Shown: piece by piece, positions 1 to 64,000 of the stretch
How positions within the stretch are numbered: position 1 is the stretch's first letter
Layout of the letters: each line of letters begins with the position of its first letter
Assembly (NCBI RefSeq): GCF_026151205.1
Contig: NC_087078.1
Coordinates: 4,543,675-4,607,674 of the forward strand
Source: Bolinopsis microptera
Lineage: Eukaryota > Ctenophora > Tentaculata > Lobata > Bolinopsidae
Length of the DNA: 64,000 nucleotides
Reading direction: 5' to 3'
Made by a program: the position numbers and the translations under genes
Notes under the pieces: model-generated
Seen by the model: the letters and a program-made list of their open reading frames with translations, nothing else
What the model was told of the DNA's origin: nothing
Databases searched by the model: none

Positions 1-3000
1 ACCTCCCAGTATCTTGCTACCTCCCAGTATCTTGCTACCTCCCAGTATCTTGCTACCTCCCAGTATCTTGCTATCTCCCAGTATCTTGCTACCTCCCAGT
101 ATCTTGCTACCTCCCAGTATCTTGCTACCTCCCAGTATCTTGCTACCTCCCAGTATCTTGCTATCTCCCAGTATCTTGCTACCTCCCAGTATCTTGCTAC
201 CTCCCAGTATCTTGCTACCTCCCAGTATCTTGCTATCTCCCAGTATCTTGCTACCTCCCAGTATCTTGCTACCTCCCAGTATCTTGCTATCTCCCAGTAT
301 CTTGCTACCTCCCAGTATCTTGCTACCTCCCAGTATCTTGCTACCTCCCAGTATCTTGCTACCTCCCAGTATCTTGCTACCTCCCAGTATCTTGCTACCT
401 CCCAGTTTCTTCCTACCTCCCAGTATCTTGCTACCTCCCAGTATCTTGCTACCTCCCAGTACCTTGCTACCTCCCAGTATCTTGCTACCTCCCAGTATCT
501 TGCTACCTCCCAGTATCTTGCTACCTCCCAGTATCTTGCTACCTCCCAGTTTCTTCCTACCTCCCAGTATCTTGCTACCTCCCAGTATCTTGCTACCTCC
601 CAGTTTCTTCCTACCTCCCAGTATCTTGCTACCTCCCAGTATCTTGCTACCTCCCAGTATCTTGCTACCTTCCAGTATCTTGCTACCTCCCAGTATCTTG
701 CTACCTCCCAGTATCTTGCTACCTCCCAGTATCTTGCTATCTCCCAGTATCTTGCTACCTCCCAGTATCTTGCTACCTCCCAGTATCTTGCTACCTCCCA
801 GTATCTTGCTACCTCCCAGTATCTTGCTACCTCCCAGTATCTTGCTACCTCCCAGTATCTTGCTATCTCCCAGTATCTTGCTACCTCCCAGTATCTTGCT
901 ACCTCCCAGTATCTTGCTACCTCCCAGTATCTTGCTACCTCCCAGTATCTTGCTATCTCCCAGTATCTTGCTACCTCCCAGTATCTTGCTACCTCCCAGT
1001 ATCTTGCTACCTCCCAGTATCTTGCTATCTCCCAGTATCTTGCTACCTCCCAGTATCTTGCTACCTCCCAGTATCTTGCTACCTCCCAGTATCTTGCTAT
1101 CTCCCAGTATCTTGCTACCTCCCAGTATCTTGCTACCTCCCAGTTTCATGCTATCTCCCAGTATCTTGCTACCTCCCAGTATCTTGCTACCTCCCAGTAT
1201 CTTGCTATCTCCCAGTATCTTGCTACCTCCCAGTATCTTGCTACCTCCCAGTATCTTGCTACCTCCCAGTATCTTGCTACCTCCCAGTTTCTTCCTACCT
1301 CCCAGTATCTTGCTACCTCCCAGTATCTTGCTACCTCCCAGTATCTTGCTACCTCCCAGTATCTTGCTACCTCCCAGTATCTTGCTACCTCCCAGTATCT
1401 TGCTACCTCCCAGTATCTTGCTACCTCCCAGTATCTTGCTATCTCCCAGTATCTTGCTACCTCCCAGTATCTTGCTATCTCCCAGTATCTTGCTATCTCC
1501 CAGTATCTTGCTACCTCCCAGTATCTTGCTACCTCCCAGTATCTTGCTACCTCCCAGTATCTTGCTACCTCCCAGTATCTTGCTACTTCCCAGTATCTTG
1601 CTACCTCCCAGTATCTTGCTACCTCCCAGTACCTTCCTACCTCCCAGTACCTTGCTACCTCCCAGTATCTTGCTACCTCCCAGTATCTTGCTACCTCCCA
1701 GTATCTTGCTACCTCCCAGTATCTTGCTACCTCCCAGTATCTTGCTACCTCCCAGTATCTTGCTACCTCCCAGTATCTTGCTACCTCCCAGTATCTTGCT
1801 ACCTCCCAGTATCTTACTACCTCCCAGTATCTTGCTACCTCCCAGTATCTTGCTACCTCCCAGTATCTTGCTACCTCCCAGTATCTTGCTACCTCCCAGT
1901 ATCTTGCTACCTCCCAGTATCTTGCTACCTCCCAGTATCTTGCTACCTCCCAGTATCTTGCTACCTCCCAGTATCTTGCTACCTCCCAGTATCTTGCTAC
2001 CTCCCAGTATCTTGCAGTATCCAGTATCTTGCTACCTCCCAGTATCTTGCTACCTCCCAGTATCTTGCTACCTCCCAGTATCTTGCAGTATCCAGTATCT
2101 TGCTACCTCCCAGTATCTTGCTACCTCCCAGTATCTTGCTACCTCCCAGTATCTTGCTACCTCCCAGTATCTTGCAGTATCCAGTATCTTGCTACCTCCC
2201 AGTATCTTGCAGTATCCAGTATCTTGCTACCTCCCAGTATCTTGCTACCTCCCAGTATCTTGCTACCTCCCAGTATCTTGCTACCTCCCAGTATCTTGCT
2301 ACCTCCCAGTATCTTGCTACCTCCCAGTATCTTGCTACCTCCCAGTATCTTGCAGTATCCAGTATCTTGCTACCTCCCAGTATCTTGCTACCTCCCAGTA
2401 TCTTGCAGTATCCAGTATCTTGCTACCTCCCAGTATCTTGCTACCTCCCAGTATCTTGCTACCTCCCAGTATCTTGCTACCTCCCAGTATCTTGCTACCT
2501 CCCAGTATCTTGCTACCTCCCAGTATCTTGCAGTATCCAGTATCTTGCTACCTCCCAGTATCTTGCTACCTCCCAGTATCTTGCTACCTCCCAGTATCTT
2601 GCTACCTCCCAGTATCTTGCTACCTCCCAGTATCTTGCTACCTCCCAGTATCTTGCTACCTCCCAGTATCTTGCAGTATCCAGTATCTTGCTACCTCCCA
2701 GTATCTTGCTACCTCCCAGTATCTTGCTACCTCCCAGTATCTTGCTACCTCCCAGTATCTTGCTACCACCCAGTATCTTGCTACCTCCCAGTATCTTGCA
2801 GTATCCAGTATCTTGCTACCTCCCAGTATCTTGCAGTATCCAGTATCTTGCTACCTCCCAGTATCTTGCTACCTCCCAGTATCTTGCTACCTCCCAGTAT
2901 CTTACTACCTCCCAGTATCTTGCTACCTCCCAGTATCTTGCTACCTCCCAGTATCTTGCTACCTCCCAGTATCTTGCTACCTCCCAGTATCTTGCTACCT

Positions 3001-4094
3001 CCCAGTATCTTGCTACCTCCCAGTATCTTGCTACCTCCCAGTATCTTGCTACCTCCCAGTATCTTGCTACCTCCCAGTATCTTGCTACCTCCCAGTATCT
3101 TGCTACCTCCCAGTATCTTGCTACCTCCCAGTATCTTGCTACCTCCCAGTATCTTGCTACCTCCCAGTATCTTGCTACCTCCCAGTATCTTGCTACCTCC
3201 CAGTATCTTGCTACCACCCAGTATCTTGCTACCTCCCAGTATCTTGCTACCTCCCAGTATCTTGCTACCTCCCAGTATCTTGCTACCTCCCAGTATCTTG
3301 CTACCTCCCAGTATCTTGCTACCTCCCAGTATCTTGCTACCTCCCAGTATCTTGCTATCTCCCAGTATCTTGCTACCTCTCAGTATCTTGCTACCTCCCA
3401 GTATCTTGCTACCTCCCAGTACCTTACTACCTCCCAGTATCTTGCTATCTCCCAGTATCTTGCTACCTCCCAGTATGTTGCTACCTCCCAGTATCTTGCT
3501 ATCTCCCAGTATCTTGCTACCTCCCAGTATCTTGCTACCTCCCAGTATCTTGCTACCTCCCAGTATCTTGCTACCTCCCAGTATCTTGCTACCTCCCAGT
3601 ATCTTGCTACCTCCCAGTATCTTGCTATATCCCAGTATCTTGCTACCTCCCAGTATCTTGCTACCTCCCAGTATCTTGCTATCTCCCAGTATCTTGCTAC
3701 CTCCCAGTATCTTGCTACCTCCCAGTACCTTACTACCTCCCAGTATCTTGCTATCTCCCAGTATCTTGCTACCTCCCAGTATGTTGCTACCTCCCAGTAT
3801 CTTGCTATCTCCCAGTATCTTGCTACCTCCCAGTATCTTGCTACCTCCCAGTATCTTGCTACCTCCCAGTATCTTGCTACCTCCCAGTATCTTGCTACCT
3901 CCCAGTATCTTGCTACCTCCCAGTATCTTGCTATATCCCAGTATCTTGCTACCTCCCAGTATCTTGCTACCTCCCAGTATCTTGCTATCTCCCAGTATCT
4001 TGCTACCTCCCAGTATCTTGCTACCTCCCAGTACCTTACTACCTCCCAGTATCTTGCTACCTCCCAGTATCTTGCTACCTCCCAGTATCTTGCT
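1..4094. repeat. 18-bp minisatellite array, runs off left edge
   Basis: Unbroken tandem array of an 18-bp unit (ATCTTGCTACCTCCCAGT), about 227 copies, beginning before the window. Variant units carry TTTCTTCC, ACCTTACT or GCTATCTCC. Between about 2010 and 2840 the array is repeatedly phase-shifted by short TTGCAGTATCCAGT junctions. Near the right end a 306-bp block (17 units) is duplicated: the ACCTTACTAC variant recurs at 3421, 3727 and 4033. Because 18 is a multiple of three, several frames stay open for hundreds of codons on both strands. I do not regard these as genes. If the mannosidase gene continues leftward, the array lies in one of its introns. Confidence 0.97.
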
Positions 4095-4156
4095 CTAATC
4101 ATGTAGTAGTTTAACTATACTAGCAGGAAACCGTCTAACCTTAAACTCTTAAAGTG

Positions 4157-4441
4157 GTGTCAAGACTCGAGAGACTAAAATAATTATTACCTATTTAATT
4201 CGCGTTTTTGACACCTCTTGGGAGTCCAAATTTTGGGCACTAAAATTCTTATTCCTTGGCCAATTTTTCATTTTTTCATGCTGATTTAAAGGCTATTAAA
4301 GCATTTGACCCAGTCAAAAAAGTTTCAGTTGTATATCTTTTACGGGTTTTGCGGAAAGTCGCGTTAAAGTTGATGCCTTGGTGTCAGTAAAATGGCACGG
4401 ATCCATATATCCATATATATCGTCTCGCTTTATATATAGTA
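4157..4441 (-). repeat. Dispersed ~285-bp repeat, copy 1
   Basis: On the minus strand it starts TACTATATATAAAGCGAGAC and ends near TCTCGAGTCTTGACAC. Two further copies occur at 21675-21948 and about 60569-60813, both on the plus strand. The copies share internal blocks such as AAAATTGGCCAAGGAATA and the start. No terminal inverted repeat and no coding capacity are visible, so this could be a SINE-like or MITE-like family. Class is unresolved. Confidence 0.7.
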
Positions 4442-4676
4442 AGATGTCAGATAACAGTGACAGTTGTAAGATATCAGTGTAAACTGTAACCGTCAACTCT
4501 AATTTGTTTGTGCTAATGATATGAGGCTAGCTGGCACGATGTTTTAGCTACCAAGTTAATAATGATGTCAAATTCTTTTTATCTTCTTTCTTATTTAGCC
4601 AGTGTAGGCCACCAGAAGATGTGTTGTAATTAGTTTACAAATTAGTAACACACAAAGAAAAGAAGATCTGATTTAC

Positions 4677-7600
4677 CTTGTATCTAGGATCACTAGTAAG
4701 ACGAGTAAGTTCGTTAAATTCCAGCTGAATTGTAGTTACTTCGCTCAGAGAACTGTGTTTACTGCAACCTGGACACGTGGGTCTGTGTGATATACCTGCG
4801 GTTAACATGGTTACTAATAAATACGGTTACCATGATTACTTAAAACAGTAACAACTTCAACACAATTACCATGGTTACGAGAAACAGTGGAAGTGAATAT
4901 TGCTTCTTCCATTTGAATATTTTATGGAAACAATTAACATTGCTAAATCAACTATAAAACTCCAGGCTGCGCGAACTATTTGAACCCTATAAACTATCGA
5001 ATGGGTAAAAAGAAGGTCAGAGAGCTGATTGGTGGTGTTACCATGGTTACTGATTAGTGCTGTAAAGGTACCGAATATAACCAGGGACACTTGAAACATA
5101 CTATCTAACTAACCAATAAACACCCTCTCAGGGCTAACTTGTTGGTTAATTATTTGGAGAAACATGATTCCTTCTTCACTCTTCCTCCTTTTTACAATCA
5201 GAGTGGAAAAGAAGGCTATAATTACGTAGTGCACATAAATACTGATACCATGGTTACACTCAGTTACCATGGTTACACCCGATTCTAATCAAAGCAACAT
5301 TGATTACCTGGAAGCCCGATGTACTACAGAATGGACAAGATATATAATATGTGACAAAGTATATTGCATTAATTAAATATTTAATGAAGGCTCACCAGTT
5401 GAGAGGTCGATATCGGAGAGAGGTACACCAGAAGTAGTTCTAAATGCTCCAGAGTCAATGAGCATGTCACCTAGCTGTACCTGATAAATAATGAGCATGT
5501 CACCTAGCTGTACCTACAAGTGTCCTGGTAAATAATGAGCATGTCACCTAGCTGTACCTGGTACATAATGAGCATGTCACCTAGCCAATATGCAATATTA
5601 CGCCACTGCCTGCAAGAGTTGATATCTACAATAACATCACAGCGTCGTATCTATAGCTCTATAGTACAGCCAATAAAAATGTGATGACAGATCAATGTTA
5701 GGAATGTTGTACAAAACATAACACATTGTAAGGGGGAGGGGGAGATATTAAATAGCACAGCACTAGGCGCTAATATTTCATGCGTCAGTGGTTTAAATTT
5801 CATACCAACGCAGCTTATCCCAAAATATACCTTTTCTATATAACTTAAAAGTCAGAAAAGATCAGAAATTTTCTTGAAAGAATCATCAAATGAAACTGAA
5901 TAACGCTACACGACTTAATCAGATTAACTGAATATGCTCCACGTAGGCAGCACTAGTGTGGGAATACTGTTGTTAGCTTAGCATTCCTCGGATACCAGTA
6001 ATAAAGGTCAGCCTGAGTACACTGTTAATAATGTTACCACCTTACTCTACACTCTACACACTACACTCTACACACTACACACTACACACTACACACTACA
6101 GTCTACACTCTACACACTAAAACACACTACACTATACACTATACACTCTACACACTACACACTACACTCTACACACTACACACTACACACTACACACTAC
6201 ACACTACACACTACACACTACACTCTACACACTACACTCTACACACTACACACTACACACTACACTATACACTCTACACTCTACACACTACCCTATACAC
6301 TCTACACTATACACACTACACTCTACACTATACACTCTACACACTGCACACTACACTATACACTCTACACTCTACACTCTACAATCTACACTCTACACTC
6401 TACACTCTACACACTACACTCTACACTATACACTCTACACTCTACACACTACACTCTACACTCTACACACTAATCTCTACACTCTACACACTACACTCTA
6501 CACACTACACTCTACACTCTTCACACTAATCTCTACACTCTACACACTACACACTACACACTACACTGTACACTGTACACTGTACACTGTACACTCTACA
6601 CTCTACACTCTACACTCTACACACTACACTCTACACTCTACACACTAATCTCTACACTCTACACTCTACACACTACACACTACACTCTACACTCTACACA
6701 CTACACACTACACACTACACTCTACACTCTACACTCTACACTCTACACTCTACACTCTACACATGTAGTCGTGTACACTACATGTAGTGTACACGACTAC
6801 ATGCGTTTTAACGCCCTCCATTCTGTGTGTATTAACACTATAATAGAGAGATTTACAAGTTTCTAACTTACACTCATCTTACTACCGATAATAAGGTTAC
6901 CGTGACAACAGGTTCATTTGTGTAATACGTGTGGAATGTTAGTATGGCTTGAAAGCTTATTAGAATTAATTGGAATCATTAATTGGAATCATTAGAATCA
7001 TTATAATTAATTAGAAGAGAATGCAACTTAATCAATCATTAGATCGAGAAACAAAATATAATATGTAGAATAGTTAGAATACCCCTCCAACTTGTGTATT
7101 ACATTTGATCTGTACTAAAATGTAAATATTACGTGTTTCCCAAATTAATTATGCAGACATTAAGGAATATTATTACTACTAGGAGTGTTATGTAACACTC
7201 CAGGTAATCAAGTTACCCCCCCCCCCTTACAACGAGAGATGTTATTTTAACGTTATTAGCACAAATGTTATCTATTGTGGTGCTCATCATATCAACATAT
7301 TAGTTACTTTTAAATGGCAATACAATTAAACTTAATTAATTACTTCTCAGTAAGATATTATATTATGTACTGGTGTAACCCGTGCCTACGGCCGGGACTT
7401 CACTATCGCAGTTGAAATGCAAAAGTATAAACCCGCCTATTATAATATTCGAAAATATGCATTACATTACATTTTCGTAGTTAAAACTGTGTGAAAGTAT
7501 GAACTCGCTCAGTCCAAACAGACCGCAATTTAATTCTGAGTGTCCCTCGTGTATCTAATAGTAATACTTGATAGACAATCTTGAGGTATACTGACAAATT

Positions 7601-10554
7601 ACCTAATTATATAGCAAATCTGTTATGAGGGGAGAGAGAGAGAGTGGGAGAGAACGTGAAACACTTAAGTACCACAAAAAGATCAATTAAATCACATGCC
7701 ACCGGCCGATTTAAAAAACCTTATTCATTTGGCTTCGTCAGAGTTTTGTCGGCACTATACCGAAAAAACCAGTCCCATATCTCTTACCGTTTTCTTGATT
7801 AAACCGCTCGAAAATTACCCACAGACAGACAGACAGACACACAAATTATGGGATTATTAGCATTGATAATGTGATCTTTGGTAATATAACATAACTTACT
7901 GCCTTAGTAAGGTATATGTTATCCTTGGTAAAGTTGAACATTGTCAGGAACGCGCCTAGTACTCGAATAGTTATCTCGAATATATTCACGTTCTTTGCTC
8001 CACTTCTGAAAAAGGGATCGTGTAAATCCTACAGTTCGCTACCATGGTTACATGGCACGATAACAAACTGGGAACTATCAACAGTACCTACAAGGAAAGT
8101 AGCTGAGGTAGTGTTAAAGGTCCCCTTAATATTCCCAATATCTAATAACAGACAATAACGTATTAGCTGTAGCATGAAGTTAATTGGGCTCGTTCCCTCC
8201 AGTACAGGTCTTACTTCTAACAATTTGTTCATGTTATCAGTGTAAAGCACTTCTACCATATAATCAATATGTACCTGTAATCAATATCCTGAACAAAATC
8301 GTACGCTTCCTTCAATTCTTCCTTCATTCCCATCAAGAACATCGTATCAAGAGAGTCAATAATAGTTAAACCTGCGTAGATGTGGTAAAGTGGTAGGTGG
8401 TAGGTGGCAGGTGGTAAGTGGCAGGTGATAGGTGGCATTTGGTAGGTGGTTGTTGTTATATACAATTAACAATATTATAATTAAAGAACTGCACCCCAAT
8501 TTCAGTAGTATGAACTTACCTAATCCAAACCAAGTGCTACCATGACACGAATCTGGATGCAGCTTGTCAGTACCCCAGGCACATTCTTTGTACCTTTTCC
8601 AAGACAACTTCATACTTTCTCTTATTGATTTCATCCTCTGTAATTATTAATAGTTTTAACAAGCTTGTTTCAATAGAAATGCTTCTTGCACAATATAAAA
8701 TAGGCGTCAGTTTATAAATAGTATTATAACATTTATAAGAGTATTAATGTGAGAGAAGTAATGTATAGGGTTTATCTGGCTATTTTGTACCTTATTTAGA
8801 AGAGGGCGAGGAATGGGGAAATTTACATCTTCTCCAGGGAGCTGGTACAAGTGAGCATCATCCAGATCTGGTTCCAGTGGCCATGGCGCACTCAGTGCTG
8901 CATACTCACTTTCAACTGAGTCTATCAGCTTCTTTTTCTCTCCATCAGCAACTTCTCCATCAGCAACGTCTCCATCAGCAACTTCTCCATCAGCAACTTC
9001 TCCATCAGCAACTTCATCATCAGCGACTAATCTCTGTTCAACTGTGGCATCGCGATGACTTTTATCAGCAATGAATGGTTTTTCTTCAGCTATTACTTCC
9101 TTTTCTTTTTCTCCTATATTTGCCGAATTATTGAAGCTATCTGTTATATCACCTCCGTCTACTTTATTACCCTGTTTGTCTTCGCTTTCAAATAATTTAT
9201 GGTCATGTTTTAGCCGTTCTAAGATTTTGTTGGGATCAGCAGGGATTTCGTCGGGTTGTTTCTCTTCTAAACTGAAATTAAGCATATAATTATAACAATG
9301 CTAATTATTGACTAGAATAATACATAATGTTAAAAATCTAAAATGTTTGTGCCATTTATACGCGATCTTGCCTTTTGACACAAGTTATACATGATGAACA
9401 CATTACAACAACAATTATAATTATCCAAGGCTTACACTATAAAAACATCTTCACTGTGAGTATGGAGTTCCGGCTGTTCTGCTTTATTTATCACGATCAC
9501 GAAATAAATTGTAAGGAATCCGAATAGTGCAGAGAAAAGTCCGAGATTCCAATAGATCTTGTTGTGCCACTGAAAAGGTCAGTATTTTAACTTTGTTATT
9601 GAAATATTTGATAATTATTCTAATTCTAATTATAAACCTAATTCTAATTCTAATTCTAAACGTAATTCTAATTTTATACAAATAAAAAGAGCAGGTCTAG
9701 ATTGAAAATTAAAATTCGTACATACAAATCTTTACTTATCGGTTCACATAAATGTCAACAAAATGATTAATACATACTGTTATAGGGATTAGTGTAGGCA
9801 CTATAAGAGATACGTGCGACATGATCTTATTGATTTAAGACTGATGCTAAGAAAAAGGAAGACTGTAACGCACTGTAATACACTGTAACGCACTGTAACA
9901 CACTGCAACGATAGGGACACTGGTGATACTAGTATGACCGATATAGCCAATGTGTGATAGATGCTTCAACAAGGCACCATTCCATTTTAATACAGTTGCC
10001 ATTGTGAATATCACGTGACTAAAAAGTACAATCAAAATATCACTGAATTCGCCACTGTTATAGCTCAAGTCCCCATAAGGAATAAAGCAAATCTACTCTT
10101 CCATTATTTGGTAGTGTCATTGTTAAAAACCAGTTTCAGTCGATACTGTTTTGAGGGCTACCTTACCATTGTCCTTGGCCAGGCAATTAATATTTCAATA
10201 CAAATTATCTTCCATTTTAGAGCTGGGATAACTATACACAATATACGAAATGTAAAGGTTTTGATATCTGGACGTTTTGCTGTAAAAAGCAAAAGAGCAC
10301 AAATAAAGTTACTGCTTCTTGAAATATTAATCGATCTAGATGTTTAAAACCGTAGTTACGTGAACACCCAGTAAAGAGTATTACTTTTAGTTTTACAGCT
10401 CAGGTCTTTAAAATTTAGAATTAAATAAAAAATCACATTACTGATGAGATAATTGATGGGGTATGATATTATGATACAAAGAATAAGAAAAAAAACTTAC
10501 TCTTGAATTCTTCTTTGTAGTGTTGTTGCTAACTGGAACATTGATAACATACAT
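4677..10554 (-). CDS. MAN1B1: Class I alpha-1,2-mannosidase (GH47, MAN1B1-like), 5' eight exons, partial
   Basis: Trims alpha-1,2-linked mannose from N-glycans in the ER/Golgi lumen and takes part in ER quality control (family knowledge). Exons, 5' to 3' on the minus strand: 10554-10501, 9569-9436, 9271-8791, 8637-8520, 8371-8275, 8005-7900, 5474-5396, 4795-4677. All have GT-AG borders, phases agree, and they give 396 residues. Layout: short cytosolic tail (1-18); one transmembrane segment (about 25-45, type II anchor); acidic stem with VADGE repeats; GH47 domain from about residue 224. Diagnostic blocks are STWFGLGLTIIDSLDTM, VNIFEITIRVLG (its Glu, about residue 305, aligns with the family's catalytic acid), SGVPLSDIDLSTG and SLSEVTTIQLEFNELTRLT. 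The WFGLGLTIID and AEVT-type blocks resemble MAN1B1 more than Golgi MAN1A. The remaining half of the domain, including the other acidic residues and the calcium site, is absent. It should lie left of the window, beyond the 18-bp array. The start ATG is the first in the 5' exon and is inferred. Confidence 0.88.
5396..5590 (-). repeat. Tandem copies of a splice acceptor and exon start
   Basis: On the minus strand the segment GTACAGCTAGGTGACATGCT, which holds the acceptor of the 5474-5396 mannosidase exon and its first coding bases, occurs about four times between 5458 and 5590. The spacing is roughly 38 to 48 bp. Only the copy nearest the exon leads into coding sequence. The upstream copies run into ATTATTTA-type spacers. 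Confidence 0.8.
6044..6761. repeat. 7-bp microsatellite (TACACTC / TACACAC)
   Basis: About 720 bp of imperfect heptamer repeats mixing CTACACT, CTACACA and a few CTGTACA units, in the large mannosidase intron (7899-5475). It ends directly against a 42-bp perfect palindrome at 6762-6803. Confidence 0.95.
6762..6803. other. 42-bp perfect palindrome
   Basis: The sequence from CATGTAGTCGTG to CACGACTACATG reads identically on both strands, with no spacer. It abuts the end of the heptamer array. It could form a cruciform or arise from a foldback event at the array end. Confidence 0.9.
7370..7860. other. Possible degraded dispersed element in mannosidase intron
   Basis: A stretch that differs in composition from its AT-rich surroundings, with blocks such as CCCGTGCCTACGGCCGGGAC, a GA-rich run near 7630 and an ACAG-repeat tail near 7820. 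The simple tail suggests an old retroposed element. No coding content or second copy in this window supports that, so the call is tentative. Confidence 0.22.
8936..9028 (-). repeat. Coding 15-bp repeat in the mannosidase stem
   Basis: Inside the third mannosidase exon a 15-bp unit (plus strand TCAGCAACTTCTCCA) is repeated about five to six times. It encodes E/D-V-A-D-G repeats in the luminal stem. It keeps the frame and lies outside the catalytic fold, so it probably varies in copy number without breaking the enzyme. Confidence 0.85.
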
Positions 10555-12180
10555 CACACATGGTGATCTGCAACCTACAGAATGAAACTTGTTAATTGTG
10601 ATCACAAATCAATTATGTCATGTAGTTTAACACCTGTAACTAAGTACACAGGACCCTGGTCAAGTGAAAGAAACTCTATAAAAAGGCATAGCTCACTAGC
10701 ACAGAAGGACATGGAGCTAGGAAGTTTTTATAATTTCATCAAGTCACAACTCACAATTGCACCAACATGAAAATAGTGGGACAAAGGAAATGTTTAAAGG
10801 TTAACAAGCTTGCTCGTCTATGACTCACTTCTCTCATGTTTACCTGGGAGATGGGAAGGCGAACCCTAAAAAGCATAGATGGACGGCCGCATACTTAAGG
10901 TGTCATGGTCTGCGCAATACTCTAAGAGAACTGTAAACAGAAGCTGACCTGGCACAAGGAGTTTGTTTGACTGTGAACGGTTAAATTAAAGCTTTGTGGT
11001 GAGGCTGAGCCTCGAGTTAGTGCACCGTTGTAGATTCCTGAGTAATGGAATAACTTTAAAGATTTTAAAAATTGTCACTATAATTGATTTAAATACAAAT
11101 TTGACACCATAGATGTTATCCCAAATTATAGGGAACAGACCTTGGCCCTGGTCAGGCAAGGAGAGACGGTTAGCATCCGGAAATTTGCAAGATAACAACC
11201 TATCTACCAAGACGAGAGGCGAGAGCAGAATACCCAGCTTTCATGCCTTGATTATGTCATTCAGGAAATACCTATTTCGGAAAGAGAAGAGTCATGGAAC
11301 CAGAAAAATAGATCTGACACAACTATTATCAATTATAACCATGTACCGTGACCGTTCAAAGCATTTAGTGTTTCCTTACTGGGCGAAGATCAAATCGATT
11401 TGATTTAATTTGAATGAAGTCCCTAGGTAAGTGTTCATGCTCGCTGTAACAACTTTAAATAGCTTTTATTTAACTTGTATAACTTAACGAGCTTAACAGT
11501 TAAACAAAAATTTCAGTTAAACAAAAATTTCAATTTTATGCCATTTATTACAGATTAAACAAGTTTACAATAAATCAATTTGATATGTAACGGAATCCTA
11601 ATTCAATGTGCAGTATGGTTGTCACTCTTTAAATAGATTAGATATAGGTTGACGGGGCAAAGTAGTGTGCGTGCTGTTCGCTATTGCTCACACCAAACGG
11701 CAACCTAGTAAATGTTTTGTATGAACACCGGTCTCCATCACGATACAAAATTTGGATTGTAGAATTTATTGTATAACTATTAGTGCAGTGGAGGTAGCGG
11801 TGTGGTGCATTAATAGAGTGACAGCCTACTGATTTAGAGTTGTTTTTAAGTGAGCAAAATGAGTGTATTTTTGGATCTAATGGCAACTTAAAAATTTGTT
11901 CTTTTAATCATTTATTAAATATCTGTTTAAAAATATATAAATCTGGAATCTGTTCACTCTGTGAACCAGTCCTATAAAAATTTCAAAAACCCTCCTAAAT
12001 TAAATATTAAAAACGTCTCAGTAATGGAAATAGTCATACAATTAAGAAATTAACCAAATTCTTAATATCTACCTAATAGAAAAATACCTGCCTAAGTCAA
12101 TTTCTACCTGTAATACACTAAATATTAGGTTAAATACATAGGTGGTGGAGTCAGCACACATTTACCAAAATCAAAATTGT
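10555..12180. other. Intergenic, nothing recognised
   Basis: AT-rich sequence upstream of the mannosidase first exon. Only short open frames without recognisable domains are present. The mannosidase promoter should lie in the first part, but I see no clear core element. Confidence 0.5.
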
Positions 12181-12215
12181 TCAATAGGAGGAGCCTGTGG
12201 GTCGAGATCACTGGA

Positions 12216-12938
12216 TTAAATTTGATGAAGGGGATTGTTTTCAAATGACAGCTGCATTATGTCATAATCGCTTGTGGTCCATGCCGAATCATTATGAGCA
12301 TGTTGCAGCTTTAGAAGTGCCTTTTTCAGGCGACTTTGAGCAAGGCTAATCTTGTAGGAGTAGTCAAAGAGCTTAAGTTTAGGTGCAATTGTGTTCCAAA
12401 TTTTGGTGGATCTTGATATAAAGTCATTAGATGGGAGTTGTGAAATGATAGTGGTTTCCTTTCTAGAAGATGACTGATAATGCTGTTGCAGTGATGCTGG
12501 GCACCTTAGTTTTAGTATTTTAAAAACTTCCATAAATGTGTGATATGTATATAAATTTTTGAAAGCCAGGATGTTTTGTTGCTTGAAAAGTGGTTTACAG
12601 TGCTCTAGTTGGAAGAATGTATGGTCAAGTGCTTGGCTGTCAAACTCTCTTGTTCTTGCACATGTAAGGAACTTGTTTAGGTATGCCTCTTTATCACCAA
12701 AGAGGACCCGTACACAGTGCTTCTGAGACAGCCAGATACTTGCTGTCCTAAAGAGTGCTGCATCACCCCAAACTGAGATACAATATGTAAGGTGGGATTC
12801 AAATAGTGTGTGGTAGAGGTCTTTATGGAGTTCCTTTGGTACAGAGTCCCTAATTCTATTTAAGGTGGCAGAGGCATAGTTTAACTTTCGTTTAAGTGCT
12901 GTTATATGAGGCCCCCAGGAAAGTCCGTTTTGACTCAT
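12216..12938 (-). pseudogene. LINE ORF2 C-terminal fragment (5'-truncated)
   Basis: About 240 codons resembling the region just after the reverse transcriptase domain of non-LTR retrotransposons. The order is LSWGPHI, YHTLFESHLTYCISVWG, a FLTCARTR block, YTYHTFMEVFKILK and STKIWNTIAP. The same order of blocks occurs in the LINE at 57017-58096, so the two belong to related families. Sequence upstream of the first block (above 12938) does not continue the reverse transcriptase, so the copy is 5'-truncated. Confidence 0.85.
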
Positions 12939-13339
12939 CTAATAAAAAGAGGCAGGTTATATCTCCACCAAAAGTAGGATGAGAATCCCTGCCACGTTTT
13001 TGGTCAGTTTCGCGGGGCTCATGTCTTTCCTCGAGGGAGCATTAGTGTCTACAGAAAAACTGACAAATCCGAACCACATCTTCCATCAGAGGTGGTGCTG
13101 GGTCAGCTGGTTACTGAACTGATTGGCCTGGAGAAAGGCATAGTCCTGTTATTCTCAAGTTAACCATAGAGGGGGTCAGGCGCTGTTCGCTCACGGCTGG
13201 TTCTTGGAGCCAACACCCTCAGCCCCACAGAAGTGGGAGCACTGTCGGTGGTGGCTCACCCAGATAACGCACAGTGTCTCTCCAGTCTCATTCCCAGGCG
13301 AACCCACCCCCACTCACTCACTCACTCACACGCCGCCCC

Positions 13340-13438
13340 CCGGATCGCTCCAGCTAGTGGATATCTAGCAATTAGTTATTTTCCAGCTAGTGGATATCTA
13401 GCACTTACTCCTTTTCCAGCTAGTGGATAATTAGCACC
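13340..13438. repeat. Three copies of TTCCAGCTAGTGGATATCTA-type unit
   Basis: The block CCAGCTAGTGGATATCTAGC appears at about 13350 and 13382, and as a variant (GGATAATTAGC) at about 13418, with roughly 33- to 36-bp spacing. It sits in a GC-richer segment just before the possible structured RNA. Confidence 0.75.
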
Positions 13439-13730
13439 CAGAAAAACTCCGGTAAACGGAAGCAACACGAACACACAAACAAAGAAAGTCACACGCGGCC
13501 CAAAATTTCAAATTAAACAAAAAAAGGGTCTTCACAAAACACAAATTTGCTTGGTAGCTTCTTATTGTCAACATTATACCGCGCGCATCACAAAGACGCG
13601 CGCAAATAAAAGAAATCATAGATTTGGGCAAGAGATACTAGATGCTCAGGTATGCCTGGTAGGTTCCTGTCTGCTCACTAGAAAAGACAGGGGGCAGCCT
13701 GTTCTAAAAGAGCGCCCGGGAGATCACCTA

Positions 13731-13838
13731 GGCATGGGTGGTGCTCTCCCGAGACCGAGCATTATGACAGTTTTCCTTCGGGAAAACGTCGCTCACAAGG
13801 CTTTATCCTCCGGAGGGTAAGGAGCACTAGCCCATGCC
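13731..13838 (+). ncRNA. Candidate structured RNA with three-way junction
   Basis: Base pairing read by eye. An outer stem pairs GGCATGGG (13731-13738) with CCCATGCC (13831-13838) and GTGCTC (13741-13746) with GAGCAC (13822-13827). Inside, hairpin A at 13757-13794 has a UUCG tetraloop (GTTTTCCTTCGGGAAAAC core, plus outer GAC/GTC and GAGC/GCTC pairs with bulges). Hairpin B at 13803-13820 pairs TTATCCT with AGGGTAA. Downstream are a CCTTCC-GATA-GGAAGG hairpin (13909-13924) and a long T-run (13934 on) that could stop RNA polymerase III. I do not recognise the family. It could be a SINE body, a LINE 5' region or a free-standing RNA gene. Confidence 0.35.
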
Positions 13839-14885
13839 AAGAGCCCGTACCCTGTGACACCTACAACCGGAGGGACCCCAATAGACGTTAGTCACCAGAC
13901 GGACGTAGCCTTCCGATAGGAAGGTAAAGTGGGTTTTTTTATTTTTTTAAAGAGAGGCTGGGCATAGAAAGCCCACTGGAGGATAGCATTAAGATGCTTT
14001 GCCTACCTCTGGGATGTGGGGGAGTTTGTCGGGGACAACAGTGTGAATTGTGGAGGACGGTGGTGGTAATGATCTGAATGGGAATACCGCGCTTTGGTAC
14101 CAGATGAGATTAGAAATCAGTTAGGCAAGGCTGCATATGTACATGTATGTAATGTGTTAATGCGCTAAGTTACGCCAGTCTGATCCAGTTCTTCTGGTAC
14201 TATTAAGCGTTTGGTGCGGTTTGCGAAGTTGACGATTGTGGTAATGTGGTGGTTGTCGAATATGTCGTTGACCGAGAGGTAGTAGTAGTCCCGAAAGTAT
14301 TGACCCCCAACCCAAAAAAAAAAGAAAAAAAAATGTCCACCGAAAGCACACTCCCAAAATTGTACTTGTTGCAGTAACTTCTTTCAGACTTCATAAATCG
14401 AGATCAAATATTTTGCAATGTATTAAGAATCAATATTATATGATGCACTTATGCAGATGAGCTTCATGTATTGCGCACTTGCCTTCTCTATGAAGATTTC
14501 CATCACAGTTTGTCTCCACAAAGTAAAACATTACTCTTCTCTGATATTGGATTACTGGGCAGCGCTCAGCCTGTCATTCCGCCACATCTTTATGAACATT
14601 ATAGCCTGGGGTCCCTAGGTAAATATTGGAGAGCAAACTCCTAATAATAACTTTTTTGCTTATGCATCGAATTTGTGAGCTCTGTTATCAGTACAGTGTA
14701 TTAGTTGTTAGAGTGTAAAGGGGGCAGATGGCTACCTTTTACCAAGATGCAGTGAAACAGATCGGAACAACAGAGGCGGTTTTTTATTCTTTAAAGTAAA
14801 AGTAAAAGTAAAAAAAGGAACTTTAATCGTTTTTGTTCGAAGTTGTTAACTGTTTGCTGGACTTGATTAAGCTCCTGAAAAGTGG

Positions 14886-15457
14886 ATGTTTAAAAGTAGA
14901 TTTGTTGAAATCGGAAGCGAAATGCGAAGGAGCACAAAAAACACGATTTTCAAAAATGTTTATCTGACACCTGATCGAACCCTGGAGCAGAGAGTAAAAC
15001 ATCGAAAATTGGTAGCAGAGTCGAAAGAGAAAGCTCTAGAAACGACAAACCAATATTATTTAGCAAATTCTTTGAGAGAGAGCACACCAAGCCAATTTTT
15101 GCCCGTCAATCACTCATGACATTGCATAATTTATACGCGTATCACTGCTGCAATGAACTTTTTAAAGTCTTTAAGTATCGAACACCAATTGCACTATTTG
15201 AACTTTTCTGTTTGTCTAAAAGACCCGGCAAATAAACTCTTCTTATAACAACCATGCCCTCAAACAGTTTCGTTTACAAATCTAGTTGCCTTTGGAATTC
15301 ATTCCGTCAGATGTTGGCACTGAACGACCTTGAAATCACTCATAGTGTATTCAAATCAAAGGTAAAAAAAGTCATTCTCTCGTCTCAGGGTAAAGGTGAC
15401 AAGAATACCTGGGCCCCTTTGGCAAACTTTCTGAACTCAGGCAGCTTGAACAACTAA
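14886..15457 (+). pseudogene. Internally deleted LINE: ORF1 tail joined to ORF2 tail
   Basis: The frame from 14886 contains NVYLTPDRTLEQRVKHRKL, typical of the C-terminal end of LINE ORF1 proteins. From about 15117, in changed frames, come NLYAYHCCNELFKVFKYRTP and then, from 15254, SSCLWNSF with FKSKVKKVILS, the familiar end of ORF2. The endonuclease and reverse transcriptase between them are missing. The copy is dead. Confidence 0.7.
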
Positions 15458-15459
15458 AT

Positions 15460-16350
15460 TTGAAAAAGTAAAACTTCTTGTCTGAATGAACTATTAGAAC
15501 CTCAAGAAGCTGATCCGCATGTCTCCGCTACTAAAATGTTTAATGAGCCCAATCACTCATCACTTAACAGTTTAATCTTCAAAGTGAGTTGTACAATCTA
15601 GGTTGTTTTAAGTAGCTGTTGATAGTGTAAAACAGGAGTGACTTGATCGTTTTCATAACTTCGATTTACAATTTGTACCATAATAAAACTAGCACTGCCA
15701 TGGGGTTCAAAAAGGGTCATTGTAAGCCTTCAGCGTAATGGTCCTAAGTCTCTGCCCCATGCAGTGCCTGTCAGCATCAGCTAACAGAATAGCCCTAACA
15801 TAACGATCAAGCCACAAATTAGGTTCTATAATGATTTAATATTGTTGAATAAAGAGATTTGAATATAATATTTGTTTTATTCTATTTTATTAAGAATGGT
15901 GCAGTTTGCAGTCGAGCAAATCAGTAGAAGATAAGAACATTGTCTCGAAAATTTCAATAATCAAAAGTATGAGCATTAAGCTCAGTTAATGTAAGAGCCG
16001 CTTTAGAAAGCACTGGAGTTTATCTCCAGGATTAAATTATATCGAGTTATATGATTTAGCTATAAGGCGGTTTATAAATGTTGTATTTATTATTATTAAG
16101 TAGCAGTGCAGGTACTAAGAAAAAGGAAAAGAAACCAAACCACTTTTACCGCATCACATAGCGATAAATCGACGATAACCACAAAGATATGCGTCACCAG
16201 TAACAACTGACTCGTCAGATTGTGATGGATAGACAATTAACAATTTTGTCCCCCCATTTTCAAATTATTCTAACTGGGTTGATTTCTGAGTGATAACGCT
16301 GCTTATCTTTTAACAGCAACACATTTTCCGGGTTACATGGCCGATAAGAG
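15460..16350. other. Probable LINE 3' region and unassigned sequence
   Basis: Non-coding sequence following the ORF2 tail. An AATAAA-like motif near 15850 may mark the 3' end of the LINE copy. Beyond it I see nothing definable. Confidence 0.35.
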
Positions 16351-16359
16351 ATTTGTTAA

Positions 16360-18310
16360 GTACATACATATAACTTGTATCACGTGGTGCCCCCACTGTC
16401 GCTTCACTATAGAGTTTCTACGATTCAGGGGGAGCCGCGCACTCGTGCGCGGCGGGTCATACAACGTATGACAACATATAACGGTTTACATATTACTACA
16501 TAGCACATTTTAGGATTGTAGGTTTATAACCTACTAGGACGCGCGCCGAGTTGGACTCGTCGTATTTGGAACAAATATTTTACGAGTATCACCCGTTACA
16601 TTTTACGATAGTATTGTAATTAAAATGCTTGATGTAGCAATATGTATTTTAGATTTTCATCCCAGGAAACCTTACCGTTAGGGGCCTAACTTCGAAAATA
16701 AAAGAGATAGAAAGTGCAGGTTTTCAACAAAATGTCCATCTCGTAAAATTAAAGTTAGCTCCCCAGGAGCCAAATTTGGGACAACTTAGATTTTGAATTA
16801 TCGCGAAAAGTTTGATTTTGGGCTAAATAAAAGATCGCAGCTTTTAAACGTTGCAAAGTAATGTCGTTGTCATGACTCCAGATTGTAATTCACGCGAGTG
16901 ATCATGCAGTGAACATGACGTCACGCGCGCTGCAACACACGTGCTATCTGCTATCGAAAAACAACCACCTCTAGTAACACGGCCAGCCGGTAAGCTTTCG
17001 ATCCTGGAACATGGGATCACCATAACAATAACAATATTTTCTTATGTAAAACTTAGAACACTTTCACAAGGGTTCAATTAATTAAAAAATGTCATTCTAA
17101 ATAACAACATTTTATTTTTTATTATGGTGTCTTGCTCTATCCAGAGCCCTTGCGCTTGCAGTAGCGCGCGCCCGCCCTTGTGAAACAAGCGCGTCCGAAG
17201 TAGTGCGAAAGCACATGGTTAGGTGAAATGGTGTCTTCAATTTTTATTATCCCTTTTGAATTGTGTTATTGTAAATATATTTGACTTGTGGGTAAATTTA
17301 CTTTGGCGCGCGCTAATTCTCCCGCGAAAGCACATCCAATTTGATAGGCATAAAATAGTTTTATAACTTGCCTTATTTTCGATTTTGCACTATAAGTACG
17401 TTAACGTGCTAATTCGATCAAAATTGAAAATTGAAAATTGAACGGGGAATTGTTACCAGTTTAAAATTTGTTTTAAGGCACCTCAATAAAAGCTACTCAC
17501 GTAATTGTGCTTTTTACGGAGAAATAAATTGTAGCTTTATAACCTACCAGGACGCGCGCTGAGTTGGACTTGAAACAAATATTTTACGAGTATCACCCGT
17601 TAAAGAAATAAAACAATATTTTTGAGCTTGTTATTCCTTTTCAAAATGCAAAAGTATTCAAAGTGATTTACATAAGTGCATACATTGACATGATTCTAAA
17701 TACATTGCAAAAGATTTGATTGACGATGTTAACCCTTTCAGATCGTTGCTCTGCAAATTAACAAAGCAACGATATCGTCACTTCGATACGAAGTAAAAGT
17801 AGTTGTTTGCGCGGCGTGTTGAAGCAGCGAAGTTTAACAAAAGATTTAAAATCGATTCACAAAGTTTGAAAGCAAAAAGAAGTTATTACAATTGCCAGTG
17901 CCCAATGCGCGCAATTCAATTTGGGAGTGTGCTTTTGGGCGGGAAATATAAACTGCAGAGCCATTTACTTTTTTATATTGGGTCAGACATTATTATTGTA
18001 ATTTGTTTTGCAATTTTGTATTACGTCGTGACCCCATCATATGTCGGTTCACTAATAAGTATCAGTTCACTAAGTATCGTTTCACTAAACATCGTTTCAC
18101 TATTATCGTTGCGAAAGCCACGATCAACGATACAGCCACGCACTCGTGTGCGGCTGGCGGGCAGGTCTACAACGTGTGTTGTAGGTTTATATATGTGTTG
18201 TAGGTTTATTATAACCTACCAGGACGTCCTGGTAGGTTATAAACCTACAAGGACGCGAGCCGAGTTGGAACAAATATTTTACGAGTATCACCCGTTAACA
18301 ACGTGTGATA
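16360..18310. repeat. Mosaic of GC-rich dispersed repeat units
   Basis: Three partial copies of a unit marked by GACGCGCGCCGAGTTGGACT and ACAAATATTTTACGAGTATC occur near 16540, 17550 and 18250. The first copy is preceded by GGGGGAGCCGCGCACTCGTG and ATACAACGTATGAC. The same unit recurs, mostly inverted, in the core of the foldback element (28490-28770, 28930-29050, 29200-29260). No protein is recognisable: the open frame 17803-18336 crosses repeat copies. Confidence 0.7.
18209..18242. other. 34-bp perfect palindrome
   Basis: Centred on AGGACGTCCT with arms ending in TTATAACC/GGTTATAA. It is formed by two head-to-head pieces of the ACCTACCAGGACG end of the dispersed unit described for 16360-18310. 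Confidence 0.85.
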
Positions 18311-19241
18311 CAATTTTTCTGTTATTAATAGACTGACCCAGCGCACGCTATACTTCGAAGCTTTGTGCCTCGAATATTTTGAGAAGAGTAGCGGAGAGTC
18401 ATGGAGTGCTTGTTGGATGGTGGTCTAAACTGCTTTTTGTTGTGATGTGATTTAGTGGATTTTACATATATTATTACAAAGGGTTTTATTTTACCTCAGT
18501 TTTTAAATTTGTACCATTTTTACAGAATCTTTATAATTATAATTATTTTTATATAGGGTCATTGCTATATTATGTGTATATTGTTTGAAAAAATAAAGAG
18601 TAGCGGAGATGCAGTTCTGATTAACAAATCACTGATTCCACGATTTGACTAGTATATAGCTCTTGCAGCTGTTTAGTTGACAGGGTGTATCACATTATGT
18701 TGTACATATCATGAATGAATTTTTGGGGATACGACTCAGTTTCAAATTGTTCATGTCCGCAGCAGCAGTTCAATAAGTCCTAAAATCCGATCAGCCTCTA
18801 TACTAATGTCTAATCTTAAAGAAAATGAATGGACCAAATGAATAAGTTCCTGGCGTAATTTTGCCTTGAAATTCCTGACAAAGATTTTGGAACATAATAT
18901 AACATGGCTATCAATGTTTTAAGAAGTTGAGTTTAATTTGAGGCAAGCTATTGAAGGTTAATTGGTCGCCTTTTTTATGAGACACTCTGAATTATTTCAT
19001 TAAGGTTAAAGACATAAAAAGTTTTCAGAGAGTACACTCCTGACTCCCTTAAACTCTCAGTACACATGTCTTCAGTGGTCAGTTATACCACATTGTGAAT
19101 TGTGATGGATTAAAGTTTTACATTTGTACTGTCTTTTTGGGTGAAGAAGAAGGGCATTATACATATATCGGGCGAGTACGGTAATGTTATGCTTATGTAA
19201 GCTTTCATTCAAGATCCATCCTAATTATTAATGGCAGCAAT

Positions 19242-20463
19242 CAGTTGCAGTGGCGTAACGAAGGGCCCCGCTGACCAGTGGCGTAACAACCGCCCCTGCT
19301 AACCCTGCTAGCAGGGGGGCGGCACCTTAGGGGGGCGGCATTTTCCTGGATTGTATTGGCCCTTGATATTAACTATAACCGTGTTGATGGTTTTAAATTT
19401 TGTATGTTGTAAGTATTATATTTTAGTTTGTGAAGCGTTTACTCCTCCCCCTCAGCAAGACAGTTAGATTGTAGATTAATGATAATAATTGTCAAATGAC
19501 GTTATATATTATATAACAGTTATAAATGTTCAATAGTTGTAGAGCGATTTCAAGAGTAGTGGTCCACAGGGGTCCGAAAAAGCCGTACAGGCGCTTGGGT
19601 CCTTATCCTTGTCACTAATCTCAATTGGATTCGGTTTACACAAAACATGAACATTTAGACGTACACATTGACACGATATTTATTAGAAAGCAAAAAGTAT
19701 AAAATAATACGTGCGTGCGCGGCTTGAGCCGCGCCGCATAAGAACGGATGCGTGCAGGGGCTGGAGTACGCTTGTATGTAGATTAATGAAATGTTGCATT
19801 GTAAATATTGAGAATTGACGATATACTATGATCTAATAGTAAATTTTACAAAGCTGGCTTTGGATTTAGGTAAGATTATAATTCATTAAAAAAAAAACCA
19901 CGGATAGTTTAAATTTATTTTTATTTGTCGTATAATCATAAATTATTTAATCCTGTTTTCAAGAATGCGCGGCTTTGGCGGCCAGTTATTGACTTATAAG
20001 TACATTAAATTGAATTTTATAATAGAAATGTAAATACATTAAATTGAATTTTAAATAGAAATGTGAATACATTAAAATTTAAAACTTTCAAAACGGAGGC
20101 TTATAAATATTATTATATTATGATTGTAAAATAAAGGATAAAATTTTAAATTTGTTTCACTAAAAATTTGTTTCACTCTGATTTCATGAAAAAAGCGCCT
20201 TATTGGTGTACTACCCTGTCGAATTTAGCGTTCGGTCGACGTGGGCGGCAAAAAGGTGTAGGGGGCGGCAAAAAAGTACCTGACCTTTTTTTTTTTTTTT
20301 CTTTTTTTTAGGGACACAAAATTTTAGGGGCGGAAAAGGGGCGGCAAATTTCAATCAGCAGGGGGGCAGCACAAAGTAACGTTACGCCATTGCCGCTGAC
20401 CTCGCTGTGGGGGGCGCCATCTTTTTTCGGCAGGGGGCGTCAACAGGCAACGTTACGCCACTG
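19242..20463. mobile_element. Non-autonomous hAT-type element (outer), carrying a second insertion
   Basis: Ends are CAGTTGCAGTGGCGTAACG on the left and CGTTACGCCACTG on the right, so both ends share CAGTGGCGTAACG as an inverted repeat. The 8-bp sequence GCAGCAAT flanks both sides (19234-19241 and 20464-20471), consistent with the 8-bp target duplications of hAT transposons. Most of its length is a second, nested element. Family assignment rests on duplication length and the CAGTGGCG terminus. Confidence 0.75.
19276..20392. mobile_element. Non-autonomous hAT-type element (inner, nested)
   Basis: Starts CAGTGGCGTAACAACC and ends GTTACGCCATTG. It is flanked by the perfect 8-bp duplication CCGCTGAC (19268-19275 and 20393-20400). 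Sub-terminal sequence is rich in GGGGGGCGGCA blocks at both ends. It has no transposase-like frame. It inserted into the outer element, so it is younger. Confidence 0.8.
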
Positions 20464-20540
20464 GCAGCAATTAATATAATGGCGTTTAAATGAATTGTTA
20501 ATGATAATTGTACTGATTTTATAAATTCAATACAATTTAG

Positions 20541-23500
20541 CAAAACAAGTCTGGATGTATAAGCAGACCAATATCAAGAAATCTGTGAAGAAGAGTGGGT
20601 CTTTAGAATCTGCCTCTGACAGGTATGGGTTTACTCAATCATTACCAAAATACTTTGCATACTAAATTAATTTGTAACAATCTTAACTATGCAATAAATG
20701 AATTCAAATTGTAGTTTGAATAGAACATTTGTTTTAGGTCTGTGTCTCCAAACGACATTATGGGGGCAAATGAGAACAAATCTTCCACAGTGAAGAATCG
20801 ACAACAGGTTTTGGCATAAAATTCATTTAAAAAATGTGATATTTAAACTGACAAGGTAATTTAATTGACAATGATAATAGCCAGTACATGGGAATTCCTG
20901 TATAAGACATGATAAAATGATAAATGTAACAAACAATCATGCTGAAGGACCATGTAGGTTATTTAATAGATCACAGCACAGACATAATAATTATTGTCAA
21001 AAGTATTTTAATCTGTTTTTTTTCCCAATTGTCTATTTTAACCATGTTTTAAATCCAAAAATGCTATCAGATAATCCCTAAAAAGACCAAATCTGATAAT
21101 GTAAAGACTGGAATAACGAAACCAAAACCAACAACCAAGTCTTCCACCAAATCAGCAATAAAAACATCTCCTGTAAAGCAAACAAAAGCGAGCAGCAATG
21201 CCAACTCAAAGCTTCCTAGAGTCAAAACTGGGAGTGCTACTCCGCCTACTCGTGCCAAGTGAGTTTATGTTTCTATTTGCACACAATAATATTATGTTTT
21301 CAATCTTCTGAGACAAACTTGTTTATTCCTTTCTGTCTCAATCCTTGACCATTTTCCTTTAATCAGCACAAAGAATTTGAACAGTGCAAAAAGCCCTCCT
21401 AATCTCAAAGCAGCAAAAAGTCCTCGGTCCTCAAACGATCCCAAAGCAGTGAATCCCAATTGGAAGGTGCCCTGTGTGAGCCCCCCTCTGGGAAAGGCAT
21501 CTCCTGTCAAGTAACTAGTTCACTTTATTCTTTTAATTATAACACCCTTCAAATCATCTTCAATTATTCAAAATAAATCAATCCCGAATACTAAAATATG
21601 TTTGCTAATTACTGTAACAGATACTAATGAGTAATGACTGTAATTGATATTAATGACTGTAATTGATACTATATTACTATATATAAAGCGAGACGATATA
21701 TATCTGTGCCATTTTACTGACACCACGGCATCAACTTAAATAACGCAACTTTCCGCAAAAACCGCAAAAGATATACAACTGAAACTTTTTTGACTGGATC
21801 AAATGCTTTAATGGCCTCCAAATCAGCATGAAAAAATAAAAATTGGCCAAGGAATAGTGATTTTAGAGCCCCAAGTGGACCCCCAAGTGGTGTCAAAAAC
21901 GCGAATTAAATAGGTAATAATTATTTTAGTCTCTCGAGTCTTGACACTGCCTACGTACGGGGTAGACAGCCACGGATGATTTTGTCTGTGAGCTTTTCAT
22001 CACTTCCTGACATGAGCCAGACCTCAGCTGGATCCTTCCTTTTCCTTTTTCTTTACTTCCCGTTCAGTCTACCTCTTCATCATCAGTTTGAGTTGCTTCC
22101 GTGCTTCGCCTTGCATTCGAACTTTGCCTCCACAGTTCACCACGGCACCTCTTTTGGATGCCTCCTGCCAGGCAACACTAGCTCTCAGACACTGGCTAAC
22201 TTACAGCGCACGGTTTAGTTTCTGTGTCTTTTCTGTGGCCGTGTATTCCGTTTTATGCCACCCTCTCTGCCGTTCTCGCGCTATCGCTCACCCACTCCTC
22301 AGTGGGCTGTTCATTTGACAGAGTTACTGGCTGGCACTCCCATCATCTTCTCACTCACCATCACTGCCCAATCAAATTTATGCAATCAAAATCACTATAC
22401 ACCCATAATCATATGATCAAAACACAAAGCTTTAAATAACGTTACTGTAATGTTCCAAATTATATTTTAAATGTTTAAAAATTAAAAAAAAGACACCATT
22501 TAGGGTTATATTATACGGGTTCCTGCTAGTTACTGTAATTGATGCTAACATTTCCTCAGACCACTACCAGGTCGGGGAGGACCTAAGAAACTAAAGAAGG
22601 TGTTTAATCCCCCTACCCTCTTCTCGATGTGTAAAGCCGCTGTGTCCTCTATTGTCATTTCCCCTCAGGTAAACTGTAGTATTATAGTGTATATTCTCAG
22701 TTGTTTGCTGCATTATATTAACGTTTTGTAGTTCGCCAGAATCTTGTAGTGTAATATCACACATCTCATATCTATCTAGTGCTACAGCTTTACAAATGTG
22801 CAAAAATGTTAAAAAAATTTCACACAAAACAAACTTATGTTTATCAGCTCTTCTGTAAAGGTATTGTTCTTATGTTTTGAGGGGTCCTATTATTTTATAT
22901 GGTAATTGATAATCAACCCAAGTATCAGTAATGCACAGAACTTAAGAAATATGACTTACTTTTTGTACTGTACTGTACTGTACTGTAGTGTACTGTACTG
23001 TACTGTACTGTACTGTACTGTACTGTACTGTACTGTACTGTACTGTACTGTACTGTACTGTACTGTACTGTACTGTACTGTACTGTACTGTACTGTACTG
23101 TACTGTACTGTACTGTACTGTACTGTACTGTATTTAACGGTAATGATTTTCAAGTCACGCTTCACGCTCTAACTATTCTACAAACAAATGCTCAATAAAG
23201 TGCTTTATTTCACGCTATTATCATTACAGAACACTATTGCAGACACAGTAGGTCATTACTTGTTGGTGTATTAGGTTTCAGTTTGCACTAGTGACTTGTC
23301 TGTCTAAATTACAAACGATGTTCATGATCATATTACTTGATGAGCGCAAATACGATTATTACAGTGGGTGATTACGTAATAAAGTGGTTTAATTCTCTAT
23401 CTGTCTAATTAAGTAGCTGAGAGAGATTACTTTGTTGTAAATAATTGTAATCTCTACAATACTAGTTATAATCATTATAATTCTAATTAGTTTCAGATCA

Positions 23501-23699
23501 ATACAAAACAAATTGTACATCTCTTTCAAGAGCTGCTGGATCTGAAATAAATAGTTTTGTAAAATGTGTCCCTCTTCCCCTGCAGTAAATATGAAGAAGA
23601 CCATGTTACCTGTGTTATTATCAGGTGGACGAAGAAGCGAAGGAGTTTCTAAAACGGCGACTTTTCAGTCAGGCACTCTTCGGAACCGTGTGGGAAGTG
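20541..23699 (+). CDS. Basic Ser/Pro/Lys-rich exon group, probable MTUS-like long N-terminus
   Basis: Six exons with GT-AG borders and continuous phase: 20541-20622, 20738-20807, 21071-21258, 21367-21510, 22560-22668, 23625-23699. They encode a low-complexity, strongly basic chain rich in TKP, KSP and SP motifs, including SPVKQTK, NSKLPRVKTGS and RSVSPND. It ends in a folded-looking piece (DEEAKEFLKRRLFSQALFG). The first possible start is the ATG at 20555. Composition matches microtubule-binding regions, and SKLP in a basic setting resembles an EB-binding SxIP-like motif (inference). The last exon ends in phase 0, as required to join 35926, so I infer these are upstream exons of the MTUS-like gene. 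They could instead be a separate gene. Confidence 0.65.
21675..21948 (+). repeat. Dispersed ~285-bp repeat, copy 2
   Basis: Same family as 4157-4441, in an intron between the exons ending at 21510 and starting at 22560. It runs from TACTATATATAAAGCGAGAC to GAGTCTTGACAC and is closest to copy 1, including the shared AACGCGAATTAAATAGGTAA block. Confidence 0.75.
22965..23132. repeat. TACTG pentanucleotide microsatellite
   Basis: About 33 copies of TACTG with a single interruption (TAGTG near 22986), in an intron. Frames remain open through it on both strands but carry only a five-residue repeat. Confidence 0.98.
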
Positions 23700-24891
23700 G
23701 TGAGTAAAGTAATGCTATATTGTTATTAAATCTAACCAATTATCTTAGTGTCCAATTATTGTAGTGTCTTGAATATTGGGGGCGGGAGGGGGGGGGGGGG
23801 GGGGGGGGTGTACAACAGAGTGCAACTTAATAACCGTATACAAATTGTGATAGAAATCCTTTTAACATGCCTGCGGATAGAATTTTGCAGGATTGTTGCA
23901 GAAATATTTATTAATTTCCACAGTAGGTAGTAGTACTATTTTATCATGCTCGTATAACCCCTGTAGAATGAGATCCTTGTAGAGACATGTTACTGAGGGT
24001 ACAGAGGGCCCCTATCTGCCACTTTAACCTAGTTACCCTCTATTAATCTAAATAACTCACCCCGCTCTACAGCTCTATAATTCCTCTTGTTTTCCTTTTC
24101 CTGAAGTTGTGTTGGGAAGTACCAGTGACATCACCATATCAAATATGCTTTAAACGTTGTAGTTAATACGTCACTCCTCCTATTATATTAATCACTTTAC
24201 TGAAGTAATATAGAAACTAATCTTGGCACACACGTTACTAAGTACTAGATCCGCTTCTCATTTAATGTCGTCCTGAGTTGCTGGCTAGTTGTTAGCTCGG
24301 ACAACAAAATAATTGTTAGCTCGGACAACAAAACAACAAATAGTTCCGTTCTTTGATCCTTGTTGTAATAATCATTTGAATGCTTTTGTTTTATCTAAAT
24401 TTTTAGCAAGAACGGCAATTTCTTGTGTGACTTTTCACATTGATCCGATTGAGTGGACCGCTTTTTGTATCAATTAGATCTAGTAGTATATAGTGTAGTG
24501 TGAAATTCAGTTTCGTTTATTTCAAATTTCTCCGGACAATATTAAAATAACTGTCATTTACTTGTTAATATATGTCTGTGTGTGATATGTGTATATTATG
24601 TATATTACTGTCAAATAGAGACCTGAGTATTTGTAGTAGATCCTTGTGTAAACAATGATCCCACAAAAACACAGTGTCTAGAGAGCTGTGTAGTAGAGAC
24701 CTGCACCTAGTTGTACAATACCGACACCTCTGTGGAACACAGACACTATCAGTAATAGTGTTATCCTTATCAGTAACACTGTTATCAGTAACCAGAGAGA
24801 GAGATACTACAACAGCTGATATAGTCACGTCCAGCGTTTCTCTTGTCGCTGATATATAAACTATCTAGAGAGGGTACTACTAAGTAGGGGT

Positions 24892-24987
24892 ATGGAAGGT
24901 CTCTACTCCGGTGTTGGCTGCTGTTCTGTGTTAGTCTGCTGTGTCTGTACAGCACTAGTTATCCGCAACAACATCTTTCAAATACAG
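24892..24987 (+). CDS. Possible alternative first exon
   Basis: An ATG-initiated stretch of 32 codons ends at a good donor (AATACAG then GTTTGT) in phase 0. It encodes a short, Cys-rich hydrophobic peptide containing CCVCTALVIRNN. A TATATAAA box lies at 24853-24860, at a plausible promoter distance. Phase 0 would allow joining to the exon at 35926. There is no homology support and chance is possible. Confidence 0.25.
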
Positions 24988-25429
24988 GTTTGTAACATTT
25001 TTACTTGTAGTTTTATTAGCACAGGCAGTGCTACTTGGAGTCTGGAGATGTTGTTAAAACATCAGCCACATACCTTAAATTATTAGTACTAGCATTAATA
25101 TATAGTAGTATATGATACCATATATAAATACTATATAAATATGTTGAAAATATTAGAACATTATATGTTTTGTGCACTGTTTTTATGAGCTAAGTTGACC
25201 GGTTCAAAAGTGCAAACGCATGCTTTAAATCAAACTCTGTATTAGCTAAAAACGTGATCGACGTAAAATAATAGTGCCAATTAACGGAACGTATTAAACA
25301 AAATAAACGAGTTAAGTGGAGAGATGACATTGTTGATTAATATAATATAGGTTATTAATTCTTTAGTGTACATTATTTTCATTTTTACCATAATTTTTTA
25401 ATATCGTCGAATTATAATATGATAAAATT

Positions 25430-28400
25430 GGCAAGTTTCCATAAACGATATTTTATGATCGGCGCCGATAATCGCTTATTGAGCGCTTTTTCGGCGCTTT
25501 TTTTTTTAAAAACCGTTTACAATCGCTTTTTTTACGATTATAAACGGTTCAAAAAAAATCGCTTATAATCGACTATAATTGATGTCATAATTCAAAAAAG
25601 CGCTTTTTTGAATTTAAAAGCGCTTATAAGCGCTTTTAAGCGCTTACTAGCGTCGCTGAGCGATTTGAAAGCGGTTTTCCAGTAGGATTGGCGCCAAAAA
25701 CGGGTGGATAAGCGGTTGGCCGGATAAGCGATTCGTAGGCGCTTTTTTGAACCATTTATAAGCGATTATAAGCGCTTATAATCGGGGTGCAATTTAGCTG
25801 TTTGTAAAGCGCAAATAAAGCGCTTATAAGCGCTTTTTAAATTGAGTCAGGAAAACGCTATATTACACCTTATAACCGCTTATAATCGATTATAAGCGTT
25901 TTTTTAGAAATCGCTTATTACGGCTAATTCATCGCTATTTTACCGCTTTTCCTATCATCCATGGCCAGGTGAGCAGGAATTAAAAAGCGCTTATAAGCGC
26001 TTTTTCAATGCTGCCCCTTACCTGGTCGGAACGGGGTAGTGCCCGGAATTAAAAAGCGCTTATAAACGATTTCTCAATTCTCTTCAACCTGGTCGGAACT
26101 GGAGAGTGCCCACTTGCATGTGCTTTTCTGAGCAACTTGGGGTGCACCGGCAGAGTCAGGATTTAAAAGCGCTTATAGGCGCTTATGATTGCTTTTCTAC
26201 CGCTTTTCCCATCACCCATGGCCTGGTTGGCAAGAATTATAAAGCGCTTATAAGCGTTTTTTCAATGCTGCCCCTAACCTGGTCGGAACGGGGGAGTGCC
26301 TGGAATTAATAAGCGCTTATAAGCGATTTCTCAATTCCCCTTAACCTGGTCGGAACTAGAAATCAGAGTGCCCGCTTATTAGTGCTTTTCTGTGCAACCT
26401 GGGGTGCACCGGCAGAGTCGGGATTTAAAAGCGCTTATAGGCGCTTATGATCGCTTTTCTACCGCTTTTCCCATTACCCATGGCCTGGTTGGCAAGAATT
26501 ATAAGCGCTTTTTCAATGCTACCCCTAACCTGGTCGGAACGGGGGAGTGCCTGGAATTAATAAGCGCTTATAAGCGATTTCTGAATTCCCCTTAACCTGG
26601 TCGGAACTGGAAATCAGAGTGCCCGCTTATAAGTTCTTTTCTGTGCAACCTGGGGTGCACCGGCAGAGTCAGGATTTAAAAGCGCTTATAGGCGCTTATG
26701 ATCACTTTTCTACCGCTTTTCCTATCGCCCATGGCCTGGTTGGCAGGAATTAGAAAGCGCTTATAAGAGCTTTTTCAATGCTGCCACTAACCTGGTCGCA
26801 ACGGGGGAGTGCCCGGAATTAAAAGGCGCTTATAAGCACTTTTTCAATGCTGCCCCTAACCTGGTCGGAACGGGGGAGTGCCCGGAATTTAAAAGCGCTT
26901 ATAGTTATAAGCGATTTCTCAATTCCCTTCAACCTGGTCGGAACTGGAGAGTGCCCACTCGTATGTGCTTTTCTGAGCAAACTGGGGTGCACCGGCAGAG
27001 TCAGGATTTAAAAGCGCTTATAGGCGCTTATGATCGCTTATCTACCGCTTTTCCCATCACCCATGGGCTGGTTGGCAGGAATTAGAAAGCGCTTATAAGC
27101 GCTTTTTTAATGCTGCCCCTAAGGATTTGGAAAGCGGTTATAAGCGATAACAATCACTTTTTATTGCTGGTTTTTACCGATTTATCTATCATTTATCAAC
27201 ATGGATTTAAACATAGTTGTTTGACTGGCGATCTAGAAGCCAAGCAAGAAGGCTAAGTTCACGGCGCGGCAAAGTTCTCCGACAATAATTGTCAGAAATT
27301 GTAAAGCGCTTGCAAGCGTTTATTTATATGTTGTTAATGGTGGTGGTTGTCCTGGTGGCGGTCGATGCGCGCTGCGCGTGCGTCATCAGCATAGTTGTTA
27401 AGTCCGTCGAAGAAATGCGAAAAGTTCGTCCAGTTCGGCACCTTTTAAAAATTCGTGAAAATTCGTGAAAATTCGTTGCGTAAATTTTCTTGGCATATGT
27501 TTTGATTTTATAATGAATGGCTTAGGTGCGATCACTATTACACTTGTAAACAAGTGCGCTGTATACAATATTGTATAGCGTGTACGCCGTGTACAATTTG
27601 TGGTGAGCAAAATTTAGAAAATTGGTATTTCAATTGTCCAGTGATCTGAATTTTGGGAGGTCATTAAAAATTCGGTTAAAGTTCGTCTATTTCGTTAAAA
27701 AATTCGTCCAGTTCGGCACCTTTTAAAAGTTCGTCCAGGACGTCCGTAACAACTATGGTCATCAGTGATCAGTCATACACACTTCACATTCAGAACTTGC
27801 AAAAGAAAAATATAGTATATGAAATTAAATTATTGCGCTGGGCCACGCTCAGTCTGTCAACGAGTATGACAGGCCTGTTTATGTCATTCCAAGGAATCTC
27901 GAGTCGGGCTGAGCGAATCACGACGTCTGAAAAAAGTGCGGTGCTCATTGAAAGTTAGTGTGTGCGTGACCAGCATTCACGTACTTGTTCATAATCAATC
28001 GTGGACATAAAAACAAGTGCACGCTGAGTACCAATACTAATAGGAAAAAAGTAATGTATATATACGCTAGTAAAGCCGTGCGCGTGCAGGCGTGCTGAGA
28101 TAGCTTGTAAAATTTGGTTATTAGATAGTAAAACTGCAACAAATAAACCGCGCCAGCTTGCGCGTTTGAATCGCTCCTACGAAATCGCTCGCCCAAATTT
28201 CAAGAAAATTATTGTGAAAAGGCCTTTGGGTATGACATTGATCTAACTCGGTGTAACTGTATTTTTTGGACGCTGATCCCGAATCACCCGCCATGACGTA
28301 GGGTAAAAATATTTCCCTGGAGAGTTACATGGGCAAAAACCGTTTTAGTCACGTGACAGGCTAGTAAAACATGATTTCGATTGTTTAGGGCTCATGTTAG

Positions 28401-31253
28401 GGTTTGGGTTAAGGTACGCGGGTTATGGATAGCTTTGGGGTTATGGTTGGGATTAGGGTGATACTCGTAATATATTTGTTTCAAATATTAGGACCGTCGA
28501 CGATTGACGGATGTTACTCGTCTAAATTTCTTCGAAGTAGCACGCGCCGCTTTCTTCTCGATGGCAAGTGCTACGAAGTAGCGCGCGCCGGGCCAGATCA
28601 TTAACAATGGTCAACGTCGACGAGTCTTGTCATACGTTGTATGACCCGCCGCGCACGAAGTGCGCGGCTCCCCCTGTAGCGTCGAAGAAACGACCGTGGG
28701 GGTCACCACGTGATACAAGACGAGTCCAACTCGGCGCGCGTCCTGGTAGGTTATTAACCTACAAGGACGCTTCAATTCCGAATCAACCCTCATGGCTGTA
28801 TTATATATAGTTATAACCATAAGTTTGTGTGTTTATAACCATACAAGACGTATTTATACCATGCAAAACGTATTTATAAGCATGCAAGACACTTAATTGT
28901 CGCCGGTCTAATTGCTTATATTTGTAATAAATATTTTAAGAGTATCACTTGACCATTGCATGTTACATGTTACTGGTCTGGCCCGACAAGCGGCGCGCGC
29001 TACTTTAGACGAGTAACATCCGTCAATTAAGAGTATCACCTGTTAACCATGGGTATTGGGTCTATTTGTATCATTCAGGTCGCGTCGTGACATAGTCATA
29101 AGTAAATTAAACAATTGCGCGGTAATTGGCGAGGCCCAGTCTAGTGGTGAATTTTTACCAAACTAGCGAAGCGCAATGTTGAATGTGATTGCGAGAATTG
29201 ACGGGTAACACTCGTAAAATATTTGTTCCATATAATTATATTGGAGTCCAACTCGGCTTTTACTAATTCACTCGCCCAAAAATTTCACGTGACTTTGGTT
29301 TTTATGGTTTTGCAGCCGTACAAAACGGTTTTACATAAATCCTAATCCCAACCCTAACCCTAACCATAACCCCGAAGTTAACCATAACCCTTACCACAAG
29401 CCTAACCCTAACCCGGGCCCTAAACAATCGAATTCGTATTTTACTAGCCTGTCACGTGACCAAAACGGTTTTTTGCCCATAACTCTCCAGGGAAGCATTT
29501 TAACCCTACGTCATGGGGGGGGGTGATTCGGAATCAGCGTCCAAAAATACACCGATCTAGATCACTTTCATGCCCCAAAGGGCCTTTTCACAAGAATTTC
29601 CTTAAAATTTGGGCGAGCGATTTAGTAGAAGCGGTAGAAAAGCGATCATAAGCGCCTATAAGCGCTTTTAAATCCTGATTCTGCCGGTGACCCCAGGTTG
29701 CACAGAAAAGCACTTATAACTATAAGCAGGCACACTGATGACCAGTTCTGACCAGGTTAAGGGGAATTGAGAAATCGCTTATAAGCGCAGCATTTAAAAA
29801 GCGCTAATGAGCGCTTTTTAATTCCGGGCACTCCCCCGTTCCGACCAGGTTATTGGCAGCATTGAAAAAGCGCTTATAAGCGCTTTCTAATTCTTGCCAA
29901 CCAGGCCATGGGTGATAGGAAAAGCGGTAGAAAAGCGATCATAAGCGCTTTTAAATCCTGACTCTGCCGTGTACCCCAGGTTGCTCAGAAAAGCACTTAT
30001 AAGCGGGCACTCTGATTTCCAGTTCCGACCAGGTTAGGGGCAGCATTTAAAAAGCGCTTATGAGCGTTTTTTAATTCCGGGCACTCCCCCGTTCCGACCA
30101 ATTTAGTGGCAGCATTGAAAAAGCGCTTATAAGCGCTTTCTAATTCCTGCCAACCAGGGGTGATACGAAAAGCGGTAGAAAAGCGATCATAAGCGCTTTT
30201 AAATCCTGACTCTGCCGGTGCACCCCAGGTTGCTCAGAAAAGCACTTATTAGCGGGCACTCTGATTTCCAGTTCCGACCAGGTTAGGGGCAGCATTTAAA
30301 AAGCGCTTAAGAGCGCTTTTTAATTCCGGGCACTCCCCTGTTCCGACCAAGTTAGTGGCAGCATTGAAAAAGCGCTTATAAGCGCTTTTTAATCCCGGGC
30401 ACTCCCCCGTTCCGACCAGGTTAGGGGCAGCATTGAAAAAACGTTTATAAGCGCTTTATAATTCTTGCCAACCAGGCCATGGGTGATAGGAAAAGCGGTA
30501 GATAAGCGATCATAAGCGCTTTTAAATCCTGACTCTGCCGGTGCACCCCAGGTTGCTCAGAAAAGCACATGCAAGTTCCAACCAGGTTAAGGGGAATTGA
30601 GAAATCGCTTATAAGCGCTTTTAAACTCCGGGCACTACCCCGTTCCGACCAGGTTAGGGGCAGCATTGAAAAAGCGCTTATAAGCGATTTTTAATTCCTG
30701 CTCACCTGGCCATGGATGATAGGAAAAGCGGTAAAAGCGGTGAAATAGCGATGAATTAGCCGTAATAAGCGATTTCTAAAAAAACGCTTATAATCGATTA
30801 TAAGCGGTTATAAGGTGTAATATAGCGTTTTCCTGACTCAATTTAAAAAGCGCTTATAAGCGCTTTATTTGCGCTTTACAAACAGCTAAATTGCACCCCG
30901 ATTATAAGCGCTTATAATCGCTTATAAATGGTTCAAAAAAGCGCCTACGAATCGCTTATCCGGCCAACCGCTTATCCACCCGTTTTTGGCGCCAATCCTA
31001 CTGGAAAACCGCTTTCAAATCGCTCAGCGACGCTAGTAAGCGCTTAAAAGCGCTTATAAGCGCTTTTAAATTCAAAAAAGCGCTTTTTTGAATTATGACA
31101 TCAATTATAGTCGATTATAAGCGATTTTTTTTGAACCGTTTATAATCGTAAAAAAAGCGATTGTAAACGGTTTTAAAAAAAAAAAGCGCCGAAAAAGCGC
31201 TCAATAAGCGATTATCGGCGCCGATCATAAAATATCGTTTATGGAAACTTGCC
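25430..31253. mobile_element. 5.8-kb foldback transposon with long inverted arms
   Basis: The ends are inverted copies starting GGCAAGTTTCCATAAACGAT. The outermost ~550 bp of each arm are nearly identical. The exact 8-bp direct repeat ATAAAATT flanks the element at 25422-25429 and 31254-31261. Each arm extends to about 1.6 kb (25430-27115 and 29640-31253). Inside the outer zone the arms consist of repeated modules with CCTGGTCGGAACGGGG, GGTGCACCGGCAGAGTC and CCATGGCCTGGTTGG blocks separated by AGCGCTTATAAGCGCT palindromes. The centre holds further inverted repeats. No frame exceeds about 90 codons, so it is non-autonomous. An 8-bp duplication, GG terminus and long arms fit Mutator-like or hAT-related foldback elements. 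The superfamily is unproven. Confidence 0.88.
28185..29625. mobile_element. Secondary inverted-repeat element nested in foldback core
   Basis: Left end AAATCGCTCGCCCAAATTT (about 28182) matches the inverted right end near 29605-29625. About 270 bp of each arm pair, through blocks such as AAAAGGCC, CGTTTTAGTCACGTGAC and ACTAGCCTGTCACGTGAC, to degenerate CCCTAA-type repeats (28390-28460, 29340-29410). A further inverted pair lies inside (about 28503-28610 against 28965-29030, sharing GACGGATGTTACTCGTCTAA). Confidence 0.7.
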
Positions 31254-31261
31254 ATAAAATT

Positions 31262-32820
31262 GATATAATAAATGTTTTTAATATCCTATTGAGGCACATG
31301 CCACCCCATCACGGGTTTACTACTACTACTACTACTAACCCGATTCATGTAATAGATCATTGCCCGTACTACTGATCGATTATACTGTAACATGAGATTT
31401 GAATTAGTCAAAGTTTTCTTAAATATTTGATTCATTAGGCGCGCTAAATTTCCTAAATGCGCGATAATGGCCTGTATGACAAACTTCTGCATTTTCTTTG
31501 TTTCGCATATTTGCTCAGCTTTTGTTATGTCTGGCTCATTGTATTGATAGATTATATTTAGTTGACGTTTCCTCGCTGAATTTTATCCTTAATATTTTAC
31601 TTTTTATCCGATACAAAATTAAATAAAGAATAAGAGGAAAACGCCATATATAAATTAACCCTGAGAAAAGGGAATTGGATGTAAGTACGGACCAAACTGC
31701 ATCGCCTCCTCCCTGCGCATGCCCCTGAACCGTCAACTGGTGAATAAAGAGGCCGAGATAGGTCAAAGTTGATAAAAAGGACCAAAAGGATTTAGAAAAC
31801 TGAAGATTTATTAAGAACTTGAAAACAAAACCGATTACACCTTCTTAATTAAGTATTACAAAATAAAGCCTAATGACCACGCTGCCCAATATTGTTATCT
31901 TCAGATTATAAGTAGATACCATCCTGTGTCCAGCAAGTCTACACTAGTAGTACACACTATTACATTCATTTTGTTATACAGATTGAAGAGACTTTGTTTT
32001 GAGAGTAACAAATAGCCATCTAACATGCAAAACAAATTAAATAAAACATAATAAATAACACTCGTGCACACTAGTACAGCACGTTAGTAAGAACGCTCTG
32101 TTGATAAAAATACTTCAAACTTAGTATCTTCTCTGCTATTCTTAATTTTATTTAAATCGAATCATCACTGTTATTTGATATCGTAACTAGATTAAATTAC
32201 TTTTAATTAAACTTGATTACTGTTTCCTTGCTAAGTTACTAGTAACTGTCACGTTAGTATCAGTTAAGATGTATCATTGTTTCTGTGTTTCTAAGAATGA
32301 GTGGAATGTGAAACATTACCCTTCCCAGACGGATCATTGCTCGTTGTCATGGTATCACACCCTACCCTACCCTAATACGATCCTCTAGTTCCTAGTTATT
32401 CTGTATTAGTTCCTACTTTTTCTGTATTAGATTATCATATTTGTGATTATTTATTATTGAGATGCTAGATTAGTCGTACGTTTCGCTCTGCATTTTGTTC
32501 AACTGGTTACCTTGTTCACCAATGAAGTTTTCTTCGACTCTTGGTTGTTTTGGCAAAGGAAATCCACATAAGAAGGTTGGTTTATCACGTACACAATACT
32601 ACATTACCTACATCACCTACATTACCTACCTTACCAGTACTCGTACCCACAAGACTTGATGTTGTAGTTTACTGCAGAGCCTAAGTTCAGTGTCCTTACT
32701 CCTTACACTACAACTTTGTTAACCACCTGTTGTATTGCTGTAGTATACGTATATTAGCCTTACACGCTGCCAGATTCTAATATCAGTCTAACAGCTTTCA
32801 CGTGTCCACCTGTTATCTGT
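31262..32820. other. Non-coding, nothing recognised
   Basis: Sequence right of the foldback element, inside the putative long MTUS-like intron. It has a short TAC run near 31320. No exon with convincing borders was seen. Confidence 0.45.
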
Positions 32821-32826
32821 TCAATT

Positions 32827-33003
32827 AAAGGCCACTATAGGCCACTACAGGCCCCAACAGGCCCCTACAGGCCACTACAGGCCCCTACAGGCCCCTACAG
32901 AACCCTACAGAACCCTACAGGCCACTACAGGCCACTACAGGCCCCTACAGAACCCTACAGAACCCTACAGGCCACTACAGGCCCCTACAGAGTACAGGCC
33001 ACT
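32827..33003. repeat. 10-bp minisatellite GGCCCCTACA, first block
   Basis: About 17 decamers (GGCCACTACA, GGCCCCTACA, GAACCCTACA). A second block of the same family is at 33579-33770. Confidence 0.93.
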
Positions 33004-33578
33004 GTAAAGAAGTATCTTCTCAGCCCCTCTCTTAAGGTTAAAATTCAAAGCCAGGTTAAATTTTGAAAAAGTTCAAGTGAAAAGATTAACCTGAAGGAAA
33101 TTTAACTTGAAAGAGGTTAATTTAACCTGTTTGGAAGTCCCAGAGAGCAATAAAATTGATCATTTTGCCCCAAATTTTCGGCCTTCCAATGATCATCCGT
33201 GGCGCCTCTTCGGCCTCAAGGAGGATATTTTACAAGGGTTTTAGGGCACCAGCCACCATATCTCAAAAAATCTCCGTCTCTGACGATTTTGCCCCTCCGC
33301 CCTTGCGGTCTCTAGGTGATTGTCATTTGGGTGGACACCTTGCCATTTTGCTCCGAACACAATATGACATGTCCGTCACAGGAAGCATACGGAGAAACCC
33401 TCAGAGAATTAATAATAACTCAATCTGATGTTGGAAAAACCTTTTTAAAATTCAGCGGTAATAATCTCTCGCAAAAAAAAGCCAGGTTAAAAAGATGTCA
33501 GCTTAATATGTTAATGTGTCACTTATTACCTATGCCCCTAGAGCCCCCCCCTACATGCCCCGCTAAAGGACCTTGAAG

Positions 33579-33770
33579 GCCCCTCAAGGCCACTACAGGC
33601 CCCTAAAGGCACCTACATGCCCCGCTAAAGGCCACTAGAGGCCCCTAAAGGCCCCTATATGCCCCGCTAAAGGACCCAAAGGCCCCTAAAGGACCCTACA
33701 GGCCCCTAAAGGCCCCTACAAGCCACTAAAGGCCACTACAGGCCCCCAAAGGCCCCTAAAGGCCTCTGCT
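33579..33770. repeat. 10-bp minisatellite GGCCCCTAAA, second block
   Basis: Same decamer family as 32827-33003, but mostly ending TAAA and mixed with CATGCCCCGCTAAAGG units. About 580 bp of non-repeat sequence separates the two blocks. Confidence 0.9.
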
Positions 33771-34396
33771 CTGAGCACCATGGTCCTGTATCCTAGTTTA
33801 ACAATGAAATAGCACTACTAAACAGACACTAAATGCTCAGTGCTACCTTACAATAGTTAGTTAATGATTAGAGCGCCAGGCTTACACATTACACATCATA
33901 CTGCACTCAAACTATCCTTCAATCTGAATTCTGGGCACTTCAACAAGCTCTACATATGGGAATTTGTACAGTATTTTACCTAAAATCTTGCAATATTCTT
34001 TTAATCTCTTTACAATAAATCGTCCTATCTCATTAATATTAACAAAGGTAATTATAAAGGGGCACTGGTCCCCCTGCTATCTACATAATCACGCACTACC
34101 CACAGTGTACAGTGTATAACGTTATATAGTGCACACTGCCCGGCTATTTATATCATTACTCTCATGAGTTGTGAGATTCGTGTTTATCTTTCTGTCTTCT
34201 TTCTGTGTGTTTCATCAGTTACAGCTTGTTGGGAGATATCACACAACTAGTAGTGTGAAGGTAGTACTACGCTACATATCAGGATTTCAGACTGATTATT
34301 ACCCTGTTTAGTGTATACCTGGAGTCTTCACTACTAGTGTGTATAAAACACTCAATTAGAGTAGTTGTCGGAGGTCGGGAGGTGGTCTCCATTGTT

Positions 34397-35030
34397 AACT
34401 GCACCCCACAGAGCACCCTACTTAAGGAGGAACTGCTGCACCCCACAGAGCACCCTACTTAAGGAGGAACTGCTGCACCCCACAGAGCACCCCACTTAAG
34501 GAGGAACTGCTGCACCCCACAGAGCACCCCACTTAAGGAGGAACTGCTGCACCCCACAGAGCACCCCACTTAAGGAGGAACTGCTGCACCCCACAGAGCA
34601 CCCCACTTAAGGAGGAACTGCTGCACCCCACAGAGCACCCCACTTAAGGAGGAACTGCTGCACCCCACAGAGCACCCCACTTAAGGAGGAACTGCTGCAC
34701 CCCACAGAGCACCCCACTTAAGGAGGAACTGCTGCACCCCACAGAGCACCCCACTTAAGGAGGAACTGCTGCACCCCACAGAGCACCCCACTTAAGGAGG
34801 AACTGCTGCACCCCACAGAGCACCCCACTTAAGGAGGAACTGCTGCACCCCACAGAGCACCCCACTTAAGGAGGAACTGCTGCACCCCACAGAGCACCCC
34901 ACTTAAGGAGGAACTGCTGCACCCCACAGAGCACCCCACTTAAGGAGGAACTGCTGCACCCCACAGAGCACCCCACTTAAGGAGGAACTGCTGCACCCCA
35001 CAGAGCACCCCACTTAAGGAGGAACTGCTG
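34397..35030. repeat. 37-bp minisatellite, about 17 copies
   Basis: Near-perfect 37-bp units containing CTGCACCCCACAGAGCACCC and CACTTAAGGAGGAACTGCTG. The first two units carry CACCCTACTT instead of CACCCCACTT. Otherwise they are almost identical, which implies recent expansion. The array stops about 125 bp before the ATG exon at 35155. Confidence 0.97.
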
Positions 35031-35154
35031 GAGTTGTTAAATAAATCAGATTAGTACTGTCGTGCTGAGTTAGTAACAATAGTAATACAGTGTTACACTA
35101 CACTACTACACTTCTAGGAGGGCTACTTCAGTTCAACAAAATGTATAAATTGTC

Positions 35155-35962
35155 ATGAAGTTTGGAATAAAAAAGAACAAAGAAGTGAAAAAGCAGCGAA
35201 GTAGTGAAATCACGGAACTGGTTAAAGACAATACTACTGATTCTAAAGACAATGAGAGGAAGAAAGAGAGAAAGAAGGATAAGATACAAGATCAGATCAT
35301 TGTAGAGGAGGGTAGCCGTGTAGCTTCTAGCCCGCTAAGTAAAGACGATTCTCCTGTGAGCAATGTTAGGAAGAATAAAGAAAAGAAGAAACTATTTAAG
35401 GTATATTATATTAGGACGCAGTGAAACTAGTTATAACATCCTCCATAGTCCATGTGTGATTATCTTAATTGAAACAGTGTTACTCGTACTGTACCGTGTG
35501 TATAATATAGGTAATAGTACTACTACTAGTGGTAAAACAGTAGTGGAGAGGGCAACTCTACTCCAGCCCTCATATAATCTTATATAATATTTATTCTTCT
35601 GTTCTATAACAGTACACCCAGGAGTAAGTTAAACAACAGTAAGGTACCACATACTCAGTACCAGTTCGGTGCCACCTAGTCACTAGTAAAACCTGCGGAG
35701 TTTGGGGGAATTTTGTAGTACATAATGAGGGGTGTTATATTCCGTTAATTAAATTTGTTACTTAAATTCTAACTAGCCAGTCACAGTGAACAGGATAATT
35801 ACAGCACTCTGAAGTCTAAATTAAATTTACTTAAATTCAGGTTCATACTCTTTGCAGTATTACTTTAGCAGGAGTTTACAATGGTTCAACAGCAACTATT
35901 TATCATTCACATTTTCGTATTTCAGTTAACGAAAGAAACGAAATCTAACCGTGTCACTAAGG
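35155..35962 (+). CDS. Lys/Glu/Ser-rich exon pair, probable alternative MTUS-like N-terminus
   Basis: Exon 35155-35400 (82 codons from ATG, ending KKKLFK before GTATAT) joins in phase 0 to 35926-35962 (LTKETKSNRVTK plus one base before GTGAGT). The second exon ends in phase 1, exactly the phase needed by 50881, giving VTK-EALISERDEL. The peptide is highly charged and low-complexity. The small exon at 35926 also accepts phase 0 from 23699 and 24987, so it may be the common entry exon for several starts. The ATG at 35155 overlaps the stop of a tiny upstream frame (35141-35158). Confidence 0.6.
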
Positions 35963-36489
35963 GTGAGTACCACTTTTCTAACTTTCAATTGGAAACTGAA
36001 ATCTAAGTTAAGCTATTCTATTCTTTAGAGAGAGAGAGAGATGTGTAGAGATGTAAGGATTAGGAATGTATTCTATGATCTATTGGTGGGGTAAACCTGG
36101 GAAATACCTGAATGTTTGGACTGGTATCCTAGCAAACTCCCCTCTAACTTATGTGATATTATAATAAAACTACTTGGTGGTCGACTCTTGTTACTACTGA
36201 TTATGGTTTACTGCATTGTTACTACTGATTATGGTTTCTCAGTTAGTGTTATGTTTTGTTTAGAGATCTGTACGTTACTATTACTAGTAGTAGTTGTTTT
36301 AGATAAGTAGCTAGTTTCGATTTAAATGGAATGTTGCTTCAATTATATGAAATCTACGTATACTGCAGAAGGTAAGTTTTATTCTAATCAAATATTTATC
36401 AAATAAATTATGGGGATTATGTGAACCTGATTACTTACATAGTACTATACTATACTTACTAAACATCAGTATAGTAAGTATAGTATTAG

Positions 36490-39400
36490 CAATACCAACT
36501 AGCACTTGCTTACTGAGTCACTAAGAATACAACTAGCACTTGCTAACTGAGTCACTAACAATACCAACTAGCACTTGCTAACTGAGTCACTAACAATACC
36601 AACTAGCACTTGCTAACTGAGCCACTAAGAATACAACTAGCACTTGCTAACTGAGCCACTAGCAATACCAATTAGCACTTGCTAACTGAGCCACTAAGAA
36701 TACAACTAGCACTTGCTAACTGAGCCACTAGCAATACCAATTAGCACTTGCTAACTGAGCCACTAGCAATACCAACTAGCACTTGCTAATTGAGCCACTA
36801 ACAATACCAACTAGCACTTGCTAACTGAGTCACTAACAATACCAACTAGCACTTGCTAACTGAGCCACTAAGAATACCAACTAGCACTTGCTAACTGAGC
36901 CACTAAGAATACAACTAGCACTTGCTAATTGAGCCACTAATAATACCAACTAGCACTTGCTAACTGAGCCACTAAGAATACAACTAGCACTTGCTAACTG
37001 AGCCACTAACAATACCAACTAGCACTTGCTAACTGAGTCACTAAGAATACAACTAGCACTTGCTAACTGAGTCACTAAGAATACAACTAGCTCTTGCTAA
37101 CTGAGCCACCAAGAAAACAATTAGAACTTGCTAACTGAGTCACTAAGAATACAACTAGCACTTGCTAACTGAGCCACTAAGAATACAACTAGCACTTGCT
37201 AACTGAGCCACTAACAATACCAACTAGCACTTGCTAACTGAGTCACTAAGAATACAACTAGCACTTGCTAACTGAGTCACTAAGAATACAACTAGCACTT
37301 GCTAACTGAGCCACTAAGAATACCAACTAGCACTTGCTAACTGAGCCACTAAGAATACCAACTAGCACTTGCTAACTGAGCCACTAAGAATACAACTAGC
37401 ACTTGCTAATTGAGCCACTAAGAATACAACTAGCACTTGCTAACTGAGTCACTAAGAATACAACTAGCAGTAGCACTTGCTAACTGAGCCACTTAGAATA
37501 CAACTAGCACTTGCTAACTGAGTCACTAAGAATACCAACTAGCACTTGCTAACTGAGTCACTAAGAATACCAACTAGCACTTGCTAACTGAGTCACTAAG
37601 AATACAACTAGCACTTGCTAACTGAGTCACTAAGAATACAACCAGCACTTGCTAACTGAGCCACTAAGAATACCAACTAGCACTTGCTAACTGAGCCACT
37701 AAGAATAAAACTAGAACTTGCTAACTGAGTCACTAAGAATACAACTAGCACTTGCTAACTGAGCCACTAAGAATACAACTAGCACTTGCTAACTGAGTCA
37801 CTAAGAATACAACTAGCACTTGCTAACTGAGCCACTAAGAATACAACTAGCACTTGCTAACTGAGTCACTAAGAATACCAACTAGCACTTACTAACTGAG
37901 TCACTAAGAATACCAACTAGCACTTGCTAACTGAGTCACTAAGAATACAACTAGCACTTGCTAACTGAGTCACTAAGAATACAACTAGCACTTGCTAACT
38001 GAGCCACTAAGAATACCAACTAGCACTTGCTAACTGAGCCACTAAGAATAAAACTAGAACTTGCTAACTGAGTCACTAAGAATACAACTAGCACTTGCTA
38101 ACTGAGCCACTAAGAATACAACTAGCACTTGCTAACTGAGTCACTAAGAATACAACTAGCACTTGCTAACTGAGCCACTAAGAATACAACTAGCACTTGC
38201 TAACTGAGCCACTAAGAATACAACTAGCACTTGCTAACTGAGCCACTAGCAATACAACTAGCACTTGCTAAGTGAGCCACTAACAATACAACTAGCACTT
38301 GCTAACTGAGCCACTAGCAATACCAACTACCACTTGCTAACTGAGCCACTAACACTACCAACTAGCACTTGCTAACTGAGCCACTAAGAATACAACTAGC
38401 ATTTGCTAAGTGAGCCACTAAGAATACAACTAGCACTTGCTAACTGAGCCACTAAGAATACAACTAGCACTTGCTAACTGAGTCACTAAGAATACAACTA
38501 GCAGTAGCACTTGCTAACTGAGCCACTAAGAATAAAACTAGAACTTGCTAACTGAGTCACTAAGAATACAACTAGCACTTGCTAACTGAGCCACTAAGAA
38601 TACAACTAGCACTTGCTAACTGAGTCACTAAGAATACAACTAGCACTTGCTAACTGAGTCACTAAGAATACAACTAGCACTTGCTAACTGAGCCACTAAT
38701 AATACCAACTAGCACTTGCTAACTGAGCCACTAAGAATACAACTAGCACTTGCTAACTGAGCCACTAACAATACCAACTAGCACTTGCTAACTGAGTCAC
38801 TAAGAATACAACTAGCACTTGCTAACTGAGTCACTTAGAATACAACTAGCTCTTGCTAACTGAGCCACTAAGAAAACAATTAGAACTTGCTAACTGAGTC
38901 ACTAAGAATACAACTAGCACTTGCTAACTGAGCCACTAAGAATACAACTAGCACTTGCTAACTGAGCCACTAACAATACCAACTAGCACTTGCTAACTGA
39001 GTCACTAAGAATACAACTAGCACTTGCTAACTGAGTCACTAAGAATACAACTAGCACTTGCTAACTGAGCCACTAAGAATACCAACTAGCACTTGCTAAC
39101 TGAGCCACTAAGAATACAACTAGCACTTGCTAATTGAGCCACTAAGAATAAAACTAGAACTTGCTAACTGAGTCACTAAGAATACAACTAGCAGTAGCAC
39201 TTGCTAACTGAGCCACTAAGAATACAACTAGCACTTGCTAACTGAGTCACTAAGAATACCAACTAGCACTTACTAACTGAGTCACTAAGAATACCAACTA
39301 GCACTTGCTAACTGAGTCACTAAGAATACAACTAGCACTTGCTAACTGAGTCACTAAGAATACAACTAGCACTTGCTAACTGAGCCACTAAGAATACCAA

Positions 39401-42400
39401 CTAGCACTTGCTAACTGAGCCACTAAGAATAAAACTAGAACTTGCTAACTGAGTCACTAAGAATACAACTAGCACTTGCTAACTGAGCCACTAAGAATAC
39501 AACTAGCACTTGCTAACTGAGTCACTAAGAATACAACTAGCACTTGCTAACTGAGCCACTAAGAATACAACTAGCATTTGCTAACTGAGCCACTAAGAAT
39601 ACAACTAGCACTTGCTAACTGAGCCACTAGCAATACAACTAGCACTTGCTAAGTGAGTCACTAAGAATACAACTAGCACTTGCTAACTGAGCCACTAAGA
39701 ATACAACTAGCACTTGCTAACTGAGTCACTAAGAATACAACTAGCACTTGCTAACTGAGCCACTAAGAATACAACTAGCATTTGCTAACTGAGCCACTAA
39801 CAATACAACTAGCACTTGCTAACTGAGCCACTAGCAATACCAACTACCACTTGCTAACTGAGCCACTAACACTACCAACTAGCACTTGCTAACTGAGCCA
39901 CTAAGAATACAACTAGCATTTGCTAAGTGAGCCACTAAGAATACAACTAGCACTTGCTAACTGAGCCACTAAGAATACAACTAGCACTTGCTAACTGAGT
40001 CACTAAGAATACAACTAGCAGTAGCACTTGCTAACTGAGCCACTAAGAATAAAACTAGAACTTGCTAACTGAGTCACTAAGAATACAACTAGCACTTGCT
40101 AACTGAGCCACTAAGAATACAACTAGCACTTGCTAACTGAGTCACTAAGAATACAACTAGCACTTGCTAACTGAGTCACTAAGAATACAACTAGCACTTG
40201 CTAACTGAGCCACTAATAATACCAACTAGCACTTGCTAACTGAGCCACTAAGAATACAACTAGCACTTGCTAACTGAGCCACTAACAATACCAACTAGCA
40301 CTTGCTAACTGAGTCACTAAGAATACAACTAGCACTTGCTAACTGAGTCACTTAGAATACAACTAGCTCTTGCTAACTGAGCCACTAAGAAAACAATTAG
40401 AACTTGCTAACTGAGTCACTAAGAATACAACTAGCACTTGCTAACTGAGCCACTAAGAATACAACTAGCACTTGCTAACTGAGTCACTAAGAATACAACT
40501 AGCACTTGCTAACTGAGCCACTAAGAATACAACTAGCATTTGCTAACTGAGCCACTAAGAATACAACTAGCACTTGCTAACTGAGCCACTAGCAATACAA
40601 CTAGCACTTGCTAAGTGAGCCACTAACAATACAACTAGCACTTGCTAACTGAGCCACTAGCAATACCAACTACCACTTGCTAACTGAGCCACTAACACTA
40701 CCAACTAGCACTTGCTAACTGAGCCACTAAGAATACAACTAGCATTTGCTAAGTGAGCCACTAAGAATACAACTAGCACTTGCTAACTGAGCCACTAAGA
40801 ATACAACTAGCACTTGCTAACTGAGCCACTAGCAATACAACTAGCACTTGCTAATTGAGCCACTAACAATACAACTAGCACTTGCTAACTGAGCCACTAA
40901 GAATACAACTAGCACTTGCTAACTGAGCCACTAAGAATACCAACTAGCACTTGCTAACTGAGCCACTAAGAATAAAACTAGAACTTGCTAACTGAGTCAC
41001 TAAGAATACAACTAGCACTTGCTAACTGAGCCACTAAGAATACAACTAGCACTTGCTAACTGAGTCACTAAGAATACAACTAGCACTTGCTAACTGAGCC
41101 ACTAAGAATACAACTAGCACTTGCTAACTGAGCCACTAACACTACCAACTAGCACTTGCTAACTGAGCCACTAAGAATACAACTAGCACTTGCTAAGTGA
41201 GCCGCCACTAAGAATACAACTAGCACTTGCTAACTGAGCCACTAAGAATACAACTAGCACTTGCTAACTGAGTCACTAAGAATACAACTAGCAGTAGCAC
41301 TTGCGAACTGAGCCACTAAGAATACAACTAGCATTTGCTAAGTGAGCCACTAAGAATACAACTAGCACTTGCTAACTGAGCCACTAGCAATACCAACTAG
41401 CACTTGCTAACTGAGCCACTAACAATACCAACTAGCACTTGCTAACTGAGCCACTAAGAATACCAACTAGCACTTGCTAAGTGAGCCACTAAGAATACCA
41501 ACTAGCACTTGCTAACTGAGCCACTAAGAATCACAACTAGCACTTGCTAACTGAGCCACTAAGAATACAACTAGCACTTGCTAACTGAGCCACTAGCAAT
41601 ACAACTAGCACTTGCTAACTGAGTCACTAAGAATACAACTAGCACTTGCTAACTGAGTCACTAAGAATACCAACTAGCACTTGCTAACTGAGTCACTAAG
41701 AATACAACTAGCACTTGCTAACTGAGCCACTAAGAATACAACTAGCACTTGCTAACTGAGTCACTAAGAATACAACTAGCACTTGCTAACTGAGTCACTA
41801 AGAATACAACTAGCACTTGCTAACTGAGCCACTAAGAATACCAACTAGCACTTGCTAACTGAGCCACTAACAATACCAATTAGCACTTGCTAACTGAGCC
41901 ACTAGCAATACCAACTACCACTTGCTAACTGAGCCACTAACACTACCAACTAGCACTTGCTCACTAAGAATACCAACTAGCACTTACTAACTGAGTCACT
42001 AAGAATACCAACTAGCACTTGCTAACTGAGTCACTAAGAATACAACTAGCACTTGCTAACTGAGTCACTAAGAATACAACTAGCACTTGCTAACTGAGCC
42101 ACTAAGAATACCAACTAGCACTTGCTAACTGAGCCACTAAGAATAAAACTAGAACTTGCTAACTGAGTCACTAAGAATACAACTAGCACTTGCTAACTGA
42201 GCCACTAAGAATACAACTAGCACTTGCTAACTGAGTCACTAAGAATACAACTAGCACTTGCTAACTGAGCCACTAAGAATACAACTAGCACTTGCTAACT
42301 GAGCCACTAAGAATACAACTAGCACTTGCTAACTGAGCCACTAGCAATACAACTAGCACTTGCTAAGTGAGCCACTAACAATACAACTAGCACTTGCTAA

Positions 42401-44035
42401 CTGAGCCACTAGCAATACCAACTACCACTTGCTAACTGAGCCACTAACACTACCAACTAGCACTTGCTAACTGAGCCACTAAGAATACAACTAGCATTTG
42501 CTAAGTGAGCCACTAAGAATACAACTAGCACTTGCTAACTGAGCCACTAGCAATACCAACTAGCACTTGCTAACTGAGCCACTAACAATACCAACTAGCA
42601 CTTGCTAACTGAGCCACTAAGAATACCAACTAGCACTTGCTAAGTGAGCCACTAAGAATACCAACTAGCACTTGCTAACTGAGCCACTAAGAATCACAAC
42701 TAGCACTTGCTAACTGAGCCACTAAGAATACAACTAGCACTTGCTAACTGAGCCACTAGCAATACAACTAGCACTTGCTAACTGAGTCACTAAGAATACA
42801 ACTAGCACTTGCTAACTGAGCCACTAGCAATACCAACTAGCACTTGCTAACTGAGCCACTAACAATACCAACTAGCACTTGCTAACTGAGCCACTAAGAA
42901 TACCAACTAGCACTTGCTAAGTGAGCCACTAAGAATACCAACTAGCACTTGCTAACTGAGCCACTAAGAATCACAACTAGCACTTGCTAACTGAGCCACT
43001 AAGAATACAACTAGCACTTGCTAACTGAGCCACTAGCAATACAACTAGCACTTGCTAACTGAGTCACTAAGAATACAACTAGCACTTGCTAACTGAGTCA
43101 CTAAGAATACCAACTAGCACTTGCTAACTGAGTCACTAAGAATACAACTAGCACTTGCTAACTGAGCCACTAAGAATACAACTAGCACTTGCTAACTGAG
43201 TCACTAAGAATACAACTAGCACTTGCTAACTGAGTCACTAAGAATACAACTAGCACTTGCTAACTGAGCCACTAAGAATACCAACTAGCACTTGCTAACT
43301 GAGCCACTAACAATACCAATTAGCACTTGCTAACTGAGCCACTAACAATACCAATTAGCACTTGCTAACTGAGTCACTAAGAATACCTACTAGCACTTGC
43401 TAACTGAGCCACTTACAATACCAACTAGCACTTGCTAACTGAGCCACTAAGAATACAACTAGCACTTGCTAACTGAGCCACTAACAATACCAACTAGCAC
43501 TTGCTAACTGAATCACTAAGAATACCAACTAGCACTTGCTAACTGAGTCACTAAGAATACCAACTAGCACTTGCTAACTGAGTCACTAAGAATACAACTA
43601 GCACTTGCTAACTGAGCCACTAACAATACCAATTAGCACTTGCTAACTGAGCCACTAACAATACCAATTAGCACTTGCTAACTGAGTCACTAAGAATACC
43701 TACTAGCACTTGCTAACTGAGCCACTTACAATACCAACTAGCACTTGCTAACTGAGCCACTAAGAATACAACTAGCACTTGCTAACTGAGCCACTAACAA
43801 TACCAACTAGCACTTGCTAACTGAATCACTAAGAATACCAACTAGCACTTGCTAACTGAGTCACTAAGAATACCAACTAGCACTTGCTAACTGAGCCACT
43901 AGCAATACCAATTAGCACTTGCTAACTGAGCCACTAACAATACCAATTAGCACTTGCTAACTGAGTCACTAAGAATACAACTAGCACTTGCTAACTGAGC
44001 CACTAAGAATACAACTAGCACTTGCTAATTAAGCC
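36490..44035. repeat. 7.5-kb satellite array of a 34/35-bp unit
   Basis: Well over 200 copies of a unit of the form AACTAGCACTTGCTAACTGA + GCCACTAAGAATACA. Two length forms (ATACAACT or ATACCAACT) and two core forms (TGAGCCA or TGAGTCA) alternate. Larger blocks are duplicated: the rare AGCAGTAGCAC variant recurs near 37470, 38500, 39190, 40020 and 41290, and the CCAACTACCAC variant near 38325, 39840, 40670, 41900 and 42420, indicating higher-order repeats. Stops in all frames show it is non-coding. It lies between exons 35962 and 50252/50881 of the MTUS-like locus. Confidence 0.98.
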
Positions 44036-45180
44036 ACTATTACCTGACATGTATGGTTATATTCCAACTCCCTTGGTTCCTGTGTAATACTCCGCATAAC
44101 ACCTGGTATCAGCTGGTATCAGCTGGTCTATGTGTGTTTGTAAGTTGTATCGCTACTGTCTACACTATGCTGCTGCAGTATTGCTGTTTACATTATCGGT
44201 TATTTTTATATTATACAGGCTTTTCCTTTAACCTGGTCTGATTATTATTATTTAGTTTTGAAAAAACCAGAATAACTGAAGCCTGCCTGTTAAGAGCACG
44301 TGTCATGTTAGCTTAATAGTATTTAATAAATGTTTAGTAAAGTACAATTAATGCAAATTAATGAAAATAACAAGTAATGAACCAGGGTACATTGCACATT
44401 CCACTAAATTCCAAGTATTGTGGTATTTTAGTAGTCTATTGTTTATAGTATGTATACTATTATACTATATTCACCGCTCTATAATATATATGATATTGTT
44501 TAGGTTTTATTGAGAGAAATATAACATATTCACTATATATCTGCATCAGAAATTATTTTTATTACGACTACTAAATCAAATTACCCTATATAATATGATA
44601 TATGATTGAGTTGCAAAAACTAATTTTATTTTCCAATCCACTCGGTTTCTTGCGTTTCTTAACTAAACTATCCGAGCTCTCGTTTTGACACGTGCATTAG
44701 GAAAATGTTAGCATAATATATGCATTTATGTAGCTGTATAATTATTATTGTTTATGTTGCAGTATGTTGCTTCAATGTTTATTTGTTATCATTTGTCTAC
44801 ACAGTTGTTTGCTTCTGTACTTTATTCTGCTAGTCGGACTCTGACGATATAATTACATTGATATTGGCCATTTAGTGTTGCTTCGAGCAAACTTTTAATT
44901 AAAACATATATCAGAGAAGGGGGGTATGGTATGGGAAAATAGTTATTTTTTGAAAATTATGCCCATTCTGCCCATCGAAACACGACTCTTATTTTGTTGT
45001 TTTTCACAGAACTGCGAAACATATTATTATTGTTTCTGTTAGACTCTTATTTTCCACTACAATTATGTATTTGTTGTTGTGAAGTTCATTGATCTCCAAT
45101 AAATAAAAAAAACAAAAGAGTATATCTACATCAAAAGTATCTAAAGAATAGCAAAACATTCCATTCTCACCCAGTTCTCT

Positions 45181-45605
45181 TAGTGACTCTCTCACTCATC
45201 TCAGTGACTCTCTCAGTGACTCTCTCAGTGACTCTCTCAGTGACTCTCTCAGTGACTCCCTCAGTGACTCTTAGTGACTCTCTCAGTGACTCTCAGTTAC
45301 TCTCTCAGTGACTCCCTCAGTGACTCCCTCAGTGACTCTCTCAGTGACTCTCTCAGTGACTCTCAGTGACTCTCAGTTACTCTCTCAGTGACTCCCTCAG
45401 TGACTCCCTCAGTGACTCTCTTAGTGACTCTCTCAGTGACTCTCTCAGTGACTCTCTCAGTGACTCTCTCAGTGACTCTCAGTGACTCTCAGTTACTCGC
45501 TCAGTGACTCCCTCAGTGACTCCCTCAGTGAATCCATCAGTTACTCTCTCAGTGACTCTCTCAGTGACTCTCTTAGTGACTCTCTCAGTGACTCCCTCAG
45601 TGACT
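45181..45605. repeat. 12-bp minisatellite CTCTCAGTGACT
   Basis: About 35 copies of CTCTCAGTGACT with CCCTC, CTTAG and TTACT variants. The part from 45479 upward is in the reading frame of the P450 and encodes VTER/VTEG repeats. The lower part lies beyond the stop codon. Confidence 0.95.
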
Positions 45606-47633
45606 CTAGCTAATACCTTGTTTTTAGGGTTTAGAGTAAAGCAGTGTTGTGCTTGTACACGCTCCTCGGTAACTTGACTAAATGTTAATTTACTAAACAG
45701 TTCACATAGCACCACTTTCAGCAGCACATCAGCTAGATTTTTACCCAAACAGTTCCTGGGGCCAACCATAAACGGGATGTAGCTACCAGTGGCCGGCCAC
45801 GGTGATGTCACGTGGTTTGGGGACGTCACGTGGTTTGGAGACGTCACGTGGTTGGGGGATGTCATGTGGTTTGGTGATGTCACGTGGTTTGGTGACGTCA
45901 CGTGGTTTGGTGACGTCACGTGGTTTGGTGACGTCACGTGGTTTGGTGACGTCACGTGGTTTGGTGACGTCACGTGGTTTGGTGACGTCACGTGGTTTGG
46001 TGATGTCACGTGGTTTGGTGACGTCATCCTGAGCCACCTGTCAGGAATGAAGCTGTTAGGATTGTCCCAGTAGCGTGGTAGCCTGTGCTGCACGTAAACA
46101 CACGCCTGTATCTGAGCTCCCCTAGGAATGAGGTACTGGCCCACTGTAGTAGGGGCCGTGTTGGTGCGGTGTGAGACGGGCCCAGGAGGAAACAGCCTCA
46201 TAGACTCAGCTATACAGGCGTTAAGATAAGGGATATCTCTGTACCAGGCAGGTGAGGAGAGATTAGCTTGTGTTATCTCCCTCACTAACCTCTCTCTGCT
46301 CTCTGCGTCCTCTAGAAGTAGAGCTATTGTGAATGCGAGGACGTTAGCTGCTGTGTCGTAACCTGCTATCAGGAACACTATGACGTCATCAACCATACCT
46401 TCTTCGTCACCATGGTTACAAGATATTATCATATCCAACATATCTTCTTTATCTTGACTTGCTCCCCTTGTAATTCTGTTGTGCAGTAACTGGCGACTAT
46501 ACTGTCTACTGACCCGCACTGCCTCACTCAGCTCCTTCTTTATCTGCCTGTCTAGAAAGGGAATATTGTTCCTCACTACAAAGAATGCTCGTTTAAATGC
46601 CGTGTTTAACATGGTGTGGAGGGAGTGTCTCACTTTACAACTAGTAACCATAGTAACGCTATCTGCTGAGTCACTAGTAACCTTAGTAACGCTATCTGTT
46701 GAGTCACTAGTAACCGCAGTAACGCTATCTACCCCGAATGCCAGGTGACTGATTATATCAAATGTTACTTGTTTGGACGCCTCCTCCATGTCCACTGCCC
46801 CAGTCTGTGTTGTGAGGGTGTCCACTAGCCGTGCAGTGTGTTCCTGTATCACTTCTACCCAGGAACTCTCGTGGAAGTTACTAAAGAATCTCCTGAAATT
46901 CCTGCGCTTGTGGGCCCATATAGCGGTGCCAGGCTCGTTGAAGATGCTGTTCAGTCCACAGATCCTGTGTCCCATACAGTAACCTAGGAATGGGTAGAGG
47001 AACTTCTCGTGAGGCTGGGAGAAGTAGGAGTGGAGGAAGTCACCATCCGTCAGACACACCTGAGAGAGAGACAACTAGTTTTATTTGGATAATTAAAATT
47101 ATAATTCTAATTATTGGCCCAATAAAAACATTGATTTCAGGAAATAAAAACTTGCGAACAGAAGAACAGTTTGAAGGTTATAAAAAGCATATGTTTCCAA
47201 CCTGCGGAGTGTTGTACAACCAGACTAAATAAAGTTGAGGGAACTGAATACTCCACTCCATTCTGAGCGAGTAAGCAGTCCCCTCCCTCCGCATAACCTT
47301 CAGGAGACTAGTCACGTGACCAGAGAAGAAGGAGACAGGAGGAGGTCCGGGGAGGTGGGAGTAGGAGGAGAGGAGGAGGAGGTGGGAGATAAGAGTCACT
47401 AGTAACCATAGTGATATTATCAGCAGTACAGTTACCAATCCAACTAACATGAAGACTAATAATAAGATAGCAGCAACTGGAGATACGAATAAGGTCCAAG
47501 AAAGTTGAGTAATAAACAAACCAGCACAAACAAAGGGGAGGGCAGTATACTGGTAGGTTTGGGAAGAGGACCATTGTTCAATAGTAAACTCAACAGTTAC
47601 TTTATAAGTCCTGTAAGATTGAGGCTGAGTCAC
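45479..47633 (-). CDS. Cytochrome P450 with in-frame repeat insertions, two exons
   Basis: Heme-thiolate monooxygenase, membrane-anchored. Substrate unknown. Exons 47633-47202 and 47059-45479 join in phase 0, giving 670 residues where about 500 is usual. Landmarks: hydrophobic N-terminus; hinge HLPGPPP (about 94-99); I-helix FLIAGYDTAAN (about 373-383); ESMR of the K-helix (about 429); FIPDRW, the PERF-like motif (about 481-486); FMVGPRNCLGK heme loop with Cys about 581. The general pattern is nearest CYP46/CYP4-type microsomal enzymes (low certainty). A Met at about residue 62 (47450), just before the hydrophobic segment, is a likelier start than the first ATG. Oddities: 12 copies of TSPNHV between PERF and heme loop, an 11-residue repeat (SVT-VTSDS-D) near 255-284, and a C-terminal VTER tail. 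It lies antisense within a putative MTUS-like intron. Confidence 0.93.
45802..46030. repeat. 18-bp coding minisatellite with CRE and E-box motifs
   Basis: Twelve units of TTTGGTGACGTCACGTGG, each holding TGACGTCA (CRE palindrome) and CACGTG (E-box), with GATGTC or GACGTC variants. It is in frame with the P450 on the minus strand and encodes TSPNHV repeats. Other frames are open too, but only as a consequence of the unit length. Confidence 0.97.
46648..46735. repeat. 33-bp coding repeat in P450
   Basis: Two to three copies of a 33-bp unit (plus strand GAGTCACTAGTAACC ... GTAACGCTATCT) encode the VTSDSxDSVTxVTS repeats in the P450 between its N-terminal half and the helix F/G region, probably a surface loop. 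Confidence 0.85.
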
Positions 47634-47884
47634 GTGACAAATCCTTTGTTACTTATGTCAGGCACGTGGTTACTTTGTATTGTTAGGCGTTGGATCCTAC
47701 ATAATTAAAAAGGTTTCATCATTACTTACCTAATATAACGGGACATGATATAGCGTTTATCCAAGTTCACTGGAAAACCTCAGTGGGACGTGATAGTGGA
47801 CTCAGTTATTACTTTATTAGGTAGATGAGTAAAATTTGTCACTGATCTCATTTTCTCACGTAAAATGTAATATAGTAATCTAGT

Positions 47885-48000
47885 GGGCACTTCCAGTGGG
47901 CACCTCCAGTGGGCACCTCCAGTGGGCACCTCCAGTGGGCACCTCCAGTGGGCACTTCCAGTGGGCACCTCCAGCGGGCACCTGCAGCAGGCACCTCCAG
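47885..48000. repeat. 13-bp minisatellite GGGCACCTCCAGT
   Basis: About eight to nine copies of GTGGGCACCTCCA with slight variants, upstream of the P450 first exon (on its promoter side). Confidence 0.95.
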
Positions 48001-48460
48001 TTATATGCAGTAAATTAGATCTCTTCTGGATTAAGTTTGGAACAAATTAACTAAGCTCTCTAGATTAAGCCAGCCGGCGTTCAAGTTTCAAATTACTTTC
48101 CAATCAGTGCTAGAATTTGTCAGCTGTTAACTGTTCTGTTTCTCCTCTTGGTTCCTTATACTCCTTATACTTATTTTACTCCTTGTTCTTCCTCATATCT
48201 TCACTTCTGAAGCTTACTTCTCCTTGGCTTGGTAGGACTTCCCAATTTAGTGCAGTTTATTGAGTCAAACGTTATAACTTCAAAGCAGATTTCTTCGATC
48301 AAGATTAGACATACGAACTTTTTTAATTAGGTATCTCAATTCATCTCTAATTTGGGTTTGTGGAAAAATAGTAATTATTATAAATCAGTACTAATTATGA
48401 TTACCAGAGAGTATAATAAGATTCCTCAGACTTCCATCAGTGTTACTATCAGACTTGATA

Positions 48461-48546
48461 CAGTAAAACCCCGATTTACCGCAAACCCCGATTTACCGTT
48501 GCCTTTTCATTTCTCCCAAACTCCGTGGTAAATCGGAGTATTACTG
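48461..48546. mobile_element. Short pogo/Tigger-like MITE
   Basis: Starts CAGTAAAACCCCGATTTACC and ends GGTAAATCGGAGTATTACTG, an imperfect inverted pair of about 20 bp around an 86-bp unit. A CAGT...ACTG terminus of this kind is typical of pogo/Tigger-type Tc1-mariner elements. The expected TA duplication is present on the left but TT on the right, so the assignment is tentative. Confidence 0.5.
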
Positions 48547-48959
48547 TTTAAGACGGATATTAGAATTATAGGGGCTTTATTAAGCAGGTTTATATGTCTA
48601 GAGAACTTGAGAAAACTGTTTTATTTTTGCTAAATTTCGCAATATATGACTTCTCTAAATCAACAGACAAGACTAGGTCTGGTATTATATATGGGTCCCA
48701 GCCATTATACTCAACTAGTCCGGGGACTACAGTATATCCTAGAGCTTAAGACTGTGAGAGCTGTACAAGCTTGTAACCATCTCGTACTCCGTCCCATGTG
48801 ACACGTGATGTGACACGTGGTGGTTCAGCTGGTCACGTGGTGGTCCAGCTGGTCTCCAAATGGAGGAGAGAACAGAGCACAAGAGTGTTTTCAAGTGGTA
48901 TTATTTACGTAGTAAAATTCTCTACCTTGCTTTACTCGGTTACTTTTGTTCAAGTACTA

Positions 48960-49387
48960 CAGTGTTCACAATCATGTTTACCTGTGTTTACAGTATTTAC
49001 AGTGTTTACAGTGTTCACAGTGTTTACAGTGTTCACAGTGTTTACAGTGTTCACAGTGTTCACAGTGTTCACAGTGTTTACAGTGTTTACAGTGTGTACA
49101 GTGTTCACAGTGTTTACAGTGTTTACAGTGTTCACAGTGTTTACAGTGTTTACAGTGTTTACAGTGTTTACAGTGTTCACAGTGTTCACAGTGTTCACAG
49201 TGTTCACAGTGTGTACAGTGTTCACAGTGTGTACAGTGTTCACAGTGTGTACAGTGTTCACAGTGTGTACAGTGTTCACAGTGTGTACAGTGTTCACAGT
49301 GTTTACAGTGTTCGCAGTGTTCACAGTGTTTACAGTGTTCGCAGTGTTCACAGTGTTTACAGTGTTTACAGTGCTCGCAGTGTTTTT
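48960..49387. repeat. 9-bp array CAGTGTTTA / CAGTGTTCA
   Basis: About 47 nonamers, with CAGTGTGTA and CAGTGTTCG variants and a short higher-order pattern around 49200-49290. All open frames here are two- to three-residue repeats and I reject them as genes. Confidence 0.97.
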
Positions 49388-50159
49388 AAAGGGGTGTGAC
49401 CCTGTTATGTCACATGACAGTTTCACAGTATCTGCTATATCAACACAGGGCCATTAAAGAGCCACTAAAGTGTAAATAGTCATACCCTGACTACTGAGCC
49501 TATAACCACATTATTGCTTAGTTTTCGTTGTTAATATATATTGTGTTGTATTACACTTAGCAGGGGGCTGTACTGTTCCGGCACCTTATTAATTGGTACA
49601 CTACACACTACACAGCTTACACTAGTTACATAATGTGTATCATTGTACCATGATACACGTTGTGTTATCTAGTGAAAAGTTACTGATATCTGTCCTAATA
49701 TTTGATATGACAGTATACATTCACTAACTGCTTGTTTCAGTGCCCTTCATTCTTCAAACAGGACATCTGACCCACTCTGTGTGCAGTTTACAATTATCTG
49801 GTTATTCTCCTTCTAACACCACTACTGTCTCTCCGTACAATACTCATTATTAAAGTTAATCACAGCGTTTCAGTTTTGTAGTACTGTTAATCACTAGCAG
49901 TAAGCTCTCATCTGATTTTATGTCTCCTGAGCTTGCTAGTAAGGTACCTTGCTGTTAGACTAGCCGAAGTAAGGTACCCTGCTGTGGACTATTGTTTAGT
50001 TAATTGGTGAAACTTTTCCATACTAGGTTTAGTGTGAGAACAATTGCAAACCGTGCAGTTTACAATAATTCTACTTGTTACCTAGTACAATTATACAATA
50101 TGTAGTAGTGTTACAAGTCAGGACTAGCCGCCCCATTTCGTCTACATATTATACCATGT

Positions 50160-50220
50160 AGTTATATATAATAGTACTATATAATATGTATTATATAGTA
50201 CTATATAATATGTATTATAT
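50160..50220. promoter_or_regulatory. AT-rich palindromic promoter-like segment
   Basis: Tandem ATTATATAGTACTATATAAT palindromes lie 30 to 90 bp before the ATG at 50252. TATA-like content and position suggest a promoter for the short isoform, but no initiator or transcript evidence is visible. Confidence 0.25.
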
Positions 50221-50251
50221 TGCTATTATTTCACTTCACGCCAGCTGAGCT

Positions 50252-53200
50252 ATGAGGCTGCCTGTAGAAGAGAGAAATGCCCTTTTTACGAAGGGTTTTA
50301 TGGCCGCTAGTAAGTCTGATGTTAACTTTATAACACTGAGTAGGCTGATCTATATTATAAACTACTTTTCATATATATATTTAATATTTAAAAACGGCTG
50401 ACTATAAGAATGATGCTGTTTTTAGGTACCAGTTTGTGCGCATATTTAAATAAAACATGTAATCATATACATTATATTATGTAATAACAATAAATTCATT
50501 ATAAATAGGACTTAACAACTTATAAATGACTCATGATTATTGGCTCGACTACGAATAGTTTTAAGTTAATTGTTAAAAATGAATTGCTGATGCGTGTCAC
50601 ACTTAACTCGCTAGCTTGTAAGTCCAATATAATGCGATCCATTATATGTACAACTACACATACAATACATAAGTATACCTTAGAAAGCATTGTTAATAGT
50701 ATTACATAAGCTTAAGGTAACACAAACGATTAATTAATAAGTTACAAGGGGTCCGCTATTTTCTTATTTTACAATCTATTTGTGTACCCAACAAACCATC
50801 AACACCAGTTGTTAACCCCCATGAGTCAGTATTGAGTAACTATGTTACGGTATCTTAATCTAACAACTTGTGTATTTCAGAGGCGCTGATCAGCGAGAGA
50901 GATGAGCTATCAAGCGAACTAAGGGATCTTAAGGATAATGTGGACACTAAGATCAGTAGCCTAACTAAACAACACACCAACACAGTAGCTAATGTTACTG
51001 CCACTCTTACCAGCTCCCACCAGACCCACACCAAACAACGTGAGTAGGAAACTACTATTGCTTACTTTACAAATTGTTCATTTGGTTCCTGTTACTCGTA
51101 AAATATCGGTATAGTTTTTATTCTTTAGTGTAGGCCACTGAATAACACCACGAAGGGTGTTTGTCGTTGGTCAGTGTGGAAAATGTCAGATTTTAGTGTA
51201 GTTATCGGCGCTGTCATTGGTGGATTTGTAAGAGGTACACTGGTTACTACCTTCTGTCAAGGAGCAGAGTAGTCATTAGTGAACATACTACTAGTAACTA
51301 AGTAACCTGGTAACCTATTTTATCTAGAGGGTGTGGGAGGAGAGGCCCGAGAGGGGGTGGGATGAGGGGGTGGGAGGAGGGGGTGGGAGGAGAGGGGGGT
51401 GGGAGGAGGGGGTGGGAGGAGAGGGGGTTGGGAGGAGGAGGTGATCTACCTTATACATAGAAAGACGACGCTAACGTTTCTATTGATATAGACAATACAT
51501 AGTGCGCGAAGTGTCTGTCTTTGTGTAAAATATATGGTTCTAACGCAGTGTACAGTGCGCAGTGTACAGTGTGCAGTGTGCGGTGCGCAGTGCGCAGTGT
51601 GCAGTGCGCAGTGTACAGTGTGCAGTGTACAGTGTGCAGTGTGCAGTGTACAGTGTGCAGTGTGCAGTGTACAGTGTGCAGTGTGCAGTGTGCAGTGTAC
51701 AGTGTGCAGTGTACAGTGTGCAGTGTACAGTGTGCAGTTTACAGTGTGCAGTGTACAGTGTGCAGTGTACAGTGTGCAGTGTACAGTGTGCAGTGTGCAG
51801 TGTACAGTGTACAGTGTACAGTGTGCAGTGTGCAGTGTACAGTGTGCAGTGTACAGTGTGCAGTGTACAGTGTGCAGTGTACAGTGTGCAGTGTACAGTG
51901 TACAGTGCGCAGGGTGCAGTGTACAGTGTGCAGTGTGCAGTGTACAGTGTGTAGTGTGTATGGTTCCAACGCAGTGTACAGTGCGCAGTGTACAGTGCGC
52001 AGGGTGCAGTGTACAGTGCGCAGGATGCAGTGTGCAGTTCTTCTATGACGCAGTGGCGTAACGTTGCCTGTTGGCGCCCCCAACCCCCCTCGCCAAAAAA
52101 GCGCCCCCCTGTTGGTGCCCACTCCCCTGTTGGCGCCCTTCCCTAAAATTGAACAAATAAGGTGATTTCAGAGGATACGCCGGTAAAATCTCTAAAAAAG
52201 TGTGTTTCTAGAGCAAAACGCGCAGTCTTGCTAGTACCTCAGTTAAGTTTTTCAAAATTGTCCCACATTCAAACAACCACTCCCCCGCCTTGTGTAAGTT
52301 TAAACAAGCTTGCATATCAATCTCTCGTGGAGAATTAATATTCACTTTAATAAATCAAACTTGCCAATCTGTCAGCGCTTATTTAGTTATTATATACGTA
52401 GCAATAGGTGGTATATAATATTATATATATTTAGCACATTCTTCTCCCTAAGCTGAGGAATGTAAAGTGTATTACGTTACTCCCTTGGGAGTACTCTAGT
52501 AATCAGACGTACCTACGTACGTTGTTTAAATTTCTACAGTTTCTCTGTAACTACAGTTTGTGGAAATTTTGCTTTCAATCTCAATAGAGTATTTCATTAC
52601 TGCGCCACTTGTTCTCTAAATTCAGTTTTTTAAATGCTTTTAAACTGAAATTGATTTTGAAGAACTACCGCTGGCATCAGGCCAGTGTCCCTTATGTAGT
52701 GACCAGTGACTAGTGACTAGTGACTAGTGACTAGTTACAAGCGACCAGTGACCAGTGACCAGTGACTAGTGACTAGTGACTAGTGACTAGTGACTAGTGA
52801 CTAGTTACAAGTGACTAGTGGCTAGTTACAAGTGACTAGTGACTAGTTACAAGTGACTAGTGACTAGTGACTAGTGACTAATGACTAGTGACTAGTGACT
52901 AGTTACAAGTGACCAGTGACCAGTGACCAGTGACCGGTGACCAGTGACCAGTGACCAGTGACCAGTGACCAGTGACCAGTGACCAGTGACTACTAGTCAC
53001 TACTGTGTATGTACACACTTCACAACATGCACTATACACTGTACCCAGTATAACACGTCCCACATTAGACCCAATGTGACCTATTGTGTTATTACCATTA
53101 TCATGGCTCCTACTTGACACTACTAGTTGACACTACTCTCTGTTAACTGGTTTCCTCCTTTACTGTGTGTGCTCACATGTTAAATGCTCACTAGTTCTGG

Positions 53201-56200
53201 TAGTGTTCACCCCTCAAGTTTCTATTCGACATTGCATTGCTTTTTCCCCGTTTCTGTACGATATTTGCTATTTGTCACATATTATTATAGACATGAGTAT
53301 AAATAGTGAGTACAAGTAGATCTCTAACTCAGCAAGCAGCACTTGAGTGTGCTCTGTAGTAATGCTAGATAGCACACTCAGCAAGCAGGGCAATAGCACC
53401 TGAGCGCCACTAGTCATCACAAGCAATTCACAGCACTCATCACACGCACAGCTACTATACCTGCTATCTCTGATATCTCTAATCTACCTTTAGGATGACT
53501 TGCAGCAGATCTGTGTAGTGTTCAACATATCATCTGTCTGATTAACAAACTCCTGCTAACTACACGTGTGGTTTATCTCCAGATATCACCACGTGACCTG
53601 CCTTAGTATCTCTGTTTCTATCAAATGAGTGCCTCTCATCTCCCCGAATGCCCTCTCTGAGAATGTTCAGCTACATTACGGGGGTGCTAAAGTGCGGCCT
53701 ATTGAGTGTGAGCCAGCTTTGTGGGTTTTACAATAGTGTTAGGTATTTTCCAGCGGGGTGTCAAGACCTAGAGACTGCTAGCTTTATCAAAACAGACCGT
53801 ACGTTTTAAAGCTTTTTCAAAGTTCTTGAATACCTTGTTATTACTACTATATAATACTGCTTGTTATTGAGAGAAGAGGGATGAGGAGGATCAGGAGGAG
53901 GGAGGATAGGGAGAATGAGGAGGAGGGAGGAGGGAAGGAGGGGGAGGGAGGGAGGAGGGGAGAAGTAAGGAGGGAAGTGGGATCATATTATGGGAGGTCT
54001 TAAAGAAACTGACCGCACATTCCTACGACTATTTATTAAAGACGGTGAAAATGAATCAGTAAAGTGCGATATCCTTGTGTCTAGTCAACAGTATACATTA
54101 GAATATATTATATACTCATTATATATAATACACTTGCAATGTGTAGCGAGTTGTAATACGGATCACTCAGTTATGACGGTTTATGTAGTTCCCACAACCT
54201 AACACCTTGCCTAATGGTCTGCAAATATATATCATGATCTTGGACCTACGTGGCGAGTTTGCTCCCTAACTAAACAAAAAATGTAGCTCCAACAGTCCGA
54301 CGGCATTCCTTAAATATTTCTCCTTTTTCCTTAAATATCTTGACTTATATTGCATTTCAGTGAAAGACGGATACGAGACTACGATAGCCGATCTACGGAG
54401 TCAGGTTAGACTGAACTGTTTATTGAGTTGTTGCCCCTCCCCACCCGTCCAGTGCCCCCCCTCCTCCCTCCCCGTCCAGTGCCCCCCCCCCCCCCCCCCC
54501 CTCTAATGTAAGATTAGACTAATTTTATAGATTATCAGGGATCCTAGATGTACCATCCTGTGAATTGTGAAAGGATTTTAACATTTTAATTAAAACGATC
54601 AATGTTAATAATAAAAAACCTTTCGCATTTCGGATTCCGCCTAAGTAAACAAAAGTAAAAAGTGAAGGTCACTTCGACTTTATCGTTATTTATATAATAA
54701 CACTGTATTCTAACCACCGTTTTTTATTACTTTTTCTAAACAACTTAATCCTTATCAAATCATTGCTTGAAATGACGGAATATATCAGTAGATTTTACGG
54801 CAGCCATTATCAGTATTACAAAATATACAACAATTACCTTGTCTCACTGTACTAATTATTAGTATTACTTAATCAGCAATAACACTAAATCCACTACTAT
54901 ATGCTCATAGATGTATACACTCGTTTGTAACTGGTAGCTAAACTACTAGTTGTAACAAGTAGTTGTAGTCGTAACTAGTAGCTAAACTACTAGTTTGTTA
55001 ATACGAAGATCAAAGCGCCTGTACAGCTATTACTTTTGTCCGTTTCCAATATAACATGCTTTATATGCCTCACTATATATTAACTACCTGTACAGTGTAC
55101 ATGTTAGTTAGTTACTACTACAGTACCTGTATTACCATGTGCCTCACTGTTAGTTCCGTCTTACAATGTATTCTAAAAGCCAGCAAAGATAGTTTTATAA
55201 AGGGGGGGGGGGGGGGGGGGGGCACATTGTTTGCTATAGTAACTATAGCAACACGACGAGTGGAGAGTGTTGAGTTGTGGCCCCCCCGGCCTCATGCTTC
55301 ATTGTAAGCATTCCTTGTGAAGACATAAAAGTTAGCTGTTAGTGCGCCTATCTAGTAGTGCTGAGTGCTCTGTCTTTACTAAAAATACAATAGGTTCAGG
55401 CTAACTTCATTAGAAGTAGTGAGATAATAACTTGAGTAATTAAACTGATTAGTTAATTAATTAATTAATTAGCACGTGTGTTATTAGTGTGATCATGTTA
55501 TTGCTAGTGTTGCACCTGCACATTGTACACATGTTACAAGAATGTTTCCGTGGTTACATTAAAGCTACATTTCGATATTCGCAAACTTCCCACGTACCGT
55601 TTTGTAAGTAAGAAAGAAATTCAACGATTTAATTGGTTCTCTACAACTTATAAAATACTCTCTGTATATATTTCTGCTTGAATGCATATCATTTATTGTG
55701 AGGAGAATGAGCATGCATGATGTTTGGGATAAGTAAATTACAGGCCTCGATTGGAAAGAGCGCAAATTATCAAGCATCAATTTAGCTTGTTATTCGTGGC
55801 GACAATGCAGATAATATACGATAACAATCCAGATTGAGAGTATGAAATATGAATAATAACTATTGAGCTATTTCGCACGTGTGTGTGTGTAATGTGTATC
55901 ATGTGTGTACTGTTGAGCCAGTTTTTACGTGTTTAGGGGATATGGTCCACTGAACGGAAGGGTGGTTGTTAATATAATAATTACTGTTAAAACAAGGGAA
56001 CAAACTAAAGAAAAAGAATATCTAACCCGGACTAGATTGCCAAAATGCGAATATGGCGATTTGGTTCTACGTTTAGCTTATCTGCAATAATTTATAGTAA
56101 ATAACAGAATGATAACCTTATTGTCTCCATCAGTTGTCTGTGATAGAAGATAAGCACTGTAACGAGATACACAACATACGAGATAAGCACTCAGAAGAGA

Positions 56201-59200
56201 TAGCGACACTACACCGGGAGTATGAGGGTCAGAGAAACCAACTCATTGTCTCTCATCAACAGGACACCGCTAGAATGGAGGTCAGTTTACACGGGTGCTT
56301 TTTATAAGGTTAATCGTACAAGATCTTGTATTTACACCTTTTAGCCAAATAAAATTATGATGAAATTATTTGGATCTGTAGCTCAATATAATTTAGTTAG
56401 CTATCGTTCGTTCGTTCATTTGTTTGTTTGTTCGTTCATTTATTTGTTAGTTTGTTTGTCCGTTTATTCGTTCGTTTGTTTGTAACATAGTACACCTTTA
56501 CTACTCTACTTCTGTCAGGGAACACAGCGGGCTCTTGAAGAACAGAACGATTATCTGGACAGCCAGATAAAAGAGAAGGAGGAGATAATGCAGATTGAAA
56601 TACAGTCCCAAGTACAGGTACTGTATTAATAAAACAAATATTTAATAAAACAAATATTTATTTTTACGGCACAATCAAACAATTAAATATCAATAATAAA
56701 TAAATCAGGGGAGGTTTGAAGAGGTTTCAAGTGCCGAAGGCCACTGCTTATCTTTAGGATTTGAGAGTGACCTGTGCTTGAAACCCCCTCAACCATCCAC
56801 TACGTCAATATACTTGTTATACAAATATAGAAAAATATAATAATCTAAAATTACCTATTGGTTTAGTTTGGTGACATAGGAGAGCCCAGTTGAGTTTTAG
56901 TTTAGGTTTAGGTTTTAAATCATAGTTTAAAAGGTTAGCCATGTTTCATGGCAGAGAGAGATATCATGTGTGCAGAGCCGTACCGGATGTAGAATTTGAG
57001 ATATAATATAAATTAGTTACCATGTATTAGGGTCATCTCGATTTTGGAGGGATAGTAAGTGCTTTTTAAGGTTAGATTTAATAATACCTGACGAGGCTGA
57101 TAAGTCTGAATTCTTGGAAGAACCCGGGATTATTATCCCATCTTCATTAGCATCACATATTTCGAATACATAGGGGCTGAGGTCATTCCAAATTTTCGTA
57201 GAGGTGTACAAAAAGTTCTGTTGGGAGATATCTAACCTCAGTAATGGGACAATCAGACGAAGTTTTTCATTTCTAGGACAGAACTTGAAAAGATCTTTAA
57301 TCGACTGGGGGACATCAAATTTAAGAATTTTGAATAGTTCCATAAATGTATGGTACATGTGCAGATTCTCCAGGTTCATAATTTTCTGCTCAGTGAATAG
57401 CGGTTTAGTGTGTTCAAGACAGTAGTTCTTGCTAGCCATATGTTCGTTATAAGTTCTTGAACGTGCACAGGTTAAATAGTATTCTTTATGATAAAAATTG
57501 GGAATGTTACCAAATAGCAGTCTTATACATCGTTTTTGAATTGCAAAGATTTTATTCAGCTTATGTTTAGGGATCCCACCCCAGCAACTTATACAATAGC
57601 TAAGATGTGACATAAAAAGGGCATTGTATAGTTTCAAATATTCAGATTTGGGAATGAATTTGCAAATTCTCTTAATCGATACAATACTGGAGTTCAGCTT
57701 TAAAGATAAATGATTAAGATGTGGTTCCCAGCTTAGCTGTTCGTCTATTATCACCCCAAGAAACTTTGTACATTGAACTTTTTCTAGCTTTTTGCCATCT
57801 ATTAAAATCGTTAGATTCCTGTTAAAGGGCCGTGTTCTGGCACAGGTCTGTGTTGCTCTTGACAAACCTGGCTGAAAATGCATGTAACAACTTTTCCCTG
57901 CATTTATATGTAACTTGTTAGACTCCATATAGTTACTGACCTGTTTCATTACATGATTAGCTTTTTCAAAAGCTTCCTGTGCTGAACTACCTATCACAAA
58001 AATATTTGTATCATCAGCAAACAGGACGAATTCAGCCAAGCTTGAGGAGCTCACAATATCATTTATATAAATCAGAAATAGTAGAGGTCCTAACATTAGT
58101 AACTAACTAGTAACTAACAAGTACAGGTACTGTAGTAGTAACTAACTAGTAACTAACAGGTACAGGTACTGTAGTAGTAACTAACTAGTAACTAACAGGT
58201 ACAGGTACTGTAGTAGTAACTAACTAGTAACTAACAGGTACAGGTACTGTAGTAGTAACTAACTAGTAACTAACAGGTACAGGTACTGTAGTAGTAACTA
58301 ACTAACAGGTACCACCCTGGTACCACCCTAGTATGTACCAGCAATGTTGTGTATTATTGTAAAGCTGGGACCTTTATAAACACTAATTTGTTAAAAACTT
58401 TAAACAGCCTAATAGTCTGTTACTAGTAACTAGTTGCTAGGTAACCAGCTCTTTCTATACAGTAAGCTACTTCCGGCTCATTCACCTGTTATCTGGTCCC
58501 TATAACAACAACAACTTATTATATATAAACTATATAATATTAGTATATAGGTACTAATAACAATAACCTGCCGCACTAATACATGTAATTACACTATAAC
58601 TCTGGTTTAGAGCAGGCCCTTACTGGGGCTGATAACAGGGCACCCTATAATACTAGTGGTTACTGGCTATACTCCCCTGTGTTACTGGTTACTGGCTATA
58701 CTAGTGGTTACTGGCTATACTCCCCTGTGTTACTGGTTACTGGCTCCTTACTGGGGCTGATAACAGGGCACCCTATAATACTAGTGGTTACTGGCTATAC
58801 TCCCCTGTGTTACTGGTTACTGGCTCCTTACTGGGGCGGATAACAGGGCACCCTATAATACTAGTGGTTACTGGCTGGCTATTAGTCTCTTTACTGCCCA
58901 TTTCTACAACCCACTATTATACGTGTATTACATGTTCTCGGTTGTCATGGTAACTATAGAGGTAGTGAGCTAAGCTGCATGCTCACAAGCAGTATAATTA
59001 CGATGAGAAAGTTACTCGACTTAGCGATAATATGTACTATTTTTATCTTAAATCTTTTCAAACAATCCATAATTATACAGATTTTATCCTAAACCAACCC
59101 AGATATACAAGGAGAAAACAAATATAGACCTATAAAGGTATCCAGTATTTTGTTATTTTCGAAACCTAAAAATATGTATTGTAGTAACTATTATGGTAAC

Positions 59201-62200
59201 TAGTAACTATAGTATTGATGTAACACTGTAACACTGTAACACTGTAACACTGTAACACTGTAACACTGTAACACTGTAACACTGTAACACTGTAACACTG
59301 TAACTGCTGAAGTAATTGTGACGCTGGTGATTTTGTATTACAAAGAACCTCAAAAGTTAACTAATAGTACAGACAGAATAAATTTAATAAACCCTTTATT
59401 TCTATAATCTACTTTTTACATAAAATAACTCTAAATTATAGATTATTTTCTCACGGCACATAGCAGCAATTAAAAACCTGTCGTCACTCATTGAGCGATG
59501 AAAAGTTGAATAGTGCTCCCTAATTTTCTACTTCGGAGGAGATGAATTCTTTCGTTCCTGCAGCTTGCCCTTCTAAACTATATATATAGCCGGCGGTGGG
59601 GAACAGAGAGCATGCTTAGCTTAGCTAGCTTCATCTCGGGTTCAGACCTCGTACAAACTACACATATTCCGGGCTATTTCACAGTTTAGGAATGTAAACT
59701 GGTTCTATTAGATATCAACACCTAATTTCAATCAGTCTTAGTAGATATTGAAAATTTTCTAAAGAAACTAACAGAGTAACGGAGAGGCTAACAATTATTG
59801 GAATTTAAGAAACCTGTAGCCTATGATTCCGGAACGTTAATTATATTTCGTCCTCAAAGAAAAATATTATATAACTATAAAGCTTTGTTCTGTAAGTAAT
59901 GCTGGGTGTAATTTCTATTACACTAGAATAAGAACATAGTATTTCACTAAATTGTGAGTTGTATTATTCTAAAAAAGTGTTTGTTTTCACTAAGTTTTGT
60001 TATTATATAGGAGCAAGTGCAGCGCTACTCTACAATAAACGCAGAGCTACAATCCTTACGAGACGTTATTGACATGAGAAACGCGGAGATTAAGAAGCTG
60101 AACACTAAAGCCAAAGAAATAGAATTAAAGGTACGTCATCAATTATTATTATTATATATATATATCGTTTTACGCTCGACTGTGTCTTTAATTGCAGCTA
60201 TTGAGCTATAAATATAATAAAATGTATAATAATAATATAGTAGTTCGTCTTAATCTACCTAGTAACTATAGTAACTATATAATAGTAACTATAGTAACTA
60301 TAGTAACTATAGTAACTATAGCAACTGGTTTTCTACTCAGGTGGAGAATATCCCTGGTCTAGAGAAGGACTTGCGGAGTTACAAGGACCACAACGAACAA
60401 CTGCGCGCCACAATAGAGATGAAGGCTGAGTCTGAGCGAACCCTGAACCTCACACAGGAGACACTGTACCAGAATTTAAAAGAGAAGGAAACAGATAATA
60501 AAAACATTGTCCTCAAGTGTGAAGAACTACAATTCCGGGTAATGGAATGTCTTACTAATGGAATATCTTACTATATATAAAGCGAGACTTTACTGACACC
60601 ACGACATCAATTTTTACACGACTTTCCGCGAAAACTGTGAGGGATATACCATTGCAACTTTTTTGGTTGGGTTGATGATGATAATGATTTTATAGCCTTT
60701 TGACCAGTATGAATAAATATAAAAATTGGCCAAGGAATAAGAACTTCAAGTCCTGAAATCTGAATCCGGTGTAAAAATCAGAAAATAAATAAATATTGTT
60801 GTCTCTTGGCACGACTTTGTGGTTAGTTAGTTGTAGTTCCTGTTGCTCACAAGATACTCTCACCAGTTGTCCCTGATTGAGGAGAAGGAAGGAGGAAGTA
60901 ACGGGAAGATATTCGCGCCAATAAGCTACAGCACCCCTACCTGTAGCCCTAGAAGGCAGTTTTCCGAACCTCCTATCAGAACTTCTGATTCACCTTCTAA
61001 ACATTCCAACAGGTTAATTCTTACTTATTTTAATTAATTAACTTATTAATTATTTTAATTAATTAACTAATTGGATAATAATCTGTTATTGATTTTATAT
61101 GTAACAAGATACAATAAGGTTGATATATGATCGCTAAGATAACATATTTTAGAGTTGATACTACTGACACACAGAATCAGACTTTCTCTCGTACACGACA
61201 GACATCACTAGATTCAGGAACTTACCTTGTAAAAAGGAACTCTCTAAATGTGTTGAACGTGGGAGAGGATAACAAAATAGCTGATAAAATAATTAAAATC
61301 TCTAAAACAAGCGACACAATAAGAGATAGTCCAGTATGGATTGCGAGGAGGAGATGTTGTTCTGCCAACCAATCACACAGTACTGATAGAGTTTCTACTG
61401 ATAAGAAAACTGCTGATAAAAGTACTTCAGATTACAAGTCTCCTACTTCTCGCTCCAGAGCTCTATGGTTTGTTCCCATCTCTAGAAAGGATGGAGTTGA
61501 GTTAACTGATAAAACCATGGATACACCCGTGAAGTCTACTTCAAATCCGCTCTCATCCAAATCAGAATCACATCTCTTATCATCAGACATTTCTACTTCT
61601 TCTAGCCGACAACCCATTCGCTCCTCACTCCGACTCAAGAAGCACAAGCTGAAGAACAACAAGTTCACATACTCCAAATACCTTGCTCAAAAAGACAGCT
61701 CTGAAACTGATTCCCTCACAAAGTCTAATGTTTGTCTGACTCCGGGGGCTGGCAATAACATGTTACCTGACAACGCTTTAATAACGTGTAATATAACCAC
61801 CAAGGATAAACCGACGGAGGACTGCGAATCATTTGTAGATACTTATATTTCATTAGATGCTGCTGACATGGAGCTGAGGTCTGTTAAAAAAGACTGCGCC
61901 CAAAATACCACCCAAAATTTCACCAACACAGCTGATCCGGGTGATAAAATATCACCGGGTCCGGGCGATAGGCGGTCTTCTAGAGGTAAAAGTAAATCAC
62001 CAGGCAACACCACTACTAGTAAATCACCAGGCAACACCACTACCAGTAAATCACCAGGCAACACCACAACCAGTAAATCACCAGGCAACACCATTACCAG
62101 TAAATCACCAGGCAACATTATTACCAGTAAATCACCAGGCAACACCATTACCAGTAAATCACCAGGCAACACCATTACCAGTAAATCACCAGGCAACACC

Positions 62201-62836
62201 ATTACCAGTAAATCACCAGGCAACACCACTACCAGTAAATCACCAGGCAACACCATTACCAGTAAATCACCAGGCAACACCACTACCAGTAAATCACCAG
62301 GCAACACCACTACCAGTAAATCACCAGGCAACACCATTACCAGTAAATCACCAGGCAACACCACAACCAGTAAATCACCAGGCAACACCATTACCAGTAA
62401 ATCACCAGGCAACACCACTACCAGTAAATCACCAGGCAACACCACTACCAGTAAATCACCAGGCAACACCACTAATACTACAGATTTGTTCATGAGGGTT
62501 TCTAACAGATTAAGTAGACGACTTAGTCTGACTAGGAAACACAAAAAACCGAGCATTCCTGTAGAGACATCTGCACAAACTGAGATCGAGAACTATTTAT
62601 ACGGTAAAGAGAGCAGCATTGAGGTGAACTACACCGACCTCAATTACACGGCTAACAACTACACCGCTAACAACTACACGGCTAACAACTACACGGCTAA
62701 CAACTACACGGCTAACAACTACACGGCTAACAATTACACGGCTAACAACTACACGGCTAACAACTACACGGCTAACAACTACACGGCTAACAACTACACG
62801 GCTAACAACTACACGGCTAACAACTACACCGCATGA
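50252..62836 (+). CDS. MTUS1: MTUS/ATIP-family microtubule-associated coiled-coil protein
   Basis: Exons 50252-50309, 50881-51039, 54361-54404, 56134-56280, 56519-56617, 60011-60130, 60341-60538, 60867-61012, 61153-62836. All have GT-AG borders and agreeing phases, giving 884 residues. MTUS proteins bind microtubules and plus-end factors through a C-terminal coiled coil. Residues about 20-280 are heptad-rich: ALISERDELSSELRDL matches the LLSEREEAL...LSQEL block of vertebrate ATIP, and INAELQSLRDVIDMRNAEIK, YKDHNEQLRATIEMK and LYQNLKEKE follow the ATIP order. The STPTCSPRRQF stretch after the coil parallels the SP-rich ATIP tail. The last exon adds a Ser/Thr/Lys-rich region, 18 KSPGNTTTS-type repeats and about 13 NYTAN repeats. 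No acceptor fits upstream of the ATG at 50252 (an in-frame TGA precedes it), so this is a first coding exon. Family assignment is from remembered homologues. Confidence 0.82.
51335..51440. repeat. G-rich GGGAGGAGGGGGT repeats
   Basis: Short imperfect repeats of GGGGTGGGAGGAG with many G-runs on the plus (sense) strand of an MTUS-like intron. A G-quadruplex is possible. Confidence 0.8.
51546..52037. repeat. 7-bp array CAGTGTA / CAGTGTG
   Basis: About 70 heptamers (CAGTGTA, CAGTGTG, CAGTGCG), broken near 51955-51972 by TATGGTTCCAACG. That sequence resembles the segment just before the array (ATATGGTTCTAACG), so part of the array start has been duplicated. It is intronic. Open frames are Cys/Val/Gln repeats only. 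Confidence 0.97.
52051..52140. mobile_element. End fragment of hAT-type CAGTGGCGTAAC element
   Basis: CAGTGGCGTAACGTTGCCTG followed by GGCGCCCCC blocks matches the reverse complement of the right end of the element at 19242-20463. No opposite end was found downstream, so this is a fragment or a strongly diverged copy. Confidence 0.6.
52698..52990. repeat. 7-bp array GTGACTA / GTGACCA
   Basis: About 40 heptamers (TAGTGAC, CAGTGAC) with TTACAAG interruptions. It divides into a GACTAGT-rich first part and a GACCAGT-rich second part. It is intronic in the MTUS-like gene. Confidence 0.95.
53000..54360. other. MTUS-like intron, purine-rich tract
   Basis: Intronic sequence with a GGAGGA-rich purine tract at about 53875-53970. 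No supported exon was found. The open frame from 53990 has no acceptor or homology support. Confidence 0.5.
56700..58096 (-). pseudogene. 5'-truncated LINE with reverse transcriptase C-terminal half
   Basis: The minus-strand frame from 58096 to 57017 begins at MLGPLLFLIYINDI and contains FADDTN, the catalytic F-A-D-D box of reverse transcriptases. The LDEQLSWEPHL-type, LSYCISCWG, FLTCAR-like and STKIWNDL blocks follow to the stop. Everything upstream of the palm's second half is missing, typical of incomplete LINE integration. About 320 bp of 3' non-coding sequence follows (to about 56700). It sits antisense in the intron between exons 56617 and 60011. The same lineage gave the fragment at 12216-12938. 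Confidence 0.92.
58098..58310. repeat. 39-bp minisatellite carrying a splice-donor sequence
   Basis: About five copies of a unit made of AACTAACTAGTAACTAACAG and GTACAGGTACTGTAGTAGT. The AGTACAGGTACTGTA part is identical to the exon end and donor at 56611-56625. Confidence 0.9.
58600..58885. repeat. Duplicated ~80-bp intronic block
   Basis: About three copies of a block including GGGGCTGATAACAGGGCACC and GTGGTTACTGGCTATACTCC, intronic, with partial extra copies. Confidence 0.85.
59221..59304. repeat. 8-bp array TAACACTG
   Basis: About ten perfect octamers, intronic in the MTUS-like gene. Confidence 0.97.
60262..60325. repeat. 9-bp repeat AGTAACTAT before an acceptor
   Basis: Six to seven copies of AGTAACTAT end about 15 bp before the acceptor TTCTACTCAG of the exon at 60341, so they occupy the branch-point zone. 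Confidence 0.9.
60569..60813 (+). repeat. Dispersed ~285-bp repeat, copy 3 (diverged)
   Basis: Starts TACTATATATAAAGCGAGAC about 30 bp after the donor of the exon ending at 60538 and fills most of that 328-bp intron. It keeps AAAATTGGCCAAGGAATA but has diverged more than copies 1 and 2. Confidence 0.7.
61996..62478 (+). repeat. 27-bp coding repeat, 18 copies
   Basis: In the last MTUS-like exon. The unit AAATCACCAGGCAACACC + ACTACCAGT encodes K-S-P-G-N-T-T/I-T-S. Each copy carries one Ser-Pro, a possible proline-directed kinase site. Confidence 0.97.
62640..62831 (+). repeat. 15-bp coding repeat, about 13 copies
   Basis: AACTACACGGCTAAC encodes N-Y-T-A-N repeats that form the extreme C-terminus of the long MTUS-like isoform, ending in TGA at 62834-62836. 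Confidence 0.97.
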
Positions 62837-63057
62837 TTCAAAATACAGATTGAAAATATTTAAGGGTACAAGCTTTATTGTGGGATAATTATTACCGAGT
62901 GAAATGTGGAAAGTTAAAAATTGTTAACAATTTCCGGTGGCAAGATTAATCTATTAGTCTATTTAATTCGATCAAGAATTGTATTTAATTGTTGTTTATC
63001 TGCTTTTATCAATTAAAAACTATCACTTTATTATATTATGACTGATAATTATTTCAG

Positions 63058-63127
63058 GCCGAAGTCTCAAGTCAATCTGTTCGATGCAATGGAAGCTGCC
63101 ACTCAAATTCTACCCCTTCACGACTGA
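63058..63127 (+). CDS. Possible alternative last exon of the MTUS-like gene
   Basis: After the acceptor ATTATTTCAG the sequence reads on in the phase left by 61012, adding RPKSQVNLFDAMEAATQILP and a few more residues before TGA. Skipping the repeat exon would give a 346-residue protein. Alternatively the acceptor is unused and this is 3' untranslated sequence. Confidence 0.4.
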
Positions 63128-63219
63128 ACGAAACGTTTCACATCTTTGCATGAACTGTTCGGTGTGTTTGTTGAACGAATAATAATTTAACTTTTGTTTG
63201 GTAATATTTGTATTGTATT

Positions 63220-63225
63220 AATAAA
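63220..63225 (+). terminator. Polyadenylation signal AATAAA
   Basis: AATAAA followed by GTTGTGATGAG. It would serve both the long (stop 62836) and short (stop 63127) ends of the MTUS-like gene. Confidence 0.55.
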
Positions 63226-63239
63226 GTTGTGATGAGAAT

Positions 63240-64000
63240 TGAGCTTGAGTTTAAACTTTGAATCACCTTGAAGATTTTGAAATATTTATTTCTTGCTTCT
63301 GTTAAGGTAATGAAAGAAGCCTCCTTCTTAAAAGTAGATTCTTAGATTGCTTATACTTGTACATTTTGCTATTTTAAATTTCAATAACAGATCATGCTTT
63401 TCGTTCGTTATCAAATTATTTGTGGAGTGGGATACAGCTGGTTCCCATCACTTGCTAGATAGGTTAGGGGCAGGATTTTGGCTGGGGTTCAGGTAATGGT
63501 AACGTTAACAACATAGTTTCTCCATGTGGGGGGTTTTTTTCTGTGTGGAGTGAGGAGTTATGATCGAAACAATCAACACCCCCACTTGTGGCCCGCTTGC
63601 CCCAAGCCGTTTTAAAATGGTTCAGTGTATGGGTTCGGTATATAATATGACTACAGCAGTTGCTATGAAGGTTAACCAGTAATATTACATCGTAAAGTAA
63701 ACCATCTTAAGACGTTTTTACTAAAATTGTGGCGCAGCTTACCCCATCTATATTCTATATCTGACCTAAATACTTGCTCAATTCCCGATTATCGATTTCA
63801 ACCATAGTTGTTGATAGCTTAAATCAGAATAAGTTAGAATTATACTGTTAACAGCTCGATAATAGTAAATTACGAAAAGGAGGCCGTGCCACAAAATCTG
63901 AGAAAACACCCGCTGCATCCTCCGGGTGAGTGGATAAATTATTAACTTAATGGAACGCGCCATTCTATCAAAATAGTCATTATGGCGTTCAAACCACGCT
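63240..64000. other. Intergenic, nothing recognised
   Basis: AT-rich sequence after the MTUS-like polyadenylation signal. No gene, RNA or repeat family could be identified. Confidence 0.5.

Follow-up and report, generated by a model that had tools for sequence, protein, structure and literature searches.

A long-armed foldback transposon of Bolinopsis microptera and its probably non-autonomous family, with Merlin as a candidate source of transposase

Results

Structure of the element

The window that we analyzed, a stretch of 64,000 nt from B. microptera, holds between positions 25430 and 31253 an element of 5,824 bp that begins with GGCAAGTTTCCATAAACGAT, terminates in the exact inverse of that motif, and is flanked on both sides by the octamer ATAAAATT. 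Its parts, given as positions within the window, are the following:

25422–25429 (no strand): left target-site duplication ATAAAATT, 8 bp; such duplications are exact in 18/21 elements
25430–25449 (+): left end, terminal motif GGCAAGTTTCCATAAACGAT; at least 219 genome copies at ≤1 mismatch, control 0
25430–25949 (+): outer left arm of 520 bp, unlike its right counterpart at 2 positions
25950–27122 (+): inner left arm, with tandem modules, CCTGGTCGGAAC boxes, and AAGCGCTT palindromes; TRF periods 69, 251, and 332 bp
27170–29619 (no strand): loop, no coding capacity found; right border set in part by the definition of the arm
29620–30733 (−): inner right arm, tandem modules inverted; TRF periods 69, 249, and 318 bp
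30734–31253 (−): outer right arm
31234–31253 (−): right end, terminal motif as the exact inverse of the left
31254–31261 (no strand): right target-site duplication ATAAAATT, 8 bp

The initial annotation had described a foldback transposon with precise borders, nearly identical outer arms, an internal structure of repeated modules joined by palindromes, and no visible coding content, all of which descriptions withstood our analysis. The very long inverted arms, one of about 1.7 kb and the other of about 1.6 kb, enclose a loop of 2.45 kb (the borders being partly a matter of definition) and form most of the element. Their outer portions match over 539 nt at 98%—a match that takes in some of the flank—and differ at only 2 of 520 aligned positions. 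Sub-repeats recur inside the arms with TRF periods of 69, about 250, and 318–332 bp; CCTGGTCGGAACGGGG occurs in exact form four times in the left arm and three times, inverted, in the right; and the CCTGGTCGGAAC boxes number nine per arm at ≤2 mismatches, every one of them in the expected orientation. The palindrome AAGCGCTT was found 45 times in the element, whereas first-order Markov shuffling of its sequence gave 0.42 occurrences and the remaining ~58 kb of the window gave none. The loop, for its part, is a mosaic that has segments in common with the loops of other copies, and within it inner inverted copies can be recognized by eye (at about 28200–28450 versus 29340–29620). The longest stop-to-stop frame of the element has 127 aa and matched no Pfam family at E 0.01. 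This structure, along with the dispersed copies carrying target duplications that are described below, confirms that positions 25430–31253 constitute a foldback transposon, a real mobile DNA element.

Elsewhere in the window, very long minisatellites occupy positions 1–4094 (18 bp × 228) and 36491–44039 (34 bp × 219), with many others present in the 64 kb. A P450-like frame (PF00067; 45479–47074, −) has a repeat-built C-terminus and is interrupted at 45801–46026 by 12.6 copies of an 18-bp minisatellite that stays in frame and gives SPNHVT repeats, which gene has apparently been invaded by minisatellites; and a 570-aa frame (61124–62836, +) includes two in-frame minisatellites, one of 27 bp × 17.9 (SPGNTTTSK) and the other of 15 bp × 12.6 (NYTAN).

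Copies in the genome and their target sites

In the assembly of the host (264.65 Mb in 232 contigs), the terminal 20-mer was present at no fewer than 219 places with ≤1 mismatch, compared with 0 for the reversed control, and exact termini totaled 200 (98 + 102), these and all other match counts being lower bounds obtained from the best candidates scored. The 198 listed exact ends formed 85 pairs of adjacent opposite ends that span from about 90 bp to 18.1 kb, with a median of 5.6 kb: 16 pairs are below 1 kb, 3 between 1 and 3 kb, 65 between 3 and 9 kb, and 1 of 18.1 kb (lengths in the pairing list are overstated by 1). We also found 70 variant ends and judged 32 of them to be family-like; since the control gave 36, about half of those 70 would be chance occurrences.

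To the copy in the window we added 20 further two-ended copies with their flanks, and in 18 of these 21 elements the target duplications were exact and differed by locus, all of them being of 8 bp and none of 9 bp. The duplications of the remaining three contained one (L052), three (L039), and six (L043) mismatches, the last of these elements looking rearranged because its own arms differ at 92/486 positions. Exact duplications of 8 bp were likewise seen around three small copies, which range in length from 68 to 222 bp, around the 18.1-kb copy (CAAATTTT), and around two copies from related subfamilies (TAATGATC and CTAGATCC). Among six unpaired loci that we inspected (L009, L014, L023, L024, L031, and L036), a second end and a duplication were visible in three, and neither was found in the other three. 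Pooling both strands of the 21 sites yielded a target consensus of about SAAWWTTS in AT-rich DNA, and palindromy inside single target sites did not exceed that of shuffles (25 versus 26.1, of 84).

These data also settle two doubts that the initial annotation had raised. The element is not solitary, as the search with its terminal sequence made evident; and the reading of the locus as an inverted duplication generated by the assembly, with a flanking octamer arising by chance, can be dismissed, because there are 219 termini against 0 in the control and the duplications vary between loci, to which evidence the empty site described next may be added.

An insertion with its empty counterpart

We compared 21 joined sites with the family loci already fetched, and one of the 21 proved positive. 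The element concerned (L044; C1:10969134), of 7,121 bp, is inserted in one of two tandem-repeat copies spaced by 547 bp. The other tandem copy (C1:10968497-10968676) equals the joined flanks of the element at 179/180 positions and contains GATTATTG once, which octamer stands twice around the element. We take this arrangement for a before/after insertion pair within one genome, a precise excision being less likely. Because the flanking duplicates are nearly identical (100% over 309 bp at the left, 99.2% over 248 bp at the right), the insertion looks young.

Similarity of the arms within elements

The near-identity of the outer arms had initially been attributed to a recent insertion or to homogenization of the arms. 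When L043 was left out, the two arms of the same element differed on average by 0.90% (0.0090; median, 0.58%) across 16 large elements, compared with 2.29% (0.0229) for random left–right pairings, and 0/5000 permutations gave a value as low; with L043 included, the respective figures were 0.0196 and 0.0323 (3/2000 permutations). The attribution can accordingly be made more precise, in that arms of one element are closer to each other than arms paired at random, but the arm of the same element was the nearest of all arms in only 7/16 elements. Moreover, the changes private to an element were common to both arms in 12 instances and confined to one arm in 33, which proportion indicates that homogenization is incomplete. 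These results fit a partial homogenization within elements atop a young family, and subfamily ancestry can explain part of the similarity. A copy from a related subfamily (L079; C3:10320410-10327214), whose arms of 1,118 bp are 98.8% identical, has a (CA)n tract in both of them, for which the easiest explanation would be that one arm was copied onto the other.

Minimal copies and contents of the loops

The smallest copy (L024), flanked by the duplication CATTGTTT, is a near-palindrome of 68 bp with little beyond its two 34-bp ends, which composition implies that about 34 bp per end are enough for movement. The palindrome AAGCGCTT is absent from this copy and from another of 111 bp (L054), so that such palindromes cannot be essential.

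The loops are mosaics of shared blocks and foreign DNA. One contains simple repeats, which account for its long frames (L042); another contains a LINE-like fragment (L060); that of L079 contains a LINE reverse transcriptase (RVT_1, 110.7 bits); and another related-subfamily element, with short ends and an exact 8-bp duplication (L078; C3:11295188-11298880), encloses a broken reverse-transcriptase-like gene, presumably Penelope-like, with a GIY-YIG match below the cut-off (20.1 versus 22.6 bits). By their size these last two elements had been candidates for autonomous copies, and we rejected them upon finding that their contents are genes of the reverse-transcriptase type, which genes may be nested insertions or captured DNA. 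Three copies of 8.1–8.2 kb combine shared blocks with unshared stretches and one 207-aa frame; this frame, whose only Pfam match was DUF6451 at 25.3 bits, under the cut-off of 28, we took for the end of a LINE, and no transposase-like frame was found in the ~5-kb interior stretches of the three. As to the 18.1-kb copy (C12:1517646-1535775; L074, L076, L077, and L075), about 12.9 of the 14.4 kb read from its interior were unmatched in the 21 elements, and those 14.4 kb held no frame above 132 aa.

Search for a transposase

The 21 two-ended elements contained no frame above 240 aa, the long frames of L042 being made of simple repeats, and a 212-aa frame of L043, located in DNA not common to the arms, matched no Pfam family; the Pfam scan of the loops (22 kb) covered selected ORFs. 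Within the genome there were at least 150 scored matches to hAT, 88 to MULE, and 58 to Merlin/IS1595 (PF12762), and a Merlin protein query located at least 125 places. Into a test of location we entered 198/200 exact termini, 32/70 variant ends, and 148/150 hAT, 87/88 MULE, and 118/125 Merlin places, the omissions lying on small contigs, beyond the matches listed, or overlapping or adjoining places already entered. Inside the 85 pairs there were 0/148 hAT, 0/87 MULE, and 0/118 Merlin places. The genome searches for the P-type domain PF21788 (GBD) and for KDZ (PF18758) each returned 0 candidates, which absences are weak because the controls also matched nothing.

No autonomous copy bearing the family ends was found in the assembly. 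Judged by the four types of search made in the present assembly, the family is therefore a non-autonomous one; and, as a transposase is lacking both from the copies read and from inside the pairs, it is probably mobilized in trans, in agreement with the initial proposal that the element must borrow its transposase.

Outside the pairs, but no more than 6 kb from a terminus, there are five Merlin fragments (C1:4836456-4840605, C10:6267094-6267243); at C1:4836456-4840814 a 222-bp foldback copy (around L009) sits between fragments of a Merlin-like gene. Two hAT matches are within that distance of a terminus, one (C1:10963790) outside its element and the other (C11:11584943) belonging to a decayed group with two sister copies on C4 away from such ends; a link between the family and the hAT near C11:11581237 was rejected.

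Merlin elements of the same genome

Five Merlin copies encode a 318-aa transposase that is 100% identical among them, each between GGCAACTTGTACGAACACCGATG ends 3.7–4.1 kb apart; the member of this family that we read (M64) has tandem-repeat arms of ~320–360 bp and no duplication at its locus. A second Merlin (M63; 337 aa) has GGTAACTCGGTAATCTGCCGATG ends, the 8-bp duplication GAATCGTC, and tandem-repeat arms of ~340–374 bp; a third (M67, of the same family as M62) has GGCAGTTTACAAGAAG ends, the 8-bp duplication GAATATCC, short repeats, and a shortened transposase of 266 aa; and a fourth (M65; 328 aa) has inverted repeat arms of 298 bp, the differing ends AGGTCAAAG, and no duplication. A further sequence (M66) gave no ends. 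Hence, of the four Merlin families read, three have GGCAAC/GGTAAC/GGCAGT ends and two have 8-bp duplications. An alignment of five Merlin proteins exhibited the conserved residues D155, D218, and E255 (numbered as in the first sequence), which we take as the putative DDE triad.

The ends of the foldback family start with GGCAAG, as befits the 5′-GG start of Merlin, and its 8-bp duplication is one of the two lengths, 8 or 9 bp, that are proper to that superfamily. No DDE_Tnp_IS1595 transposase was found inside the same ends (0/118 in 85 pairs), so that the grounds for a link with Merlin are the resemblance of the ends, the length of the duplication, and the architecture. Anchored at base 1, the foldback end reached a score of 6 with M64, scores of 5 and 6 with the two M67 ends, and a score of 0 with M63, in a profile to which the two ends of M67 contribute double weight and from which M65 was omitted because its end does not align. 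Of 20,000 random 20-mers from the window, 45 equaled the best Merlin score of the foldback end and 2 its mean; among the 5,075 20-mers starting with GG, the numbers were 130 and 9. Scores between one Merlin family and another run from −2 to 6, so that the foldback end, which is similar but not identical to theirs, falls within this range. When the comparison was left unanchored, a shuffle test gave no significant result (487, 2851, 432, and 3000 of 3000 for M64, M63, M67, and M65, respectively).

Discussion

Origin of the family

We assign a probability of roughly 0.55 to the reading that the copy in the window belongs to a young, high-copy, non-autonomous foldback family moved by a DDE transposase supplied in trans. 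The superfamily, which the initial annotation had been unable to name, would most likely be Merlin, and to judge from the ends and duplications the chances that the transposase is of that (IS1595/IS1016) kind are about even. More tentatively still, Merlin could be a further foldback-producing superfamily—minisatellite-armed in this genome—that mobilizes a family of ~200 termini with no gene-bearing copy found and with members of 68 bp to 18 kb, which family would persist through hairpin homogenization and loop capture.

An unlikely alternative would be a foldback derivative of a Mutator-like element of the Phantom/Muta1/Tm1 type, moved by a MULE transposase. Described foldbacks are said in the accessible text of PMC4079207 to be mostly Mutator, Muta1 makes 8- or 9-bp duplications, carries repeats in its TIRs, and has derivatives by the hundreds (PMC5225508, accessible text), and the 8 bp and long arms of the present family agree with the duplication of 8–11 bp and the usually long TIR of MULEs (PMC6446971, accessible text). 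The genome, with at least 88 MULE matches, also contains an element (L080; C12:4735400-4740000) whose FLYWCH+MULE ORF has 482 aa, whose inverted ends carry tandem repeats, and which may have an 8-bp duplication beside poorly matching outermost bases (5/14 mismatched). With these possibly asymmetric outermost bases, the element is reminiscent of Tm1 from root-knot nematodes. Nevertheless, 0/87 MULE matches were located within 6 kb of the termini entered (198 exact + 32 variant), let alone inside the same ends; all 18 exact duplications were of 8 bp, with no 9-bp case; and, in a comparison involving one MULE family, 4,629 of 20,000 random 20-mers scored as well against the MULE ends as did the foldback end.

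A derivation from hAT, from P in the manner of Galileo, from KDZ, or from some undescribed superfamily that makes 8-bp duplications seems to us equally improbable. Duplications of that length are produced by hAT, P, and KDZ, and hAT is abundant in this genome; but the ends of hAT and P differ from a GGCAA start, no hAT was present inside a pair (0/148), and the P and KDZ searches gave 0 candidates, as did their controls. The structural match with Galileo is close, the longest copy of that element being one of 9,021 bp with TIRs of 4.2 + 4.7 kb and without transposase (PMC4168063, accessible text).

Proposed mechanism and significance

Returning to a non-autonomous family moved in trans, its copies insert with an 8-bp duplication, have a small cis-requirement, and, where read, are devoid of a transposase. 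A DDE transposase supplied in trans would recognize the outer 20–35 bp of both arms, excise the element, and reinsert it by cut-and-paste into AT-rich sites that approximate SAAWWTTS, the cuts being staggered by 8 bp. Gap repair, gene conversion, or template switching via the hairpin could then equalize the arms, and these same hairpin processes might shrink copies into MITEs and let the loops gain foreign DNA. The AAGCGCTT palindromes, which the smallest copies lack, may be either auxiliary transposase sites or by-products.

To our knowledge, Merlin transposition has rarely been studied. Many near-intact copies, a filled/empty pair, copies as small as 68 bp, and candidate transposases in the same genome open two old questions to experiment, namely the identity of the enzymes that mobilize foldbacks and the means by which foldback arms stay alike. 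The minimal copies, in turn, point toward the cis-requirement.

Comparison with known systems

Merlin elements have a terminal GG, 8–9-bp duplications, TIRs of 24–462 bp, and often internal tandem repeats (PMC8101967, accessible text), and the foldback end resembles those of two of the three Merlin families of this genome that were profiled; the family differs from Merlin in that no transposase was found for it and in its arms of more than 1.1 kb, its foldback architecture, and its mosaic loops. The word "Foldback" is absent from the accessible text of PMC8101967, and no foldback tied to Merlin was seen among the literature matches listed, with one plant TE review, accessible in part, holding all the terms. 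A text search of the literature with 14 or 18 bases of the forward end gave no match, and neither the reverse-complement end nor the arm motif was in print among the matches listed.

Galileo, a Drosophila element of the P superfamily, is similar in its very long repeat-bearing arms, transposase-less copies, and size variants, and differs in its duplications of 7 bp, rarely 8 bp, and its GTANTAC preference (PMC4168063, accessible text), as well as in having a P-type transposase, of which kind none was found here in a search whose control (PF21788) also gave 0. Tetris, Muta1, and Tm1 share with the present family arms divided into outer and tandem-repeat domains, MITE-like derivatives, and duplications of similar length (8–10 bp, cf. 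8 bp here), according to the accessible text of PMC4079207, PMC5225508, and PMC3169594; Muta1 and Tm1 have a MULE transposase (PMC5225508, PMC3169594), and for Tetris no autonomous element is known and the source of transposase is unassigned in that portion of PMC4079207. The ends of these three are different, and no MULE match was near the termini of the present family.

The TU elements of sea urchins combine long inverted repeats, short tandem repeats, and 8-bp duplications, so that by description, not by sequence, they resemble the present family in repeat-bearing inverted arms and duplication length; we know of no transposase superfamily assigned to TU. Sea urchin foldbacks are named in the accessible text of PMC4079207, and elements linked to Mutator or to P are already known to have a foldback structure (PMC4079207, PMC3169594, PMC5225508, and PMC4168063, in their accessible portions); if the link with Merlin holds, the present family would represent a new way for foldback elements to originate.
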